Below are positions 1-64,000 of a DNA stretch of 64,000 nucleotides, piece after piece. The notes beneath the pieces are model-generated. The model was given only the letters and a program-made list of their open reading frames with translations. It searched no databases and had not been told where the DNA came from. Source of the stretch: Armatimonadota bacterium (GTDB lineage Bacteria; Armatimonadota; Zipacnadia; UBA1398; JAKPQA01). Each line of letters starts with the position of its first letter. The stretch's first letter is position 1. The position numbers were made by a program, and so were the translations under genes. Location: positions 1 to 64,000 of the forward strand of contig JAKPQA010000126.1 of assembly GCA_029547025.1 (NCBI GenBank), in the 5' to 3' direction.

Positions 1-40
1 GCCCCAACGAGAGCTCGCGCACCGCTGGAGGGTCTGGGCC

Positions 41-80
41 GGACAGGGTCCCACCGGCCTTCGACCGGTCCTCCCTGTTC
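41..80 (-). terminator. GC-rich hairpin after the ABC permease gene (possible terminator)
   Basis: Two nested inverted repeats form one stem: an outer 8-bp arm (41-48 with 73-80, one G-U pair) and an inner CCGG/CCGG arm (54-57 with 65-68). It lies about 54 nt after the stop of the ABC permease gene on the minus strand. There is no T-run, so it is not a classical intrinsic terminator. The rest of 1-133 shows no convincing gene. Confidence 0.35.
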
Positions 81-133
81 GGCCCCTCCGAGAAGCCTCT
101 GCGGGGCAGATGCGGCGGCGGAAGGCGCTGCCC

Positions 134-982
134 TCAGTACCGCCAGCGCGTGAGGATATGCTCGCGCGCGAAGATCCTTGCGGTGAGCCGGATGCCGACG
201 ACGCAGATGGCGGCGATGACGACGGACGCCTGCAGCATATTCGCGGGAGTGAGGTCGTACTTCCCTGTAAGCTGCCCGGCACCAATGAGAACGAGCGGCA
301 CTACGCCGACGGCCACAATCTGCTGGGCCGCGCGCACGTCGTTGACGCGCGACGAGATGGCCATGCACAGCAGAGCGGTGAGGATGGACGCCAGTGGGCC
401 CAGGACGAGCAGACCCACGAGCCAACGCTCGTCGGGCAGGCGGAGGTCGAGGCCCGCCCTCGACATGTGGTAGTTGGCGATGAGACAAGCGCCCAGTCCG
501 GACAGCCAGTGCAGGCCCCAGGCCGGAAGCACTCCCGCCAGTCCCTTGCCCAGCAGAAGCTGGCACGTCGAGACGGGCGAGGCCAGCAGCGGCTCGAGTG
601 TACCCTCGCTCTTCTCGCCAATGATGCTGTAGGCCAGGATGACCGAAGGCACCATCATGGGGACCGTCATCATGAGGACCATCCAGTACGTGAGCATCCG
701 ACTGAGCATGTCGCGGCCCTTGGCTGCCTCGGCCGCCATGCGGGCCTGTTGCTCGGTCTGCCCAGCAGCGGCGGCGCCATCGGCGCCCTCCTGGGCCTGC
801 GTCGCTCCCGTCACACTGCCCGCCTCGGCGGCATCACGCGCCTTGGCGACTTCCCCGCACAGAGGCCCGAGCGTGAACCAGAGCGTGAGGAGGAACAGGG
901 TGGGCGTGACAGCCATGGTGTATAGCACCAGTTTGGTGCGGCGGATCTCCTGTAGCTCTTTGCGGATCACGGCCCAGATCAT
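134..982 (-). CDS. ABC-2 type transporter permease
   Basis: Membrane half of an ABC exporter (282 aa). One N-terminal membrane segment (about residues 18-38) is followed by an Ala/Gln-rich external loop and then about five more segments. The motif IGEKSEGTLEPLLASPVS after the second hydrophobic stretch is typical of NatB/ABC-2 permeases. I chose the ATG at 980-982, which overlaps the ATPase stop as ATGA, over an upstream in-frame extension that would lie inside the ATPase gene; the coupling implies one transcript with the ATPase. Known for the family: export of ions, drugs or glycolipids. The substrate cannot be told here. Confidence 0.88.
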   Translation of the reverse strand: MIWAVIRKELQEIRRTKLVLYTMAVTPTLFLLTLWFTLGPLCGEVAKARDAAEAGSVTGATQAQEGADGAAAAGQTEQQARMAAEAAKGRDMLSRMLTYWMVLMMTVPMMVPSVILAYSIIGEKSEGTLEPLLASPVSTCQLLLGKGLAGVLPAWGLHWLSGLGACLIANYHMSRAGLDLRLPDERWLVGLLVLGPLASILTALLCMAISSRVNDVRAAQQIVAVGVVPLVLIGAGQLTGKYDLTPANMLQASVVIAAICVVGIRLTARIFAREHILTRWRY

Positions 983-1902
983 TGCGTCGCCTCCTCTCGC
1001 ACCAGGTGCAGATAGGCCTCTTCGAGCGAGTGCCGCTCTTCCTCGACGAAGACCACCTGCGCTCCCGCCCGCACCAGCGCCGCAACGATGGCAGGGTTCT
1101 GCGCCGCCGGATCGGCCACGTTGGCGACAAGTACGCCCCCGTCGACCGAGACGCCATCCACGCCCGTCAGTCCACACACGGCATCGAGATAGGCGGCCGG
1201 GTCATCACCGGCCAGGCGGATGCGGACCCGCGGGGCAGACCCGCGCGATAGGTTGGCAGGCGTGTCGACGGCGATGAGCCGCTGCTTGAGCACGCCCACG
1301 ACGTCGCAGATGCGCTCGGCCTCGGCCAGGTTGTGGGTGCACAGGAACACCGTGCGATGGTCGGCCTTGAGTGTCACCAGGAAGTCCCTCATGAGAGCAG
1401 CCGACTCGGGATCGAGGCCGCTCGTGGGCTCGTCCAGGAACAGCACGCTCGGCTCGTGCACCAGCGCCCGGGCGATGGCCACCTTCTGCTTCATGCCCTT
1501 CGAGAGGGCGCCGCACAGGGTGTTCACGCTGGCCGACATCTCGACCAGATTGAGGTAGTCCTTGATGCGACGGCTCAGGGTCGGGCCGCGCAGACCGTGA
1601 AGGCGCCCGTGGTACTCGAGGTTCTGCCGCACGGTCAGCTTGCTGTAGAGTCCGGGCGACTCGGTAAGCACGCCGACGTGCCGGCGGATCTGGTCATTGC
1701 CCGGGCCGACACGATGGCCCGCAACCGTGGCATCACCGCTCGTCGGCGCGATGAGGCCGACCAGCATCCGAACCGTGGTGGTCTTTCCCGCACCATTCGG
1801 GCCGAGCAGCCCGAAAACCGTGCCCGAATCCACGTGAAGGGTAACGCCGTCGACTGCCGTGTGTTGGCCGAACCTCCGGGTGAGACCCGTTGCCTGAACC
1901 AT
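979..1902 (-). CDS. ABC transporter ATP-binding protein
   Basis: Nucleotide-binding subunit (307 aa) of the exporter formed with the downstream permease. Walker A reads GPNGAGKTT near residue 40, the signature region is ALSKGMKQKVAIAR, and Walker B is VLFLDEPTSGLDPES, followed by an H-loop THN. The C-terminal 80 residues match the accessory domain common in NatA-type ATPases. The ATG at 1900-1902 is preceded by AGGAGG and begins the expected first strand (VQATGLTRRFG). The gene overlaps the permease by 4 nt. It is divergent from the UROD-like gene at 2055, so its promoter should lie in 1903-2054. Confidence 0.92.
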   Translation of the reverse strand: MVQATGLTRRFGQHTAVDGVTLHVDSGTVFGLLGPNGAGKTTTVRMLVGLIAPTSGDATVAGHRVGPGNDQIRRHVGVLTESPGLYSKLTVRQNLEYHGRLHGLRGPTLSRRIKDYLNLVEMSASVNTLCGALSKGMKQKVAIARALVHEPSVLFLDEPTSGLDPESAALMRDFLVTLKADHRTVFLCTHNLAEAERICDVVGVLKQRLIAVDTPANLSRGSAPRVRIRLAGDDPAAYLDAVCGLTGVDGVSVDGGVLVANVADPAAQNPAIVAALVRAGAQVVFVEEERHSLEEAYLHLVREEATQ

Positions 1903-2054
1903 CGCACCACTGCTCCTCCTGGGCGTCACTTCCTCTGCAGACGATGACACAAGGCACAAGTCGCGCGCAACTTCGGCCGAGGTGGCCGCGGCGGCGTGGC
2001 GGAAGACGACGGCGCCCGACTTGGGGCACTGACTACGAGAGCGGCGGGATACTT

Positions 2055-3149
2055 ATGTCGACGAACGACGCGAGCGCCGGTGGCGCCTCCCTGGAGTTCA
2101 AGCCTGACCTGGCGGAAGCCACGCGACACTGGCTCGCCTTCTGGGCGCAGGACATCATCGACCGGCCCTGCTGCTGCATCCGGTCGCCGAGAGCCGGGGG
2201 CTCCGTACCTCCGGGCCCACCGTACCTCGCCGGAGCCCAGGATGACTTCGGACCCGTCATCGAGCAGATTCTCGACCACTTTGGCGCCACGTACTTCGCC
2301 GGGGATGCGATTCCGGCCTACACCCCGAGCTTCGGCCCGGACCAGATGGCCGCGTGGGTGGGTGCCGAGCTCGACTTCTCCGCCGACGGGTTTGGGACGA
2401 GCTGGGTGAAGCCGTTGGTCGAGGATTGGGAGGCAGCCCTGCCCCTGGCCATCGATACCGCGAGCCACTGGTGGCGGCGCATGCTTGCCTTTCTTCGGGC
2501 GCTGTCCGAGGCGCTGCGCGGCAAGATGATCATCTCGCACCTCGACCTGCACAGCAACATGGACCTGCTGAGCGCACTACGCCTTCCGGCAAGACTGTGT
2601 ATGGACATGGTGGATTGCCCGGAGACCGTCGACCGCGCGATGGCGAGCGCACGAGCCCTATACGCCCCGATCTACGAAGCCCTCTACGAGGCAGGAGCCA
2701 TGCACGAGCACGGCACCACGGGGTGGGTGCCGGCCTATCACCCGGTTCGGACGAACACCATCCAGTGCGACTTCGCCGCACTCATCGGGCCGGCGCACTT
2801 CCGCCGATGGGTATTGCCGGCACTCGAGGAAGAGGCGGCCTACCTGGGCCATTGCGTGTTCCATCTCGACGGCCCCGAGTGTCTGGTGCACCTCAACGAC
2901 CTGTGCGCTGTGCCCGGCATCGACTGCATCCAGTGGGTCCACGGCGCGCGGAACAAGCCCTTCATCGAGTGGATGGACCTGCTGAAGGACATCCAGGCGA
3001 AGGGGACCAGTGTGTGGGTGCCATGCGGGGTCGATGACATCCGCGTCTTCCACCGGGAGCTTCAACCGAACCTGGTCTTCTACGACTGCTGGGCACCGAC
3101 ACAGAAGCAGGCGGACGAGACACTGGCTTGGCTTATATCGACCACCTAA
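2055..3149 (+). CDS. Uroporphyrinogen decarboxylase-like (URO-D/MtaA superfamily) protein
   Basis: 364-aa TIM-barrel protein of the URO-D superfamily, which in this kind of organism is usually a corrinoid-dependent methyltransferase-like protein rather than HemE. Characteristic stretches are the FHLDGPE strand (H270, D272) and the later WVHGAR. The H-x-C zinc ligand pair of MtaA-type enzymes is H-x-D here, unlike the paralogues at 27628 and 47513, so metal binding may differ. No corrinoid-binding protein is adjacent. ATG 2055 was chosen over a longer upstream extension because the conserved region begins shortly after it. The substrate is unknown. Confidence 0.75.
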   Translation: MSTNDASAGGASLEFKPDLAEATRHWLAFWAQDIIDRPCCCIRSPRAGGSVPPGPPYLAGAQDDFGPVIEQILDHFGATYFAGDAIPAYTPSFGPDQMAAWVGAELDFSADGFGTSWVKPLVEDWEAALPLAIDTASHWWRRMLAFLRALSEALRGKMIISHLDLHSNMDLLSALRLPARLCMDMVDCPETVDRAMASARALYAPIYEALYEAGAMHEHGTTGWVPAYHPVRTNTIQCDFAALIGPAHFRRWVLPALEEEAAYLGHCVFHLDGPECLVHLNDLCAVPGIDCIQWVHGARNKPFIEWMDLLKDIQAKGTSVWVPCGVDDIRVFHRELQPNLVFYDCWAPTQKQADETLAWLISTT

Positions 3150-3202
3150 TAACACTACTGCTTCGGGTCCGTGCTCGTCAGCAGCGCAAGCCAATTCGGG
3201 GT

Positions 3203-3231
3203 TTGGAAACCGGCGGAACGAGGTATATGTA
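3203..3231 (+). promoter_or_regulatory. Putative sigma70-type promoter upstream of the SGNH-like lipoprotein gene
   Basis: TTGGAA at 3203-3208 is followed after 17 nt by TATGTA at 3226-3231 (or TATATG at 3224 with 15 nt), an AT-rich spot in a GC-rich gap. It lies about 70 nt before the GTG start at 3302. Inferred from the consensus only. Confidence 0.3.
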
Positions 3232-3301
3232 ATTGGCACTTTGTGCCGGTCCGCCTTTGGGCGGGCGGTCCAGTGTTGACCCACCTAGGGAGAGTACCCC
3301 T

Positions 3302-4192
3302 GTGAGACTGCTCATCGCCACGCTGTTCACGACCGCAGGGCCCGTTCTGCTCATGGGCTGCTCGCGCAGTGACGCACAGAACACCACCGCAGCCGCGCCG
3401 GCCCCGCCGGTCACGACCGCTGCGGTGGCCGCCGCCGCGCCGGGGCCGGAACGCGATGGCGAGGCGATCGTGATCGACCACAACTGCCTCGACGTGGCCG
3501 CGATTCCCGATGAGTGGATCGAGGCAGCCAAGTCGAAGCTGCGCATCCACTACGCCCACACGTCGCATGGTGGGCAGATCATGTCCGGCCTGGCCGCTCT
3601 GGCTCAGACTGACCCGAAGTTCGCTTACAAGGCGGCGAACAGCTCCCTCCCCACCGGTGCTGGTGCGCTGTGCATCTTCGATGGGCAGGAGTCGGAGAGC
3701 TACATCACCCCCGAGCTCTACTGGGCGACCCCCGAGGGCCTGGCGGCCACTCAGGCCGTGCTGGACCACAACCCGTCCATCAACGTGTCCCTGTGGTCCT
3801 GGTGCTGCCAGCAGGACCACAACACGGCGGAGCAGACTCAGGCGTACCTCGATGCCATGGCCGGCCTTGAGGCGAAGAACCCCAAGGTGACCTTCGTCTA
3901 CATGACCGGCAACGCCCAGGGGCGCGACGGGGGCGGGCTCAACCGGCACCTGCGGAACGAGCAAATGCGCGAGTACTGCCGGGCGAACGGCAAGGTCCTC
4001 TATGACTTCGCCGACATCGAGTGCTGGTACGGGGGAGATGAGTGTACGGCGATGTTTGAGGGCAAGAGCTACCCCCATGAGCACACGCAGTTCGGCAAGG
4101 ATGAAGATAGCCACACGTCCAAGGAGAACTGTCTGAATAAGGGCAAAGCCTTCTGGTGGCTTGCGGCTCGCCTGGCGGGGTGGAAAGGGTAG
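3302..4192 (+). CDS. Secreted lipoprotein, SGNH-hydrolase-like, function unknown
   Basis: 296 aa. The GTG start gives a short signal peptide ending in the lipobox LLMGC, so Cys20 should be acylated. A low-complexity Ala/Thr/Pro linker follows. The folded part contains [10 protein letters not shown] (a Ser/His-bearing strand where SGNH enzymes carry block I), VYMTGN (compare block III) and a C-terminal [13 protein letters not shown] (Asp/His, compare block V). The SGNH assignment is inference; the usual GDS block is absent. Several Cys pairs ([14 protein letters not shown]) suggest disulfides outside the cytoplasm. It is monocistronic and convergent with the DUF2161 gene. Confidence 0.6.
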
Positions 4193-4206
4193 GACACCCG
4201 CGTCCG

Positions 4207-4950
4207 CTACGGTTCGGGCTCGCGGTCTCGCAGGGCCAGGCGGTAATGCTCCGCCGCGTGGGCGAACTCGACCAGCCCCGCGCGCCCCTCATCGGTGAGA
4301 GCGTACGTGGAGGGCGGCTTCAGCCGGAACCACTTCTCGATGCGCAAGCTGTTCTCGAGAGCGCTTCTTGTCTCGAGGCCCGTCCCCAGGCGGTGGAGCT
4401 GGCGGATGGTCAGCGGGCCGAAGCGCTCCAGGCAGCAGGCGATATGAATGGCCGTCTGGCGGTAGGAGTTCAGGAGCCTCCGCCGGACGCTGCCGCCCTC
4501 GTTGAAGTCACCGGCGCGGCGCTGGACCTCGCGCACCACGGCGCCGCGCCGCCCTCCTTGCTTCACCGAGTCCCAGATCCGCACCGGCTGCTCGACAGCG
4601 ACGCGCGAGGCCTTCCGGGCCCGAGGTGACACCAGCAGCAAACCCAGCTCCATGCGGCGAATGAGATACAGCCAATGCCCAGAGCGGCGGCGCCAAGCCG
4701 TCAGAGCCTTGGGGCGGGGGATGGCGAGGTAGACCTCGTCGGCGATCTCCTGCCGCTGCGCCGCCTGGGCCAGTGCCTCGGCGCTGAGCCGGAGCTTCAT
4801 CTCGACCACCACAAGCTTCCCATCTCTGGTGGCGGCGATGTCGCACTTCTTGACCTCGCCCTGCACGACGTAGCCTTGGTCGGCCAGGTAGTCGCGGACC
4901 GGGGCGTAGAGGTCGGTCTCGGCAAGGGTGGATGCGGTGGGAGCGGACAT
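4207..4950 (-). CDS. DUF2161-type protein with PD-(D/E)XK nuclease fold
   Basis: 247 aa. The N-terminal half holds the PD-(D/E)XK signature: CDIAATRDGKLVVVEMKLR supplies the Asp and the E-x-K pair (about residues 37-55). Next is a conserved helix (AAQRQEIADEVYLAIP), and the C-terminal half looks like a winged helix (PLTIRQLHRLG, ALTDEGRAGL). The family is known only as putative phosphodiesterases; a role in nucleic acid processing is inference. Start ATG 4948-4950 follows the HgdB-like gene by 10 nt and it may be cotranscribed. It is the last gene of the minus-strand run. Confidence 0.7.
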   Translation of the reverse strand: MSAPTASTLAETDLYAPVRDYLADQGYVVQGEVKKCDIAATRDGKLVVVEMKLRLSAEALAQAAQRQEIADEVYLAIPRPKALTAWRRRSGHWLYLIRRMELGLLLVSPRARKASRVAVEQPVRIWDSVKQGGRRGAVVREVQRRAGDFNEGGSVRRRLLNSYRQTAIHIACCLERFGPLTIRQLHRLGTGLETRSALENSLRIEKWFRLKPPSTYALTDEGRAGLVEFAHAAEHYRLALRDREPEP

Positions 4951-4960
4951 AGCCGGTAGC

Positions 4961-6106
4961 TTAGCCCGGAACAGGCGCTCTGGCCTCCAGCATCTCGAGG
5001 AAAGCCTGCACGCGCGTGTGCATCTGCTCGGTGTCCTCGGGCGTATAGTCCGTCTGCAGCTCGAGCATGGGCACGGACCGGGCCGCAAGCGCATCGCGCA
5101 CGGCCGTTGCCTCGAACTGGTAGAGGGCGCACAACCGCAGGTTGTGGTACACCACGCCGTCGGCCGAGTAGGCATCGACCAGCTCGCCGATGCGCGTCAG
5201 GCGGTCATCGTGTCGGCTGAAGCATGGGCACGTGGTGGGCAGGAGCGCCGTCTCGGCCACGGCCAGGAGCATCTCGGGCAGGTTCCACTCCTGCGGGATG
5301 ATCGGCACATAGAGCCTCTCACTACCGGAGCACATCTCATCGGCGACGACGTGAGCCCCCAGTGACTCGATCAGCTCGACGAGGCGGAGGTTCGGGTAGA
5401 TCAGAGGCGCGCCCGTCACGACGAGACGGGGTCCCGGCGCGGGCGCCGGAGCCGACTGCCGTTCCGAGGCCAGGGCACGCGCGTGGTGGGTCCAGCGTGC
5501 CACATCATCGGTGAAGCTCGCATTGGCCAGCAAGAGCGCCTCGAGGCCCGATAGGCGCGGAGGGTTCTCCTGGCGCAGTGCCAGGAGCTCGCGGTAGGCA
5601 TTCTGACGCGCGTTGATGAGGTCGATAGCTCCACGCAAGCCCTGCCGGGTGATGCGCTGCCCGGTCAGCTTCTCCAGCCGCTCGGCCAAGAGGCGAACCT
5701 GATCGAGCCAGCGACGCTCCGCCCCCTGGCCCTGCTTGTCGACGGGAAGCTCCATCACATGCACGGGGGCTTGGCCCTCGAGTACCTGCGGCAGCTTCTT
5801 CTTGGCATCGCACACGGCGGGAACAACGAGCAGGTCCAGGCGGCCGTGCGGCCCACCCGGACGCTGGAGCGTTCCCACCGTGGACTTGCACACGGGGCAG
5901 ATGTCGCGAGGGACCAGGGCCTCGCCCTCCAGCGCCGCCGAATGGTCGCCCGCGCAAATGCGGACGGGCACGGCGCCGGCCGCGATGATGAGGGCCTCGG
6001 GCACGAAGTTGCACATGGTGCCCACGACGGGACGCGAGCCCGTCTTGAGTTCTTCAGCGCGCTGAGCGGTCTCGAGGACCTCACGAAAGTAGTCAAGGGC
6101 AGGCAT
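4961..6106 (-). CDS. HgdB-like 2-hydroxyacyl-CoA dehydratase / double-cubane family protein
   Basis: 381 aa, resembling the D-component of 2-hydroxyglutaryl-CoA dehydratase and the related double-cubane cluster proteins. Candidate Fe-S ligands are C32 (MCNFVPEAL), C51, C70/C73 (DICPVCKS), C99 (VCDAKKK), then MCSGSE and TCPCFSRHDD near the C-terminus. The ATP-dependent activator HgdC normally needed is not in the window. The gene starts 3 nt after the NapH-type ferredoxin stop, which suggests that protein or a partner supplies electrons (inference). The natural substrate is unknown. Confidence 0.72.
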   Translation of the reverse strand: MPALDYFREVLETAQRAEELKTGSRPVVGTMCNFVPEALIIAAGAVPVRICAGDHSAALEGEALVPRDICPVCKSTVGTLQRPGGPHGRLDLLVVPAVCDAKKKLPQVLEGQAPVHVMELPVDKQGQGAERRWLDQVRLLAERLEKLTGQRITRQGLRGAIDLINARQNAYRELLALRQENPPRLSGLEALLLANASFTDDVARWTHHARALASERQSAPAPAPGPRLVVTGAPLIYPNLRLVELIESLGAHVVADEMCSGSERLYVPIIPQEWNLPEMLLAVAETALLPTTCPCFSRHDDRLTRIGELVDAYSADGVVYHNLRLCALYQFEATAVRDALAARSVPMLELQTDYTPEDTEQMHTRVQAFLEMLEARAPVPG

Positions 6107-6109
6107 GGG

Positions 6110-7108
6110 CTACGACTCCACTATCGATCGGCCGGCGAGGCACATCGAGAGGCAACCTTCCTCGGGGCAGCTCTCCACACACCGGCCACACAAGGTGCAC
6201 TGCGTGTCCGTGACGATCGGGTTGGTGCGGTCACGGTAGACGCGCTGGACTTCGACGGGACACACTCGACGACAGGTACCACAAGACGTGCACTTGCCGG
6301 CCTGCTTCTCGAGCGTCACCAGCCCGCCGCGATTGAAGTACGAGAGCAAGGCACCGACGGCGCAGAAACGGCACCAGAGCCGTGGCACCATGAAGCCCAG
6401 GGCGAACACACCCAGACAGAACCACCCGAGGAAAGTCAGGGTGGTGGTGATCCCGTTCGTGAAGTCGGTCCAGCACGGATTGACACCCCCAAGGGGTGGG
6501 TACACCAGGCGCGACGGGCAGAGCTGGCAGTAGATCAGGAACAGCGCGTCGTTGACGCCAGTGCGGCCGAACAGCGGCAGGGTGATCAGCGCGGAGATGG
6601 CCAGCGAGAGCCAGAGCAGCACGTGCCGCAACACACGGAAGAAGCGGTCCCATCCTTGCGCCAGGTGCCATGGCCCGGCGCCAAACTGGCGGCGAATCCA
6701 GCCCATGGCATCCTGCATGGCCCCAAGGGGACAGGCCCAGCCGCACCACATCCGCGCGAAGAGGAATGACAGAACCGCCAGGAAAGCCAGGTGAGGGAGC
6801 AGGAGCTTGATGGAGGTCTTCCAGGTAATGTTCTCGGACAGGACGTGCAACGAACAAGACTTGAACGTGCCGCCCTGGGCGATGAACCGGCAGGCCAACA
6901 CGGGCAGGTACATGTCGATGACGCACTCCTTACCGGACACCCAAAGGATGCGGTCCCTCGGGTACTGCGACGTACGGGGAGTGCCCGGCTCAATCGAGGG
7001 GATGGGCGCCTCGAGCGGATGAGGGAAGATGAATGCGCCATAGAGCAGCAAGATGAAGAACGCCAGTTGGACGAGGCGGCGGACCAGCGTGACCTTGCGC
7101 GGCTTCAC
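6110..7108 (-). CDS. NapH/CcoG-type membrane polyferredoxin
   Basis: 332 aa with about five membrane segments. Two membrane-proximal Cys motifs, MWCGWACPLGA and RLWCRFCAVGAL, are the NapH/NosR signature. The C-terminus carries two [4Fe-4S] motifs, CTSCGTCRRVCPVEV and CTLCGRCVESCPEEGC. In the family such proteins pass electrons across or along the membrane. The GTG at 7106-7108 overlaps the upstream stop as GTGA and has GGAG 8 nt before it; a GTG at 7147 is possible but has no clear ribosome site. It is coupled to the HgdB-like gene downstream and is probably part of a redox module. Confidence 0.85.
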   Translation of the reverse strand: MKPRKVTLVRRLVQLAFFILLLYGAFIFPHPLEAPIPSIEPGTPRTSQYPRDRILWVSGKECVIDMYLPVLACRFIAQGGTFKSCSLHVLSENITWKTSIKLLLPHLAFLAVLSFLFARMWCGWACPLGAMQDAMGWIRRQFGAGPWHLAQGWDRFFRVLRHVLLWLSLAISALITLPLFGRTGVNDALFLIYCQLCPSRLVYPPLGGVNPCWTDFTNGITTTLTFLGWFCLGVFALGFMVPRLWCRFCAVGALLSYFNRGGLVTLEKQAGKCTSCGTCRRVCPVEVQRVYRDRTNPIVTDTQCTLCGRCVESCPEEGCLSMCLAGRSIVES

Positions 7109-8478
7109 GGCACCCGCTCCAAGAGACTCTGGACCATGGCACGGCACTGGGCCTCATCGACGGCGTCGAACGCCGCGACCACCCAGGCACCCGGGACCGA
7201 CTCCTTGGTAGCCGCGCCGGCCCAACGCCCCTGATCCCAGACGCCCACCCTCATGCCTTCAGTCGGAGCCACATCGGGTAGAACGACCTTCAGCAGACCC
7301 GCCAAGCCCGCCTCGGCCCGCGCACGGTCGGGGTACCGCACAGCCAGAGCCACCGGCCCTTCCTTGTCCGGCGGCAGTTTGGCCAGCACGCAGTCCGTGT
7401 CGGCATCCAGACCCAACAGGTTGTTGGTTGAGAGGTAGAACAGCGGGATCAAGTCCTTGTGCATGTGAAAGTAGTACCGCCGTGCGGGCTGGGGATCGAG
7501 ATCGGCGAAGACGTTGAGCATTGAGGGCTCGGGGCCGTTCACGCCGATGGTGTGGCTGATGGCTTCCGCGACCTCGAGCGCGGCGTCTCCCGCGCCCTCG
7601 CCCATCCATTCGGCCATGATCCGGCAGAAGTAGGGCCCCTGCCAGAACGTCACCTGCGGGCCCGTCGAGAATCCCCACCCGCCCACGTAGGCCGGCTCCT
7701 TGCCCTGGAACGCGCTCTGGACACCGTAGGCGTCGGCCGAGGTCGCTTGCTGGTACACGTCGGCGAGAACGGTACGGTCGCCCTTCTGGTACCGGCCCCG
7801 GTAGAAACGGACGAAATGGTAACGGATGTACTGATCGGCGGCGCCATCGATGGGGTCGTAGACTGTCTCCCTATCGTAGCCTTTGGCCGGCTCCGGGAGG
7901 CTCCAGTCGCCCGCCGTCTTCGGGTACACCAGCTCGGCTGCCGACCGCATCAGGCACGCAGCCTCCTGCGCCGCGGGCTGGTTAGCCGAAGCAGCGACGG
8001 CCACCCACGGCTGCCCATCGCGCTCGAACCGCGCGGCGCAGACGGCGCGGCCGTCGACGAAGGACTCAGCCCAAGTGCCTCCAGGACCGACCTCCTCGCC
8101 CACCAGATCGCCGACTGACTTCACCCAGGCCTTCTCCTGCGCCTCGGCAGTCCGGTACCGCCACGCAGCGAGCTCGACCTCGGACCCGAGGCACTCCCCC
8201 TGAGCCGAGAATCCCCGCGCCTGAGCGTCGGCGCCGATCCAGGCCACCCCAAGCTCGCCGACCTTGGACGCACTGAGTTGGCGCACCTGGGTCGGGCTGA
8301 GCGCTTCGGGAAACGGCATGTCCTGTCCGTCGCCCCGCACAGCCGCGGCAGCTCCCCGGGCGGCGAGAGGTCCCGGGTCCGCCGCCATGGAGCGGCGGCA
8401 GCACACGGAGGTGGCCAGGCAGACAGCGAGCATCACCACCGCGGTCGTGCGCAACGCCCAGCATCTGCAATTGCTCAT
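7105..8478 (-). CDS. Secreted protein of unknown function, DUF6599-like
   Basis: 457 aa with a signal peptide (hydrophobic residues 11-25, Ala-rich cleavage region near 32). The body has two similar halves, one ending near YDPIDGAADQYIRYHF and one near RRYYFHMHKDLIPLFYLS. I associate these with the DUF6599 family, from memory. No catalytic motif was recognised. It sits 4 nt after the DsbD/TauE-like gene and overlaps the polyferredoxin start, so it probably acts with them on the outer face of the membrane. Confidence 0.65.
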   Translation of the reverse strand: MSNCRCWALRTTAVVMLAVCLATSVCCRRSMAADPGPLAARGAAAAVRGDGQDMPFPEALSPTQVRQLSASKVGELGVAWIGADAQARGFSAQGECLGSEVELAAWRYRTAEAQEKAWVKSVGDLVGEEVGPGGTWAESFVDGRAVCAARFERDGQPWVAVAASANQPAAQEAACLMRSAAELVYPKTAGDWSLPEPAKGYDRETVYDPIDGAADQYIRYHFVRFYRGRYQKGDRTVLADVYQQATSADAYGVQSAFQGKEPAYVGGWGFSTGPQVTFWQGPYFCRIMAEWMGEGAGDAALEVAEAISHTIGVNGPEPSMLNVFADLDPQPARRYYFHMHKDLIPLFYLSTNNLLGLDADTDCVLAKLPPDKEGPVALAVRYPDRARAEAGLAGLLKVVLPDVAPTEGMRVGVWDQGRWAGAATKESVPGAWVVAAFDAVDEAQCRAMVQSLLERVP

Positions 8479-8482
8479 TCGA

Positions 8483-9187
8483 TCACCTCGCTGAACCCAG
8501 CAGTGCCGCCGCGCGGGCGACGAACCACATGCCGATGAACACGGCGGCGAACCTCGCGATACTGGCCACCACCCGGGGCGCCTTCGGATGCCCCAGCCAC
8601 GCCAGGGGCAGCGTCACCGCCGCCGTGCCAACCGCAAACGCCGCGATGAAAGCAGAGGCCTGGCCAGCATGCCCGCCGGCCAAAGTCGCGGCCGCAGTCA
8701 GCAGGGGGGGGCACGGGCTGAGCCCAACCAGCATCCCTGCGGCAGCCGGGAATCGCCTCAGAAGCTCCGTAAAGCCCCGGAGCTTACAGAAGCGTGCTCC
8801 GGGGATGTTCGCATGCACCGCATAGGCCAGCATCAGGCCGCCGAGCACAAGCAACGATACGGCCGAGGCCCCACGAACCCACGAGGCGTCCGGCAGGCGA
8901 GCCCCCAATGCCAGTGCCGTGCCGAGCACCAGGCAGTAGCCCAGGAGCCTGCCACCGCTGAACACCAGCGCGGCGCCGACGCCGTCCCTTGGCCGGTCCG
9001 TGTGGGTCGCCATGTAGGGTGCCAGAACTGGGAGACACGAACTGAGACATCCCAGAGCCATCGACAGGCCCAGTGCCGCTCCCTGCAGGGCCCCGAGCGA
9101 TGCGTTGGGATCCGGGCCGCTAGGGATGCGACTGCCTCCGCCATCGACAGGCCAGCGCGCCGAGAACGGCCGCCAGCGGCAAGGCAC
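8483..9187 (-). CDS. DsbD/TauE-SafE-like membrane protein
   Basis: About 234 aa and six membrane segments. The first helix carries CLSSCLPVLAPY and a later one GLSPCPPLLTA, the paired Cys-Pro motifs of the cytochrome c biogenesis CcdA/DsbD-2 family, often named sulfite exporter TauE/SafE. A role in moving reducing power or sulfur species across the membrane fits its redox neighbours but is inference. The start is uncertain: GTG 9185-9187 overlaps the upstream HEAT gene by 68 nt, and I saw no better in-frame start before the first helix. A run of eight G (8704-8711) lies inside the gene. Confidence 0.75.
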   Translation of the reverse strand: MPCRWRPFSARWPVDGGGSRIPSGPDPNASLGALQGAALGLSMALGCLSSCLPVLAPYMATHTDRPRDGVGAALVFSGGRLLGYCLVLGTALALGARLPDASWVRGASAVSLLVLGGLMLAYAVHANIPGARFCKLRGFTELLRRFPAAAGMLVGLSPCPPLLTAAATLAGGHAGQASAFIAAFAVGTAAVTLPLAWLGHPKAPRVVASIARFAAVFIGMWFVARAAALLGSAR

Positions 9188-10634
9188 TCAACAGCAGATA
9201 ATAGTCACCAAACCGCAGCACGCGCACACCCATCTCACCCACGGGCGCTGCTTGCTCCATCGAGGCCAACTGGATGCCCTTGTCAGTGCACGGCAGCGAG
9301 ACCATAACCGTCAGAGGCTGTTCAATCTCGTCAGCGGTCACTTCGAACGAGGTCGGTACCAGGTCGGCGGTGCCCGGCGTGGTCAACCGGACGCGCACAC
9401 CCACGGTGCCCGACTGCGCCGGCTTCAGGTCGGCCAGAACCACCGGGTCGCCCTCAACGGTGGTACCGGGACCCACTGGCCTGACGCGCACGTTGTGCAG
9501 CGGGCCCGGATAGCCGTTGTAGACCTCGAACTCCACCAGGCCGCCCTGAGCGCAGTTGGGCATGGGCACCTTTGGCTTGGCCACCAGCCGGTCCGCCGTG
9601 GCCGCAGCCAGAACCGGACCCGCCGCAGGCTTGGCAGTCGGGGCCACGGCCTCCGTTGCCTCGCCCGCGTCCTGCTTCTCCTGCCGCTCCGCCAGCGACA
9701 GGAGCGCGTCCCCGGCGAACACGACCAGGTCCGCGTCCCCCGAGCTCACGAGCTGGTCCAGGACCTTCAGCGCCTCGGTATCGTTCAGCCATGCGCAGCC
9801 CCAGGCTGCGGCGCAGCGCACCCACTGGTCGTCGAAGCTCAAGCCCTGGCGAAGGTAGTCGAGCGAGCCTTCGTCGCCCTGCCCGGCCAGGACGAGCGCC
9901 GTGTTCGCGCAGGCGTCGATGAACGGGTCACGGTGACCGGCCAGCGCCCGAACGGCATCGAGGTTCTCCTTGAGCAGACCGAGGGAAATACAGCTCATAC
10001 CCACGACCATGCCGTTGCGGTCCTGGAGCTTCGACAGAAGGAGTGGAGCCAGGGCCGGATTGCCGGAGCGGCCCGCGGCGTGGATCGCGCGATTGTACCC
10101 GTTGTTGATCAGCTCGGTCAGCTTGTCGACGCCCGCCTGGTTCTTCCGGCGGGCCAGCGACTCCGCGGCCAGGACGACGCACGAGGTGTTGTCATCACCC
10201 ATGGCGCGCAGAAGGTCCCGGTCGGACACCTCCCCCACCGGCTGCTGCCCCGAGTTCCCCCAGCCGATGTTGTCCGCCGCGATGGCGAACTTGAGGCTGT
10301 GTTTGCCCTGCGCCACCCCCTGGCCGGCGGACACGTTCACAGTGAACGCCTCTTTCTGGCCAGGCTTCATCTCCGGAATCGCCTGCGGCTCGATGCCCAC
10401 GTTGACCCCCGCCACACTGGCCTGCCCGAGTAGACGGACGTTCCTCAGCATGGTGGGGTAGTTATTGAGCACGAAGACGCGGAACTGATCCCCATTCTCG
10501 AAGACCGCCGCATCCTTCTCCGGTTTCACGATCACGCGGTCGGGAGTGCGGTAGATGTTGTTGCAGAGGTGAGCCTGGGCTGCCGTCAGTGCCAGCCCGC
10601 ACACGACAACGAGCGCGGTAGCACGGACCCTCAC
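9120..10634 (-). CDS. Exported, membrane-anchored HEAT-repeat protein
   Basis: 504 aa. The signal peptide covers residues 1-21. An N-terminal beta domain follows (VIVKPEKDAAVFENGDQF). Residues about 140-300 are alpha repeats of the HEAT/PBS type (units such as SCISLGLLKENLDAVRALAG). A second beta domain starts near 350 (GLVEFEVYNGYPGPLHNVRV, resembling the first), and a C-terminal anchor helix (YYLLLSALPLAAVLGALAC) ends the chain. This is a scaffold architecture with no enzyme motif. It is the first gene of the redox block and shares an overlap with the DsbD/TauE-like gene. Confidence 0.65.
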   Translation of the reverse strand: MRVRATALVVVCGLALTAAQAHLCNNIYRTPDRVIVKPEKDAAVFENGDQFRVFVLNNYPTMLRNVRLLGQASVAGVNVGIEPQAIPEMKPGQKEAFTVNVSAGQGVAQGKHSLKFAIAADNIGWGNSGQQPVGEVSDRDLLRAMGDDNTSCVVLAAESLARRKNQAGVDKLTELINNGYNRAIHAAGRSGNPALAPLLLSKLQDRNGMVVGMSCISLGLLKENLDAVRALAGHRDPFIDACANTALVLAGQGDEGSLDYLRQGLSFDDQWVRCAAAWGCAWLNDTEALKVLDQLVSSGDADLVVFAGDALLSLAERQEKQDAGEATEAVAPTAKPAAGPVLAAATADRLVAKPKVPMPNCAQGGLVEFEVYNGYPGPLHNVRVRPVGPGTTVEGDPVVLADLKPAQSGTVGVRVRLTTPGTADLVPTSFEVTADEIEQPLTVMVSLPCTDKGIQLASMEQAAPVGEMGVRVLRFGDYYLLLSALPLAAVLGALACRWRRQSHP

Positions 10635-10763
10635 GCCGATTCCCCCGTTCGCCTTCCCGGCACCGCATCCGCGGCACCGGAGATCGCACCACCACAGTCA
10701 AGGGGATTGTTCCCTGGCGGGCACTGCGCTCCTCCCGCGCGGCCCAGACGGCGCACGGCCCGG

Positions 10764-11432
10764 CTACCTGAGCAACACGGCGCCGACGTGCAGCCAGTCG
10801 TAGAGGAGGAAGGTAACGCGGCCGATCAGCAGGGAGACGCGGGCCATCACGGTGTAGCCGAAGGAGGCGCCGAAGCTGAACATCAAAAAGTAGATACCCA
10901 GCTTGCAGAACCGGCCATAGCCGCCCGTGTGCTCCTTCGAGAAGAAGAAGTAGGCGAGCACCGAGAGCACGCCGATGATCAGCACCACGTTGCTGACGGA
11001 CGCCACCGCATTCTCCATCGCCGTGGCCTTGTCGAGCACAACCGGCGACACCATGGTGCCCTGGACCTGCTTGAGGATGTTCGCCTGGATGGTGGCCGGG
11101 ATCGACATGCCGGCGCCGATGCCGATCGTGAACGCCATGGGCCACCGAGAGAGCCACGAGATCTTCGGGTGAAATCGGGACAGCATGAGCACGCCGATGA
11201 CGGCCGGGATGAGCCGCAGCAAGTCGCCCTCATCGTGAATCGGTTTCCACAGGTCGGGTATGACCACATCGCGGTAGACGATCGCCAGGCCGTAGCCGGC
11301 GGAGACCCCCACGAACAGGGCCTCGACGAAGCGGTAGGCCGGGTTGTCCTTGTAAAGGAAGCTGTATGCAATCAGGGTCAGTAGCGCGGCGACCCAGACG
11401 CTGAAGACGTGCCAGAACCCCGGGTGCTCCAT
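10764..11432 (-). CDS. Polytopic membrane protein of the DUF6754 cluster (A)
   Basis: 222 aa, mostly hydrophobic, with about six membrane segments: residues 8-25, 33-52, 75-85, 95-112, 143-165 and 180-215. Short charged loops (YKDNPAYRFVEAL, KPIHDEGDLLR) lie between them. I recognise no named family. It begins 12 nt after the preceding membrane gene and is the last gene of the DUF6754 block, 129 nt upstream of the HEAT gene. It is probably a structural subunit of one complex with its neighbours. Confidence 0.7.
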   Translation of the reverse strand: MEHPGFWHVFSVWVAALLTLIAYSFLYKDNPAYRFVEALFVGVSAGYGLAIVYRDVVIPDLWKPIHDEGDLLRLIPAVIGVLMLSRFHPKISWLSRWPMAFTIGIGAGMSIPATIQANILKQVQGTMVSPVVLDKATAMENAVASVSNVVLIIGVLSVLAYFFFSKEHTGGYGRFCKLGIYFLMFSFGASFGYTVMARVSLLIGRVTFLLYDWLHVGAVLLR

Positions 11433-11444
11433 GCCGATCTGCCC

Positions 11445-12302
11445 TTATCCTCTCGGGCCGCGACGGGACGCGATGGACGCCACGTTGCCCAGGATGACCA
11501 GCGCGATGACGATCAAGTGAGCCACCGACTGCGAGTCCATACCGATCTGGCCATCGCCCGGTGCCTCGGTGAGCTGCTCATACTCGGCCGCCCCCTTGAG
11601 CCCGCCGAGAATGCCGATGAACTGCCCCGTCTGCAGATAAGGGTAGTAGGCGGCGACCATAACACCGGTAACGCCACAAGCCAAGTTGGCCTTGAACGCC
11701 TCGCGTGCGTAGCGGATCCAGATGTCCGGCGCCGCTGACGAGGCCAGATCCACCACAATGCCGATGTCGTCGTAGTTTCGGACTCCCTCGAGCGCTGGGA
11801 TCTCGCCGTACGGCTTGCCCTCGCTGTCCGTCGCGAACACCGTGTCGAGGCCGCCTCCGATGCCGAGGACCACGACGCCGCCCCCGGGCTTGTAGCCCAG
11901 GCTGACCCAGTCCTCATGCATCTTCTTGCCCAGATCCTTGCCCGCTTTCTCGAACGCCTTCCGGATGAGCAGGGCACCCGTGGGATCGAGCGTAACACCG
12001 ATGAGCCGGAGGTTCTTCTTGAAGCAGTGCCGGGCAATGGCCACCGCCATCGGGTCCAGCTCCGCTGCGGAGCCCGGACCGTAGTCGAACGAGATCATGA
12101 CGGGCTTCCGCTCGGGGAGCTTGTCAATGAAGTCATAGAGCTTCCTGGTGGGATCGGACGGCCGAACCCGGCAACCCAACGGGGTGAAGTAGGGGACCAC
12201 AACCCCGACGAACAGCACCAGGAAGATCCAGCGCCGGTCGATACGCTGGAGCCGAACCCAGAAGTCGCGGTTTCCCGACGCGGCGTCCGGAGTGTGAGAC
12301 AT
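11445..12302 (-). CDS. Membrane protein with Rossmann-like soluble domain, DUF6754 cluster (B)
   Basis: 285 aa. One membrane helix near residues 22-42 (WIFLVLFVGVVVPYFTPLG) and one at the C-terminus (HLIVIALVILGNVASI) bracket a soluble alpha/beta domain of about 200 residues. That domain has glycine-rich strands such as VVVLGIGGGLDTVFA and an acidic ISFDYGPGS. No catalytic motif was recognised. ATG 12300-12302 was preferred because it sits 5 nt after the upstream stop; longer in-frame starts lie inside that gene. Function unknown. Confidence 0.7.
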   Translation of the reverse strand: MSHTPDAASGNRDFWVRLQRIDRRWIFLVLFVGVVVPYFTPLGCRVRPSDPTRKLYDFIDKLPERKPVMISFDYGPGSAAELDPMAVAIARHCFKKNLRLIGVTLDPTGALLIRKAFEKAGKDLGKKMHEDWVSLGYKPGGGVVVLGIGGGLDTVFATDSEGKPYGEIPALEGVRNYDDIGIVVDLASSAAPDIWIRYAREAFKANLACGVTGVMVAAYYPYLQTGQFIGILGGLKGAAEYEQLTEAPGDGQIGMDSQSVAHLIVIALVILGNVASIASRRGPRG

Positions 12303-12307
12303 CCGGA

Positions 12308-13009
12308 TCAGCTCCCACTCATGTAGGGGCGCTCGATCCCCACGATGATTCGCAGCGCCTGGGCTACGGCCGCCAGGGCGGCACCGAACATGATGGCGCG
12401 CTGGGCGGCCGTGTTCGGGCAGTTGAGCACCCATTCCGTTAGCGACTGGAGCCACTCGGGTGTCACCGGCGCCGTCGTCGACCCGCCCCAGATGGCCTCA
12501 TGGAGCTTGGCGCCGATCTCGACACCCAACGGGACCCGGCCGACCATCACCAACAGCGCGGCGGCAAGCAGGAGGCTGGCCTCGAAGGTTCTCGCCCGGA
12601 ACGTCCGATAGGCGGCCGATGCGATGAAAAACGCCAGCAAAGAGAAGATGGTCGCGTCCATGGGAACCTGCACGTTGTCGAACAGCCACTGGTAGCACCG
12701 GTCGAGCGTATGCCTCCACGCAGGGGCGGCGGCCTCCTTTGTCCCCAGAATCCCAAACACGGCCATCACGGCGAACCCCGCCAGAGTAACGATGGCGTAG
12801 ATCCATCCGGGCGAAAGCCGCCGCAGCTTGCTGATGTTAATCGAGACCAGGCTGCCGATCCCCACGACCAATGCAAAGGCGCTGATGATGCGGGTCCACG
12901 CCAGAAGCGTGTCCCGCAGGGCCATCGAGTGATGGGTCGGCACAAAGAACTGGATCACCATGACGACACCGGCGATGAACGCGATGGCAACCGGCACTTG
13001 AGTCCGCAT
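12308..13009 (-). CDS. Polytopic membrane protein of the DUF6754 cluster (C)
   Basis: 233 aa with about six membrane segments: residues 6-23, 36-57, 68-88, 115-133, 140-157 and 200-220. A soluble loop of about 25 residues (KLHEAIWGGSTTAPVTPEW) precedes the last segments. No known family was recognised. It lies 20 nt after the second DUF6754 gene and 5 nt before cluster gene B, so the three are almost certainly one transcript. Likely a membrane subunit of the same assembly. Confidence 0.7.
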   Translation of the reverse strand: MRTQVPVAIAFIAGVVMVIQFFVPTHHSMALRDTLLAWTRIISAFALVVGIGSLVSINISKLRRLSPGWIYAIVTLAGFAVMAVFGILGTKEAAAPAWRHTLDRCYQWLFDNVQVPMDATIFSLLAFFIASAAYRTFRARTFEASLLLAAALLVMVGRVPLGVEIGAKLHEAIWGGSTTAPVTPEWLQSLTEWVLNCPNTAAQRAIMFGAALAAVAQALRIIVGIERPYMSGS

Positions 13010-13029
13010 GGGCTTCGCGGTGCCTCCGT

Positions 13030-14421
13030 TTACCTAGTCTCGAACAGCGATATGAACTTGAGCATCCAACTGGTCTCGGGCAGATGCAGGATCTGCCCCA
13101 GGCCCGCGAAGACCACGCCGCACACGAGGGCAGCCGCCACCGCCATCTTCAGCCAATCCTGCGCCTTGAGGCTACCCAGCAGGCGCGGCTCTCGGGTCAG
13201 ATAGGCCGTGGCGGCATAGAGCTCCTCGCCCATCAGTGTGTAGTCGCATGTCGTGACCAGAAACGGCAACTGCATGACGGCGTCCGTGCCCGCGATCTGA
13301 ATGCACCCGGCCATGGCGCCAGCCTCGGCCAGGATCAGTGCCTCGGCGTAGAAGTACCCCATATAGAAGCACGCCGCCGGCCGCTCGCGGGCCATGGTGC
13401 CGGCCACCGAGGCCACATAGGCGAACTGGGAGTCCGTCGTGAAGTAGATGTCATCCTCGACATATGCATCGGGCTTGCCGGCCTCGAGATAGGACTCCTT
13501 GACCACTTCGCGCTGGGCCGTCATGACCATGGGATCGCGACACGGCACGAGAATCCGTGTGCCCTGCTCAGCTGCCGTGCGACCGATGCGGCCAAGAATG
13601 GCCATGGCGGCCACGGTGGCGATATCGCTCACCCCACCGAGACCGGCCACGAACAGCAGAGGACGACCCATCTCGGTCGCGCGGCCGATGGCATCGTCAA
13701 CCGCCTTGAGGCCAGCGATAGGCCGCACGTAGAAGTCACGGCCGCGGCGCGCAAAGCCGAGGAACCCCAGCACCACGATCGTGCACAACACGGTGCCAAC
13801 AAGCACATTGATCTGATCGCGGTCGAGCCAGTACTCGCGCGGCGTGACAGGCCCTGCCCGTGACGGGGCCGACTCCTCGTAGCGCCCCTCGCTCAGCCCG
13901 AAAGCGGCGACCTCATAGTAGTACTGGCCCCGCGGGTCCGCGCGCACCGGCGCCGGGTCCGTGGGAATCCCGGCCGACGGCTCCGCGGCAGGCCCTTGGC
14001 CGCCCGGCGAGGGGGGCGCTGACTCGGGCGGTTCCCGATCCTTGGACTTCCAACTGAATGACGAATCCGTGAACTTCCCTTCACCCTTGGTGAATACGCG
14101 CCCCACCACAACATAGGGGCCATCGGGGGCCTCAGCGCGACGGACCACATAGCCCATAACGCGCTGGCTGTCGGGGGCGTCATCAGGCGAAGGCCGCCAG
14201 CTGAGGTCGATGGCGGTGGCGTCGTCGTTGGGCTTGTCCTTGGCCTCAACTGCCGCCGGCGGAGCGAGGGGCAGCTCCGCCGGAGCGAGGGGAGGGAGCT
14301 CGGCGACGGGAACGCTCACGCTGGGAGCTTCGCGGGGCGCGGGCGGCTCGACTCCTGACGCCGCCGCACTGGCCCACAGCAGCAGAGCGACTCCGCCCCC
14401 TAACACGGACCGTTTCGGCAC
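13030..14421 (-). CDS. FN3-TM-DUF6754 protein, paralogue 2
   Basis: 463 aa. Signal peptide 1-22, Pro/Ala-rich linker, then a fibronectin-III-like domain (about 62-195) starting KPNDDATAIDLSW. A membrane helix (205-223) leads to a cytoplasmic domain of about 200 residues with RPIAGLKAVDDAIGRATEMG, which I associate with DUF6754. A last helix near 430-450 ends the protein. GTG 14419-14421 is preceded by GGGGAGG; the frame stays open upstream, but only through the decayed cassette described separately. Sequence and layout match the gene at 14892, so they are duplicates. Function unknown; a heteromeric membrane complex is inferred. Confidence 0.78.
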   Translation of the reverse strand: MPKRSVLGGGVALLLWASAAASGVEPPAPREAPSVSVPVAELPPLAPAELPLAPPAAVEAKDKPNDDATAIDLSWRPSPDDAPDSQRVMGYVVRRAEAPDGPYVVVGRVFTKGEGKFTDSSFSWKSKDREPPESAPPSPGGQGPAAEPSAGIPTDPAPVRADPRGQYYYEVAAFGLSEGRYEESAPSRAGPVTPREYWLDRDQINVLVGTVLCTIVVLGFLGFARRGRDFYVRPIAGLKAVDDAIGRATEMGRPLLFVAGLGGVSDIATVAAMAILGRIGRTAAEQGTRILVPCRDPMVMTAQREVVKESYLEAGKPDAYVEDDIYFTTDSQFAYVASVAGTMARERPAACFYMGYFYAEALILAEAGAMAGCIQIAGTDAVMQLPFLVTTCDYTLMGEELYAATAYLTREPRLLGSLKAQDWLKMAVAAALVCGVVFAGLGQILHLPETSWMLKFISLFETR

Positions 14422-14496
14422 ACCGCACCTCCCCGTCACATTGGCCGGTCTTGCTGCCCGGAGTGTATTCAGCGAGGCCCGGGGCAGACCTTCAGA

Positions 14497-14513
14497 GGCA
14501 GATGGCAGATGGC
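14497..14513 (+). repeat. Left arm of perfect 17-bp inverted repeat
   Basis: GGCAGATGGCAGATGGC, itself two tandem GGCAGAT units plus GGC. Its exact reverse complement is at 14875-14891. The two arms bracket a decayed four-helix-bundle gene. Confidence 0.9.
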
Positions 14514-14536
14514 AGCCGCAGGCGGAGCCAATCCCG

Positions 14537-14812
14537 CTAGCGGTGAGTTCGGGGGACAGATCGGGCGAGGTCATTGGCCCGGCGCCCCGCCTCTCCGGCA
14601 AGCTCACCGACCTGCGTGGCTCACTCGGCACTCAGGTAGCCGCGGCGTCGGGCCACAAACGCCTGCGTCTCGACCTCGCGGTGCGGCACATCTGGCCCGT
14701 GAGCCCACAGATCTCGTCGCGCGGGACGTCCCGCGTCATCCTGTAGACGACATCAACCAAGTCCATCGCTTTGCGCCAAGCAACCAGATCCCGCTGGTCT
14801 CTTGCCGGCAAC
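14537..14812 (-). pseudogene. Decayed four-helix-bundle (23S rRNA IVP / Avd-like) gene
   Basis: Read on the minus strand from a TTG at 14810-14812, the frame gives RDLVAWRKAMDLVDVVYRMT and then RDVPRDEICGLTGQMCRTA, the first two helices of the IVP family (usually about 120 aa). After 14678 the match jumps to the C-terminal helix in another frame: EVETQAFVARRRGYLSAE, a TGA at 14621-14623, then VGELAGEAGRRANDLARSV to a TAG at 14537-14539. About 35-40 middle residues, including the usual IPxNIAEG turn, are gone. The gene is therefore frameshifted, deleted and interrupted. The family match is from memory of its consensus. Confidence 0.75.
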
Positions 14813-14874
14813 TCGGGCCCCCCCCACCCTGACTCGCCAGCGCCTCCAACGCCGAGCCTACCGCGCTTCGTCTA

Positions 14875-14891
14875 GCCATCTGCCATCTGCC
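14875..14891 (-). repeat. Right arm of perfect 17-bp inverted repeat
   Basis: GCCATCTGCCATCTGCC on the plus strand, the exact reverse complement of 14497-14513. It directly abuts the TAG stop (14892-14894) of the DUF6754 gene upstream in transcription, so the 395-bp unit 14497-14891 fills the gap between two cluster genes. Confidence 0.9.
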
Positions 14892-16214
14892 CTACGCCCC
14901 GCCCATCCACTGAGAGAAGCGAGGGAACCACGAGTCGGGCGGCAGGTGGAACACATGGGTCAGTAGGGCGCCGGCAACACCCAAGAGAATGACGGCACCG
15001 ACAGCAAACTTGAGCCAGTCCTGCGCCTTGAGACTTCCGAGAAGCCTCGGCGCGCGCGACACGTAAGCGGTGGCGGCGTACAGCTCCTCGCCCATGAGCG
15101 TGTAGTCACACGCCGTGACGAAGAACGGTAGCTGGAACACCTGATCGGTGCCGGCGATCTGGATGGCGCCCGTGAGCGCGCCGGTCTCGGCCAGGATCAG
15201 GGACTCGGCCTCGAAGTAGCCGAGGTAGAAGCACGCCGCGGGCCGATCCCGCAGCATGATGCCGGTGACCATGGCGGCATAGGCGAATTGCGCGTTGCTC
15301 TGGAAGAACAGGTCCTCTTCGCGGTAGGCCTCTGGCCGTCCAGCCTGGGCGTACGCGTCGCGGACAACCTCCCGCTGGGCGCTCATGATGAGCGGATCGA
15401 TGTTGGGCACCAGAATGCGCGTGCCCTGCTCGGCAGCCAGACGGGCAATCTGTCCCAACAGCACCGTTGCGGCCATCGTCGGCGCGATGCTGTCGATGAG
15501 CGTCGACGAGCCCATCCCGGTGGAGTAGAGGATCGGCTTGCCCATCTCGGTGGCCCGGCCCACCGCATCGTGCAGGGCTTCGAGCCCCGGGATGGGCCGG
15601 ATGTACAGGTCACGCGTGCCGGCATGGCGGATCAGGAAGAGGACCATCCCCGCGCATAGGGTCAACACCAGTAGGACGCTGCCCCGGGTCGTGTCGAACC
15701 CGGTCTCGACGGGCCGCACGGGTCCGGCGGTCACGGGGGCCGACTGGCTGCGTTCGCTCAGGGCCCTGACGCGGTACCAATGCGGCTGGGCGGGGTCGGC
15801 CAGCCGGGGCCCCTCCCCACGCTCCTTGGCCCGCTCGGACGGCTTCCAGCTATAGGCGCTGTCCGTGAACGTGGCCGTACCGCGACCGACACGGCCCACT
15901 TCATCGAACGGTCCGTCGGCGCCGGCGGACCGCTCGACCACGTAGCCGGTGACGCGGCCCGCGGGCCCGTCGTCCTCCGAAAGCTCCCACGACAGGCACA
16001 GGGCTGTGGCGTCATCGTTGGGCTTGTCCCGCACGGTCAGCGCAAGGGGTGGAGCCGGCTCGACCGCCTCGGCGGTCGAGGTCCGGCCCGGGGCAGGACC
16101 GGTCCCGCCCACGGGGATCAGTACCTGCGCGTTCGACTGCGCGGTGAAAAGCCAGGCCCAGCCCAGGATGGAGATGCAGATCAGCCACGCCCGCCAAGCC
16201 GCCCGCATGGGCAT
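14892..16214 (-). CDS. FN3-TM-DUF6754 protein, paralogue 1
   Basis: 440 aa. Signal peptide or anchor 1-29; FN3-like domain about 60-170 starting near KPNDDATALCLSW; membrane helix 179-196; cytoplasmic DUF6754-like domain about 200-395 with RPIPGLEALHDAVGRATEMG and RLLGSLKAQDWLKF; last helix about 403-422. It aligns along its length with the gene at 13030 but has a shorter linker. It starts 24 nt after the barrel-sandwich/KOW gene. A second ATG two codons downstream is an equally possible start. Role unknown; probably pairs with its paralogue and the three polytopic proteins. Confidence 0.78.
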   Translation of the reverse strand: MPMRAAWRAWLICISILGWAWLFTAQSNAQVLIPVGGTGPAPGRTSTAEAVEPAPPLALTVRDKPNDDATALCLSWELSEDDGPAGRVTGYVVERSAGADGPFDEVGRVGRGTATFTDSAYSWKPSERAKERGEGPRLADPAQPHWYRVRALSERSQSAPVTAGPVRPVETGFDTTRGSVLLVLTLCAGMVLFLIRHAGTRDLYIRPIPGLEALHDAVGRATEMGKPILYSTGMGSSTLIDSIAPTMAATVLLGQIARLAAEQGTRILVPNIDPLIMSAQREVVRDAYAQAGRPEAYREEDLFFQSNAQFAYAAMVTGIMLRDRPAACFYLGYFEAESLILAETGALTGAIQIAGTDQVFQLPFFVTACDYTLMGEELYAATAYVSRAPRLLGSLKAQDWLKFAVGAVILLGVAGALLTHVFHLPPDSWFPRFSQWMGGA

Positions 16215-16238
16215 CTCCCTGCTCCGATGCGACTCGAG

Positions 16239-17360
16239 TCAGCGGATCAGCTCGATGTTGGCCCGAGGGAGGGTCACGGCAACGCCGTCCTCCGTCTGGA
16301 CGGTAACCACCCGCACGTGTGCCTCGGTCTCGATGCGCGTCAGTTCGGGCGGCAGAGCGATGACGCGGGCCAACCGACCGAAGTGGGGCTCGCGGATGAT
16401 ACGAACGGTATCGCCGGCCTGGATGCCGCCCGAAGCCGCCTCCTCCGCCCCCCCGGCTGCGAGCCCGTCGCCGAACGGGATGACCACCTCGGGGCGCACG
16501 ACGCCCGCCCGGATCTGAGTGGCTCCGTCGATGCTGGCCTTGGCCCCCTCGCGGCTCTTGAGGAGATCGAATGTCCTCTGGGCCATGCGGATCTCGCCGA
16601 AACCCTCGGTGAGCACCAGGGTGAACGGTGTGTCCTCCTGGCCCGTAATGGCGACGCCCAACGGATAGCCCAGCAGATGGTCAACGCCGTCGCTCCCGAC
16701 GCCACCGACAACCAGGCCAGCGAGGCCGATCTCCTTGGCGCGCTCGAGGGCCGCGCGTGTGGCCAGGCATCCTCCCACCGCGATGGTCCCGGACAGGCTG
16801 TCGTCCAGGCTCGAGCCATCGAGAACCGCGTCGGGCGAGTCGACGGCCATGCGGAGCTCGGCCACGCGCTCGCCCCCGACACCCAGGATCCCCTGGACGA
16901 ACGTGGCCACCGTCTCGATGACAACGCCCTGTCCTTCGATGCACTCGGCCACCCGACCGTCGACGTAGGCGGTGATCTCCACGGGCTTGGGAGGACGGCG
17001 GACTCGCACCTGCCCGGTCACGGAGGAGATGCCCTCGATGACGCCAGCCGCCGGCGCGGTGCACTCCGACTTGAACAGCCCCAGAAACGATGACGAACGG
17101 GCGATAACCTCGCCGGCCTCGACCGAGTCGCCCTCGCCCTTGAGCATGTGCTGGGCCACTTCGCTGGGAGGCACCGAGAGCTTGTGGGCCACGTTCACCA
17201 GGTCGACATCGCCCGGAAGCTCGGTTCGCGCCACCACGTCTTCGGCTCGGACGGTCTGGCCTTCGGAAACCACAACCTGCCCGTCGAGTGGGAGACGGCG
17301 CTCCTTACGTACGGTCTGACGCTCCACCACGCGGAGCTCGGGTGTGTAGGCGTGAGCCAT
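16239..17360 (-). CDS. Barrel-sandwich-hybrid / KOW-like protein of the DUF6754 cluster
   Basis: 373 aa, soluble, no signal peptide. Residues about 20-150 look like a barrel-sandwich (biotinyl/lipoyl or RnfC-like) domain: LPLDGQVVVSEGQTVRAEDV, then KGEGDSVEAGEVIARS and CTAPAAGVIEGI. No lipoyl/biotinyl Lys motif is visible. The middle (about 185-270) is Rossmann-like, with GLAGLVVGGVGSDGVDHLLG. The C-terminus is KOW/NusG-like (GDTVRIIREPHFGRLARVI). ATG 17358-17360 follows GGGAG. It is the first gene of the block after the PilZ gene and could be a cytosolic hub of the complex (inference). Confidence 0.65.
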   Translation of the reverse strand: MAHAYTPELRVVERQTVRKERRLPLDGQVVVSEGQTVRAEDVVARTELPGDVDLVNVAHKLSVPPSEVAQHMLKGEGDSVEAGEVIARSSSFLGLFKSECTAPAAGVIEGISSVTGQVRVRRPPKPVEITAYVDGRVAECIEGQGVVIETVATFVQGILGVGGERVAELRMAVDSPDAVLDGSSLDDSLSGTIAVGGCLATRAALERAKEIGLAGLVVGGVGSDGVDHLLGYPLGVAITGQEDTPFTLVLTEGFGEIRMAQRTFDLLKSREGAKASIDGATQIRAGVVRPEVVIPFGDGLAAGGAEEAASGGIQAGDTVRIIREPHFGRLARVIALPPELTRIETEAHVRVVTVQTEDGVAVTLPRANIELIR

Positions 17361-17532
17361 GCGGTCACTCTCCCTGTTCGCTGGAGAGGTTCGCTCGCGA
17401 CGCGCCAGCGGCCTGCTTGCGCGGGCGGGGTGAGACGGGCGAACGCGCGCGGCCCGGGTCCGCTCAAAGGTGAGGCGCTCTTGAGGTTGGCCTGGGGCCC
17501 TTGGTGCCTGAACGGCCAGGCCCGAGATGAGT

Positions 17533-18360
17533 CTACTCGGCGGCCACCGACGGCACGCGAGCCTGCACGAACTGCGAGAGCTCGTCGGCCGCAGCCGGGG
17601 GGACCTCCTGGAACTCGAATGCGGCAGCCTCACCACCGACGCGGCCGGGCTCGATCCGAACGACGCGGGCGGGCAGGTCGAGGATGGTGTGGCCAGACTC
17701 GGTGCGAATCGCCCGGGCCGAGCGATCCGTGTCAGTGGTCATCAGATAGCTCTCGAGGTCGGCAATCCGCTGCTCGCTGGCGATGCCCGAAGCCGGAAGA
17801 TCGAACACCACCCGAGCACTGCGTCCCACGGTGAGCAGGGTGGTGCCGCCCACGGGAGGGGACGGGAAGTCGGCGAGAATGCCACCCACGCTCACGTTAA
17901 GGGCACGGCCACGCACGGGGTGCGCCCGGCCGAAGTAGTCGCTGAGGAAGACGGCGCAGCCCTGGTGCTCCACCGAGGCGCGGGGTTTGGTGCGGCGCTG
18001 CCGAACGATGACGTTCGTGGGAAACGAGGTGCGCAAGGCCCAGGCAGCGGACCCGGACACCACGGTGCGCCTCGCGTCGAGCACCACGCACTCGAACTCG
18101 TAGGGGACCGCCGCCACCGTACATCGGAGCCGGCAGTCGGCGCCCCGGGCGATGGTCAGGGCGTCGTTCTCCCGCGACGACCCGACGACCACCAGGGCGT
18201 ACCCGGGAACCGCAGCCACGAGGCGCCCCACCAGTGGCGACTCGGCACACTCGGCAGCGGGCGCCACCTCGATGGCCACACTCCCCCGCTTCGCGGCGAC
18301 CAGGACCTCCTGGATCCTGGCAGCCTCGCCCACTTCCGATCCGTTCCGCAACGGCATCAT
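17533..18360 (-). CDS. PilZ-domain protein, YcgR-like
   Basis: 275 aa, soluble. The N-terminal half (to about 140) resembles the YcgR/FlbN-type domain (GADCRLRCTVAAVPYEFECV). The C-terminal half is a PilZ domain: the Arg-rich RQRRTKPRASV is the RxxxR-type element and NVSVGGI the D/NxSxxG element, both needed in the family to bind c-di-GMP. ATG 18358-18360 follows GGTGG; a TTG five codons upstream is an alternative. It is divergent from the DUF6785 gene and 172 nt upstream of the barrel-sandwich gene, so it may link the DUF6754 block to c-di-GMP (inference). Confidence 0.75.
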   Translation of the reverse strand: MMPLRNGSEVGEAARIQEVLVAAKRGSVAIEVAPAAECAESPLVGRLVAAVPGYALVVVGSSRENDALTIARGADCRLRCTVAAVPYEFECVVLDARRTVVSGSAAWALRTSFPTNVIVRQRRTKPRASVEHQGCAVFLSDYFGRAHPVRGRALNVSVGGILADFPSPPVGGTTLLTVGRSARVVFDLPASGIASEQRIADLESYLMTTDTDRSARAIRTESGHTILDLPARVVRIEPGRVGGEAAAFEFQEVPPAAADELSQFVQARVPSVAAE

Positions 18361-18511
18361 GAGACAACCACCCAATGCAACCAGTCCAGGCTGCGCGCAG
18401 GGCCCGGCGAGTCCTCAAACGCGGCCCGGCCAATGCATCCGAGCCCGTCGCGACGATCCCGCCCCGAATCCCCGGGAGAGCGCGATGCTGGTTCGCGAGG
18501 TCGCCTTCCTG

Positions 18512-18517
18512 TATAAT
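18512..18517 (+). promoter_or_regulatory. Consensus -10 box 11 nt before the DUF6785 start codon
   Basis: A perfect TATAAT at 18512-18517 in a GC-rich gap, with only 11 nt to the ATG at 18529 and no Shine-Dalgarno between. A -35 at 17-18 nt upstream is weak (TGGTTC). Transcription would start about 5 nt before or at the ATG, giving a leaderless or near-leaderless message. Confidence 0.5.
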
Positions 18518-18528
18518 GCCGGGCCGTC

Positions 18529-20529
18529 ATGGCCGTTCAATCCAGTGACCATCTCCCGGACAAGCTGACCGCTGGAACGACACAGACGCCCCGAAGACCC
18601 GGTGTCACGCCCCGCATACTGCTTCTCTGCATCCCCCTCATAGTCGTCAACAACTACTGGGTCATGCAGACCGAGACCATTCGGTACGCGGGTTTCCCGA
18701 CCACAATATCACTCTATTATAATGTCGTTTTCATCCTGTTGACCATGGTTTTTGTGAACCGGGTGGTGTCTCGTCTCGCCCCCCGATGGTCCTTGTCGCA
18801 TGGCGAGCTGGCCGTAGCGTATACCATCCTGTGCCTGGCCTCCAGCACCTGCGGCCACGACGCGATCCAGGTGCTCACGCCGATCCTAACACACCCCTTT
18901 CGTTTCGCCGATGACGCCAATCAGTGGATGAGCCAGTTCGGTGAATACCTGCCGCGCTGGGCCATGATGTCAGACCCTACGTCCCTCAAGAACCTCTATG
19001 AGGGCGGCTCAACGCTCTACGCGGAGGGGAACTGGAGCACCTGGACACGGCCGGTGGCGGCCTGGGTCGCCTTCATCACCGCGCTCTACCTGGTCACCCT
19101 CTGCATCAACAGCCTGTTCCGCCGCCGATGGGTGGAGTCGGAAAGGCTGACCTACCCCATCATCCAGCTCCCCCTCGAGATGACCCGGCCCGGGTCGCGC
19201 ATCTTCTGGAACAAGTACATGTGGTTGGCGTTCGCGTTGGCACTGACGTTGGACGTGCTCAACGGCCTCAAGATGTTCTACCCATCCGTGCCGGGCATCC
19301 CCGTCAAGGTGGCCTCGATTCCCCAGTTCAACATTGGCGCTCAAGTGGTGGACCGGCCGTGGAACGCCATCCAGAACCTGGGGTCGGTGTACGTCTCGTT
19401 CTACCCCTTCGCCATCGGCCTGGGCCTGCTGCTACCCACGGAGCTCGCTTTCTCGTGCTGGTTCTGGTACTTCTTCTGGCGCGCCGAGATGGTGGTCGTC
19501 AGCGCATTCGGGTGGACCTCCATCGCAGGCTTCCCGTTCGTAAATGAGCAGACGTTCGCGGGCTATCTTGCCCTGGGCGGGTTCGCGGTCTGGACCAGCC
19601 GCGGCTATCTCCGTCAGGTGCTGCGCTCCGCGGTGCGCCTCAAAGGAGACCCCGACGGCAGCCGTGAGGCTCTGCCGCATGCGGCGAGTCTCGTGCTGGG
19701 CCTGGCCGGGTTTGCGTTCCTCGTCGGGTTCTCCATGCGCGCGGGGGCCACCCTGTGGTACGCGGTGTCCTTCTTCGTGATCCACTTCGGACTAGGCTTC
19801 GCGGTGACCCGCATCCGGGCGGAGATGGGGCTTCCCGCCCATGACCTCCACCATGCCGGGCCGGGACAGATCCTGTACCGCGTGCTCGGTGGGTTCATCA
19901 TCCCCAAACCGAGCCAGACGGTGGGGCAAATCTACTATTGGTTCAACCGGGCATACCGGTCCTACGCGTCACCCCACCAGGCAGAGGGATTCAAGCTGGC
20001 CGAGAGAACAGGCACGAGCGTGCGGGCCTTGTTCCCGGTGATGGCGTTGGCCGTGGCGCTCGGATCGCTCGCATCGTTCTGGGCGATCCTGCACCTGGGG
20101 TACCAGGATGGCTTCGCCGCCAAGGTGGCCGAGCCGAAGGTCAGTCTCATTTTCGGCCGTGAGCCATACGACGAACTGGTGGCCCATCTGAACGCGCCCG
20201 AACGGCCGAGTCTGCCCGCCGTGTGGGCCATGGTGGTTGGGTTCGTCACGGTGTTTGGGCTGATGCACCTGAAGACCCGTGTGCTCTGGTGGCCCTTCCA
20301 TCCGGTCGGGTTCGCCGTCTCGGCGAGCTGGGCGATGCAGCACTTGTGGTGCCCCCTGTTCCTGGCATGGGGGGCCAAGTGGACTCTGACGCGCTACGGC
20401 GGGCACTCGGCGTTTCGCCAGGCCGTACCGTTCGCGTTTGGTTTGATACTGGGGGACTTGATCGGCGGCAGCTTCTGGACCATCTACGGCATCGCCAAGC
20501 ATGTCGCCACCTATTCGATCTGGGTGTAG
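18529..20529 (+). CDS. DUF6785/DUF6784-type large polytopic membrane protein
   Basis: 666 aa with about 14 hydrophobic segments. Conserved-looking stretches are VNNYWVMQTETIRYAGFPTT near the N-terminus, RWVESERLTYPIIQLPLEM, VNEQTFAGYLALGGFAVW and a C-terminal FHPVGFAVSASWAMQHLWCP. I associate the N- and C-terminal halves with DUF6785 and DUF6784, families common in Armatimonadota, Hydrogenedentota and Planctomycetota and of OPT-like appearance. The next gene begins 5 nt downstream. Transport is likely; the substrate is unknown. Confidence 0.78.
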   Translation: MAVQSSDHLPDKLTAGTTQTPRRPGVTPRILLLCIPLIVVNNYWVMQTETIRYAGFPTTISLYYNVVFILLTMVFVNRVVSRLAPRWSLSHGELAVAYTILCLASSTCGHDAIQVLTPILTHPFRFADDANQWMSQFGEYLPRWAMMSDPTSLKNLYEGGSTLYAEGNWSTWTRPVAAWVAFITALYLVTLCINSLFRRRWVESERLTYPIIQLPLEMTRPGSRIFWNKYMWLAFALALTLDVLNGLKMFYPSVPGIPVKVASIPQFNIGAQVVDRPWNAIQNLGSVYVSFYPFAIGLGLLLPTELAFSCWFWYFFWRAEMVVVSAFGWTSIAGFPFVNEQTFAGYLALGGFAVWTSRGYLRQVLRSAVRLKGDPDGSREALPHAASLVLGLAGFAFLVGFSMRAGATLWYAVSFFVIHFGLGFAVTRIRAEMGLPAHDLHHAGPGQILYRVLGGFIIPKPSQTVGQIYYWFNRAYRSYASPHQAEGFKLAERTGTSVRALFPVMALAVALGSLASFWAILHLGYQDGFAAKVAEPKVSLIFGREPYDELVAHLNAPERPSLPAVWAMVVGFVTVFGLMHLKTRVLWWPFHPVGFAVSASWAMQHLWCPLFLAWGAKWTLTRYGGHSAFRQAVPFAFGLILGDLIGGSFWTIYGIAKHVATYSIWV

Positions 20530-20534
20530 GGACG

Positions 20535-23500
20535 ATGCAGATGCGCATGGGCCCTCGAACGGTGTTGTGGGCGGGCTTGGCCCTGTGTCTTGCCGCGGGA
20601 GCGGCGCGCGCCGCGACGGATATCGCTCAATTCGTTCGACCGGTGCGACCCGCTGCGATTGAGAAGACCATCGAGGACCTGTCCGCCTTGGGTAGTCGCG
20701 TGGCTGGCTACCCGGGTGCAGATCAGGCCGCGCGGTACGTCCTGAACCAGTTCCGAACGCTGGGGCTCAGGAACGTTCGAACCCAAGCGTTCCCGGTGAC
20801 GGTACCCGTGACTCGGCACGCGTGGGTCCGCGTCCGGGCGGGAGGTGTCGATCGCCGCCTCGACATCTATCCCCTCTGGCCCAACCGCGTGCGCACCTGC
20901 CAGACTCCCCCCGCTGGGCTCACCGGACCCCTGGTCGACGGAAAGTCCGGCGAGTTCACGGACCTCAACGGGCACGAGATCGCCGGCAGCATCCTGATCG
21001 TGGACTTCAACAGCGAGACCCGCTGGTTCAACGGACCGCTACTGGGTGCCCAGGCGGTGCTCTTCCCAGAGCCCGACTCCGTCAGCCGGGGCGAGGCGGA
21101 ATCCAAGTTCCTCTCACCTCCGGCCAGCATGCCGCGGTTCTGGGTGAAAAAGGACGACGCGCGCTGGCTCCGCGAGTTGGTTGCGCGCGAGGACAACGTG
21201 TCCGCCACCGTATGCGCGGATGTGCGCTGGGAGCGGCGCACCGCCTACAACATTCTGGGCGAGGTCCTGGGCACCAACGCGGAGTATGCGAAGGAGCGCC
21301 TGGTCCTGGAGTCTTACTACGACTCGATGTCCGTCGTGCCCGATCTGGCACCCGGCGCCGAGTCCGCCTGCGGCATCGCCGCCCTGCTCGAGATCGCGCG
21401 ATGCTTCGCGCAGAGCCCGCCCGAACGGTCGATCCTGTTCCTCGCCACGTCGGCCCACTTCGAGGCACTGGGAGGCACCCGGGAGTTCCTCCGACTCCAC
21501 CGCGAGGCCGGATGGAGCACGCCCTACAATGCAAGCATTCCCGCGGCCGACTCGTCGGTCCAGGTGCGAGTGCACCTGAACCCCGAGGGCGAGAAACCCC
21601 TACCGGGGACCGGCGACACTGGCGACGCGAACCCCGCCGCGGGCACCAAGTATCCCACCGTAAGCCTCCGCCTGGGCGCCGGGGCCATGATCAAGCCGGG
21701 CCAGGACACACTCACCATTCGGAGCAAACTGGCCGACGCGCCATTCTCGGCCACCATCTCGCTGACCGATCCCGCCGGCTGGGAGCGCGAGGACGAGTTT
21801 GGCAGGTGGGTGAAAGCAGAGCAGGCTCCCGCCGCCGTCGATAACCGCCTCAGCGGCGACGCCATCCAGTACCGCTACATGACCGAGTGGTCCGGTGCCC
21901 CAGAGCTCCTGGGAAGCCGGGACTTCAAGGTCACTCCGGCCCTGGATTTCGAGGAGGCCTCCGCCCCGGGCGATGACGCCAAGCCCCCCAAGATCACGGC
22001 CTTCATCAGCATCGACCTCAGCAGCCGCAGTGACCTGATGTGCGTGTTCTACAAGGGCCACTTCTACAACATGAACGAGGCCCAGCAGTGGAAGTACTCC
22101 GACTTCGGGAAATCGTGTACGACCTTTGCGGGCCAGGTGGAGAGTGCCCTGGGCATCTCAGCCAGTGCGCACTTCGCGGACGCCATCAACTCGATCACCG
22201 GCAGCAACTGGAAGTCGTATCTGCCGTGCCGGCTGGCCATGGACTTCGAGCAGGCCGCCGTGGCTTCCGAAGTGGCGGTCGGTTTTGCCACGGCCAACGA
22301 TATGCGGGCGCTGGTCGACACACCCATGGATGTGGCGGAGTCGGTCGACACCGGCAGTGTGACCCTCCAGACGCGTCTGCTGGCCGGTCTGCTGCACGCC
22401 ATGCTCGCTAAAGGCACCACGGGGGACAAGTCGGACCCGGCGGACTTGGGCGGCCTCGACTTCGCCCGCAAGACCAAGCCGCTGACCCTTGACGCGGATC
22501 TGTGGTGCGTGATCGATGGCAACATCGTCTACTTTGACCCCACCCAGGACTACTACCCCAACGAACCCGTGCCGGGGGCTATCGCCTTCGCCCGAGGCCC
22601 CGCCAAAACCAGTGCGGGCGTGCGTGGCGACATCCTGCAGATGGTGGGGCACGATGGCCGGTTCACCTTCCACGGCGTCCCCATGAGCAAGATTGCCTAC
22701 TACGGCTTCGGCATGGAGGGATTCCTCCTCCGGCCCGAAGACGGCGAGATCATCATGGCCCCCGACCTCGGCCAGTCGGGTGCTCAGGCCTTTCCGATCG
22801 ACCAGGTGCCCGATGCCCAGCAGAAGACCATCCGCGTGGTGGTGTTCCCCTGCAAGGCCATGAGCCTCTATGACCTGGTTGACCAGCGTCAGTTCATGTT
22901 CCTGAACACGGTGTCGGTGCTCAACGCCGTATCCAACGCCTCACCCTTCTCGTGGGGCATGAGCCTGCCCGAACCGTCGCGTCAGTGGCAGTCGTACCTG
23001 GAGCCCGTGGCCGTCGTCTATGGCAAGAGCGGCGAGCAACTGAAGTTCGGCTTCGGACTCTCTGTACTCGGGAACCGGTTTCTGCTGCTGAACGGGACGC
23101 GGGACGACCCGATGGGCAAGGGGTACGACCTGGGCCAGAACCCGATCCTGTACCCTCTTCCCCGGCGGGTGGCCGAGGACATGTGGTACCTCAACGAGTC
23201 CCGCATCGAGACGCTTCGAGGGTACGGGATCAAGAACAAGCGTATGGAAGAGCTCCACGCCGGCGCGTGGGAAGCCCTCGCTCAGGCCGATGCGGCTCGA
23301 AAGGCACTGCGCTACGACGAGTTCTTCCGATACCTGCGCGAGGCGCTGGGCTACGAGACCAAAGTCTACCCCGATGTCATGAAGACCACCATGGACGTGG
23401 TCAAGGGCGTCATCTTCTACCTGGCACTTCTCCTGCCGTTCTCGTTCTTCTGCGAGCGGCTCTTTTTCGCATCCATGACCATGGGCCGACAGATCCTCGG

Positions 23501-25553
23501 CTGCGCCGTCTTCTTCCTGGCCATCTTCTGCGTCCTGTGGGTCGTCCACCCGGCATTCCAGATCACTCGAGCTCCACTGATCGTGCTGTTGGCCTTCGTC
23601 ATGATGACCCTCACGTTGCTCGTGACGTACATCATCGTGACCAAGTTCGACCAGCGAATGCGGTTCCTCAAGCAGCAAGTCACGGGGCTGCGCGAAACCG
23701 ATGTGGGACGGCTGAGCGCGTCCAGCGCGGCATTCTCGCTCGGTGTGGCCAACATGCGCCGGCGCCGGCTCCGGAGCACCCTGACCAGCGTGACCCTGAT
23801 CCTTCTCACCTTCACGCTCATGTCATTCACATCGGTCGTATCCGAGACGCGGTATAACCGGATCAAGGTCGATGACCACGGGCGGTACTACGGTCTGCAG
23901 ATCCGCGACCGGCAATGGAACCCCATCTCACTGCCGGCCCTGCGCTTCATGCGCAATGAATACGGTGATCGGTACCCCGTTGCCCCGAGGGCCTGGTACC
24001 TCTCGGAGATGGTCGGGAACATCAGCCGAGTTGGGCTCACCTACGAGGGCAAACGCATCGAGGCGGCCGCTCTGGTGGGCCTTACTCCGGCCGAGGAAAG
24101 CATCACCATGCCAGGGGAGAGCTTGGTCGCTGGCCGCTGGTTCAGCGATCAGGATCAGGGTCTGACGTGCATCCTGCCCGCCCCCCTGGCGAAGATCTTC
24201 GGCCTCACCGAAGCCGACATCGACCGGGCGGAGATCACGATCCTGGGCTCCCGATGTAAGCTCATCGGCATCATTGACCCGCTGAGGTTTCAGCAGTGCG
24301 TCGACATCGACGGGGAGCCTTTGACGCCGGTCGACTACCAGATGATGGCGCAGAAACAGCGAACAGGGGATGCCGCGGCGCAGGACCAGGTCCTCAACGA
24401 GTACATCCACTACAACCCGAACCAGGTGGTACTGGTCCCGTTCCAATTCGCCCTGGACGCCGGAGCCTCCCTGCGGTCCATCGCCGTCAACATCGGCGAC
24501 CCGGACGCCATCGATGAAGAGGTCGAGTCTCTGCTCAAGCGGGTGGAGCTGAACATGTACACCCGGGGCAAGCGGAGCCTGCTCGTCAGCGCGGTGGCGA
24601 CCAGCGGACTCCAAGCGGCCAGTCAGGGCATCCTGATCCCACTCCTGATCGCGTCACTGATCGTGCTCAACACCATGCTGGGGGCCGTGTATGAGAGGTT
24701 GCAGGAGATCGGCATCTTCTCCAGCCTGGGCTTGGCACCGATGCACATTGCGTTCCTGTTCGTGGCGGAGGCGCTGGTGTACGCCGTCCTCGGTGCCGTC
24801 ATGGGCTACCTGGTGGGGCAGATGGTGGCCAAGGGCGTGGTAGCCTTCGGCTGGTTCCCCGAGCTGAGCCTCAACTACTCGTCGGTGGCGGGGGCCGGGA
24901 CGGCGGTCGTCGTCATGATCACGGTGCTGGCCTCGACGCTTTACCCGGCCCGAATGGCTGGCCGCCTGGCGACGCCCGGCATCGACCGCCGGTGGAAGTT
25001 GGTCGACCCACAAGAGGGCGTGTTCGAGGTCGAACTGCCGTTCTCGTCTTCGACCGATCAGGTACTTGGATTGAACGCGTTCCTCTATGAGTACTTGGGG
25101 GCGCATGTCGAGTACTCGACCGGGAAGTTCTCGGCCGACAATGTCGATCTGGTCCGCGAGGGTGACGTGGACGCCGGGCCGCGGTATCACCTGGCATCCA
25201 CGGTCTGGATCGCTCCGTACGACCTGGGGGTCCGCGAGCGGTTCACGCTGGTGTCCGCGCCGGTTGAGGATCAGGAGGGGGCCTACGGCTTCGTCGCCAT
25301 CATCCGCCGCGAGGACGGGGACGAGGGCGCATGGATCCGCCTGACGCGCAACTTCCTGACTGTGTTGCGGCAGCAGTTCCTGTTGTGGCGGACCTTTGAC
25401 GCCGTGTCCCGGGCCGAGTATGCCGTCAAAGGCTACACCATCCTGGGCGAGGTCCCGCCAGCGGGGCTTGTCGCGTTCGTCGAGGCCGCCAAGACGCGCG
25501 ACGAAGACGAATCGGCTGCCCCGGCGGCGGCCGAGGAGGCCCCGGTTGGCTGA
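20535..25553 (+). CDS. Exported M28-peptidase-like / FtsX-like permease fusion
   Basis: 1672 aa, very long. Signal peptide 1-25; peptidase-M28-like region about 35-330 with an inserted PA-like segment; a long beta-rich extracytoplasmic region to about 955; four membrane helices about 958-1040; a MacB/FtsX-type part with a helix near 1085, a periplasmic domain, and three FtsX helices about 1360-1475 (LIVLNTMLGAVYERLQEIGI); a C-terminal soluble tail. The zinc sites are lost: the His of the usual HxD is Y261 (ESYYDS), the bridging-Asp region reads PGAESACG (273-280), and the catalytic Glu pair is H308-F309. No ATPase partner is adjacent. ATG 20535 is the first of three close ATGs; the operon continues in both directions. 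Confidence 0.8.
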   Translation: MQMRMGPRTVLWAGLALCLAAGAARAATDIAQFVRPVRPAAIEKTIEDLSALGSRVAGYPGADQAARYVLNQFRTLGLRNVRTQAFPVTVPVTRHAWVRVRAGGVDRRLDIYPLWPNRVRTCQTPPAGLTGPLVDGKSGEFTDLNGHEIAGSILIVDFNSETRWFNGPLLGAQAVLFPEPDSVSRGEAESKFLSPPASMPRFWVKKDDARWLRELVAREDNVSATVCADVRWERRTAYNILGEVLGTNAEYAKERLVLESYYDSMSVVPDLAPGAESACGIAALLEIARCFAQSPPERSILFLATSAHFEALGGTREFLRLHREAGWSTPYNASIPAADSSVQVRVHLNPEGEKPLPGTGDTGDANPAAGTKYPTVSLRLGAGAMIKPGQDTLTIRSKLADAPFSATISLTDPAGWEREDEFGRWVKAEQAPAAVDNRLSGDAIQYRYMTEWSGAPELLGSRDFKVTPALDFEEASAPGDDAKPPKITAFISIDLSSRSDLMCVFYKGHFYNMNEAQQWKYSDFGKSCTTFAGQVESALGISASAHFADAINSITGSNWKSYLPCRLAMDFEQAAVASEVAVGFATANDMRALVDTPMDVAESVDTGSVTLQTRLLAGLLHAMLAKGTTGDKSDPADLGGLDFARKTKPLTLDADLWCVIDGNIVYFDPTQDYYPNEPVPGAIAFARGPAKTSAGVRGDILQMVGHDGRFTFHGVPMSKIAYYGFGMEGFLLRPEDGEIIMAPDLGQSGAQAFPIDQVPDAQQKTIRVVVFPCKAMSLYDLVDQRQFMFLNTVSVLNAVSNASPFSWGMSLPEPSRQWQSYLEPVAVVYGKSGEQLKFGFGLSVLGNRFLLLNGTRDDPMGKGYDLGQNPILYPLPRRVAEDMWYLNESRIETLRGYGIKNKRMEELHAGAWEALAQADAARKALRYDEFFRYLREALGYETKVYPDVMKTTMDVVKGVIFYLALLLPFSFFCERLFFASMTMGRQILGCAVFFLAIFCVLWVVHPAFQITRAPLIVLLAFVMMTLTLLVTYIIVTKFDQRMRFLKQQVTGLRETDVGRLSASSAAFSLGVANMRRRRLRSTLTSVTLILLTFTLMSFTSVVSETRYNRIKVDDHGRYYGLQIRDRQWNPISLPALRFMRNEYGDRYPVAPRAWYLSEMVGNISRVGLTYEGKRIEAAALVGLTPAEESITMPGESLVAGRWFSDQDQGLTCILPAPLAKIFGLTEADIDRAEITILGSRCKLIGIIDPLRFQQCVDIDGEPLTPVDYQMMAQKQRTGDAAAQDQVLNEYIHYNPNQVVLVPFQFALDAGASLRSIAVNIGDPDAIDEEVESLLKRVELNMYTRGKRSLLVSAVATSGLQAASQGILIPLLIASLIVLNTMLGAVYERLQEIGIFSSLGLAPMHIAFLFVAEALVYAVLGAVMGYLVGQMVAKGVVAFGWFPELSLNYSSVAGAGTAVVVMITVLASTLYPARMAGRLATPGIDRRWKLVDPQEGVFEVELPFSSSTDQVLGLNAFLYEYLGAHVEYSTGKFSADNVDLVREGDVDAGPRYHLASTVWIAPYDLGVRERFTLVSAPVEDQEGAYGFVAIIRREDGDEGAWIRLTRNFLTVLRQQFLLWRTFDAVSRAEYAVKGYTILGEVPPAGLVAFVEAAKTRDEDESAAPAAAEEAPVG

Positions 25554-25601
25554 GTCGCGAGTCGGACCACTGGCCACATCCTGTAGGCATTCGGAGTCGC
25601 T

Positions 25602-27575
25602 ATGGCCGTAAGAGACCAAGAACTTGAGCTCTATCGGGGGCTGATGGAGGCCCCCAAGGAGTACGCCGAAGGATTCACCAAGCGGTCCATCATCGGGGCC
25701 TTCTTTGTGGGCCTGATCATGATGCCGGGGTCGATCTACCTCGGCCTCCTGGCGGGCCAGGGCCTGGGTCCGGCGGCCGAGTGGGTCACGATCATCCTGT
25801 TCACCGAAGCGGCCCGGCGGTCGTTCACGGTGTTGCGGCGGCAGGAGATCTACATCCTGTACTACATGGCCGGGGCCCTGACAGGCGGCATTGGCCTGGT
25901 GGCCCTTTCGGGCGGGCCCTTCGCGGGCCTGATCTGGAATCAGTATCTGGTGCAGTCGGATGCGGCCCTCGGGTTCGGGATCCGCGACCAAATCCCCTAC
26001 TGGGTCGTCCCGTCCGCCGACTCGCCGGCACTCGTCGAACGGACCTTCTTCCACCCCCATTGGTTCGTGCCCATCCTGCTCCTGGTTCTGGGGAACATCC
26101 TGGGCCGGCTCAACTGGTTCGGGCTGGGGTATGTGCTGTTCCGCATCACGTCGGACGTCGAACGCCTCCCCTTCCCCATGGCACCCATCGCGGCGCAGGC
26201 GGCCACGGCGCTGGCGGAGGTGACGGCCAAGACCGAAGGCTGGCGCTGGCATCTGTTCTCCATCGGCGCGGTCATCGGCATCGCCTTTGGCCTGCCCTAT
26301 GTGGGCATCCCCGCCTTCACCGGGTCCGTACTGACGCGGCCCGTGCAGCTCATCCCCATCCCTTTCTATGACATGACGCTTCGCCTGGAGCGTACCTTCC
26401 CTGCCGTGCCCTTCGCCTTGAGCACGGACTTGGGCGCCGCCATCGTCGGGTTCGTGCTGCCGTTCTGGGTGGTCATTGGCTCCGCGCTGGCGACACTGGC
26501 GTCGCTGATCATCAACCCCTGGCTGGCGCGAAACCAGCTCATGCCCACATGGTCGCCCGGGATGGACTACATCCAGACATCCTTTGCGACCAGCGTCGAC
26601 TTCTGGACCTCGTTCGGCATCGGCACCAGCGCGGCGGTGGCGGTCATCGGCATCGTGAGCATTCTGCGGTCGGCGAGCCGCATGAAGCGGGAAACCTCCG
26701 GGCGTGGGACGTTCCAGCCGCCGCCGGGCCGGGGTGATTTCCCGATCTGGATCGGCATCGCCCTCTTCGCCGCGTCGACGCTGACGTATATCCTTCTGTG
26801 CCGACTCTGGCTGGTGCCCAAGTTCCCCCTGGTCTTCCTGGTGTTCTTCGGCTTCATCCAGTCGCCGGTGGAGTCGTACATCAATGCACGGATGATCGGG
26901 CTGACCGGCCAGTACATCGGCATCCCGATGGTGCGGGAGGCCAGCTTTATCCTCAGCCGCTACAAAGGAGTCGACATCTGGTTCGCCCCGATCCCGATGA
27001 GCAATCATGGTGGCCAGGCACAGAACCTGCGCGTGGTCGAGCTCACGGGCACCAAGATCACCAGCATCATCAAGGCAGAGCTGTTCATGCTCCCGCTGAT
27101 ACTGATCTGCAGCCTGTGCTTCTGGCAGTACATGTGGAAGCTGGCTCCCATCCCTTCCACCGCCTACCCGTATGCGCAGAAGATGTGGCACCTGCAAGCG
27201 CTGCGCAGCTGTCTGTGGATGACGGCGACCGCGCAGAACAACGAGATGTTCATGCGAGCCATCAACTGGAAGTACATCGTCGCGGGCGGAGCCTCGGCAT
27301 TGGGCTCCTACGGCGTGCTCTCCGTTCTCCAGCTGCCCGTGATGCTGGTGTGGGGGTTCGTACGAGGTCTGGGCGGTAACCCGATGGATGCCATCCCGCA
27401 GCTGTTCGGCGCCCTCCTGAGCCAGTTCTACTTTGTCCGGCGCTACGGCATGAGGGAGTGGAAGCAGTACTCGGCAGTACTAGTAGCGGGCTATGCCTGC
27501 GGCATGGGCCTCATCGGCATGGGCTCGGCCGCCATCGCCATGGTCATGAAGTCCATCCGGCAGTTGCCGTACTGA
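25602..27575 (+). CDS. OPT-superfamily-like transporter
   Basis: 657 aa with about 14 membrane segments. The opening GAFFVGLIMMPGSIYLGLLA resembles the first helix of oligopeptide transporters. A conserved DVERLPFPMAPIAAQAAT and a later FILSRYKGVDIWFAPIP follow. Members are usually annotated as peptide transporters, but substrate evidence is lacking. It lies 48 nt after the M28-like/FtsX fusion and, with the DUF6785 protein, makes a three-gene membrane module. The family looks distantly similar to the DUF6785 protein (inference). Confidence 0.72.
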   Translation: MAVRDQELELYRGLMEAPKEYAEGFTKRSIIGAFFVGLIMMPGSIYLGLLAGQGLGPAAEWVTIILFTEAARRSFTVLRRQEIYILYYMAGALTGGIGLVALSGGPFAGLIWNQYLVQSDAALGFGIRDQIPYWVVPSADSPALVERTFFHPHWFVPILLLVLGNILGRLNWFGLGYVLFRITSDVERLPFPMAPIAAQAATALAEVTAKTEGWRWHLFSIGAVIGIAFGLPYVGIPAFTGSVLTRPVQLIPIPFYDMTLRLERTFPAVPFALSTDLGAAIVGFVLPFWVVIGSALATLASLIINPWLARNQLMPTWSPGMDYIQTSFATSVDFWTSFGIGTSAAVAVIGIVSILRSASRMKRETSGRGTFQPPPGRGDFPIWIGIALFAASTLTYILLCRLWLVPKFPLVFLVFFGFIQSPVESYINARMIGLTGQYIGIPMVREASFILSRYKGVDIWFAPIPMSNHGGQAQNLRVVELTGTKITSIIKAELFMLPLILICSLCFWQYMWKLAPIPSTAYPYAQKMWHLQALRSCLWMTATAQNNEMFMRAINWKYIVAGGASALGSYGVLSVLQLPVMLVWGFVRGLGGNPMDAIPQLFGALLSQFYFVRRYGMREWKQYSAVLVAGYACGMGLIGMGSAAIAMVMKSIRQLPY

Positions 27576-27627
27576 GCGGTACGAACCGGGACAGGCCCGC
27601 TGACCGCTACCGTAGAACCTTGGGTAC

Positions 27628-28632
27628 ATGAACGCCTACCAGAGAACGTTGGCTACGGTTCGTGGTGAGCCACGCGACCGGCTCTCCTGCCAGCCGATTT
27701 TCATGACCTTCGCAGCACGCCTCGCCGGCATCTCGTACCAGCGCTATGTCACCGAAGCGTCGGCACTGGTGGAGGCACAGCTCCGGCTCTGCGAGACCTT
27801 TGGGATCGACGTGGTGAGTTGTTGCTCCGATGCGTGGCGCGAGGCCCACGACTGCGGGGCCGAGCTGCGCTACTTCGACGAAGCCCCGCCAACGTGCTCG
27901 AGCCACCTTCTGGCCGACAAGTCCCGGCTGTCCAGCATGCGGCTGCCGGTCGGCGGACTCGGGCCACGGATGTCGGATCGTGTCGAGGCCGTCACCCGTT
28001 TCCGGCAGGCCGTTGGCGGTGAGATACCGATCCTGGGTTGGGTCGAGGGGCCCGTGGCCGAGGCCGCCGACCTGCGCGGCCTCAATGAGCTCATGCTCGA
28101 CACGGTGGACGACCTGCCGTTCGTGCTCGAGCTGTTCGAGTTTGCCACGCAGATGGAGATCGTGTTCGCCCGCGCCCAGGTTGAGGCCGGTGCCGATATC
28201 ATCGGCATCGGCGATGCCGCCGCCTCGCTGGTCTCCAGAGCCTTCTACGAGGAGCACGCCCTGGCATTCGAGCAACGGATCATCGACGCCGTGCATGAGG
28301 CCGGTGCTCTGGTCCGGCTGCATGTCTGCGGCAACGCGAGCCATCTGCTCGAGTGCTTTCGACGTCTGGGCCCCGACCTGGTGGACATCGACTACCCGGT
28401 GCCGTTCGCGGGCATCCGGGAGCGGATCGGGCCGGAGACCGTGCTGCTGGGCAACGTGGACCCGGTCGCCGTGGTGCGCGACGGCTCGCCCCAGCGGATC
28501 GAGGCGGCGGTGGGTGCCTGCCACCGCGAGGCCGGTGACCGCTTCATGGTTGGCGCCGGATGCGAGATCCCGCCCGACACTCCCGAGGAGAACGTCCAGG
28601 CCCTGGTTGGCTATGCCCGGTCGCACGAGTAG
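27628..28632 (+). CDS. Uroporphyrinogen decarboxylase-like (MtaA/CmuA-type) protein
   Basis: 334-aa URO-D superfamily barrel. The metal site of MtaA-type methyltransferases is complete: H232 and C234 in LHVCGN and C312 in VGAGCEIPPDTPEEN. The family moves methyl groups between corrinoid proteins and thiols; the acceptor and donor here are unknown. It follows the OPT-like gene by 52 nt. The start MNAYQRTLATVRGEPRDR matches the usual N-terminus of the family, where a gly-glu-x-x-asp-arg segment sits near residue 15. Confidence 0.82.
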   Translation: MNAYQRTLATVRGEPRDRLSCQPIFMTFAARLAGISYQRYVTEASALVEAQLRLCETFGIDVVSCCSDAWREAHDCGAELRYFDEAPPTCSSHLLADKSRLSSMRLPVGGLGPRMSDRVEAVTRFRQAVGGEIPILGWVEGPVAEAADLRGLNELMLDTVDDLPFVLELFEFATQMEIVFARAQVEAGADIIGIGDAAASLVSRAFYEEHALAFEQRIIDAVHEAGALVRLHVCGNASHLLECFRRLGPDLVDIDYPVPFAGIRERIGPETVLLGNVDPVAVVRDGSPQRIEAAVGACHREAGDRFMVGAGCEIPPDTPEENVQALVGYARSHE

Positions 28633-28705
28633 CGCTTCACAGGTCCAGCCAGACGGCGTAGGCTGAATGGCGGCCGAATGGATGGCCCCATCGGGGGTGG
28701 ATGCC

Positions 28706-28957
28706 ATGGGCGGAAGACCTCAGTGTCTGTGCGCTCACCTGAAACGCATCGGGGACGACAGGAGCACAACGCGGCCCGAGGACGTCTCGTCGCGTGACTC
28801 GGGACCCGAGCAGGCGAACTGGGTATGCACGCACGGGATCTACGACCGCGCCTGGCAGGCGGGCTCTCGGCCCAGGCCATCGGTCTGCTTCGGGCCCCGG
28901 CCGGGCAACTGCCCGGAGTTCGAACCGGGGCCGCCGAGTGAAGAGGCAGGGGAATGA
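28706..28957 (+). CDS. Small Cys-containing protein, unknown
   Basis: 83 aa if begun at ATG 28706, preceded by GGGGGTGG; an upstream ATG at 28667 adds 13 residues. Its stop overlaps the next start as ATGA, a sign of a real coupled gene in an otherwise empty 320-nt gap. Cys residues fall as CLC near the N-terminus, then WVCTHG, SVCFG and GNCPEF, which could bind a metal. Codon third positions are G/C-rich like the neighbours. No family recognised. The antisense frame is also open, so coding status is not certain. Confidence 0.45.
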   Translation: MGGRPQCLCAHLKRIGDDRSTTRPEDVSSRDSGPEQANWVCTHGIYDRAWQAGSRPRPSVCFGPRPGNCPEFEPGPPSEEAGE

Positions 28958-31038
28958 ACCGATCCGGCAGGCCCGAGGCCGAGTTGCAGACGAGCCTCCC
29001 AAAGTTCCTGGCGGGCCTGTCGCAGACCTGCCGAGAGGAGAACCGCTCGGCCCGCGAGAGCATCGCGGCCCCTGAGGACTGGCGCAAGGCTCGAGGTAAC
29101 CTCGAGGGCGCACTTCTCGACTGCCTCGGGGGCCTCCCCGAGCTGCGGGAGCCCCTCAACAGCCGGCTGTGTGGCGAGGTGCAGGGGCCAGGCTACCGCA
29201 TGGCCCAGGTCGCGTACGAGAGTCTGCCGGGTCTCCACGTGTCCGCGAGTCTGTACCTGCCCGAGACCGAGGGACAGCATCCCGGGGTCACCATCCAATG
29301 CGGGCTCACCAGCGCCGGGAAGGCTGAGGCGGCGATCCAGAGGCTGGCGATTGAGTTGGCCACCAACGGCATGGCCGCCCTGGTGGCTGATCCGGTCGGG
29401 CAAGGCGAGAGGGCATCCTACCGGACCACCGACGGGATGGTGCTTCCAGGCGGAGGAGCGTGCGAGCAGGCCTATCTCGATGGGCCTTGCCGGCTCGCCG
29501 GCGCCAGCCTGGTGTCGTACATGGTCTACGAGTGCTCGCGGGCGCTGGACCTGCTGGCGGCACTGCCGGCCGTCGATGCGGACCACCTCGGTGTGGTCGG
29601 CCACGAGCAGGGCTGCCTCGTGGCACTGCTGGCCGCCGCCCTGGACGAACGCGTTGGATCCACGTGCCTGGTGGCTGCACCCGCCTGGCACGAGCAGGTT
29701 GAGGCGGGCCGAGTGCTGGCCCCCGGTGGGCTGCTCCGATCTGGTCTCGATCTGGCGGCTCTGTGTGCCCTGGTGGCTCCGCGCCCGCTGCGCATCATCC
29801 GTGGAGGCCCGGAAAGCGACGACGGTGACGACCTGAGCTTCGCTCGCCGCGTATACGCCCTCGAAGGCCAGCCCGGCAACCTGGACTGCGTGTGGTGCGA
29901 CGGCGCCCGCGACCTCTCGTCATCGGCACGCGCCCGCGTTCGCGAGTGGTTGGCGCGGTCGTCCGGTGTCGGAGTGGTCGAAGAGCCACTCGCCGATCCG
30001 CCCTGGCTTCCGGTCGAGGACACCTGGGTTACCCCGGAGGGCCGCATCGAGGAACTGGGCGGTCATTCGTTCTTTCACATCCATCGGGCGCTGGCCCGCG
30101 CGCAGATCACGGCGCGACCGAGCCAGGATCCCGAGCAGGTCGCTGCGGCGGTCTCCAGCATCGTGGGTCGCGGCCCGGCGGTGGCCTCGGAGCCCCTGAC
30201 CCGCCCGCGGAGCCAGGAAGACGGACTCCAGGTCGAGGACGTGTGGCTGGAGGTCGACGAGGGCCTGCGGTGCGCCGGGGTGGTCGTCGGGCCAGAGGAC
30301 CGGCGGGGCGGCCCGGGCGTCGTGTGGCTCCACGGCCGCGGCGATGCGGGACTTGCCGCGCACTGGGATCGTGTGCGTGACCTGGCCGGTAGCGGCGTCC
30401 GGGTTCTCGCGTTCTGGCCCCGGGGCACCGGCCCCGAAGCGCCTCGCGAAATCGCCGGGCAGTCGCGCCTGGCAGCGTCGCTCCTCGGGGTCGAGTCGCA
30501 GTGGGCACGCCAGGCGCTCATGTGCGGGCAGTCATTGGCCGCCATGCGCGCCCGGGACATCACGTCGGCGGTCGCCTACCTGATCTCGAGGCCCGAAGTG
30601 GACTCCGCATCGGTCTACGTGTGCGCTGAAGGGCGACCATCGCTGTGGGCACTATTGGCTGGGGTGGTCGAATCGGGCATCGCGGGGCTCGTGCTCAAGG
30701 GATTGCGGTCGTCGTTCGACGGCATCGCAACCCACTCACGCCACCGGTTCGTTCTGGCGGACGTCCTGCCCGGCGTCCTGTCGCTTCTCGACGTGCCCGA
30801 CCTGGTGCGGTCCATCGCCCCCCTGCCGGTGGCGCTGGTCTCTCCGCTTGACCACATGGGCGAGCCCGTCTCCGACCACCGTGCGCATGTCGCGTTCGGT
30901 CACGCGCGTCGAGCCTACCGGGCGCTGGGTGCCGAGGACTGGTTCGAGATCCGGACCCGCACCACGCCGGGCTCTCCGGATCTGGATGCCACGGCCAGCC
31001 TCCGCGACCTGCTGCGGCGAGCGGAGGGTCATCCATGA
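28954..31038 (+). CDS. Tandem alpha/beta-hydrolase-fold protein with altered nucleophile
   Basis: 694 aa, no clear signal peptide. Residues about 70-330 resemble the acetyl-xylan-esterase/dienelactone-hydrolase type of alpha/beta-hydrolase: a strand LYLPETEGQHPGVTIQCG, then ALVADPVGQGER, then the nucleophile elbow GVVGHEQGCLVALLAAAL. The elbow should read GxSxG but is GHEQG, with E218 for Ser. A second hydrolase-like half (about 430-690) has GVVWLHGRGDAGLAAHW, and its elbow (VCAEGRPSLW) also lacks GxSxG. Either a pseudoenzyme or an unusual nucleophile. It overlaps nif3 downstream by 4 nt (ATGA). Confidence 0.7.
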   Translation: MNRSGRPEAELQTSLPKFLAGLSQTCREENRSARESIAAPEDWRKARGNLEGALLDCLGGLPELREPLNSRLCGEVQGPGYRMAQVAYESLPGLHVSASLYLPETEGQHPGVTIQCGLTSAGKAEAAIQRLAIELATNGMAALVADPVGQGERASYRTTDGMVLPGGGACEQAYLDGPCRLAGASLVSYMVYECSRALDLLAALPAVDADHLGVVGHEQGCLVALLAAALDERVGSTCLVAAPAWHEQVEAGRVLAPGGLLRSGLDLAALCALVAPRPLRIIRGGPESDDGDDLSFARRVYALEGQPGNLDCVWCDGARDLSSSARARVREWLARSSGVGVVEEPLADPPWLPVEDTWVTPEGRIEELGGHSFFHIHRALARAQITARPSQDPEQVAAAVSSIVGRGPAVASEPLTRPRSQEDGLQVEDVWLEVDEGLRCAGVVVGPEDRRGGPGVVWLHGRGDAGLAAHWDRVRDLAGSGVRVLAFWPRGTGPEAPREIAGQSRLAASLLGVESQWARQALMCGQSLAAMRARDITSAVAYLISRPEVDSASVYVCAEGRPSLWALLAGVVESGIAGLVLKGLRSSFDGIATHSRHRFVLADVLPGVLSLLDVPDLVRSIAPLPVALVSPLDHMGEPVSDHRAHVAFGHARRAYRALGAEDWFEIRTRTTPGSPDLDATASLRDLLRRAEGHP

Positions 31039-32159
31039 GGGCCCCCACCGTGGGTGACATCGCGGACTTCATGGACCGCTGGGCACCGCCTCACCTGGCC
31101 GAGGACTGGGACCGCGTTGGCCTGCAGCTGGGCAGTCGCGATCAGCCCGTCGGCCGGGTACTCCTGGCCGTGGACCTGAGCAGCGCGGTGGTGGAGGAGG
31201 CGCTCGCTCGCGCTGCGGACCTCATTGTTTGTCATCACCCGGCGATCTTCCGGCCGGTCGCCTCGCTGACTGATTCCTCGGCCCAGGGCCGGAAGCTTCT
31301 CTCATTGGCTCGGGCGGGCGTCTCGGTTTTCGTCGCGCACACCAATCTCGACGCTGCCCATGCCCACAGCACCTCCGACGCCCTGGCGCGAGCGATCGGG
31401 CTGTTCGCTGACGTGAACCCGTTAGTTCCGCCAGCCCAACCACCGACACTGAAACTGGTCACCTATGTACCTCCCACATCCGCCGACACCGTGTTTGCCG
31501 CGCTGGCCGAGGCGGGGGCGGGATGTATCGGCCAGTACAGCCACTGCTCCTACCGGGTCACCGGGCACGGGACGTTCCTGCCCGGACCGGGGACCCACCC
31601 GGCCGTGGGCGAGGTGGGGCGCCTCGAGACGACCGACGAAACGCGGCTCGAGACGATCGTTCCGCCCGGCGCGCTCGAGCGCGTTCTGTCGGCGCTCCAT
31701 TCGGCACACCCCTACGAGGAACCCGCCTATGACGTGTTTCCACTTCACACGTCGGCTTCCCCCGCGCGGTTTGCCCGCCGCGGGACGCTCCGGGAACCGA
31801 TGTCGATGGGCGACCTCTGCCGCGCCGCCGCCTCGGCGCTGGGTGCCGAACGGGTCGGATTGGTGGGCGACCCAACGCGCCGGGTAACCTGCGTGGCCGT
31901 CTGTGCAGGCTCGGGCGGCTCCCTCGTGGACCCCATGGCCTCAATGGGCTTCGAGGCCATGATCACGGGCGAACTGGGCCATCACGACGCCCTGTCTGCC
32001 CTGGACCACGAACTGAGCGTCATTATGATGGGTCACCATACGACGGAGAGGCCTATCCTGGATGTGGCGCGGGAGAGGCTGATCGGGTCCTTTGGCGAAG
32101 GGCTCGAGGCGACCGTCGCCGACGGCGATGGCGATCCGCTCCGGGGGTGTGCGGCTTGA
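31035..32159 (+). CDS. Nif3-like dinuclear metal centre protein
   Basis: 374 aa, the long form of the Nif3/YbgI family with an inserted PII-like domain (about 140-245; VTYVPPTSADTVFAALAEAG). Metal ligands are visible: VCHHPAIF and AHTNLDAA in the N-terminal half and GHHTTERPIL in the C-terminal half. The family forms hexamers with two metals; its cellular role is debated (GTP cyclohydrolase-I type 2 is a frequent label). Start and stop overlap neighbours on both sides, so it is translated with the hydrolase and zinc-ribbon genes. Confidence 0.9.
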   Translation: MRAPTVGDIADFMDRWAPPHLAEDWDRVGLQLGSRDQPVGRVLLAVDLSSAVVEEALARAADLIVCHHPAIFRPVASLTDSSAQGRKLLSLARAGVSVFVAHTNLDAAHAHSTSDALARAIGLFADVNPLVPPAQPPTLKLVTYVPPTSADTVFAALAEAGAGCIGQYSHCSYRVTGHGTFLPGPGTHPAVGEVGRLETTDETRLETIVPPGALERVLSALHSAHPYEEPAYDVFPLHTSASPARFARRGTLREPMSMGDLCRAAASALGAERVGLVGDPTRRVTCVAVCAGSGGSLVDPMASMGFEAMITGELGHHDALSALDHELSVIMMGHHTTERPILDVARERLIGSFGEGLEATVADGDGDPLRGCAA

Positions 32160-32890
32160 GGGAGCAGATTCAGCTTCTGTATGACCTTCAGCAGATTGAC
32201 ACAAGGCTCGCTCGCGCGGCCGAGGAGCTCAGCAAGATGGACCACGGGGCCAAACTGGCCCGGCAGGCCAAGGCAGCCCAGAAGGAGCTTGAGGAACTCC
32301 AGGCCCGGCTCCATGCCGTGCAGACCGATCAGCGGGATGCCGAACTGGCCGAGAAGACCGTCGAGGAGAAGATCGAGCGCAACAGAAAGAGGGCCTACGG
32401 GGGCGAGATCGCCAACCCCAAGGAACTCCGGCACATCGAGCAAGAGACGCAGGCCCTGGAGCGCCAGCGGGGCGCCCTGGACGAGAAGATCCTGATCGCC
32501 ATGGCCGAAGCCGAGGAGCTCGCGGCCCAGGTGGCCGCCAAGGAACAGGAGTTCCGTGAGAAGGTCCGCGAGTACAAGAAGACTACCGCGGAGCAGAAGA
32601 GCCGCCAGGCCGAGCTGGAGGCCGAAACGGCTCGGCTGAAGGCCCAGAGGTCTGAACTGTGTCCTCGCATTGACGCGGCCAAGCTCCGGCTGTATGAATC
32701 CCTCCGCCCTGCGATGCGGAACCTGGCGGTCGTGGCTCTGGACGGCAACACCTGTTCCGGTTGCCGGGTCCAACTCCCCTCGAAGGCGGTTGAGCGTGCG
32801 GAGAGCTTCACCGAGATCACTCGATGTGACAGCTGCGGGCGCATCCTGTACGGTGGTTTCGCGAAACCGCATCATTCCGACGACGAGTAG
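32156..32890 (+). CDS. C4-type zinc ribbon coiled-coil protein (CdsZ-like)
   Basis: 244 aa. Long coiled coil (residues about 5-180, rich in Glu/Lys/Gln/Ala) followed by a zinc ribbon: CSGCRVQLP about residue 200 and CDSCGRILY near the end. A TTG at 32156 overlapping the nif3 stop (TTGA) gives the expected N-terminus REQIQLLYDLQQID; a GTG at 32147 is the alternative. The pairing of nif3 with this family is common in many phyla. Proposed roles in RNA or ribosome-associated processes are from the literature on relatives, not visible here. Confidence 0.85.
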   Translation: MREQIQLLYDLQQIDTRLARAAEELSKMDHGAKLARQAKAAQKELEELQARLHAVQTDQRDAELAEKTVEEKIERNRKRAYGGEIANPKELRHIEQETQALERQRGALDEKILIAMAEAEELAAQVAAKEQEFREKVREYKKTTAEQKSRQAELEAETARLKAQRSELCPRIDAAKLRLYESLRPAMRNLAVVALDGNTCSGCRVQLPSKAVERAESFTEITRCDSCGRILYGGFAKPHHSDDE

Positions 32891-32926
32891 CTCACGCGCG
32901 TTGGAGAGCCAAGCGACATAGCCCGT

Positions 32927-33505
32927 ATGGCGGAGTGTGATGGCACCATCGGCGAGACCGAGGCAAGGAAGACGCTGCTTCTGAACGTGGATGGCGGATC
33001 GCGCGGCAATCCCGGCCCGGCTGGGATTGGGGTTGTGATTCGAGAACCATCGGGGCGCGTGGTTCAGGAGATCAGCGAGAGCATCGGGCGCACGACGAAC
33101 AACGTGGCGGAATACCGGGCCATGATACGCGGCCTCGAGACCTGTCGTGCGCTCAACGCGCAGCGCGTACTCGTCTGCTCCGACAGCGAGCTTCTGGTGC
33201 GGCAGATGGTGGGCACCTACCGGGTCAAGGCCCAACACCTCCAGCCTCTCCACGAGCAAGCCACTCGGCTTGCCCGCAGCTTCTCTCAGGTGGCGTTCCG
33301 GCAGATCCCTCGGGAACAGAACGCTCACGCGGACCGCCTGGCCAGCGAGGCCATCGAAGGCCGAGCGGCGGCCAGCGGCGACACTTCAGGGGAGTTCGAG
33401 CTGGTCGAAGGCGACCCCGCTATTTGGATCCAGCGGGGAAGTGAGCCTGGCGAAAGCCCCCCGGCCGCCGGGCCCGCAACCGACGTCGGAAGGGGAGCCT
33501 CGTGA
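32927..33505 (+). CDS. Ribonuclease HI family protein
   Basis: 192 aa. The RNase H fold occupies about 15-145: [17 protein letters not shown] gives the first Asp, [11 protein letters not shown] the Glu, [12 protein letters not shown] the second Asp, and [11 protein letters not shown] the last Asp, so the four-carboxylate site is complete. It is the short archaeal/actinobacterial type without the basic protrusion of E. coli RnhA. The C-terminal 45 residues are low-complexity (Gly/Pro/Ser). The stop overlaps argG as GTGA. Removes RNA from RNA-DNA hybrids. Confidence 0.9.
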
Positions 33506-34716
33506 AGGATAAGTGTGTTCTCGCGTATTCTGGTGGCCTCGATACTTCAGTGATCCTCAAGTGGTTGGTGGAGACATATGACTATGACGTGATTGCGTTC
33601 TGCGCCAACGTGGGGCAGGGCGACGACGAGCTCGAGGGCATCGAGCGCAAGGCGCTCGACAGCGGCGCTTGTGACGTCGTCGTGCGCGATGTCCGCGAGG
33701 AGTTCGTACGCGACTTCGTATTCCCGATCCTGAGAGCTGGAGCGGTGTACGAGGGCGCCTATCTCCTGGGGACCAGCATTGCCCGGCCGCTGCTGGCGAA
33801 GGAGCAGATCATGGTGGCCCGGCAGTCGGGCGCCACTGCGGTGGCGCACGGCGCCACCGGCAAGGGGAACGACCAGGTGCGCTTCGAGCTCACCTACCGC
33901 GCCTTTGAGCCCACCATCAGAATCATTGCTCCTTGGCGAGATGACCAATGGCCCATCAAGGGCCGCCAGGATGCCATCGAGTACGCCCAGCGCCACGGAA
34001 TCCCGATCAAGGCGACGGCCAGTAAGCCCTACAGCCAGGACGGCAACTTGCTCCACCTGAGCTATGAGGGCGGGATCCTCGAGGACCCATGGGCCTCGCC
34101 GCCTGAGGACATGTTCGAGCGCACCGTGGCGCCGACCGAGGCCCCCGACACCCCAGAAGAGGTGGATATCGAGTTCGAGAAAGGCACTCCCGTCGCGGTG
34201 AACGGTCAGCGTCTCGGTCCCGCCGCCCTTCTCGAGCGCCTCAACGAGATGGCGGGGCGGCATGGCGTGGGACGCGTCGATATGGTCGAGAACCGCTACG
34301 TGGGGATGAAGTCACGAGGCGTCTATGAGACTCCGGGCGGCACCGTGATCCGGGAGGCCCACCGTGCCGTCGAGTCCATCACGATGGACCGCGAAGTGAT
34401 GCGGATTCGCGACCGGATGCTGCCCGATTACGCTGCACTGGTCTACAACGGCTACTGGTACTCCCCTGAGATGCGCGTCCTCAACACATTCATGGACGCC
34501 ACACAGGAGAACGTCTCGGGCACGGCCCGGGTGCGGCTATTCAAGGGGAACTGCACAATCCTCGGGCGCAAGTCTCCGGTGTCCCTCTACCAGCCGCAGA
34601 TCGCGAGCTTCGATGACGACCAGGGTGCCTATCAGCAGGCCCTGGCCACTGGTTTCATCGAACTGAACGCCCTTCGGCTCACCGTGGGCAAGATGGTACA
34701 CGGAGACCCCCTGTAG
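33502..34716 (+). CDS. argG: Argininosuccinate synthase
   Basis: 404 aa, usual length. It joins citrulline and aspartate with ATP in arginine synthesis. The N-terminal ATP loop [15 protein letters not shown] is the PP-motif. Further hallmarks are [47 protein letters not shown] and [16 protein letters not shown] 33502 overlaps the RNase H stop and has GGGGAG upstream. No other arginine gene is in the window; the association with RNase H and nif3 looks positional rather than functional. Confidence 0.96.
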
Positions 34717-34892
34717 GCCGGTCAGGGCGACGAGAAGTACGTTGTGCGCGTTCGGACCCATAGTTGGCGCGACCCCGCTTCCGACGGGGAGCTCACCATG
34801 GCAGGATCTCCTACAGGAGACTGCGACACCCTCTGGCGAATGGGACCAGGGAGTGTACCCACTGCAGTGCCCGGTGATGAGGAGGTAGCGCC

Positions 34893-35417
34893 TTGAGCGA
34901 CATGTTCGAGGGGGCCAAAGAGGTGCAGCTGGTGGTCTTCGGCCTGGCGGACGAATCCTACGGGGTCCACGTGCTGGCCGTCGAGGAGATCATCCGCCTT
35001 CAGGAGATCACGGCCATTCCCCACGCGCCCGACTTCGTGGAGGGCGTCATCAACCTACGGGGCAGGGTGATCCCCGTTCTCGATCTGCGCAAGCGCTTCG
35101 GGCTCCCACCGGCAGAAGCCACGAAGTCAACTCGCATCGTCGTCGTCGAGGCCAGCGGGATGACTGTGGGCCTGGTCGTGGACTCGGTCGACGAGGTCCG
35201 GAATCTCCCGACGGACACCATCGAGCCGCCCTCGCCCATCGTGACCACGGTGGACTCGGACTTCCTGATGGGCGTGGGCAAACTCCCTGCCGGCGGCGGG
35301 CAGGAACAGCTGGTGATCCTGCTCGATCTCGACCGGGTCACGAGCGTTGCCGAGCGGCAGGCCCTGTCAGCCCTGGGGGCAGGAGAGGAAGCTGCGGCGT
35401 TGCCGTCGGGCAACTAA
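34893..35417 (+). CDS. cheW: CheW-like chemotaxis scaffold protein
   Basis: 174 aa, single CheW domain (about 10-160): VVFGLADESYGVHVLAVEEI, then GVINLRGRVIPVLDLRKRFG, the most conserved part, and VGLVVDSVDEVRNLP. CheW couples chemoreceptors to CheA. No CheA or receptor lies nearby, so this is an orphan. The start is TTG 34893, justified by GGAGG at 34881-34885 with a 7-nt spacer. A short perfect inverted repeat (TCTCCT-AC-AGGAGA, 34807-34820) lies in the 176-nt leader. Confidence 0.93.
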   Translation: MSDMFEGAKEVQLVVFGLADESYGVHVLAVEEIIRLQEITAIPHAPDFVEGVINLRGRVIPVLDLRKRFGLPPAEATKSTRIVVVEASGMTVGLVVDSVDEVRNLPTDTIEPPSPIVTTVDSDFLMGVGKLPAGGGQEQLVILLDLDRVTSVAERQALSALGAGEEAAALPSGN

Positions 35418-35582
35418 GCAGTCCCTCTCACAACCGGTCTCGACATGCATCGCGACGCACGGCCAGCTGCAACGGGGCTGGCCGCACAAGGTGTATGGGC
35501 GCGTTCGCCCGAATGCCCTGTAGCCTGCCCTGCAGCCTCGCGGGGCGGGCTTCACTTTCGAGCCGATCAAGGAGGATGACCC

Positions 35583-36383
35583 GTGGCCAAGCTAGGGTTG
35601 ATCCACTACAACGCTCCCGGCCCGGACCTGGAGGGGTTTCTCAACTACGCCGCGGAGACGGGCTTCGCCTATGTCGAGCTGCAGTGCCCTGATGTCTGGC
35701 CGGAGGGAGTCGACCACCCCGAGGCCCATGCCGAGAGCGTCCGGAAGCTCGTGGAGTCCAAAGGCCTGGCCGTCTCCGCCGTAGCGGCACACAACGACTT
35801 CGTCGTGCTCGGAGCTGACGAGATCGAGTTCCAGGTCACCCGGATGCAGCGCGTCTGCAAACTCGCACAGATCGTCGGGACGAGCATCATTCGTACCGAA
35901 GGTGGATCGCCCAAAGAGAGCGTCCCCCCCGACCGGCAGGTCGAAGCCATGGCCGGGTGTCTGACGCGCTGCCGGGAGTTCATTGAGCCCATGGGCATCA
36001 AGTTGGCCGTCGACAACCATGGCTGGGTGACCAACGACGGAGACCTGCTACTGGACTTGTTTGGGCGCGTAAACTCACCGAACGTCGGGTCCAACCTCGA
36101 CACCATGAACCTGCGGTGGTTCGGGCATGACCTGGCGACCATCGACCGGTTCTATGAGATCCTCGCCCCTTACGTGTTTCACACACATCTCAAAGATGGC
36201 ACGGGCAGCCGCGAGAACTATGTGGGAGCCGCTTTGGGTGATGGCGAGATCCACCTGACCTACGCCGTCGAGCGGCTGAAGAATGCCGGCTTTGACGGTG
36301 TCTGGTGCGCGGAGTATGAGGGGCGGGAAGACTCGGCCATCGGCTATGCCAAGTGCCTGAAGTGGATGAAAGCCAACCTGTAG
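35583..36383 (+). CDS. Sugar phosphate isomerase/epimerase (xylose-isomerase-like barrel)
   Basis: 266 aa TIM barrel of the AP-endonuclease-2/xylose-isomerase-like family. Metal-site candidates: the Glu of YVELQCPD (strand 2), VDNHGW (His after strand 5), LDTMN (Asp of strand 6), HTHLKD (strand 7) and CAEYEG (Glu of strand 8). The GTG start has AAGGAGG 7 nt upstream. First of three carbohydrate genes (with 36414 and 37253) probably forming one operon for inositol- or sugar-like substrates. The substrate cannot be assigned. Confidence 0.85.
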   Translation: MAKLGLIHYNAPGPDLEGFLNYAAETGFAYVELQCPDVWPEGVDHPEAHAESVRKLVESKGLAVSAVAAHNDFVVLGADEIEFQVTRMQRVCKLAQIVGTSIIRTEGGSPKESVPPDRQVEAMAGCLTRCREFIEPMGIKLAVDNHGWVTNDGDLLLDLFGRVNSPNVGSNLDTMNLRWFGHDLATIDRFYEILAPYVFHTHLKDGTGSRENYVGAALGDGEIHLTYAVERLKNAGFDGVWCAEYEGREDSAIGYAKCLKWMKANL

Positions 36384-36413
36384 CCGCGTCGCGGTGCGGG
36401 AGGTCGAGGTCGA

Positions 36414-37208
36414 ATGAGCGGCTGGGATCGGGTCCACATGACGGTGTTCACCAAGCCGTGGAAGACGCTGACCATACCCGAGCTGGGCGAGTTCGTGGCG
36501 GGCCTCGGCCTCTCGGGGGTCGAGCTACCCGTCCGCCCGGGTTACCAGGTGCCCCCAGAGAAGGTCTCAGAGTTGCCTCGGGTCGCCCGAGCGTTCAGGC
36601 AGCTCGGGCTTTCAATCACGAGCGTGGCCGGACCGACGGATGAGGCCACCATCGCCGCGTGCGGTGAGGCCGGCGTCTCCATCATTCGCATCTGCGAAGC
36701 CATCGATGATGATGGCTACCTCGCGACCGAGGCCCGGCTGCAGCGCAAGTATGCCGCCCTGGTGCCGCTCCTGGACAAGCATCGGGTGACGCTGGGCATC
36801 CAGAACCATTCCGGGAACCACGTGGCGAGCGCCATGGGACTCCGGCACCTCATCGAGCAGTTCGACCCGCGCCACATCGCCGCGGTGTGGGACCCCGCCC
36901 ACACCGCGGTCAGTGGCGAGGAGCCGCACCTGGCCATCGACATTCTTGCGTCGCACCTGTGCATGGTGAACCTCAAGAACGTGTTCTGGCAACGCACGAA
37001 TGGCCCCGAGGCCCCGGTGGCGGAATGGAGTATGTACTGGACCACGGGCCGGCACGGTCTGGCCTCATGGCCTCGCGTGGTCGAGCTCCTGCGGGCCCGA
37101 GGGTATGCCGGGCCGGTGTGCCTGTGTGCCGAGTACAGCAGCGGCCACGACGTGAACCGGCTCATCGCGCAGGACATCGCCTTCGCCAAGTCGATCTTCG
37201 AGGGATGA
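36414..37208 (+). CDS. Sugar phosphate isomerase/epimerase, second copy
   Basis: 264 aa, same fold as the gene 30 nt upstream but quite divergent. Metal-site residues: GVELPVRPG (Glu), QNHSGNH (His after strand 5), VWDPAHTA (Asp), NLKNVFWQR (strand 7) and CLCAEYSSG (Glu). It is shorter in the N-terminal strands. It is followed 44 nt later by a Gfo/Idh/MocA oxidoreductase, a usual partner in oxidised-sugar catabolism. Reaction unknown. Confidence 0.83.
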   Translation: MSGWDRVHMTVFTKPWKTLTIPELGEFVAGLGLSGVELPVRPGYQVPPEKVSELPRVARAFRQLGLSITSVAGPTDEATIAACGEAGVSIIRICEAIDDDGYLATEARLQRKYAALVPLLDKHRVTLGIQNHSGNHVASAMGLRHLIEQFDPRHIAAVWDPAHTAVSGEEPHLAIDILASHLCMVNLKNVFWQRTNGPEAPVAEWSMYWTTGRHGLASWPRVVELLRARGYAGPVCLCAEYSSGHDVNRLIAQDIAFAKSIFEG

Positions 37209-37252
37209 GGCCCGCGCCCCACCCTTCCGGCCAGTGAGGGAGTGCTCGATCG

Positions 37253-38224
37253 GTGCCCGAAGTCATCCGCGCGGCCGCCATTGGTGCGGGCAGCATGGCC
37301 AATGCCGTCCACTACCCGTCACTCGCGTCGTTCGATGACGTCTCCCTTGTGGGCATCTGCGACCTGGATGTGAGCCGGCTCAATGCCACGGCCGATCGCT
37401 ACGGTGTCGAGGGGCGCTACACGAACTACCAGGCCATGATCGAGGATCTGGCTCCCGATGCCGTCTATGCCATCGGGCAACCCCACATCCTGTTCGATGT
37501 CTGGATGTGGTGTCTCTCGCATGGCCTGAACTTGTACATCGAGAAGCCCATGGGTCTGTCATTACACCAAGCCCGGGCTCTGGCCCACGTCGCGGAGCGT
37601 AATGGCTGCATCACTCAAGTGAGTTTCCAGCGCCGCACGTGTCCCATGGTGGTGCAACTGAGGGAGGCATGCCTCAAGCGCGGACCAATCACCCATGGGG
37701 TCTGCCAGTTCTACAAGTGGGCCCCCGAGCCGTTCCTCGGTGCCCGAGATCACATGATGGACGACGGTGTGCACGCCATCGATACACTCCGGTGGATGTG
37801 CGGCGGCGAAGTGGCCGACATTCAGTGTGTCACGCGCCGTGTGGGTACCCCCGACATCAACTTCATCGTGGCAACACTCGGGTTCGACAACGGCGCCACC
37901 GGTGTTCTGATGAACAGCTGGACGAGCGGCCGGCGCGTGTTTCGCGTCGAGATGCACGCCCCGGGCATCTGTGCGGAGGCCGAGCACGAGGGCACAGGCC
38001 GGCTGTTCGCCGACGGCGATGCCGCCGGGACCGAGTATGATACGCGTGAGGTAGCGGGAAGCGATGAGTTTCACGTCTACGCCGGCTTCTCCGCCAAGCA
38101 CCGTGAGTTCATCGACGCACTGAAGACGGGCACCCAGCCCGGTTCGCATTTCGGCGATGCCCTGAAGACCATGGAGGTCGCGGAGCGGATCCTGGCGCGG
38201 TCGCTGCTCGGACGCGAGTGCTAG
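37253..38224 (+). CDS. Gfo/Idh/MocA family NAD(P)-dependent oxidoreductase
   Basis: 323 aa. The N-terminal Rossmann domain has GAGSMANAVHYPSL (GxGxxA-like) and VGICDLDVSRL. The signature EKPMGLSLHQA carries the family Lys (EKP). The C-terminal substrate domain has DDGVHAIDTLRWMCGG, where the His is the expected catalytic residue. The GTG start sits in GATCG-GTG with a weak ribosome site. The family oxidises or reduces sugar or inositol derivatives. Part of the operon with the two isomerases. Confidence 0.87.
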   Translation: MPEVIRAAAIGAGSMANAVHYPSLASFDDVSLVGICDLDVSRLNATADRYGVEGRYTNYQAMIEDLAPDAVYAIGQPHILFDVWMWCLSHGLNLYIEKPMGLSLHQARALAHVAERNGCITQVSFQRRTCPMVVQLREACLKRGPITHGVCQFYKWAPEPFLGARDHMMDDGVHAIDTLRWMCGGEVADIQCVTRRVGTPDINFIVATLGFDNGATGVLMNSWTSGRRVFRVEMHAPGICAEAEHEGTGRLFADGDAAGTEYDTREVAGSDEFHVYAGFSAKHREFIDALKTGTQPGSHFGDALKTMEVAERILARSLLGREC

Positions 38225-38338
38225 ATCCCGGATCGAGGAAGCCGCAACCGGCCCGGCGCCAGTGCGTCTCTACTGACATCCACACAGCGCGGCGGGGGTG
38301 ACTCCTGTCCCTGCCGCGTCAGCGTTCCCGGGAGTGCC

Positions 38339-39271
38339 ATGGAACCGGTCATCGAGTGCCAGGGGCTCACCAAGCGCTACGGCAGCTTGCTGGCCGTCGA
38401 CCACGTGGACCTGGCCGTCGGTCGCGGCGAGGTGTTTGGGTTCCTGGGCCCAAACGGCGCGGGCAAGAGCACCACCATCCGCATGCTCCTCGGCCTGATT
38501 CGCCCCGATGCCGGTCGTGCACTGCTGTTCGGGCAGTCGGTGGCCGCCGGCCAGAGGCGGGTACTCAAGCGTGTGGGGGCTCTGGTGGAGTCTCCGGCCC
38601 TGTACGACTACCTGTCCGGCCGGAAGAACCTCGAGATCCTCTCCGACATGTCGGGCGGCTGCCCGCGCAAGCGAATCGACGAAGTGCTCGAGCTCGTGGG
38701 CCTGTCGGGCCGCCAGAAGGACCGCGTCGGGACCTACTCCCATGGCATGAGGCAGCGCCTGGGACTGGCCCAGGCGCTGCTGCCCAAGCCGGAGCTTCTG
38801 GTACTCGACGAGCCCGCAACGGGGCTGGACCCTGAGGGCATCGTCGAGATCCGCAACCTTCTACGGTACTTGGGAGAGTCCGAGCAGATGACGATCTTCG
38901 TATCGAGCCACCTGCTCCACGAGGTCCAGGCGACATGCACCGATGTGGGGCTGCTGTCCCGCGGGCGACTGGTGACTCGGGGTCGCGTGGCCGACCTGCT
39001 GCGGCAGGGACACCTGGAGGCGACGATCGGCATCGACGACGCGGCCCGCGGCCGCGAGGTGCTCCGCTCGCTGCCGTTCGTCCTCGCGGTCGAGAGTGAA
39101 GACTCGGCGCTGCGCGTACGCGTCGAGGCCGAGCGGCTGGCAGACGCGAACCGGGCGCTAGTGGCAGCCGGCCTGGCCGTGTCGGCCCTGGTACCTCGCC
39201 AGGGCAACCTCGAGGAGCTCTACATGTCTGTGATGACGGAAGCGGGCCATGCTTGCTCTAGTGCGGATTGA
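38339..39271 (+). CDS. ABC transporter ATP-binding protein
   Basis: 310 aa. Walker A GPNGAGKSTTIRML (about residue 38), signature region TYSHGMRQRLGLAQAL (LSGGQ-like), Walker B LLVLDEPATGLDPEG, H-loop SSH. The C-terminal 90 residues are the accessory domain of CcmA/NatA-like exporters. ATG 38339 follows GGGAG. The stop lies 23 nt inside the permease gene, so both are coupled. Forms an exporter with the next gene. Confidence 0.93.
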   Translation: MEPVIECQGLTKRYGSLLAVDHVDLAVGRGEVFGFLGPNGAGKSTTIRMLLGLIRPDAGRALLFGQSVAAGQRRVLKRVGALVESPALYDYLSGRKNLEILSDMSGGCPRKRIDEVLELVGLSGRQKDRVGTYSHGMRQRLGLAQALLPKPELLVLDEPATGLDPEGIVEIRNLLRYLGESEQMTIFVSSHLLHEVQATCTDVGLLSRGRLVTRGRVADLLRQGHLEATIGIDDAARGREVLRSLPFVLAVESEDSALRVRVEAERLADANRALVAAGLAVSALVPRQGNLEELYMSVMTEAGHACSSAD

Positions 39272-40181
39272 GCTCAGCAAGCTCTATCGCCGACGCGGGA
39301 CCTACGTCAGCTTCGCGTGCCTGGCTGCGCTCGTGCTGCTGGTGGCAGTTCCGATCTCGTGCTACAAGGAGAAGGTCGACCACAGTCTGCGCGACGAGCT
39401 CTCAAGCGGCATGGGCGACGACTGGGTGGTCGGGGGCAAGGTCCTGGCCGGGCCGTTCGTGCCGCGCGTCATGCTGTTTTGGCCCATGCGGAAGCTCGTG
39501 GTGAACATCCTCCTGGCACTGTTCGCCGCCATGGCCGGCGGCAGCGCCATTGCGGGGGAGTACTCAGCCGGAACGCTCCGGACGATCCTGACCCGTCCTC
39601 CGGCGCGATGGAAGGTGTTCGTCGCCAAGTTTGTGGTGATGGCCATCTACGCGGCGTCCCTGGCCATCTTCTTCGGGCTGTTCGCCTTCATCGTGGGCTA
39701 TGCCCTGTTCGGGCGAGGAGCCCTCGTCTTTGCCGACATGCCGGCAGACATGGGTTCGGGGCCTCGGCCGATGGGCGCACCCATCATCCAGGAGGGTGCC
39801 GCCGTGCAGATGCTGGGGCAGGCCTATCTGCTGATGGGAGTCTCCATCATTGCCGCCATGTCACTGGCGCTGTTCGTCTCGTCCTTCACATCGCACCCCC
39901 TGACTGCCGCCGGCGCCGCCCTTGGGATCCTCCTGCTCAGCACGATCGTCGGCACCCTCGGTAGTGCGCCCAAGGAGATCGAGTTCCTGGCCTTCTTCAG
40001 GACCATCCGGCCCTACTTGCTGACGACGCACATGAACCTCTACGAGATCCCACTCGCCCGAGGACTGGACCAGGCGGCTCGGGTGGCTCTCACCAGCTCG
40101 GCCGGCTGGCTTGCGGGCTACTGCGCGGCCTTCTTCGCCGGCGGGTTGCTCGTGTTCCGGAGGAGGGACATCCTGTGCTAG
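39249..40181 (+). CDS. ABC-2 type transporter permease
   Basis: 310 aa with about six membrane segments: 18-36, 80-100, 128-160, 190-215, 222-242 and 275-300. The segment GEYSAGTLRTILTRPPARWK after the second helix is the coupling motif of ABC-2 permeases. It overlaps both neighbours, the ATPase upstream and the secreted LolA-like gene downstream, so the three form one unit. The substrate is unknown; a lipid or lipoprotein-linked cargo is suggested by the downstream gene only. Confidence 0.88.
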   Translation: MLALVRIELSKLYRRRGTYVSFACLAALVLLVAVPISCYKEKVDHSLRDELSSGMGDDWVVGGKVLAGPFVPRVMLFWPMRKLVVNILLALFAAMAGGSAIAGEYSAGTLRTILTRPPARWKVFVAKFVVMAIYAASLAIFFGLFAFIVGYALFGRGALVFADMPADMGSGPRPMGAPIIQEGAAVQMLGQAYLLMGVSIIAAMSLALFVSSFTSHPLTAAGAALGILLLSTIVGTLGSAPKEIEFLAFFRTIRPYLLTTHMNLYEIPLARGLDQAARVALTSSAGWLAGYCAAFFAGGLLVFRRRDILC

Positions 40182-40861
40182 CACGACCCCGGTATGGTGT
40201 CACCCTGGCGACGCTACTGGCCATCTGGGCGGCCGTTCCGGCGCTCGGCGCAGAGCCGTCGGCGTCGCAGATCCTCAAACGGGCCCTCGACCTGAACAGC
40301 GGCATCGTGGACTACACGGCCAGAGCGCGCGCCGAGTTCCACGCCCCCGAGGGGGCCGACGTCCCGGAAGGCCAGCGTTCGATGGTCTTCGACTTCCGTG
40401 TCTTGTTCAAGCGGCCCAACCAGGTGAAGATCGAGGCCAACCAGCCAGTGATGCTCCCCAGACAGCTCTTCGCGTTTGGGAACCTGGGGACCACCATCGC
40501 CAGGGAGGGCAGGGTCTCCCTGGTCGGCAAGCGTGTGGTCGATGGCGTGCCGATCTACAATGTGCAGGTAGCGCCCCCCGAAGGCACTGAGGGCGCTAAG
40601 ATGCTGTTCTGGATCCACGGCGCCAAGTGGACCGTGTTGCGCATGAAGATGCCCGCTTCGGGAGGGAACCAGCAGAGCTTCGAACTCGACATCGCGTGGA
40701 CGTACGCACGGGTTCAGGGCTACTACGTCCCGACGCGCATCTCGGTGAGCCTCCCTGGCATGATGTTCGGCCCCAACGTGTGGGGCCAGGGCCGGGCCAG
40801 CCTGACCATGACCGACTGGCGGATCAACGTGGGGCTCAAGGACTCGGTGTTCGCGAGGTAG
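40175..40861 (+). CDS. Secreted LolA/DUF2092-like protein
   Basis: 228 aa. Signal peptide (hydrophobic 9-24, cleavage near ALGAEP). The rest resembles the LolA/DUF2092 half-barrel: ASQILKRALDLNSGIVDYTA, then VLFKRPNQVKIEANQP, then a GVPIYNVQVAPPEG strand. Relatives carry lipoproteins or bind lipids; here that is inference. GTG 40175 overlaps the permease stop by 7 nt, tying it to the ABC exporter as a possible periplasmic acceptor. Confidence 0.68.
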   Translation: MLARPRYGVTLATLLAIWAAVPALGAEPSASQILKRALDLNSGIVDYTARARAEFHAPEGADVPEGQRSMVFDFRVLFKRPNQVKIEANQPVMLPRQLFAFGNLGTTIAREGRVSLVGKRVVDGVPIYNVQVAPPEGTEGAKMLFWIHGAKWTVLRMKMPASGGNQQSFELDIAWTYARVQGYYVPTRISVSLPGMMFGPNVWGQGRASLTMTDWRINVGLKDSVFAR

Positions 40862-40946
40862 GGAGGACCAAGGAGGCGGTCAGCTCCAGCCCCCTCCCCG
40901 GGGATCTGCACGGTTCCCACCCCGCGGCGAGGGACTGGATGGCCGA

Positions 40947-42803
40947 ATGGGCAGAATAGCGGTCCTCCCGGAGGACGTCGCCAACAAGATCGCGGCCGGC
41001 GAGGTCGTCGAGCGGCCGGCTTCGGTGGTCAAGGAGCTCGTCGAGAACTCACTCGATGCCGGCGCCACCCGGGTGACCGTGTACCTCGAGGATGGCGGGA
41101 AGAGCCTGATCCGCGTCGTCGATGATGGTCACGGCATGCCGCCGGACGACGCATACCTGGCCGTCCAGCCCCATGCCACCAGCAAGATCGCATCGGCGGC
41201 CGATCTGGCGGCCATCGAGACCCTCGGTTTCCGCGGCGAGGCTCTGCCCAGCATCGCCTCCGTCTCCGACTTCCTCATGACCACCCGCCCCTGGGACGCG
41301 GATCTGGGCACCGCGGTCTCGATCGAGGGCGGCCGGCCGCCTCGGGTCTATGAGGTCGGATGCGCACCCGGGACCACCATCACCGTCGAGCGGCTGTTCT
41401 GCAACGTGCCCGCCCGCCTCAAGTTCATGCGGACCACGGCCACCGAGCTCGCGCGGATCGTCGATCTCGTCGGACGCCTGGCTCTGGCTCACCCGCACAT
41501 CGGCTTCACGGTCATCCACGAGGGCCGCGAGGTGCTCAGGTCCGACCCATCCGACGATCTGCTGCCGAAGCTGGCCGACGTGCTCGGGCGCGCCGTGGCC
41601 GACGAGATGATCCCGATCGAGCACCACACGCCTCTGCTCGCGATCACCGGCTTCGTCAGCCGTCCGACGGTCACCAAGGCCACCCGAGCAGGCCACTACC
41701 TGTTTGTGAACCGGCGGACGATCCGGTCGGCGGCACTGAGCCACGCGATCGAACAGGGCTATGGCACCCTGGTCCCTCCTCAAAGGCACCCGGTTGGCGT
41801 ACTCATGATCGCCATGGACGCGCGGCTTGTGGACCCGAACGTCCATCCAACCAAGGCCGAGGTTCGCTTCGCACGCGAGTCCGAGGTGTTCCGGACCGTC
41901 CTGGCATCCGTGATGCAAGCCCTGGTGGAACACGACCTGGCACCCGAGGCCGCCCCCCAGGTGGCTCCGGAACTGACCTTGTCCTCTCCCGCTATCGCCT
42001 CGCGGCCCCCCACACCCAGGCAACTCACCGCAACCGGGCTCCTCCTGCCGTCCGCGCCTCGTGCCGTGCCGGCACCCGAGGAGATGGGGCCATTCCACGA
42101 GGTGCTGCGGCAGCGGATCGAGGCCGACGACGCGCCCATTCCGCCGGAGAGCACACCAGCGCCATCCGCTCGGGCCGATGCCTCACAGTCCGACGCCGGT
42201 ACCTCGACCATGCCCGCGCCGGGGGCCCCCAGGGTCCGGCTGGTGGGCCAGGCCCTGTCCTCCTATGTGGTGGCCGAGATCGACGGCGCGCTGTGCATCA
42301 TCGACCAACACGCGGCCCACGAACGGGTCCTGTTCGCCCAGGCGCTGGACGCTCTCATGGGTCGAGCACTGCCGTCCCAGGGGCTTCTGGTGCCCCTGAC
42401 ACTCCATCTGCCCGCGCCCGAGGCGACCGCACTCCGAGAGCACCAGGCCCTCCTCGAACAGCTCGGATTCCGCGTCGAGCCCTTTGGGGGCAACTCCGTC
42501 GTGGTGCGCTCGGTGCCGGCCGCCCTCGGCCGGCGCAGCCCACACGCAGTGCTGACCGATATGGCCGAAGCCCTCTCGGGGCAGGGCGAGTTCGGACGGC
42601 TGCCTGATCCGCGGGAGAGGGCTGCAGCCTCCATGGCCTGCAAGGCTGCCGTCAAGGCGGACGACCCACTGACTCCCGAGGAGATGGCCGCACTGCTGCG
42701 TGATCTGGTGGCGGCCCCAGACCACGCGACATGCCCCCACGGCCGTCCGACCATCCTGCGCTTGCCGCCCGAAGCCCTGGCCCGCCAGTTCCGTCGGACG
42801 TAG
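40947..42803 (+). CDS. mutL: DNA mismatch repair protein MutL
   Basis: 618 aa. The GHKL ATPase N-terminus is complete: ELVENSLDAGAT, RVVDDGHGMPPDD, HATSKI and GFRGEALPSIASVS. The linker (about 335-425) is Pro/Ala/Thr-rich. The C-terminal dimerisation domain holds DQHAAHERVLFA (D453-A464), where the metal-binding motif DQHA(X)2E(X)4E has Ala464 for the last Glu, plus ACKAAVK and CPHGRPT. Nicking activity may therefore be altered, although other endonuclease motifs remain. No mutS nearby. It starts 85 nt after the LolA-like gene. Confidence 0.96.
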   Translation: MGRIAVLPEDVANKIAAGEVVERPASVVKELVENSLDAGATRVTVYLEDGGKSLIRVVDDGHGMPPDDAYLAVQPHATSKIASAADLAAIETLGFRGEALPSIASVSDFLMTTRPWDADLGTAVSIEGGRPPRVYEVGCAPGTTITVERLFCNVPARLKFMRTTATELARIVDLVGRLALAHPHIGFTVIHEGREVLRSDPSDDLLPKLADVLGRAVADEMIPIEHHTPLLAITGFVSRPTVTKATRAGHYLFVNRRTIRSAALSHAIEQGYGTLVPPQRHPVGVLMIAMDARLVDPNVHPTKAEVRFARESEVFRTVLASVMQALVEHDLAPEAAPQVAPELTLSSPAIASRPPTPRQLTATGLLLPSAPRAVPAPEEMGPFHEVLRQRIEADDAPIPPESTPAPSARADASQSDAGTSTMPAPGAPRVRLVGQALSSYVVAEIDGALCIIDQHAAHERVLFAQALDALMGRALPSQGLLVPLTLHLPAPEATALREHQALLEQLGFRVEPFGGNSVVVRSVPAALGRRSPHAVLTDMAEALSGQGEFGRLPDPRERAAASMACKAAVKADDPLTPEEMAALLRDLVAAPDHATCPHGRPTILRLPPEALARQFRRT

Positions 42804-42889
42804 AAGCCCCAGGCCAGAGGCGCCAACTCCGGGCCGCTGGACGCCACCTCGCCGGGCGGGGTTGGGCCTCCAGGACTGTCACATCAGCT

Positions 42890-42904
42890 CGCCCGAATCG
42901 GGCG
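42890..42904. other. Palindrome between mutL and the SLH gene
   Basis: CGCCCGA-A-TCGGGCG, perfect 7-bp arms, in the 231-nt gap. With a one-base centre it is more like a protein-binding palindrome than a hairpin, but a terminator remnant for mutL cannot be excluded. Confidence 0.35.
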
Positions 42905-42948
42905 CTGCGCTCGCCCACGCATCAGCGTAAGGCCGGTGCGATGCCCGA

Positions 42949-42977
42949 TTGACATTCATTTTGGCAAGGGCTATCCT
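42949..42977 (+). promoter_or_regulatory. Strong sigma70-type promoter for the SLH-domain gene
   Basis: Perfect TTGACA at 42949-42954, 17-nt spacer, TATCCT at 42972-42977. Transcription would start about 42984, leaving a leader of about 50 nt that contains CGCCT-AGAGG-AGGCG, a small hairpin covering an AGGAGG sequence. The AT-rich stretch is unusual for this DNA. Confidence 0.65.
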
Positions 42978-43034
42978 TTTTTCGCCTAGAGGAGGCGCAT
43001 CGAGCCGTCACGCCAAGAGAACGAGGTACTGCTG

Positions 43035-43931
43035 ATGAAGGTCGGGACGCTCACGGCGCTCTGGCTCGCCCTCGTCGTTCCCACCACACTCGCCGATGCA
43101 CCGGCCGCCCCCGCCCCCACGCTGCCCGAAGGGATCCACATCGAGGCAGGTGAACCAGCGCCGGCCCCTCCATCCCTCGCGACCGAACCGCTCGCCGCAT
43201 ACGCGACACTCAAACAGCCGTTCTGGACGGACGACTTCATCGAGCAATGGGTGCCATCGGATGTGCCTCGCAGTCACTGGAGCTACGAGTGGCTGAGCTG
43301 GATGTCTGAGGAGGGCCTGTTCCGCGAGATCTTCCCCGTCGAGGAGTACTCGCACCCAGATGCTCCGGAGGTCTATGCCGACGCCGCCCGGCTCGCTCAG
43401 GTCCCTGAGGTGATGGATGCCGTGGTCCGGCTGACGCGCGACGGCTTGGTGATCGGGCACCCCGATGGCACCTTCGCACCCGACGCCCCCGCCCGCCGGA
43501 TCGAGCTCGGACTGGTCGCCTGCCGGGCGACGCTGCTGATCCGCGAGGCCCACGCGCGCTTTGTGGTCGTGCATCCGCCCGCGGCGTCGTCGGCGCCTCG
43601 GGTCAACCTGGCCGCACCCGCCCATCGGTATGAGCTCGCCGAGACGCTCGCGAGGGTCATGCGGTGTCTCGGTCCCCTCGATGCGCGCATCGAGGAAGCT
43701 CTCCGAGAGCCCCCGAGCACGTGGAGGCTCCCCCCCGATGTGCCTCGGAACCACCGGTTCGCGCCTGCCGTTCAGGTGGCGGTCACGATGGGACTGCTGC
43801 AAGGGCAGGAGGGCGGTGCCTTTGGCGGCGACCAGCCCGTGGCCCGCATGCAGGTTGCACTGGCCTTCACACGGCTGCTGGACCTCCTCGAAGCTTGGCC
43901 CTCTGACATCGGCAGGTCCGAGCGGCGCTAA
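43035..43931 (+). CDS. Exported S-layer-homology (SLH) domain protein
   Basis: 298 aa with a signal peptide (1-20). Three SLH-like modules are seen at about 74-105 (DVPRSHWSYEWLSWMSEEGL), 120-170 (RDGLVIGHPDGTFAPDAPAR) and 235-285 (DVPRNHRFAPAVQVAVTMGL). Such modules tether proteins to cell-wall polymers. No other domain is present, so it may be a wall anchor or partner. The stop TAA overlaps the TAG of the convergent HD-GYP gene (4 nt shared). It is driven by the clear promoter at 42949. Confidence 0.82.
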   Translation: MKVGTLTALWLALVVPTTLADAPAAPAPTLPEGIHIEAGEPAPAPPSLATEPLAAYATLKQPFWTDDFIEQWVPSDVPRSHWSYEWLSWMSEEGLFREIFPVEEYSHPDAPEVYADAARLAQVPEVMDAVVRLTRDGLVIGHPDGTFAPDAPARRIELGLVACRATLLIREAHARFVVVHPPAASSAPRVNLAAPAHRYELAETLARVMRCLGPLDARIEEALREPPSTWRLPPDVPRNHRFAPAVQVAVTMGLLQGQEGGAFGGDQPVARMQVALAFTRLLDLLEAWPSDIGRSERR

Positions 43932-45118
43932 CGGCCGCCCGTGGGGGGAGACACCGGCCCATCATCATCGGCCAGGGATTCGTGGATCGCCTCGATTCGA
44001 CCGCGCGCGCGTAGAAACGCCTCAACACCGGCGGGGTCGAAATGCGAACCACTGTCACTGCGGATAATGCCCACCGACTCGTCGACGCTCTTCGGCTCTT
44101 TGTAGACCCGCCGCGACGAGATGCAGTCGAAAGCGTCGGCCAGCGCCACAATCCGCCCCAAAGAAGGGATCGCGTCGCCCGACAGGCCTGACGGATAGCC
44201 CCGGCCGTCCCAGCGCTCGTGGTGGGCCAACGCCACTTCGGCAGACGCCCGGATCACTTCGGCATCTGAGTCCTTGAGGATGTCGTAGCCGATGCGCGTG
44301 TGCTCCTGCATGACCTGACGCTCGGCTGGAGTCAGCGCTCCGGGCTTGAGCAGGATTGCATCGGGAACTCCGAGCTTGCCGATATCGTGCATGGGAGCCG
44401 CGAATCGCACCAACTCCGCCTGCTCGGCCGTCATGCCGCACTCCAGAGCGATGGCCTCGGCGTAGAGACTCACCCGCCTGACGTGACGCGACGTGTCGGT
44501 ATCACGGTACTCGGCAGCTACCGAGAGCCGCAGGATCGTGTCAAAGTAAGCCGCCTTCAGCTTCTCATCGAGCTGTGCGTTGCGGATGGCCACCGCGGCC
44601 TGCGATGCCAGTGACCGCATGAGGGGCTCGATGGCGGCCGGGAACGCCACCACGCGACCTGCACGGTCCATCGCGTTGACCAACTGCAGCGCGCCCACAT
44701 TGTCCCCGGTCGCGTCGTTCATCGGCACGCACAGCATGGACCGGGTGTGGTAGTCGTTCTCCCTATCGAAGTTGGGGTCGAACGCGAAAGGACTACCAGG
44801 CGGCAGGCAATAGACATCGGGCAGGTTGAGCACCTGTCCCTCAGACGCGACATAGCCGGCGATCCACCGGCTCGAGATGGGCAGCAGCCGTCCCTCGCGG
44901 ACCACCTCGGCCTGGCGCCCCGACCGGCGAGCCAGTGCCGCATTCCGCCACACAGCCAGCCGCAGGCACTCGCCCTCGCGGATGTAGACAGTCCCACCAT
45001 CACAAGAAGCGAAGTCGCATGCCTGCACGACGATGTGCTCCAGGAGGCGGTCCAGGCTGCGAATGCTGGTCAAGGCAATGCCAATATCGGCCAACCGCCC
45101 CACAAGGCTGGTCGCGTC
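43928..45118 (-). CDS. GAF and HD-GYP domain cyclic-di-GMP phosphodiesterase
   Basis: About 396 aa. GAF domain about 10-185, then HD-GYP about 195-375 with an intact active site: MHDIGKLGVPD (HD at about 245-246), QEHTRIGYDIL, HHERWDGRGYPSGL (HHE and GYP) and DAFDCISSRRVYK. It should hydrolyse c-di-GMP under control of a GAF ligand. The TTG start at 45118 has GGAGGAGGGG just upstream; GTG 45148 is an alternative. Longer in-frame starts would run into the divergent gene at 45300. Confidence 0.88.
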   Translation of the reverse strand, partial: DATSLVGRLADIGIALTSIRSLDRLLEHIVVQACDFASCDGGTVYIREGECLRLAVWRNAALARRSGRQAEVVREGRLLPISSRWIAGYVASEGQVLNLPDVYCLPPGSPFAFDPNFDRENDYHTRSMLCVPMNDATGDNVGALQLVNAMDRAGRVVAFPAAIEPLMRSLASQAAVAIRNAQLDEKLKAAYFDTILRLSVAAEYRDTDTSRHVRRVSLYAEAIALECGMTAEQAELVRFAAPMHDIGKLGVPDAILLKPGALTPAERQVMQEHTRIGYDILKDSDAEVIRASAEVALAHHERWDGRGYPSGLSGDAIPSLGRIVALADAFDCISSRRVYKEPKSVDESVGIIRSDSGSHFDPAGVEAFLRARGRIEAIHESLADDDGPVSPPTGGR

Positions 45119-45299
45119 CAAGACGACCCCTCCTCCGGAAGCCGACACCCATGGGCATTCCCGGATGTCCCCCTTGCGTCCTCCGGCTGCGTCAGGATGC
45201 GGCGTGGCGCTAGACTGAAACCGGACTGGCGCGCCACCGTCCTCTCTCCGTAGCTCACACACCTGGGGCGCCACCGTCGGCGCCAGAAGGGACCCACGG

Positions 45300-46061
45300 A
45301 TGACACAGAGACTGCCCATCCCACTTGCCCTCGCCGCGACACTACTGATGACCTTGAGCGCACTCGCGCAAGCCACCATCGACGCCACGCGAATCGAGAC
45401 TCCACCCACCATCGATGGAATCATGCACGAGGGTGAGTGGGCCGATGTCCCCAGAGTCGAGACCAAGACCGCCCTGTTCCCGCTGTCCCAGATCGAGGCT
45501 GCGCTTCAGGGGGTGGCCGAAGGCGAGCCACTCGTGTGTGAAGCTTACTTCGCCAACGACTCGGAGAACCTTTATATCGCGCTCGTCATCAAGGACGTGA
45601 CCTTCAACGGCACCGTCGACATGGCCATGGGTCTAGTCGACACCGATGCGTGCTGGATCGACTTCGACTCGGATGGCATCCCCGGTCCGTCAATCGGCGA
45701 TGACCGCAAGGCCGTGATGCCAACCGCCACAGGTCTCTACCTCGACCAGCACCGCGTCAAGGAGACCGGCGATGAGGATCACAAGGACGACGCTCAGGTC
45801 GACGGCGAGGCCCGCATGATGCACTCGACCGGGCAGGGGAAGGGCGACTATACCGCCGAGTTCCGCATACCCCTCAACTCGGGCGATGCCGACGACCTGG
45901 CGGCGGAGCCGGGCGACGTGATCGGCCTCAACTCCATATTCATCGACGGGTTCAGCTCGGCGGGTCCGGCGAATGTCCGTCTCGCCATCCTGATCGGCCC
46001 CAAGCTGGCCGACATGGCCATGGGGGGCTCGCAGTTCGTCAAGCTCGCGCTCGCCAAGTGA
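45300..46061 (+). CDS. Secreted CBM9/DOMON-like protein
   Basis: 253 aa with a signal peptide (1-24, cut after LAQA). The body starts PPTIDGIMHEGEWADVPRV, the usual entry of carbohydrate-binding family 9-like domains, and has CEAYFANDSENLYIALVIKD and GDYTAEFRIPLNS strands. The acidic ACWIDFDSDGIPGPSIGDDR could bind calcium. It is a stand-alone binding domain with no enzyme part. Divergent from HD-GYP; AAGGGA lies before the ATG. Confidence 0.72.
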   Translation: MTQRLPIPLALAATLLMTLSALAQATIDATRIETPPTIDGIMHEGEWADVPRVETKTALFPLSQIEAALQGVAEGEPLVCEAYFANDSENLYIALVIKDVTFNGTVDMAMGLVDTDACWIDFDSDGIPGPSIGDDRKAVMPTATGLYLDQHRVKETGDEDHKDDAQVDGEARMMHSTGQGKGDYTAEFRIPLNSGDADDLAAEPGDVIGLNSIFIDGFSSAGPANVRLAILIGPKLADMAMGGSQFVKLALAK

Positions 46062-46076
46062 CCGTACTCACAGACA

Positions 46077-46125
46077 ACGCTCCGAGCTGCTCGCGCGGGG
46101 AAGCCGATCGGGCAGCCCGGAGCGT
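46077..46125. terminator. Long hairpin between convergent genes
   Basis: Arms ACGCTCCG (46077-46084) and CGGAGCGT (46118-46125) are exact complements, extended inside by GCTGC/GCAGC. It sits between two converging genes and could end both transcripts. No T-run follows on either strand. Confidence 0.5.
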
Positions 46126-46216
46126 CGGTGGGCAACCCGAACTGGGGTCCATAGACCGTCGCGGGGCAAGACGCGCCTCTCCACCAGGGCGGCGCTGTAG
46201 GCTCAGGGCCACCCTC

Positions 46217-47458
46217 TCACGGCACGTACTCGGGCTCGGGCCTGCCCCAGAATGTGCCCTTGAGTAGAGGCCGTATCTGGCCCCGCTTCACGATCAGGTC
46301 GTAGTGGACATCCAGGAACTCGGCGACACGCGCCGCCTGGTCATCGTTGGCCGCGCCCGCGTAGACGGCGTAAGCCGAGCCCCACACGTAGGGCTGGGGC
46401 CAATGACGGCTCGCCCCGACGAAGGCCCCGGCAGCGGCGTCCCATAGACTGCCAAGCGCCGCCCTGACCCTTGCGCCCTCGGCACGCCACTCCGCGGCCG
46501 CGGCCCCATCACCCAGAGCCGAATACAGCTCGGCCAGCTTGCCGCACGCATCCCAGAACAGCACCGAGCTGAACAGATCATCGCCCTCGAGCGGGATCAT
46601 GTCCTGAAAGCTCCAGGGCCGGAACAGCCTCGAGTCGGTGATCGTGACGAGACCGTTCTCCGTGTTACGCGGGGTGAAACGCATCGCGCGGTCGAGCGCG
46701 CCGGCCGTAGCCCGGAAGGGCTCCAGATCACCGTGCAACTCCCAGTACTTGTGGCAGAGAAGTACCATCATCGGCGACTGGTCCGTCGAGCCGTTAGCCG
46801 ACAGAGGGGTCTCCTCGCCGCCAGGGGAGTAAACCCCCTTGCCGTCGGGCCGGACGCGGTCCGGCATGCAGCCATCCGCGCGTTGGGCCGCGGCCAGGAA
46901 GAGGTAACCGTCCCGGACCTCCTCGCGTGCAAACGCATCGGGCAGCCCCTCGATCATGTAGTACCAGTCGCGGACCCAGAACTGACCATACTGGCCCGTG
47001 GCGTCCGGTGTGAACATGCGAACACCGTTGTCCGCGAGACGGCTGCCGCGTCGGACGATCTCTCTCGCACGGCCCTCAAGCCACGCGGCATCCTCCGCGA
47101 GCTGCCGGTCGAGATCGGCCGGCAGCGACTTGCCGGCTGCCTCCAGGTGAGCCCGAAGGAGCCGCACTCCCTCGAGCGGCATCGTGGCACTCGCACAGTA
47201 CTCGGGGACTCCCCGGCCATGGTCGTTGATCCACTCATTGATGTCGCCGGTGGAGCGGAAATCCGCCACCGCGTCACAGAAGGTCCGCGCAGCCTTGACC
47301 TCATCGCGGCGCATGAGCGCCACCATGAACCAGGGCAAGGGCGTGGCCCAGTAGCCACCATCGTGGTACGAGCCGTCATCGCGAAGCTGGGCCGCGGCGG
47401 CCGCGTCGGTACCCGGGGCGCCAACCGCAAGCGCGAAGAGCGAGACCAGTCTCAGCAT
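46217..47458 (-). CDS. Secreted (alpha/alpha)6 glycosidase-like protein with permuted segment order
   Basis: 413 aa. ATG 47456-47458 has GGAGG 7 nt upstream and opens a weak signal peptide. In clan GH-G and related six-hairpin glycosidases the order runs from an N-terminal RD strand to a C-terminal W-x-P and Glu segment. Here the C-terminal type segment comes first (YHDGGYWATP 31-40 and INEWIND with E75), and the N-terminal type (FWVRDWYYMIEG, 160-171) follows. The chain then runs through STDQSPMMVLL and WPQPYVWGSAYAVYAG to its end at EPEYVP. The substrate is unknown. It overlaps no neighbour and follows the UROD-like gene by 54 nt. Confidence 0.7.
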   Translation of the reverse strand: MLRLVSLFALAVGAPGTDAAAAAQLRDDGSYHDGGYWATPLPWFMVALMRRDEVKAARTFCDAVADFRSTGDINEWINDHGRGVPEYCASATMPLEGVRLLRAHLEAAGKSLPADLDRQLAEDAAWLEGRAREIVRRGSRLADNGVRMFTPDATGQYGQFWVRDWYYMIEGLPDAFAREEVRDGYLFLAAAQRADGCMPDRVRPDGKGVYSPGGEETPLSANGSTDQSPMMVLLCHKYWELHGDLEPFRATAGALDRAMRFTPRNTENGLVTITDSRLFRPWSFQDMIPLEGDDLFSSVLFWDACGKLAELYSALGDGAAAAEWRAEGARVRAALGSLWDAAAGAFVGASRHWPQPYVWGSAYAVYAGAANDDQAARVAEFLDVHYDLIVKRGQIRPLLKGTFWGRPEPEYVP

Positions 47459-47512
47459 GGGAGAACCTCCGGCCAGCCGCCGAGGCGATGCCAGGGAGCG
47501 CACGTGCGCACC

Positions 47513-48601
47513 CTAACGCTGGGCCTCGTCAATCATCGTGAGGTAGTTCTCGACCGGCACATAGCTCGGTATGCTGTTGCCCGATCCCACGGCATAGCGG
47601 CCCCCAGGCGCACACGTGTCGATGATGCGCCGCACATACGCTCGCAGGTCTTCGGGGGCGAGGGACGCCAACTTGTCTACATCGACGCCACCCAACACGC
47701 CGATTCGATCCCCGTAGCGTGCCTGGAAGTCGGTCACGGGCATGATGGCATCCTCAAAGGAGTGCTTGGCATCGATACCGACCTCGTCGATGAGGTCATC
47801 CATGATGCTCGACAGGTTGCCACACGAGTGCAGGAAGTAGGGCTTCCCGGCGTCATGGGCCTTCCGCGCCAGGCGTCTCTGCCACGGCAGCGTGAACTCG
47901 CGAAGATGATCGGGGCTGAGCAACGTGCCACTGCGGAAACCCATATCATCGCCCTGGAAGATACAGATCAGGTTCGGCAGTGTCAGCAACCGATCGTAGT
48001 AGTCCGCCATGCACTGCCCAATGCGATCGGCCACGGCCCGGACGAGATCTGGCTGGTCATGAACCGCCAGGCACAGCCCCTCGTAGGACATGATGGCCGA
48101 CAGATGCTCGTACGGCCCGCCACCGTGGCAGGTGATGAACCCCATGCCATCCGGTAGATGAGTCGCGATGTACTCGAGCACTGAGATGTCCGTCTGATCT
48201 GCCTGCGGCCAGGGGTAGCGCTCGAGATCATCCCAGGTCTCGATGGTGCCGTGATGTTGGTCGACCCAGCCTCGCCGCCGCTGAGTGCCGGGATCCTCGC
48301 CCAGTATCTGCCTGGTGGGAAAGCCCATGCCAATCTCGACCCGGACGAAGTCATACCCCATGCGATACCAGAACTGGATCAGGCCATCGAGGTGAAGCTC
48401 CCACGACCGCCGGTCACCAGGCACCGCATCGACCCACCCAATGCCGAGGAAGTCCACAAGCACCGGCTTCATGACCATCGGGTCGACGATGTACTCAACC
48501 ATTGGCGGCCGGCCGACATGGCGACGGCCCAGGATCACGTCGACAAACGCACGGGCGTCAGGATGAGGCGCGTTCTTGGGGATGTGCGGGAATGGGCCCA
48601 T
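47513..48601 (-). CDS. Uroporphyrinogen decarboxylase-like protein
   Basis: 362 aa, third URO-D superfamily member in the window. H258 and C260 in FLHSCGN match the zinc ligands of MtaA-type enzymes, but the third Cys is missing: the equivalent place reads VGSGNSIPSYVPVENY, where the paralogue at 27628 has GAGCEIP. The FQGDDMGFRSG stretch is typical of a large subgroup from Planctomycetota-like bacteria. It is followed by the glycosidase-like gene, and the two may be cotranscribed. Reaction unknown. Confidence 0.8.
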   Translation of the reverse strand: MGPFPHIPKNAPHPDARAFVDVILGRRHVGRPPMVEYIVDPMVMKPVLVDFLGIGWVDAVPGDRRSWELHLDGLIQFWYRMGYDFVRVEIGMGFPTRQILGEDPGTQRRRGWVDQHHGTIETWDDLERYPWPQADQTDISVLEYIATHLPDGMGFITCHGGGPYEHLSAIMSYEGLCLAVHDQPDLVRAVADRIGQCMADYYDRLLTLPNLICIFQGDDMGFRSGTLLSPDHLREFTLPWQRRLARKAHDAGKPYFLHSCGNLSSIMDDLIDEVGIDAKHSFEDAIMPVTDFQARYGDRIGVLGGVDVDKLASLAPEDLRAYVRRIIDTCAPGGRYAVGSGNSIPSYVPVENYLTMIDEAQR

Positions 48602-48615
48602 CGACGCTCCTCGGT

Positions 48616-50454
48616 CTAGTTCGCTGCCCGGTCGGAGCAGGACTGGTCGGTGACGGCTGCGTGGCAGTCAATGCGTCCGTAGCCGAAGGCTTGGTCGCGG
48701 CCCAGCGCCCCCAGATCGATGGCCGTGTCGCGCAAGTGCTGCCGGACACGCTCCGCCGACGAGTAGCGCCCCGTCGAGAGGACTAGTGCCGCCGCCCCCG
48801 CCACATGGGGCGCGGAGAAGCTCGTGCCATCCTCCTCGGCGTAGGTTCCACCAAGGTTCGTCGTCAGGATCGCCTTGCCCGGCGCGGCGAGTTCGACGGC
48901 GGCGCCCTGCATCGAGAACGAGCAGCGGTTGTCCGCCGCGTCGGTCCCGGCCACGGAGATGACGCTGGCGAAGTTGCCGGGCCACGCCGTGTACGTATCC
49001 TGCCCGGCATTGCCGGCGGCACCCACGACGATCGCGCCCTGGCCGTCATCGTAGGCCCGGTCGCAGGCATCCTTGAGCACCGATTCGTATGTCGTAACCC
49101 CGAGGCTCATGTTGATAACTTGCATGCCATTGTTGATGCACCACTCGATGCCCTCGACAACATCGGCCACCGACCCACTACCCGACATGTCCAGTACCTT
49201 CACCGCGTAGAGCTCGCACTCGGGCGCCACACCGACCACGCCCACGTTGTTGTCTCGCGCCCCGATGATTCCCGCCACGCGAGTGCCGTGGCCGTTATCA
49301 TCCTGCCAGGCCGGCGACGCCGCGTCGGGATTGAGGATATTCACACCACCAGCTACCACAAGGTCCGGGTGCGTGGCGTCGATGCCGGTATCGATGACCG
49401 CGACCTTCACACCCTTCCCCGTGACTCCCGTGGCCACGACGTGAGATGCATTCTCGGATCCGCCCCAGGCCCTCTCCGCGTCAATCTGGTCAATCCCCCA
49501 GGGGGTGTCCTGGTCACGAACGCTCACCTTGGAGTTGAGACTGACATAGCGCACGGCCCGGTCGTTCTCGATGGTCGAGACGGCGCTCGCCGGCACGGTA
49601 GCCACCACGCCGTCGATCAGCCCAAGCTCCTTGGTGATGGTGCCGCCAAGCCGAGCGATCAGGTCGCGCCCCGCCGACGGGTCGACGAGGGAGACGATCA
49701 ACTCGACCGACCCCGCCCCGCCCTCAACTCGCGAGGCGGCCCGGAATAACCCGCCCGAGGGGTTCTGGTCCCGCTCGTTGCGCACCTCGAGCACACAGTC
49801 GGGCACTTGGATGTCCACCGAGGCCACCACACCGCCGAGCGTAGCCCGGACCTGGCCAGAGCCGGCGGCCACCGCCGTGAAGAGCCCTGTCGAGGTGATG
49901 GTGCCGATGCTGCCGGTCGTCGACCACGTGGGCTGCAGGGTCTCGCCGGAGCTCGAGACCACCGTGGCCGAGAACTGCTGGCTCTTCCCCAGACCCACGG
50001 TCGTGTCACCGGGGCTAATGGTGATGCTGGTCACGGTCACCGAAGCGTCCACGAGGCGGATGACGACAGATGTGGTGTTCTCCGCGATGGTGCTGACCGT
50101 CACGGTCTCGCCACGGAGCGATTCAGAGCCGGGTGGCGTCACCACCAGGTCGAACGTGCCCTCGGGAGCATCCTCGAAGATGAACTGCCCACCATCACGG
50201 GTGGTGGCCGATGTGGCGACGGCCGCGACGGCGGTGCCCACGGGGGTGATCTGGACCACGGCGCCGTCCACGGTAGCGCTAGTGCCCCCCGACCGTGTGA
50301 CGACGCCCGAAAGGACCGTGGGACTGGGCTGGCCGTTGTTATTGTTACCGTTATTGTTATTATTGCCACCCGTGTTGTCCAGTGGCGTACAGCCTGTCAG
50401 GAGGCACAAGGCGACACCCAGCACCGTCGCCCTGAACAGAGTCGCACGACTCAT
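48616..50454 (-). CDS. Subtilisin-like serine protease lipoprotein (S8 family)
   Basis: 612 aa. Lipoprotein signal ending LLTGC (Cys22), then an Asn-rich linker. A carboxypeptidase-regulatory-like domain (about 45-135) and a BIG2-like domain (about 135-215) follow, then a propeptide-like stretch and the peptidase (about 335-605). The catalytic triad is intact: D355 (VIDTGIDATHPDL), H389 (DDNGHGTRVAG) and S545 (DGTSFSAPHVAG), with oxyanion N482 (AAGNAG). Likely a surface-anchored protease. It starts 14 nt before the UROD-like gene on the same strand. Confidence 0.93.
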   Translation of the reverse strand: MSRATLFRATVLGVALCLLTGCTPLDNTGGNNNNNGNNNNGQPSPTVLSGVVTRSGGTSATVDGAVVQITPVGTAVAAVATSATTRDGGQFIFEDAPEGTFDLVVTPPGSESLRGETVTVSTIAENTTSVVIRLVDASVTVTSITISPGDTTVGLGKSQQFSATVVSSSGETLQPTWSTTGSIGTITSTGLFTAVAAGSGQVRATLGGVVASVDIQVPDCVLEVRNERDQNPSGGLFRAASRVEGGAGSVELIVSLVDPSAGRDLIARLGGTITKELGLIDGVVATVPASAVSTIENDRAVRYVSLNSKVSVRDQDTPWGIDQIDAERAWGGSENASHVVATGVTGKGVKVAVIDTGIDATHPDLVVAGGVNILNPDAASPAWQDDNGHGTRVAGIIGARDNNVGVVGVAPECELYAVKVLDMSGSGSVADVVEGIEWCINNGMQVINMSLGVTTYESVLKDACDRAYDDGQGAIVVGAAGNAGQDTYTAWPGNFASVISVAGTDAADNRCSFSMQGAAVELAAPGKAILTTNLGGTYAEEDGTSFSAPHVAGAAALVLSTGRYSSAERVRQHLRDTAIDLGALGRDQAFGYGRIDCHAAVTDQSCSDRAAN

Positions 50455-50697
50455 TCGCTCACGCCCATTCGCTCGCCGCCACACGGCGGTCCGGACTCCT
50501 AGCCCTCCAGTGTACATACCCGATTGGGGAACGCGCCACCCACTATGACGCCGCGAACCCACCGCATGTCTCAGCGAGCGCGCCCACATTCTGGGACGAG
50601 GCGGGACCCTCAAGGTTGACGCCCCGCGAGCCGACAACTGTACCGGTGGAGAAGGCCCTGCTGCCCGATGGACACACGGCAGCCTGAGGGGGATGTG

Positions 50698-50916
50698 ATG
50701 CCGATGGCGATCACCCCAGTCAACGGCGGTGCGTTTGGCCGTGCCGCCGCTGTCACTCAGCAACAGGAAGCCGCGAAGGACCTGACGCGCCAGCTCGTGG
50801 GTGAGCCAGCACTCAAAGGCCTCGGTGTGGCCCAGAAAGTGGCGGGCTTGTCCGTGCAGATGGCGGTCGATGCGAGTACCACCGGACTCGGCTCGAACCT
50901 GGACGTCATGGCCTAG
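50698..50916 (+). CDS. Small Ala/Gln-rich protein, unknown
   Basis: 72 aa from ATG 50698, which is preceded by GAGGGGG. Soluble, helical in appearance (FGRAAAVTQQQEAAKDLTRQ), ending GLGSNLDVMA. It loosely recalls small YjfB-type proteins but I cannot assign it. It lies in the gap between two minus-strand genes, with 243 nt upstream and 103 nt downstream free. The clear ribosome site argues that it is real. Confidence 0.45.
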   Translation: MPMAITPVNGGAFGRAAAVTQQQEAAKDLTRQLVGEPALKGLGVAQKVAGLSVQMAVDASTTGLGSNLDVMA

Positions 50917-51019
50917 TTCGACTCGAGGCCACCAATCCGGCGCCCCAGGACGGATCGTGTGCAGGCTTGGCAATCTGCGGGATCCGCGTCCGAGGGCCGA
51001 CGGCGCTTGAGCGCCGAGG

Positions 51020-52399
51020 CTACAGAGACTCGAGCAGCTCCGAGGGTGACGGGTCCCCTTCGAGCTCAGGGGCGCAAGCCGGCGAAGCAGTACCCGCGCC
51101 TTCTCCACCAGCTTCCCCTTGCGACCTCCCGGACACGTCGCGGCGCGGGTCTCGAACCAGGATCGCTGCCAGGACGGCGCCGGCGATGTTGAGGACGATG
51201 GCCGTGCGGAATACCGCAGCATAGCCGCCGGTTGCCTGGGCCAACCAACCGCCGATGATCGGACTTGCCGCCGTGAACGGCGCCGTCGCGGTCCCGATCA
51301 GTGAGATGAAGGCCGTCTTCTCGAGCCGGGGACAGTACTCGATTGTTAGGTTGGTCACGGCGACGAAGTCATTGGCGCCGATATAGCCGGAGAGTGCGAA
51401 CACCACGTAGTATGCCCAGGGAGCCGGCGCCGTCAGGGCCAACCAGCACGCCACGGCCGCCAGCGCGGGCGAGAGCGGCGCGAAGACGTGGAAGCCCACA
51501 CGATCGCCCAGCGCCCCCGCCAGCAGAGATCCAACGATCTGAGCGGCAACCGAGGCCATGGTAAATGAGGCAGCGGCGCCATCGCCCAGCCCGAAGCGCT
51601 CGCGCGCAGACACGGCGTAGAACGCGGACGCCATGGCGCCCAGCGACGCGACTACCCGGGCCCACATCAGCGCACGGTACCCTCGCCGGCTACCCGCCTC
51701 GGCCCAGAGCCGGCGGATAAACGGGCCGAAGGGGACTCGCTCGACTTCGGCGGGCAGTGCGGGCTCGCGCAGCCACAGGAATGCGGTGACCGAGGCGGCC
51801 AGCATGATGCTACTCAGCCCGAACGCCACGGCGAAGTTGTCGGGGAACGGCCGAGACGCGAGCAGGCGCTGAGCCAGCGCGGCCCCCGCAATGCCCGTCA
51901 CGGAGCCCACCAGGAATGCATAGCCGAAGAAGCGCCCTCGCGCACGCTCCGGGAACAACTTGGCGATCAGATTGGTCCACATGGGGACGCAGAACGCCAT
52001 GGAGAGTCCCCAGATCCCGGCGCAGACCAGGACACCGATGGAACTGGCCTCTCCACCGAGCCGCGATGAATAGTGTGCGATCAGCGCCATGCCCAGCGCC
52101 GCCGCGGCAGCCGGGTAATGCACGCACGTGAACACCACCCGCTTCACCGGCAGGTGCTCCGTCAGGTGAGCCGCCCAAAGCTGGACACCGCACAGCGTGA
52201 GAACACTGACGGCCGGGAGCGCTCCGATCATCGTGTCCGATGCTCCCAGCTGGCGCAGGAAGAACGGGAGTATCGCCACCTGGGAGACGAAGGCGTAGCC
52301 CGCCCCCCACACGGCCTCCACCAGGAGGAAGATGAACAGATTGCGCTGCATGTGACACGCAACGTCCCAGCGAAAACGGTCCAGCTCGGCCTGTGTCAT
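51020..52399 (-). CDS. Major facilitator superfamily transporter
   Basis: 459 aa with 12 membrane segments in two six-helix halves. MFS-like elements include FFLRQLGASDTMIGALPAVS in helix 1-2 and ERARGRFFGYAFLVGSVTG between helices 4-5. The C-terminal 35 residues are a hydrophilic tail (Glu/Ala/Pro). ATG 52397-52399 follows GGAG. It is divergent from carB, with a TACAAT -10-like box at 52445-52450 on the minus strand. Substrate unknown; drug or sugar efflux are both possible. Confidence 0.88.
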   Translation of the reverse strand: MTQAELDRFRWDVACHMQRNLFIFLLVEAVWGAGYAFVSQVAILPFFLRQLGASDTMIGALPAVSVLTLCGVQLWAAHLTEHLPVKRVVFTCVHYPAAAAALGMALIAHYSSRLGGEASSIGVLVCAGIWGLSMAFCVPMWTNLIAKLFPERARGRFFGYAFLVGSVTGIAGAALAQRLLASRPFPDNFAVAFGLSSIMLAASVTAFLWLREPALPAEVERVPFGPFIRRLWAEAGSRRGYRALMWARVVASLGAMASAFYAVSARERFGLGDGAAASFTMASVAAQIVGSLLAGALGDRVGFHVFAPLSPALAAVACWLALTAPAPWAYYVVFALSGYIGANDFVAVTNLTIEYCPRLEKTAFISLIGTATAPFTAASPIIGGWLAQATGGYAAVFRTAIVLNIAGAVLAAILVRDPRRDVSGRSQGEAGGEGAGTASPACAPELEGDPSPSELLESL

Positions 52400-52503
52400 G
52401 GTCTCCTCGGGGTCAGAGAGGGTGGGGGGAAGGTCGGGGACACCATTGTAGCATGGAGCCGCCCAGGCAGTTCGTTCTCTGCCGCCCCAACCGCCCTGTA
52501 GCA

Positions 52504-52532
52504 TTGCCGGGACCCGCCGGCAAACATAGAAT
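52504..52532 (+). promoter_or_regulatory. Putative sigma70-type promoter for carB
   Basis: TTGCCG (52504-52509), 17-nt spacer, TAGAAT (52527-52532), about 65 nt before the ATG at 52597. Optimal spacing and five of six -10 bases support it. Confidence 0.5.
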
Positions 52533-52596
52533 GCCCAGAAGCGTTGTGGTTCCAGGCGGCACGCGGCCGACTCTCATATCCACACGAAAGGCTCCC

Positions 52597-55500
52597 ATGC
52601 CCAAGCGAGACGACGTTCATAAAGTACTCATCATTGGCAGCGGCCCCATCATCATTGGGCAGGCCTGCGAGTTCGACTACTCCGGTACTCAGGCGTGCAA
52701 GGCTCTCCGAGCGCTGGGATACCAGATCGTGCTGGTGAACTCGAACCCGGCCACCATCATGACCGACCCCGGCATGGCCGATGCCACTTACGTAGAGCCC
52801 CTGACCCCGGAGAGCATCGAGCAGATCATCGCCCGCGAGAGGCCCGACGCCCTACTCCCCAACCTGGGCGGCCAGACCGGCCTGAACCTCACGGCCGAGC
52901 TCCATCGACGCGGCATCCTCGACCGCTACGGCGTTCAGGTTATCGGTGTCCAGGTGGACGCCATCGAACGCGGCGAGGACCGGATCGCCTTCAAGGACAC
53001 CATGAGCAGCCTCGGCATCCCCATGCCGGAGAGCTCACCCTGCTTCAGCGTCGAGGAGGCAGAAGCCATCGCGGCTCGCCTGGGCTATCCCGTCGTCTTG
53101 CGGCCCGCCTACACACTGGGCGGCACCGGCGGCGGAATCGCCTGGAACGTGGAGGACTTGCGCACCATCGTGGCCCGAGGCCTCGCGGCTAGCCTCGTGG
53201 GCCAGGTGCTGGTCGAGGAGTCGGTCCTCGGCTGGGAGGAGCTCGAACTCGAGGTCGTCCGCGATGCCGACAACAACAAGATCACGGTGTGCTTCATCGA
53301 GAACGTCGACCCCATGGGCGTGCACACGGGCGACTCATACTGCACCGCGCCCATGCTGACCGTTGCCCCGGAACTCCAGGAGCGCCTTCAGGAGATCTCC
53401 TACCGCATTGTCGAGGCCATCGGTGTGATCGGGGGCACCAACATCCAGTTCGCGCACGACCCCGCGACCGGGCGAGTTGTCGTGATCGAGATCAACCCGC
53501 GCACCTCCAGGTCGTCGGCTCTGGCGTCGAAGGCTACGGGCTTCCCCATCGCCCTCGTGTCGGCCAAACTGGCCGGCGGGCTGACCCTCTCGGACATCCC
53601 CTACTGGCGCGACGGCACCCTCGACAAGTACACCCCCTCGGGCGACTACGTGGTCGTGAAGTTCGCCCGATGGGCCTTCGAGAAGTTCGACGACGCCGCC
53701 GACCAGCTGGGCACCCAGATGCGCGCCGTCGGTGAAGTCATGAGCATCGGCAAGACGTACAAGGAGGCATTCCAAAAGTCGATCCGGTCGCTCGAAATCG
53801 GACGTTACGGGCTGGGCTTCGCCAAGAACTACCACGACCTGCCACTCGCCGACCTTCGACGCCTCCTGGCCGAGCCCACGTCAGAACGCCAGTTCGTGAT
53901 GTACGAGGCGCTCCGCAAAGGTATGCCGGTTGACGAGCTCCACAGCTTGACACATATCGGGCGGTGGTTCATCGAGCAGATGGCCGAGCTGGTGGCCCTC
54001 GAGGAGCGGATCCTGAAGCACGCCGGATCCCTGCCCCCTGACGACCTGCTGCTGCAGGCGAAGCGCGACGGGTTCTCCGACCGCTACCTGGGCCAGATTC
54101 TCGGCGTCGGTGAGGAGGCCGTTCGCGAACGGCGGCGGGCCCTGGGTCTGGCTCAGGCCTGGGAGGCGGTGCCCGTGAGCGGGGCAAACGCCTCCTATTA
54201 CTTCTCGACCTACAACGCTTCCGACTCCGTGCCCGTATCCGATCGGAAGAAGATCATGATCCTCGGCGGCGGGCCCAATCGCATCGGGCAGGGCATCGAG
54301 TTCGACTACACGTGTGTCCATGCCGCCTTTGCCCTCAGGGACCTGGGTTACGAGTCGATTATGGTCAACTGCAACCCGGAGACGGTCTCAACGGACTACG
54401 ACACCTCAGACAAGCTCTACTTCGAGCCCCTCACCGTCGAGGATGTGCTGTCCATCTACGACAAAGAGAAACCAGAGGGGGTGATCATCCAGTTCGGGGG
54501 CCAGACACCGCTGAATCTGGCCGCGGAATTGGCCGCCGCGGGGGTGCGGATTCTGGGCACGTCTCCAGACAGCATTGACCTCGCCGAGGACCGCAAGCGC
54601 TTCGCCGAGGTCATGCGGCAGCTGCACATTCCACAACCTGAGAGCGGCACCGCCTCATCGCTCGAAGAAGGCCTCGAGGTGGCTCGCCGCATCGGCTACC
54701 CCCTGATGGTCCGTCCGTCCTACGTGCTGGGCGGCCGAGGTATGCAGGTGGTCTACGATGAGGAGATGTTCGTCCGCTACGTCACCGCCGCGGTGGGGAT
54801 CACGCCCGAGCACCCGATTCTGATCGACAAGTTCCTCGAAAACGCCGTCGAAGCCGAGGCCGACGCCATCGCCGACGGCGAGGATGCCTTTGTGCCCTCG
54901 GTCATGGAACACATCGAGCTGGCGGGTATCCATTCGGGTGACAGCGCGTGCGTCATCCCGCCGCTCACCATCGCTCCGGAGCACCTGGCAACCATCGAAG
55001 ACTACACACGACGGATCGCCCGGGCCCTGCATGTGGTGGGGCTTATGAACATGCAGTACGCCATCTGTGACGGCACCGTGTACGTCCTCGAAGCCAACCC
55101 GCGTGCATCCCGAACGGTGCCGCTGGTGTCGAAAGTGACCGGCGTATCGATGGCACGCATGGCTACCCAGGTCATGCTGGGGGCGAAGCTGGCCGACCTG
55201 GATACGCGGCGCCGGCATTACAGCCACTTCGGTGTGAAAGAGTCGGTGTTCCCCTTCAACATGTTCCCCGAAGTCGATCCGGTCCTGGGGCCCGAGATGC
55301 GATCGACGGGCGAGGTGCTCGGGATGGCCGACTGCTTCGGACTGGCGTTCTACAATGCACAGCTCGGAGCGGGACTGGGCCTTCCGGTCAGCGGGACCGT
55401 ACTGGTCACCGTGGCGGACCGCGACAAAGAGGCCGTACTCCCCTCGGTGCGAAAGCTGGCCGACATGGGCTTCCGCGTGATGGCCACCGCAGGTACGGCC

Positions 55501-55803
55501 GCCTATCTCGAAAGCCATGGTGTGGCCGCCGAGGTGGCCAGGAAGCTGTACGAGGGCCGGCCGCACATCCTCGATGCGCTCCACAACCGCGAGGTTGCGA
55601 TGGTGATCAACACCCCGGCGGGCAAGGCGAGCGCCCACGACGACAGCTACATCCGCAAGGCCGCCATCCGTTACAAGATCCCCTACGTCACCACCCCCGC
55701 AGCAGCCGCGGCGGCGGCCGAAGGTATCCGCGCGGCCCGCGAAAGGGCCTCAGCGGTGAAATCACTGCAGCAGTACCACAAGGATGTGACGACCTCGGGG
55801 TAG
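52597..55803 (+). CDS. carB: Carbamoyl-phosphate synthase large subunit
   Basis: 1068 aa, standard length. Two homologous synthetase halves, each beginning with an ATP-grasp preatom: IGSGPIIIGQACEFDYSGTQ (N-half) and LGGGPNRIGQGIEFDYTCVH (C-half). Each has the glycine-rich ATP loop (TLGGTGGGIAWN and VLGGRGMQVVYD). The C-terminal MGS allosteric domain (about 930-1050) includes MATAGTAAYLESHGV. Makes carbamoyl phosphate for arginine and pyrimidines with CarA, which is not here. argG lies 18 kb away. Confidence 0.97.
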   Translation: MPKRDDVHKVLIIGSGPIIIGQACEFDYSGTQACKALRALGYQIVLVNSNPATIMTDPGMADATYVEPLTPESIEQIIARERPDALLPNLGGQTGLNLTAELHRRGILDRYGVQVIGVQVDAIERGEDRIAFKDTMSSLGIPMPESSPCFSVEEAEAIAARLGYPVVLRPAYTLGGTGGGIAWNVEDLRTIVARGLAASLVGQVLVEESVLGWEELELEVVRDADNNKITVCFIENVDPMGVHTGDSYCTAPMLTVAPELQERLQEISYRIVEAIGVIGGTNIQFAHDPATGRVVVIEINPRTSRSSALASKATGFPIALVSAKLAGGLTLSDIPYWRDGTLDKYTPSGDYVVVKFARWAFEKFDDAADQLGTQMRAVGEVMSIGKTYKEAFQKSIRSLEIGRYGLGFAKNYHDLPLADLRRLLAEPTSERQFVMYEALRKGMPVDELHSLTHIGRWFIEQMAELVALEERILKHAGSLPPDDLLLQAKRDGFSDRYLGQILGVGEEAVRERRRALGLAQAWEAVPVSGANASYYFSTYNASDSVPVSDRKKIMILGGGPNRIGQGIEFDYTCVHAAFALRDLGYESIMVNCNPETVSTDYDTSDKLYFEPLTVEDVLSIYDKEKPEGVIIQFGGQTPLNLAAELAAAGVRILGTSPDSIDLAEDRKRFAEVMRQLHIPQPESGTASSLEEGLEVARRIGYPLMVRPSYVLGGRGMQVVYDEEMFVRYVTAAVGITPEHPILIDKFLENAVEAEADAIADGEDAFVPSVMEHIELAGIHSGDSACVIPPLTIAPEHLATIEDYTRRIARALHVVGLMNMQYAICDGTVYVLEANPRASRTVPLVSKVTGVSMARMATQVMLGAKLADLDTRRRHYSHFGVKESVFPFNMFPEVDPVLGPEMRSTGEVLGMADCFGLAFYNAQLGAGLGLPVSGTVLVTVADRDKEAVLPSVRKLADMGFRVMATAGTAAYLESHGVAAEVARKLYEGRPHILDALHNREVAMVINTPAGKASAHDDSYIRKAAIRYKIPYVTTPAAAAAAAEGIRAARERASAVKSLQQYHKDVTTSG

Positions 55804-55816
55804 CGGAGGAGTGGTT

Positions 55817-57202
55817 ATGGAGGCCCTGGTCGTGCCGGCGAGGCGGGTCCGTGTGGCCGACTCGGCCGACGTTCTGGTCGCCGGCGCGGGCGTGAGTGGT
55901 GTCTGCGCGGCCCTGGCCGCGGCCAGGGCGGGCGCGGATACACTCCTGGTCGAGCGCTGCCACTATCCCGGCGGTGTCGCCACGGCCGGACTGGTCTGCA
56001 ACTGCACGAACTTCTTCGTGACCCAGTCGGGCAACCGTGCCGTGCGCGGCCTCGCCACGCGGATTCTGGATCGGCTCGTGGCCGCGGGAGGCGCGATGCC
56101 CCACTATGCGCGGCCCGAGCAGCCACAGATCCCCTACGACCCGGAGACCCTCAAGTGGATACTCATCGAGATGCTCCGGGAGGCCGGTGTGCGATCGCGC
56201 TACGGGCTGTTCGTATCGCGGGTGACGGGTACCGGCTCCGAGATCGATGCGGTCGTCTGTGAGGGGAAGGGGGGGCCTGTCGCCTTCCGGGCCCGGCAGT
56301 TCGTGGATGCCACGGGGGACCTGGATCTGTTCGCCCTCAGTGACGGCCCTTTCGATGTGCTCGAAGGGTTCTCCACTCTCCAGTTCCGCATGGGCGGGGT
56401 CGATATCGACGGCATCATGGACTGGCTCGAGCGCAATCCCGACTGCTACGCGGCCGAGAAGGACGTCCCGACCTCGCTCGAGGACACGCTCCGGAACTGG
56501 CGCGAGTTCGGGGTATTCCATCTGCCCCACTACGGCGGCATGGCGATCTCGGTGGTCCGCGAGGCGGTCGAGCGCGGTGAACTGCCGGATCGCTTCGGAG
56601 AACACGTGGGCGACCTGTGGGCCATGGGCATGTTCGCCTCGCGTCGCGATCAGGGGCGCGTGCTGATCAACTCATGTGCATGCCGCGGTGATGAACTTGA
56701 CCCAGTGCGACGCAGCGAATGCGAGGAGGAGTCGAGGTTGGCCGCGCACCGGTTGGCTGAGTTCCTCCGTGCGCACTTCCCGGGCTTCGAGCAGGCATAC
56801 CTGGCAGAGACGGCGCCCGAGGTGGCCACACGGTTCACGCGCCGACTCAGGGGCATGTACACGCTCACGCGCGACGAGCAGTCAGCTGGCACGGTCTTCC
56901 CGGACTGTGTGGGCCGGATCACCGAGCTCGACCGCCGGTTCTCGCCCTGCCGCCGCTATGCCCAGGCTGGCGAGGTCCCCTTCGGCTGCCTGGTGTCCGA
57001 GGCGCCTGCCAACGCGATCTGCGGGTCGGGCAAGAGCGCGTCCACTGAACCGAGGGGACTCTTGCGCGGCCAGGTCGGGTGCATGGTCGTGGGGGAGGCA
57101 GCGGGCACGGCGGCAGCCGTGGCGGCGCGGAGCAACGTGCCGGTGCGCGATGTCGACGTCTCCCGGTTGCAGCAGGCCCTCATCGCCGCAGACGCGCTCT
57201 AG
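55817..57202 (+). CDS. FAD-dependent oxidoreductase
   Basis: 461 aa. The N-terminal dinucleotide site is VLVAGAGVSGVCAALAAARA (GxGxxG) ending in LLVERC, followed by PGGVATAGLVCN. The C-terminus has the second FAD contact (VGEAAGTAAAVAARSN). The family (often FAD-dependent, PF12831-like) includes many uncharacterised oxidases in polysaccharide-degrading bacteria. ATG 55817 has GGAGG 7 nt before it; an upstream GTG at 55811 has none. It follows carB by 13 nt but is probably not related to it. Substrate unknown. Confidence 0.85.
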   Translation: MEALVVPARRVRVADSADVLVAGAGVSGVCAALAAARAGADTLLVERCHYPGGVATAGLVCNCTNFFVTQSGNRAVRGLATRILDRLVAAGGAMPHYARPEQPQIPYDPETLKWILIEMLREAGVRSRYGLFVSRVTGTGSEIDAVVCEGKGGPVAFRARQFVDATGDLDLFALSDGPFDVLEGFSTLQFRMGGVDIDGIMDWLERNPDCYAAEKDVPTSLEDTLRNWREFGVFHLPHYGGMAISVVREAVERGELPDRFGEHVGDLWAMGMFASRRDQGRVLINSCACRGDELDPVRRSECEEESRLAAHRLAEFLRAHFPGFEQAYLAETAPEVATRFTRRLRGMYTLTRDEQSAGTVFPDCVGRITELDRRFSPCRRYAQAGEVPFGCLVSEAPANAICGSGKSASTEPRGLLRGQVGCMVVGEAAGTAAAVAARSNVPVRDVDVSRLQQALIAADAL

Positions 57203-57225
57203 CGGCTTGCTCTCCGTCCCGCAGA

Positions 57226-57269
57226 GCCCGGCCGCCCTGCTGAGTCTGCCTGTGACAGGGCCGGCGGGC
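57226..57269. terminator. Hairpin between convergent genes
   Basis: Arms at 57226-57239 and 57256-57269 pair along about 13 bp with two bulges (core CCCTG/CAGGG). It lies between the stops of the FAD oxidoreductase and the sialate-esterase-like gene. GC-rich with no T-tract. Confidence 0.4.
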
Positions 57270-57303
57270 AACACGCTCGCCCCACCCCCGGCCCTTGCGT
57301 TCC

Positions 57304-59007
57304 CTAACGCCTCAACACGGCTTCCAGGTAGTCTCCCACATCCTTCGCCCACATCTCTCCATGGGCCTTGAGCCCCTTCGGGCTGAAATGAATGCCCTCG
57401 CCATCCATGTCCCGATGGTCGCCCGTCAGTGTGTCGGTATCGGGCCCCGGTAGCGCGATGCGCCGCTCCAGGACCAGCCGCTGTCCCTCTCGGGGGTTGC
57501 TGAACCGAGGCTGCTGCGGGCTGTGGTAGGACACCTGGGCCACGAACCAGGGGAACTCCCACCCGGCAGCCAGTTTGGACGACTCGATGACCGCCTCAAG
57601 CTTCTGAGCGTACTCACCGGAAGGCATCTCGACATCGCTCTCGCCCTGGTGCCAGAGCACCGCACGGAACCCACACGGCCCGAGCTGATAGATGCGCGTC
57701 ATCATCCACGAGAAGAGCTCCTCGCCCGGTTGCCACTGGTTCACACTGGTTCCGCCGTGCCCAGTGGCCGCGATGCCGATGGGCACTCCGAAGCGCTTGT
57801 ACATGGCGTCCCCGAAGGCCGGCCAGGGGCTCCCACCCTCGCTGTTGTCGTGAGTGCCCGGCTGCGGATCGTCAGCGATGCGCCAGTCGGAGCCGCTGAA
57901 GCTTGAGACCATGCCCGACGCCTGCTTCGTGCGGAACTGGCCCGAGTTGGTGGCGTTGGACTGGCCAGCGGTAACGAACACCTCGCCGATGCCGACCCGC
58001 GGGACGGTGCCCTCTGCTACGACGGCACCATCACGCAGAGCGCGGACCTGAAGCCGGTACCATCCGCCCGCTGGCTGCGTGACCGTGCCGTTGAATGCGC
58101 CCGTATCCGGCACGAAGGGCACCTCGAACCACCGGCTGGAGACCGGACCGCCGGCCGAGCGCCCCTCGATCCTCGCCTCGACCGTGTCGGCCTCGACACT
58201 GACGCGGCCACTGATGAGCATCGGGCCCTCGCGCCGGCTCTGGCGCTGGAAGACCTGCAGGTCCCGCGGGGAGAGTATGGTCAGGTCCCGCCTCCGGCCC
58301 TGATCCCGATCTCGCTCGATCCCGCCGCCGGCCGCCGAGTCCGGCTGACGCGCCACCTCGTCTGCCGTTGCCCGTTCGTCCCTGTTCGCAGTCCCCATGG
58401 TGAGTTCAACCCTCCGCACTTCGTTCGGACTCAGGGTCACATCGACCACCTGGTTGCCATCGCCCCATGGTCCCCAGACACTGGTCGCGCCAGATACCCC
58501 CAGGAACGCGGCGTCTCGGTACCAGACCGAATGCTCCCACCGCGCGTTGACCGGCGTACGCGCCCACTGGCCTTGGCCATTCCGCCCGGCCCGAACGGAC
58601 CGGTCCAGCACCAGGTAGAAGTTCAGCTTCGTGTCGGTCCGGTTCGTGAGCGTCCAGGTCATCCGGTCCAAACCGAAGCCATACCGGATCGAGGCTTGGT
58701 CCCCCTCGGCCACAATCTGGTTTCCGGGCACTCGGCTGACGCGGGGCAGCCGTAGAGGGGCGTTCCTGTAGAAGTAGCTGCCGCGTGAGACGCCGATCCC
58801 GGGCGCCAGGAACTCGGTTCCGTTGACGGCCAGGTTCGTCAGGCAGCCATCGGCCGCCACCACGGCGCGGTACGCCTCCCCCGACACAAACCACGAGTCA
58901 TCCTGCCGGGTCATGCTGATCCGGGGCGCCGGGGTGAACTGGGCCCAAGCAGCGCTGCCCGCCAGAAGCGCCACCAGAACGGTGAGCCGTGCCAGAGTCC
59001 GAGCCAT
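57304..59007 (-). CDS. Secreted sialate O-acetylesterase-like protein (SASA domain)
   Basis: 567 aa with a signal peptide (1-22, WAQ cut). The N-terminal half (to about 300) is a beta-rich domain of unknown role. The C-terminal half is an SGNH-type SASA domain: VTAGQSNATNSG (block I Ser), GHGGTSVNQWQPGE, LWHQGESDVEM and GIHFSPKGLKAH (block V His). It probably removes acetyl groups from glycans; the exact ester is not known. ATG 59005-59007 has GGAGG 9 nt upstream. It is convergent with the FAD gene and divergent from the degenerate GGDEF gene. Confidence 0.82.
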   Translation of the reverse strand: MARTLARLTVLVALLAGSAAWAQFTPAPRISMTRQDDSWFVSGEAYRAVVAADGCLTNLAVNGTEFLAPGIGVSRGSYFYRNAPLRLPRVSRVPGNQIVAEGDQASIRYGFGLDRMTWTLTNRTDTKLNFYLVLDRSVRAGRNGQGQWARTPVNARWEHSVWYRDAAFLGVSGATSVWGPWGDGNQVVDVTLSPNEVRRVELTMGTANRDERATADEVARQPDSAAGGGIERDRDQGRRRDLTILSPRDLQVFQRQSRREGPMLISGRVSVEADTVEARIEGRSAGGPVSSRWFEVPFVPDTGAFNGTVTQPAGGWYRLQVRALRDGAVVAEGTVPRVGIGEVFVTAGQSNATNSGQFRTKQASGMVSSFSGSDWRIADDPQPGTHDNSEGGSPWPAFGDAMYKRFGVPIGIAATGHGGTSVNQWQPGEELFSWMMTRIYQLGPCGFRAVLWHQGESDVEMPSGEYAQKLEAVIESSKLAAGWEFPWFVAQVSYHSPQQPRFSNPREGQRLVLERRIALPGPDTDTLTGDHRDMDGEGIHFSPKGLKAHGEMWAKDVGDYLEAVLRR

Positions 59008-59443
59008 CGCGTACCGCCTCCAAGTCAACGCCCATGTGCGCACCTGCAGGCCACCGGCACTAGCGAACACCCGATGCTGGGCGGACGTCAAGGGTGGGGA
59101 CATCGCGCCCACGGTCCCTTGGCCCACCGACGCGACCGAGAGCCTCCTCGGGTGCCGATGGCCTCGGGCCGGACAAGGCACCACCGGCCCACCGCCTATC
59201 GCCGCCTGTGCGACTACCCCGAAGCTCCTCCAACCACCCAGGAGGGGCCAGGAGGAAGGGCTCGCGACGCGTGAAGAGCCCCGTCCGGCCGGTCCTCGAA
59301 TGACGCATGGCCCTGCCGCCGGGCCGAACGGGATGCCCGAGACACCAACATTCGCTCGCCTGAGCCGGAGCCGAACTCTTCGATGGTATACTGCCAGCGT
59401 GGCCGCTCGCCGGCCTGCGTTGGCCGCCCGGGAGGTACTGAGT
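59008..59443. promoter_or_regulatory. 436-nt divergent intergenic region with -10 box
   Basis: Gap between the sialate-esterase-like gene and the degenerate GGDEF gene. The only clear signal is TATACT at 59387-59392, a near-consensus -10 about 50 nt before the GTG at 59444; its -35 is weak. The plus-strand frame stays open upstream from 59300, so a longer GGDEF protein is possible, but its extra part reads as Arg/Pro/Ala-rich non-coding composition. Confidence 0.4.
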
Positions 59444-59920
59444 GTGGAAGAGCAGGGCATCCGCGACAGCGTGACCGGCGTCTACAGCCGGCTCTACTTC
59501 GAGGAGCAGCTCGAGCTGGAGGTGCTTCGAGGCATCCGCCGAGGTGTTGCCTTCAGCATTCTGCTCGTCGAGATCGACGGCTTCGAGGCCTTCGGCGCCC
59601 GACATGGCGACAGCGCCATCGAGGGATTGTTGCTCCATATCGCCGAGATCGCGCGCGACCGGCTGCGCGGCGCCGACCGCCTGTTCCGCTTCGGTGACCA
59701 TGGCTTCGTCGCGATTCTCCCGGAGACCCCCAGGGCCAATGCGGCGATCCCGGCCGAGGGTATCCGCGAGGCCGTGAGCCAGGCCGACCCGTCGGAACTC
59801 GTCCCCGAGGCTCCCAACGCCCGCGTGACCGCTACCGTCACGGTCGTCGGCTTCCCGGACGACGGCGAGGACGTAACGACGCTGATGGGCAAGCTCCTCC
59901 AGCGTTCCAGCAGTAGCTAG
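59444..59920 (+). CDS. Degenerate GGDEF-domain protein
   Basis: 158 aa, essentially one GGDEF fold: DSVTGVYSRLYFEEQL (compare DxLTGLxNR), SILLVEIDGFEAFGARHGDS, then RFGDHGFVAILPET where the GG(D/E)EF loop should be. The signature is FGDHGF (83-88), so diguanylate cyclase activity is unlikely; it may bind GTP or a partner. GTG 59444 has GGAGG 8 nt upstream. A GTG at 59400 and an ATG at 59300 are alternatives. No other domain or membrane segment. Confidence 0.75.
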   Translation: MEEQGIRDSVTGVYSRLYFEEQLELEVLRGIRRGVAFSILLVEIDGFEAFGARHGDSAIEGLLLHIAEIARDRLRGADRLFRFGDHGFVAILPETPRANAAIPAEGIREAVSQADPSELVPEAPNARVTATVTVVGFPDDGEDVTTLMGKLLQRSSSS

Positions 59921-59965
59921 GCGGCCCGCCCACCTCGTGTACCCCATGCGAAGGGAGCCCGTCGC

Positions 59966-61165
59966 GTGCCCGCCAGGGAAGGCGCATCCGGCACCACCGA
60001 GCGCGAGCTGACCGAACTGCACCGCGCGATCCGCGAGGGGAAGGTGGCGCCCCTCTACATCGTCACGGGCGATGACGAGTTCCGGCGCGGCCAGATCGCG
60101 CGCAACATCGGCCGCTGGATCATCCCCGAGCCGGAGCGCCAAGTGAGCCTCATATGCCTCGACGGCGCGGCCACGCCCGGTCGCATCGCCGCCGAGCTGG
60201 AGAGCGGGTCGCTGGACTTCTTCGGCCCGTCGCGACGGGTCGTGTTCGTGCAGGACTGCCCGCTGCTCGGCGCCAAGCCCCCGGGGGGTAGAGAGGCCCT
60301 GGCCCCTCTGGTGCGCCGGATCGAGGCCGGCATCCGCGAGGGCACGACGCTTGTGATCGAGGCCACCGGCGGGTTCGACTCGCGAGCCTCCATCGCCAGG
60401 ATCGCGGCACGCGATGGCGTCATCCTGCGATTCCCCCTGGTGGAGGGCCATCAGGGCATCCGCGCCTTCGTGCAGGATCGTCTCAAGCGCGCGGGTCTGC
60501 GGATCGAGAGCGACGCGCTCGAGCACATGCTGGCCATCTGCTCTGACGACACGCGGCAGTTGGCCAACGAGGTAGCCAAGCTCGCCAGCTATGTTGGGCC
60601 CGGCGGCGTGGCAGACATGGAGGCGGTCCGGGCCATCGTGTCGCCATCGCGCTCGTCGGTGGTGTTCGACCTGGCCGATACCATCGCCGAGCGGCAGGTT
60701 GACCAAGCGCTCGGGCTGGTCCGCGACCTGGTGGGACGCGGGGAGAGCGCGGTGTTCCTCGCCACGCTGCTGGCCGGCCGCTTCCGCATGCTCTACCAGG
60801 CTCGGATGCTCATGGATGAGGTGCCAGAGGTGGCTCGCCTGGCGAAGCGGGGCCGCTACTCAAGTTCGTTCGGCGCCGAGCTAACCAAAGCCGTGCCCGA
60901 GGCCACGCGCGCCCTCTTCCCCGAGGATAAGCAGAACAGCCTACTCAAGCAGCACCCCTTCGTGGCCTACAAGTCCCTGCAAGCAGCCGCGGGATTCACC
61001 GCCGAGGAACTCGCCGAGGCCCTGGGACACCTCCTGAACCTCGATGCAGCCCTCAAGTCGACCACTGGCCTCGAGGACATCGCTCTGCTCGAGCTGGTCA
61101 TCATCGAGCTCTGCGGCCAGCACGGCCGAGGCGCCGCTGCCATCGTGGCCAGGGCACTCGACTGA
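59966..61165 (+). CDS. holA: DNA polymerase III subunit delta
   Basis: 399 aa, slightly long for the family (about 340). N-terminal AAA+-like fold with PLYIVTGDDEFRRGQIARN, TLVIEATGGFDSRASIARIA and the sensor-like SDDTRQLANEVAKLASYVG. The C-terminal helical part (DLADTIAERQVDQALGLVRD, FLATLLAGRFRMLYQARMLM) forms the clamp-loader collar. It opens the sliding clamp. The GTG start is supported by GGGAG about 10 nt upstream. It lies 45 nt after the GGDEF gene. Confidence 0.88.
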   Translation: MPAREGASGTTERELTELHRAIREGKVAPLYIVTGDDEFRRGQIARNIGRWIIPEPERQVSLICLDGAATPGRIAAELESGSLDFFGPSRRVVFVQDCPLLGAKPPGGREALAPLVRRIEAGIREGTTLVIEATGGFDSRASIARIAARDGVILRFPLVEGHQGIRAFVQDRLKRAGLRIESDALEHMLAICSDDTRQLANEVAKLASYVGPGGVADMEAVRAIVSPSRSSVVFDLADTIAERQVDQALGLVRDLVGRGESAVFLATLLAGRFRMLYQARMLMDEVPEVARLAKRGRYSSSFGAELTKAVPEATRALFPEDKQNSLLKQHPFVAYKSLQAAAGFTAEELAEALGHLLNLDAALKSTTGLEDIALLELVIIELCGQHGRGAAAIVARALD

Positions 61166-61250
61166 ACGGAAGGCCTCACTCGCCGGCACGGCGAAGAGCC
61201 AATGCGTGCGCCCGGTCAATTGCAGCCGAGCCGAAACAGAGGGGGCATCC

Positions 61251-61706
61251 ATGCAGGCCACGATCCAGGAGCGCAAGGGCTTCACCGTCCTCGGCATTCT
61301 GGTCACGATCGACCCCATGGCCGCCGACTACAACGACATCTGGCGGAACCAGTATGAGCCGCGCGCCGACGAGATCCGCGCCCACGCCACCGATGAGGCC
61401 TGCTTTGGCATCTACTTTGACTGCGGCAAGCCCGGTATGGTCGACTTCGTCGCCGGCGCGCCCGTAGCGGGTGTCGGTGCGCCGCCCGAAGGGCTCGTGC
61501 TCCGCGAGATCGGGCCCTGCACCGAGGCGGTCTTCGAGTGCAGTATGGCCGCCATCGGCCAGACCTGGGGCGCCATCTTCGGTCAGTGGATGCCAGCTTC
61601 GGGGTATCGCATCGACGAGTCCAGTCCCTGCCTCGAACGGTTCGCGCCTGGCTGTCACGAGGGTACAGTGCCCGTGACGATCCACGTGCCCGTGCGGAAG
61701 GCCTGA
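61251..61706 (+). CDS. GyrI/effector-binding-like domain protein
   Basis: 151 aa. Resembles the AraC-effector-binding / GyrI-like (SOUL-type) fold: an N-terminal strand FTVLGILVTIDPM, FGIYFDCGKPGMVDFVAGAP in the middle, CTEAVFECSMAAIGQTWGAI, then a C-terminal strand ending TVPVTIHVPVRKA. It is a stand-alone domain with no DNA-binding part, so it probably binds a small molecule. ATG 61251 follows GGGGG. The assignment is by pattern and not firm. Confidence 0.6.
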   Translation: MQATIQERKGFTVLGILVTIDPMAADYNDIWRNQYEPRADEIRAHATDEACFGIYFDCGKPGMVDFVAGAPVAGVGAPPEGLVLREIGPCTEAVFECSMAAIGQTWGAIFGQWMPASGYRIDESSPCLERFAPGCHEGTVPVTIHVPVRKA

Positions 61707-61809
61707 GGCATCCACGCCCAGTCGGTTTGACCCTCCCTGGGGCCCCGCGTAGAATCCGGTCGGTTGGCCGGCCCAGCGGCCGCGCATGCCTGATGGGAGA
61801 TGACCTGGA

Positions 61810-62463
61810 ATGCACCGGAGTATCGTGGCGGTGGCTCTGGGCTTGGTGGTCGGCGTCTGGATCGCCGTTGCGCCACGCCCCGCGTCGGCCGATGCCGATG
61901 TGGCCGAACCCGAGGACGAGGGCTGGATCGCCCTGTTCGATGGCGAGACGCTCGACGGGTGGGACCGGACCGGCAATGCCGAGTGGTCGGTTGAGGACGG
62001 GATTCTGGTCGGCAAGCAGGGCCCTGACGGCGCACCCGGGGACATCTGGACCCGAGAGGCCTACAAGGACTTTGAGCTCGAGTGCACCTTCAAAGTGATC
62101 TGGCCCGCCAATAGCGGCATCTGGTTCCGGTCCGACCAGTCCCACGGTAAGCTCGGCTACCAGGTCGACATCCTCCGCATGGAGGAGTACGGTTGCACGG
62201 TGGGCACCATCTACTCGGATGGCTTCCTCTCACAGAACAAAGACCAGGACCTGGTCAGACTGGACGACTGGAACACCGTGAAGCTCACCGCCCGAGGGTA
62301 CCACTTCCGGGTGGTGCTCAACGGCCACGAGGTGGGTGACGTCACCGATGAGCAGTCCCGCTACGCCGAGGGCCGGATCGGCTTCCAGGTCCATGCGGGG
62401 GATCAGTACAAGGATATGCGCATCATGGTGAAGGAGCTCAAGCTGCGTCCGCTGGAGGACTAG
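61810..62463 (+). CDS. Secreted DUF1080 (3-keto-disaccharide hydrolase-like) protein
   Basis: 217 aa with a signal peptide (1-27). DUF1080 jelly roll over the rest: GWIALFDGETLDGWDRTG, then ANSGIWFRSDQSHGKLGYQV (the SGIxxR stretch) and WNTVKLTARGYHFRVVLNG, ending RIGFQVHAGDQYKDMRI. The family is abundant in Planctomycetota-like bacteria and includes 3-keto-glycoside hydrolases. Stand-alone in this window. Substrate not visible. Confidence 0.88.
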   Translation: MHRSIVAVALGLVVGVWIAVAPRPASADADVAEPEDEGWIALFDGETLDGWDRTGNAEWSVEDGILVGKQGPDGAPGDIWTREAYKDFELECTFKVIWPANSGIWFRSDQSHGKLGYQVDILRMEEYGCTVGTIYSDGFLSQNKDQDLVRLDDWNTVKLTARGYHFRVVLNGHEVGDVTDEQSRYAEGRIGFQVHAGDQYKDMRIMVKELKLRPLED

Positions 62464-62550
62464 CCGCCCTCGCCGCCGTCCCCAATACCGCACCAGCCCT
62501 CGCCACGGCCCGCGTGGCGGACTGAGGGGTGGTCGATGTAGGAGCCGTCA

Positions 62551-64000
62551 TTGTCTGAACAACCCCAGCCCATGCTGCTCTCGGGCAACGAGGCCGTCGC
62601 CCTGGGTGCCTGGCAGGCCGGCTGCAGCCTGGCCGCCGCCTACCCCGGCACCCCCTCGTCGGAGATCCTGCCGGCCCTGATACGTTGGGCCGAACGGCAC
62701 GGTGGCGACATCTACTGTGAGTGGTCGGTGAACGAGAAAGTCGCTCTCGAAGTCGCCTCAGGTGCCTCGATCGCCGGGGCCCGCACGCTGGCCGCCATGA
62801 AGCATGTGGGCCTGAACGTCGCGGCCGATCCGTTCTTCACTCTGGCCTACACGGGCGTCGAGGGTGGTCTGCTGGTCATATCAGCCGATGACCCCGGCCT
62901 GCACTCCTCGCAGAACGAGCAGGACAATCGCATCTACGCGCGACATGCGGGCATCCCGATGCTGGAGCCCGCCGACAGCCAAGAGGCATGTGACTTCGCG
63001 CGGCTGGCCTTCGAGCTGAGCGAGCGCTTCGATGTGCCGGTCCTGCTGCGCCTCACCACCCGCGTGTCCCATTCGAGAACCCCCGTCGTGGCCGGTCTGG
63101 AACGGGCCGAGCGCGAGGTAACTGGTGCCACTCCCAACCCCCAGAAGTACGTGATGGTGCCCGCCCACGCCAAGACGAGGCACGAGGTCCTCCAGCGCAG
63201 CTTGGCCCGTGTGGCCCGCTGGGGCGACGAGGCGCCCGTGAACCGCGTGGACGACGGGGTGGGGGACGTCGCCTTCATCGCCTCGGGACTCGCCTACTGC
63301 CTGCTCCGCGAGGTGCTGCCGGAGGCGCCCGTCCTCAAGCTCGGGATGACCTACCCGTTGCCGGGAAGCCTGATCGGTGGGTTCGTCGAGCGCTTCGCAC
63401 GCGTCGTCGTGGTCGAGGAGCTTGAGCCGTTCCTCTTCGAGCAGATCCGAGCCCTGGGCCACGCCGTCGACCGTCTGCCCGCCGAACTGCAGCTGGGCGA
63501 GTTGACTCCCGACCGTCTGGTCCATGGCCTCCGCCAGATCGGTATCGAGCCCACGGGGCTGAGTCCGGCACCAGACGAAGCACTGGGCCCTCCGGCCGGC
63601 CTGCCCGCGCGGCCGCCGGTGCTCTGTCCGGGCTGCGCGCACCGCGCCGTGTTCGCCGTTCTGCGGAAGCTCAAGGTTTTCGTGACGGGGGATATCGGCT
63701 GCTACACACTGGCCACACTCGAGCCGCTGGCAGCCCTGCACACGTGCCTGGACATGGGGGCGGGCATCAGCCAGGCTCACGGCATCTCGAGGGCAACGGG
63801 TGGCAAACAGAAGGCTGTGGCCGTGATCGGCGACTCGACTTTCACACACATGGGAATGCCTGCTCTGCTCAACGCCATCTACAACGGCGGCGACTTCGTG
63901 ACTCTCATACTGGATAACCGCAGCACGGCGATGACGGGCGGGCAGGACCATCCCGGGACCGGGACCACCCTCCGAGGTGAGAGCAGCCGGGCACTCGACT
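62551..64000 (+). CDS. iorA: Indolepyruvate ferredoxin oxidoreductase alpha subunit (3'-truncated)
   Basis: Open from TTG 62551 to the window end (483 codons, no stop yet; the full protein is about 600 aa). It begins LLSGNEAVALGAWQAGCSLA with AYPGTPSSEI, the pyrimidine-binding half of 2-oxoacid:ferredoxin oxidoreductases. It continues with VLCPGCAHRAVF and the TPP-binding VIGDSTFTHMGMPALLNAIY (GDS...N). The C-terminal ferredoxin domain lies outside the window. It should oxidise aryl pyruvates in amino-acid fermentation and reduce ferredoxin; the beta subunit would be expected downstream. TTG is preceded by AGGAG with a 6-nt spacer. Confidence 0.9.
   Translation, partial: MSEQPQPMLLSGNEAVALGAWQAGCSLAAAYPGTPSSEILPALIRWAERHGGDIYCEWSVNEKVALEVASGASIAGARTLAAMKHVGLNVAADPFFTLAYTGVEGGLLVISADDPGLHSSQNEQDNRIYARHAGIPMLEPADSQEACDFARLAFELSERFDVPVLLRLTTRVSHSRTPVVAGLERAEREVTGATPNPQKYVMVPAHAKTRHEVLQRSLARVARWGDEAPVNRVDDGVGDVAFIASGLAYCLLREVLPEAPVLKLGMTYPLPGSLIGGFVERFARVVVVEELEPFLFEQIRALGHAVDRLPAELQLGELTPDRLVHGLRQIGIEPTGLSPAPDEALGPPAGLPARPPVLCPGCAHRAVFAVLRKLKVFVTGDIGCYTLATLEPLAALHTCLDMGAGISQAHGISRATGGKQKAVAVIGDSTFTHMGMPALLNAIYNGGDFVTLILDNRSTAMTGGQDHPGTGTTLRGESSRALD

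What the first reader, a model, noticed from the sequence alone, without database searches (positions are those of the whole stretch)
10764..18360. Candidate undescribed envelope complex: DUF6754 pair, three membrane proteins, barrel-sandwich/KOW protein, PilZ
Seen: seven consecutive co-directional genes, most spaced 5-25 nt. They encode a PilZ protein, a soluble barrel-sandwich + Rossmann-like + KOW-like protein, two full-length paralogues of FN3-TM-DUF6754-TM layout, and three polytopic proteins (one with a 200-residue soluble alpha/beta domain). Known: PilZ domains bind c-di-GMP; FN3 domains are extracellular; barrel-sandwich domains serve as hubs in Rnf-like and transport complexes. Inference: the paralogues form a heteromeric membrane core with extracellular FN3 arms, the soluble protein docks inside, and c-di-GMP may control it. 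It could be an export, polysaccharide or ion-translocating machine. No catalytic motif identifies it.
Basis: partly seen in the sequence, partly recalled or inferred. Interest (0 to 1): 0.75.

Follow-up and report, generated by a model that had tools for sequence, protein, structure and literature searches.

The report
Widespread uncharacterised bacterial membrane-complex operon
Six of these seven genes belong to a membrane machine that more than ten poorly studied bacterial phyla share, that nobody seems to have described, and that probably works with a separate ATP-binding protein of the actin/Hsp70 fold; its job in the cell is still unknown.

Summary
In detail: seven minus-strand genes encode PilZ, a barrel-sandwich protein (S), two FN3-DUF6754 paralogues (D1, D2), two six-TM proteins (B, A) and a TM-alpha/beta-TM protein (T). 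Six are not a local curiosity. D-B-T-A is a fixed cassette: 101 of 112 DUF6754 genes examined are followed by B, T, A in that order, in Armatimonadota, Zixibacteria, WOR-3, Planctomycetota, Latescibacterota, Poribacteria, Cloacimonadota, Fermentibacteria and others, often as 2-3 tandem cassettes. S precedes D wherever its downstream side was seen (33/33). D, M and S are lost together in 15 Armatimonadota genomes, 13 of which were checked and keep PilM and Omp85. M and S are sometimes fused. Glutamate-mutase subunit E, M's textbook partner, is missing from 47 of 48 genomes. PilZ and the D1/D2 pair are specific to this genome. No Pfam family fits A, B or T; S has only domain-level hits. No solved structure or held paper fits. 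Most likely an inner-membrane complex regulated or energised by M through S; what it moves, builds or senses is open.

The parts
10764..11432 (-). A: 6-7 TM protein with no Pfam family (222 aa), last gene of the D-B-T-A cassette
   Evidence: order conserved in 101 of 112 cassettes
11445..12302 (-). T: TM - extracytoplasmic Rossmann-like alpha/beta domain - TM (285 aa), no Pfam family
   Evidence: AF2 pLDDT 95.2; no PDB fold match at E<=1e-3; topology from flanking charges
12308..13009 (-). B: 6 TM protein (233 aa), no Pfam family; conserved ATMFSLLAFFIASAAYRAFRAR segment
13030..14631 (-). D2: signal peptide, FN3, TM, cytoplasmic DUF6754 domain, TM (start codon uncertain)
   Evidence: PF20539 4.9e-107; alignment; sister of D1
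14892..16214 (-). D1: FN3-TM-DUF6754-TM (440 aa)
   Evidence: PF20539 2.1e-96; AF2 pLDDT 88.6; FN3 fold matches
16239..17360 (-). S: cytosolic barrel-sandwich + alpha/beta + KOW-like protein (about 373 aa), the most conserved window-encoded part (mean column identity 56%)
   Evidence: fused to M in Fermentibacteria L089
17533..18360 (-). PilZ-domain protein; adjacent but not a conserved member of the system
   Evidence: PF07238 7.8e-06; no homologue at other loci

Best explanation
S, D1, D2, B, T and A, together with M and C encoded on another contig, are one inner-membrane complex. SHOWN: fixed gene order across phyla, co-loss of D, M and S, M-S fusion, invariant ASKHA phosphate motifs in M, predicted topologies and folds. 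INFERRED: D, B, T and A form the membrane core, with D's DUF6754 domain in the cytoplasm and D's FN3 arms and T's Rossmann-like domain outside. M is a cytosolic ATP-binding ASKHA protein that docks through S (and C) on D's cytoplasmic domain. Its nucleotide cycle drives or gates a conformational change passed through A/B to the outside domains. One M-S pair usually serves several cassettes (one to six D copies per genome outside Armatimonadota), as in shared-motor modular systems, and the variable FN3 arm sets what each cassette acts on. Transport or assembly of envelope material is my preferred output, but no data here identify it. Confidence that this is one functional system is about 0.9; the figure below is for the whole mechanism.
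For: 101 of 112 D genes with room are followed by B, T, A in order, and S is followed by D in 33/33. D-B, B-T and T-A gaps have medians of 13, 1 and 3 nt. M precedes S in 25/33. P-C-D-B-T-A-M-S lie in one run in L148. M-S fusion in L089. D/M co-occurrence over 291 genomes: 240/12/15/24, Fisher p 1.9e-16 (not corrected for phylogeny). S is absent from exactly the 15 tested genomes lacking both D and M, plus one other, while PilM and Omp85 are in all 33 genomes tested, including 13 of those 15. Outside Armatimonadota S is in 20/23 and M in 21/23 genomes chosen for carrying D. Mirror-tree r 0.78-0.87 among D, T, B and A. Tandem cassettes group by position across species. M's ASKHA motifs are invariant in 29 sequences.
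Against: No physical interaction, ATPase activity or substrate has been shown. M, S and C are often encoded away from D-B-T-A, including (for M and C) in this genome. Three of 23 D+ genomes in other phyla lack a detectable S, and two lack M. No catalytic motif was found in D or T. ASKHA proteins can be scaffolds or sensors rather than motors. D and T share secondary-structure order but not detectable sequence homology.
Confidence: 0.42

Rival explanations
1. A structural scaffold: M is a PilM/FtsA/GspL-like ASKHA adaptor that positions a static inner-membrane platform (D-B-T-A) tying the cytoplasm to the cell wall, surface layer or outer membrane through FN3 arms; no transport.
For: ASKHA proteins PilM, GspL and FtsA are membrane-platform adaptors (established knowledge). 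FN3 arms of very variable length, 32 to 786 residues before the DUF6754 motif, suit a tether. No transporter or enzyme signature in A, B, T or D.
Against: Conserved charged and polar residues inside A and B, and a high-confidence Rossmann-like domain outside, are unusual for a mere tether. PilM itself is present in all 33 genomes tested, so M is not a replacement for it.
Confidence: 0.25
2. A transmembrane sensory hub: FN3/T ectodomains sense an external ligand and the DUF6754 domain relays it to M-S in the cytosol; paralogous cassettes read different signals.
For: One M-S with several cassettes of differing ectodomain; ancient paralogous cassettes; in WOR-3 the cassette is followed by a DUF4388-like gene and other small genes (family named from the sequence, not tested).
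Against: Two six-TM proteins and T are more membrane apparatus than a sensor needs; no output domain (kinase, cyclase, transcription factor) is conserved nearby.
Confidence: 0.18
3. One reading: a c-di-GMP-controlled export or polysaccharide machine with a D1/D2 heteromeric core.
For: A PilZ domain lies upstream and contains an N-x-S-x-x-G-like motif in the sequence.
Against: PilZ is absent from all other loci and separated by 172 nt; D1/D2 is a lineage-specific duplication; no glycosyltransferase or exporter family is conserved with the cassette.
Confidence: 0.05
4. Ion- or electron-translocating complex of the Rnf/Nqr kind, S being the RnfC/NqrA-like docking subunit.
For: S matches RnfC_N and NQRA_N barrel-sandwich models.
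Against: No conserved Cys/His ligand sets in A, B, T, D or S; no Rnf/Nqr subunit matches A, B or T; ASKHA partner instead of a dehydrogenase.
Confidence: 0.05
5. M is an ordinary glutamate-mutase (GlmL) or other B12-enzyme chaperone and its neighbourhood with S/D is incidental.
For: M matches PF13941 MutL at 4e-126.
Against: GlmE is absent from 47 of 48 genomes, and the one exception (G213) has a second, shorter GlmL-length copy; M-S fusion, adjacency and co-loss with D.
Confidence: 0.03

Closest known systems
GlmL/MutL (PF13941), ASKHA chaperone of glutamate mutase
   Same: M is homologous over the whole 450-residue model
   Different: M is ~600 aa with a C-terminal extension, its partner is S/D rather than GlmE, and GlmE is absent
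RnfC / NqrA barrel-sandwich subunits
   Same: S shares the barrel-sandwich domain
   Different: No redox-ligand signatures, no other Rnf/Nqr subunits, plus KOW-like end and ASKHA partner
Type IV pilus / type II secretion inner-membrane platforms (PilM or GspL with membrane partners)
   Same: ASKHA cytosolic protein with a multi-protein inner-membrane assembly (by analogy only)
   Different: None of A, B, T, S matches a platform family; the same genomes carry PilM separately
ECF transporters (logic only)
   Same: One shared energising pair can serve several membrane modules
   Different: No ABC ATPase; no homology found; transport not shown
DUF6754 (PF20539)
   Same: D1 and D2 are members
   Different: The Pfam entry is a domain of unknown function; no description of the operon was found in the held papers

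Membership tests
DUF6754 (PF20539) | Match to the model over the curated cut-off across its length | tested here: met
   D1 322 bits, D2 357 bits, cut-off 27
Glutamate mutase system (GlmL) | MutL/GlmL-like ASKHA protein | tested here: met
   M in G000:C167, 771 bits to L039 M; PF13941 4.4e-129
Glutamate mutase system (GlmL) | GlmE (PF06368) partner in the genome | tested here: not met
   Absent in the window genome and in 47 of 48 genomes
Rnf/Nqr complexes | Barrel-sandwich subunit | tested here: met
   RnfC_N in 18 of 26 S members, best 1.6e-06; weak in the window's own S
Rnf/Nqr complexes | Fe-S/flavin binding sites and the other subunits | tested here: not met
   No conserved Cys/His sets; no matching families for A, B, T
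Type IV pilus / T2SS platform | PilM/GspL-type ASKHA with PilN/PilO/PilC-type membrane proteins | tested here: not met
   A, B, T, S do not match those families; PilM occurs independently of the system
c-di-GMP (PilZ) regulated complex | PilZ gene conserved with the operon | tested here: not met
   No PilZ homologue at the other loci
Fibronectin type III | FN3 fold in D | tested here: met
   PDB profile matches and Foldseek E about 1e-5; FN3 region absent in other Armatimonadota classes
ECF-type modular transporter | ABC ATPases and vitamin-specific S component | not tested
   No ABC family appeared among the parts; transport not testable here

The most novel reading that the evidence does not exclude
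A new class of ATP-driven envelope machine in which an actin/Hsp70-fold (ASKHA) protein, instead of an ABC, AAA or P-loop ATPase, energises several interchangeable membrane cassettes (D-B-T-A) through a barrel-sandwich coupler.
Probability: 0.3. Interest if true: 0.92.

Novelty: categorically new. Interest (0 to 1): 0.74.

Why it matters
A seven-part system whose DUF6754 protein is found in 252 of 291 Armatimonadota genomes and in more than ten other, mostly uncultured, phyla must do something important, yet A, B, T, C and S have no family model of their own and D is a DUF. It gives a function-bearing context to DUF6754 and to the many proteins that carry the MutL (PF13941) model, shows that the model marks a protein other than a glutamate-mutase chaperone in these genomes, and gives a defined set of parts for structure prediction, co-purification and deletion.

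Tried and rejected
PilZ control and D1/D2 heteromer: not conserved. D-T homology: both are TM-alpha-(beta-alpha)6-TM, but profile comparison scores no better than a reversed decoy. Profile-profile links among A, B, T, D, S, M, C, P: none. PDB searches with A, B, T, S profiles and the M sequence: nothing significant. Foldseek of D returned only FN3 hits, so its DUF6754 fold remains unassigned; T has only weak Rossmann-like hits, E about 5e-3. The HEAT gene downstream (9120-10634) is not conserved; its 'H' labels are profile drift onto T. Link to type IV pili or an outer membrane: PilM and Omp85 are universal in the test set, so uninformative for function but good quality controls. Viral contigs: no relative of D2. 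Literature: nothing on the operon.

Full report
OBSERVATION. The seven genes are present, open and on the minus strand. PF20539 (DUF6754) matches both D2 and D1; PilZ is just over its cut-off; A, B and T have no Pfam or NCBIfam family, and the window's own S shows only sub-threshold barrel-sandwich and KOW hits. Start codons chosen here put four junctions at 5-24 nt, with 172 nt between PilZ and S and about 260 nt between D1 and D2.

PLACE. The window is contig C154 of a 6.3 Mb, 96%-complete genome. Contigs of same-class relatives equal in length to named records (G247:C10 and JAUWAU010000004.1, both 316,182 bases; G277:C173 and JALGTS010000018.1, both 9,580 bases) show the phylum to be Armatimonadota and its class to include MAGs labelled Candidatus Zipacnadia.

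NEIGHBOURHOOD. 252 of 291 genomes of the phylum carry DUF6754. The order D-B-T-A is fixed: 101 of 112 D genes with room downstream, the exceptions being mostly contig ends, overlapping ORFs or duplicated T; median gaps are 13, 1 and 3 nt. S lies upstream of D in 33/33 cases with room. Clustering of flanking genes revealed conserved partners: M, a ~600-aa MutL-like ASKHA protein (PF13941); C, a ~110-aa protein; and P, a ~150-aa two-TM protein. The fullest order is P-C-M-S-D-B-T-A; in L148, of another class, it is P-C-D-B-T-A-M-S. In Fermentibacteria M and S are one protein (L089). In the window's own genome C and M sit together on contig C167. PilZ, the HEAT gene and the genes beyond are not conserved.

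RANGE. Record titles include Armatimonadota, Zixibacteria, WOR-3/Stahlbacteria, Edwardsbacteria, Eisenbacteria, Latescibacterota, Planctomycetota (including Scalindua and Brocadiaceae), Poribacteria, Fermentibacteria, Cloacimonadota, CSSED10-310, Coatesbacteria and TA06. The 14 well-known control genomes have no DUF6754.

CO-OCCURRENCE. Across 291 Armatimonadota genomes D and M are both present in 240, both absent in 24, and discordant in 27 (Fisher p 1.9e-16, not corrected for shared ancestry). S was sought in 69 of these genomes: it is missing in exactly the 15 tested genomes without D and M, plus G078, and present in nine D-negative M-positive genomes, whose D may be lost in assembly gaps. 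PilM and Omp85 are in all 33 genomes of a control set that includes 13 of the 15, so the absences are not poor assemblies. In 23 genomes of other phyla chosen for D, S is in 20, M in 21, and D has one to six copies. GlmE, the textbook partner of MutL/GlmL, is absent in 47 of 48 genomes, so M has another role here.

EVOLUTION. D1 and D2 of the window are sisters (support 0.90), a local duplication of D alone. D, T, B and A distances correlate at r 0.78-0.87 over 115 cassettes (shared species history contributes). In Zixibacteria, first, second and third tandem cassettes group by position across species in both D and T trees (support for the third group is weak in D), i.e. ancient, specialised paralogues.

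ANATOMY. AF2 of D1 (pLDDT 88.6): signal peptide, FN3, TM, six-strand alpha/beta domain, TM. AF2 of T (pLDDT 95.2): TM, six-strand Rossmann-like domain, TM. Flanking charges put D's alpha/beta domain inside and T's outside. T has no PDB fold match at E<=1e-3. S is the most conserved window-encoded part, 56% mean column identity, with barrel-sandwich and KOW signatures. M's three ASKHA motifs (DCGSTTTK, DIGGATTD, GSGG) are essentially invariant. Conserved Cys/His sets that could bind redox cofactors are lacking in A, B, T, D and S. The FN3 arm is optional: D of other Armatimonadota classes has only 47-56 residues before the DUF6754 motif, while Cloacimonadota D has up to 786.

READING. One functional system is well supported (about 0.9). 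The ATP-driven or ATP-gated mechanism follows from the ASKHA fold and the M-S-D links, but no binding or turnover was measured; the output (transport or assembly, tethering, sensing) is unknown. Novelty rests on the absence of families, structures and papers in the libraries searched here; work in subscription journals or preprints could have been missed.

Noticed in passing
L089:17861-20623; G302, G303, G304 matches of 920-973 aa: M and S fused in one polypeptide in Fermentibacteria and apparently Cloacimonadota genomes, beside a separate standard pair.
   Followed up: partly
L063, L064, L072, L076, L092, L100, L125, L132: Zixibacteria-type genomes carry two or three tandem D-B-T-A cassettes, each position an ancient paralogue group.
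   Followed up: yes
L123:220-3204; L127:7859-10783: Cloacimonadota D proteins of about 1000 aa with a ~700-residue region before the DUF6754 domain.
   Followed up: no
L071:14231-14575, L076:12855-13202 and six more loci: A ~110-aa very basic protein (YQRRYYxMHKEKAKEYQRQYNLTHKKK) follows the cassette arrays in Zixibacteria.
   Followed up: no
L044:10831-12651; L093:11472-13486: T is duplicated in tandem within the cassette.
   Followed up: no
L045, L049, L050, L051 and others: P, a ~150-aa two-TM protein with a PH-like look, lies upstream of C; possible further member.
   Followed up: partly
window 18529-20529 (+): DUF6785/DUF6784 membrane protein, divergent from the operon.
   Followed up: no
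window 20223-25553 (+): Very long ORF combining an M28 peptidase-like region and an FtsX-like permease region.
   Followed up: no
window 4961-9187 (-): 2-hydroxyglutaryl-CoA dehydratase D-like gene next to a polyferredoxin, a DUF6599 gene and a DsbD-like membrane gene.
   Followed up: no
G004 and G213 (phylum search): Second, canonical-length MutL (467-483 aa) beside the long form; G213 also has a GlmE match.
   Followed up: no
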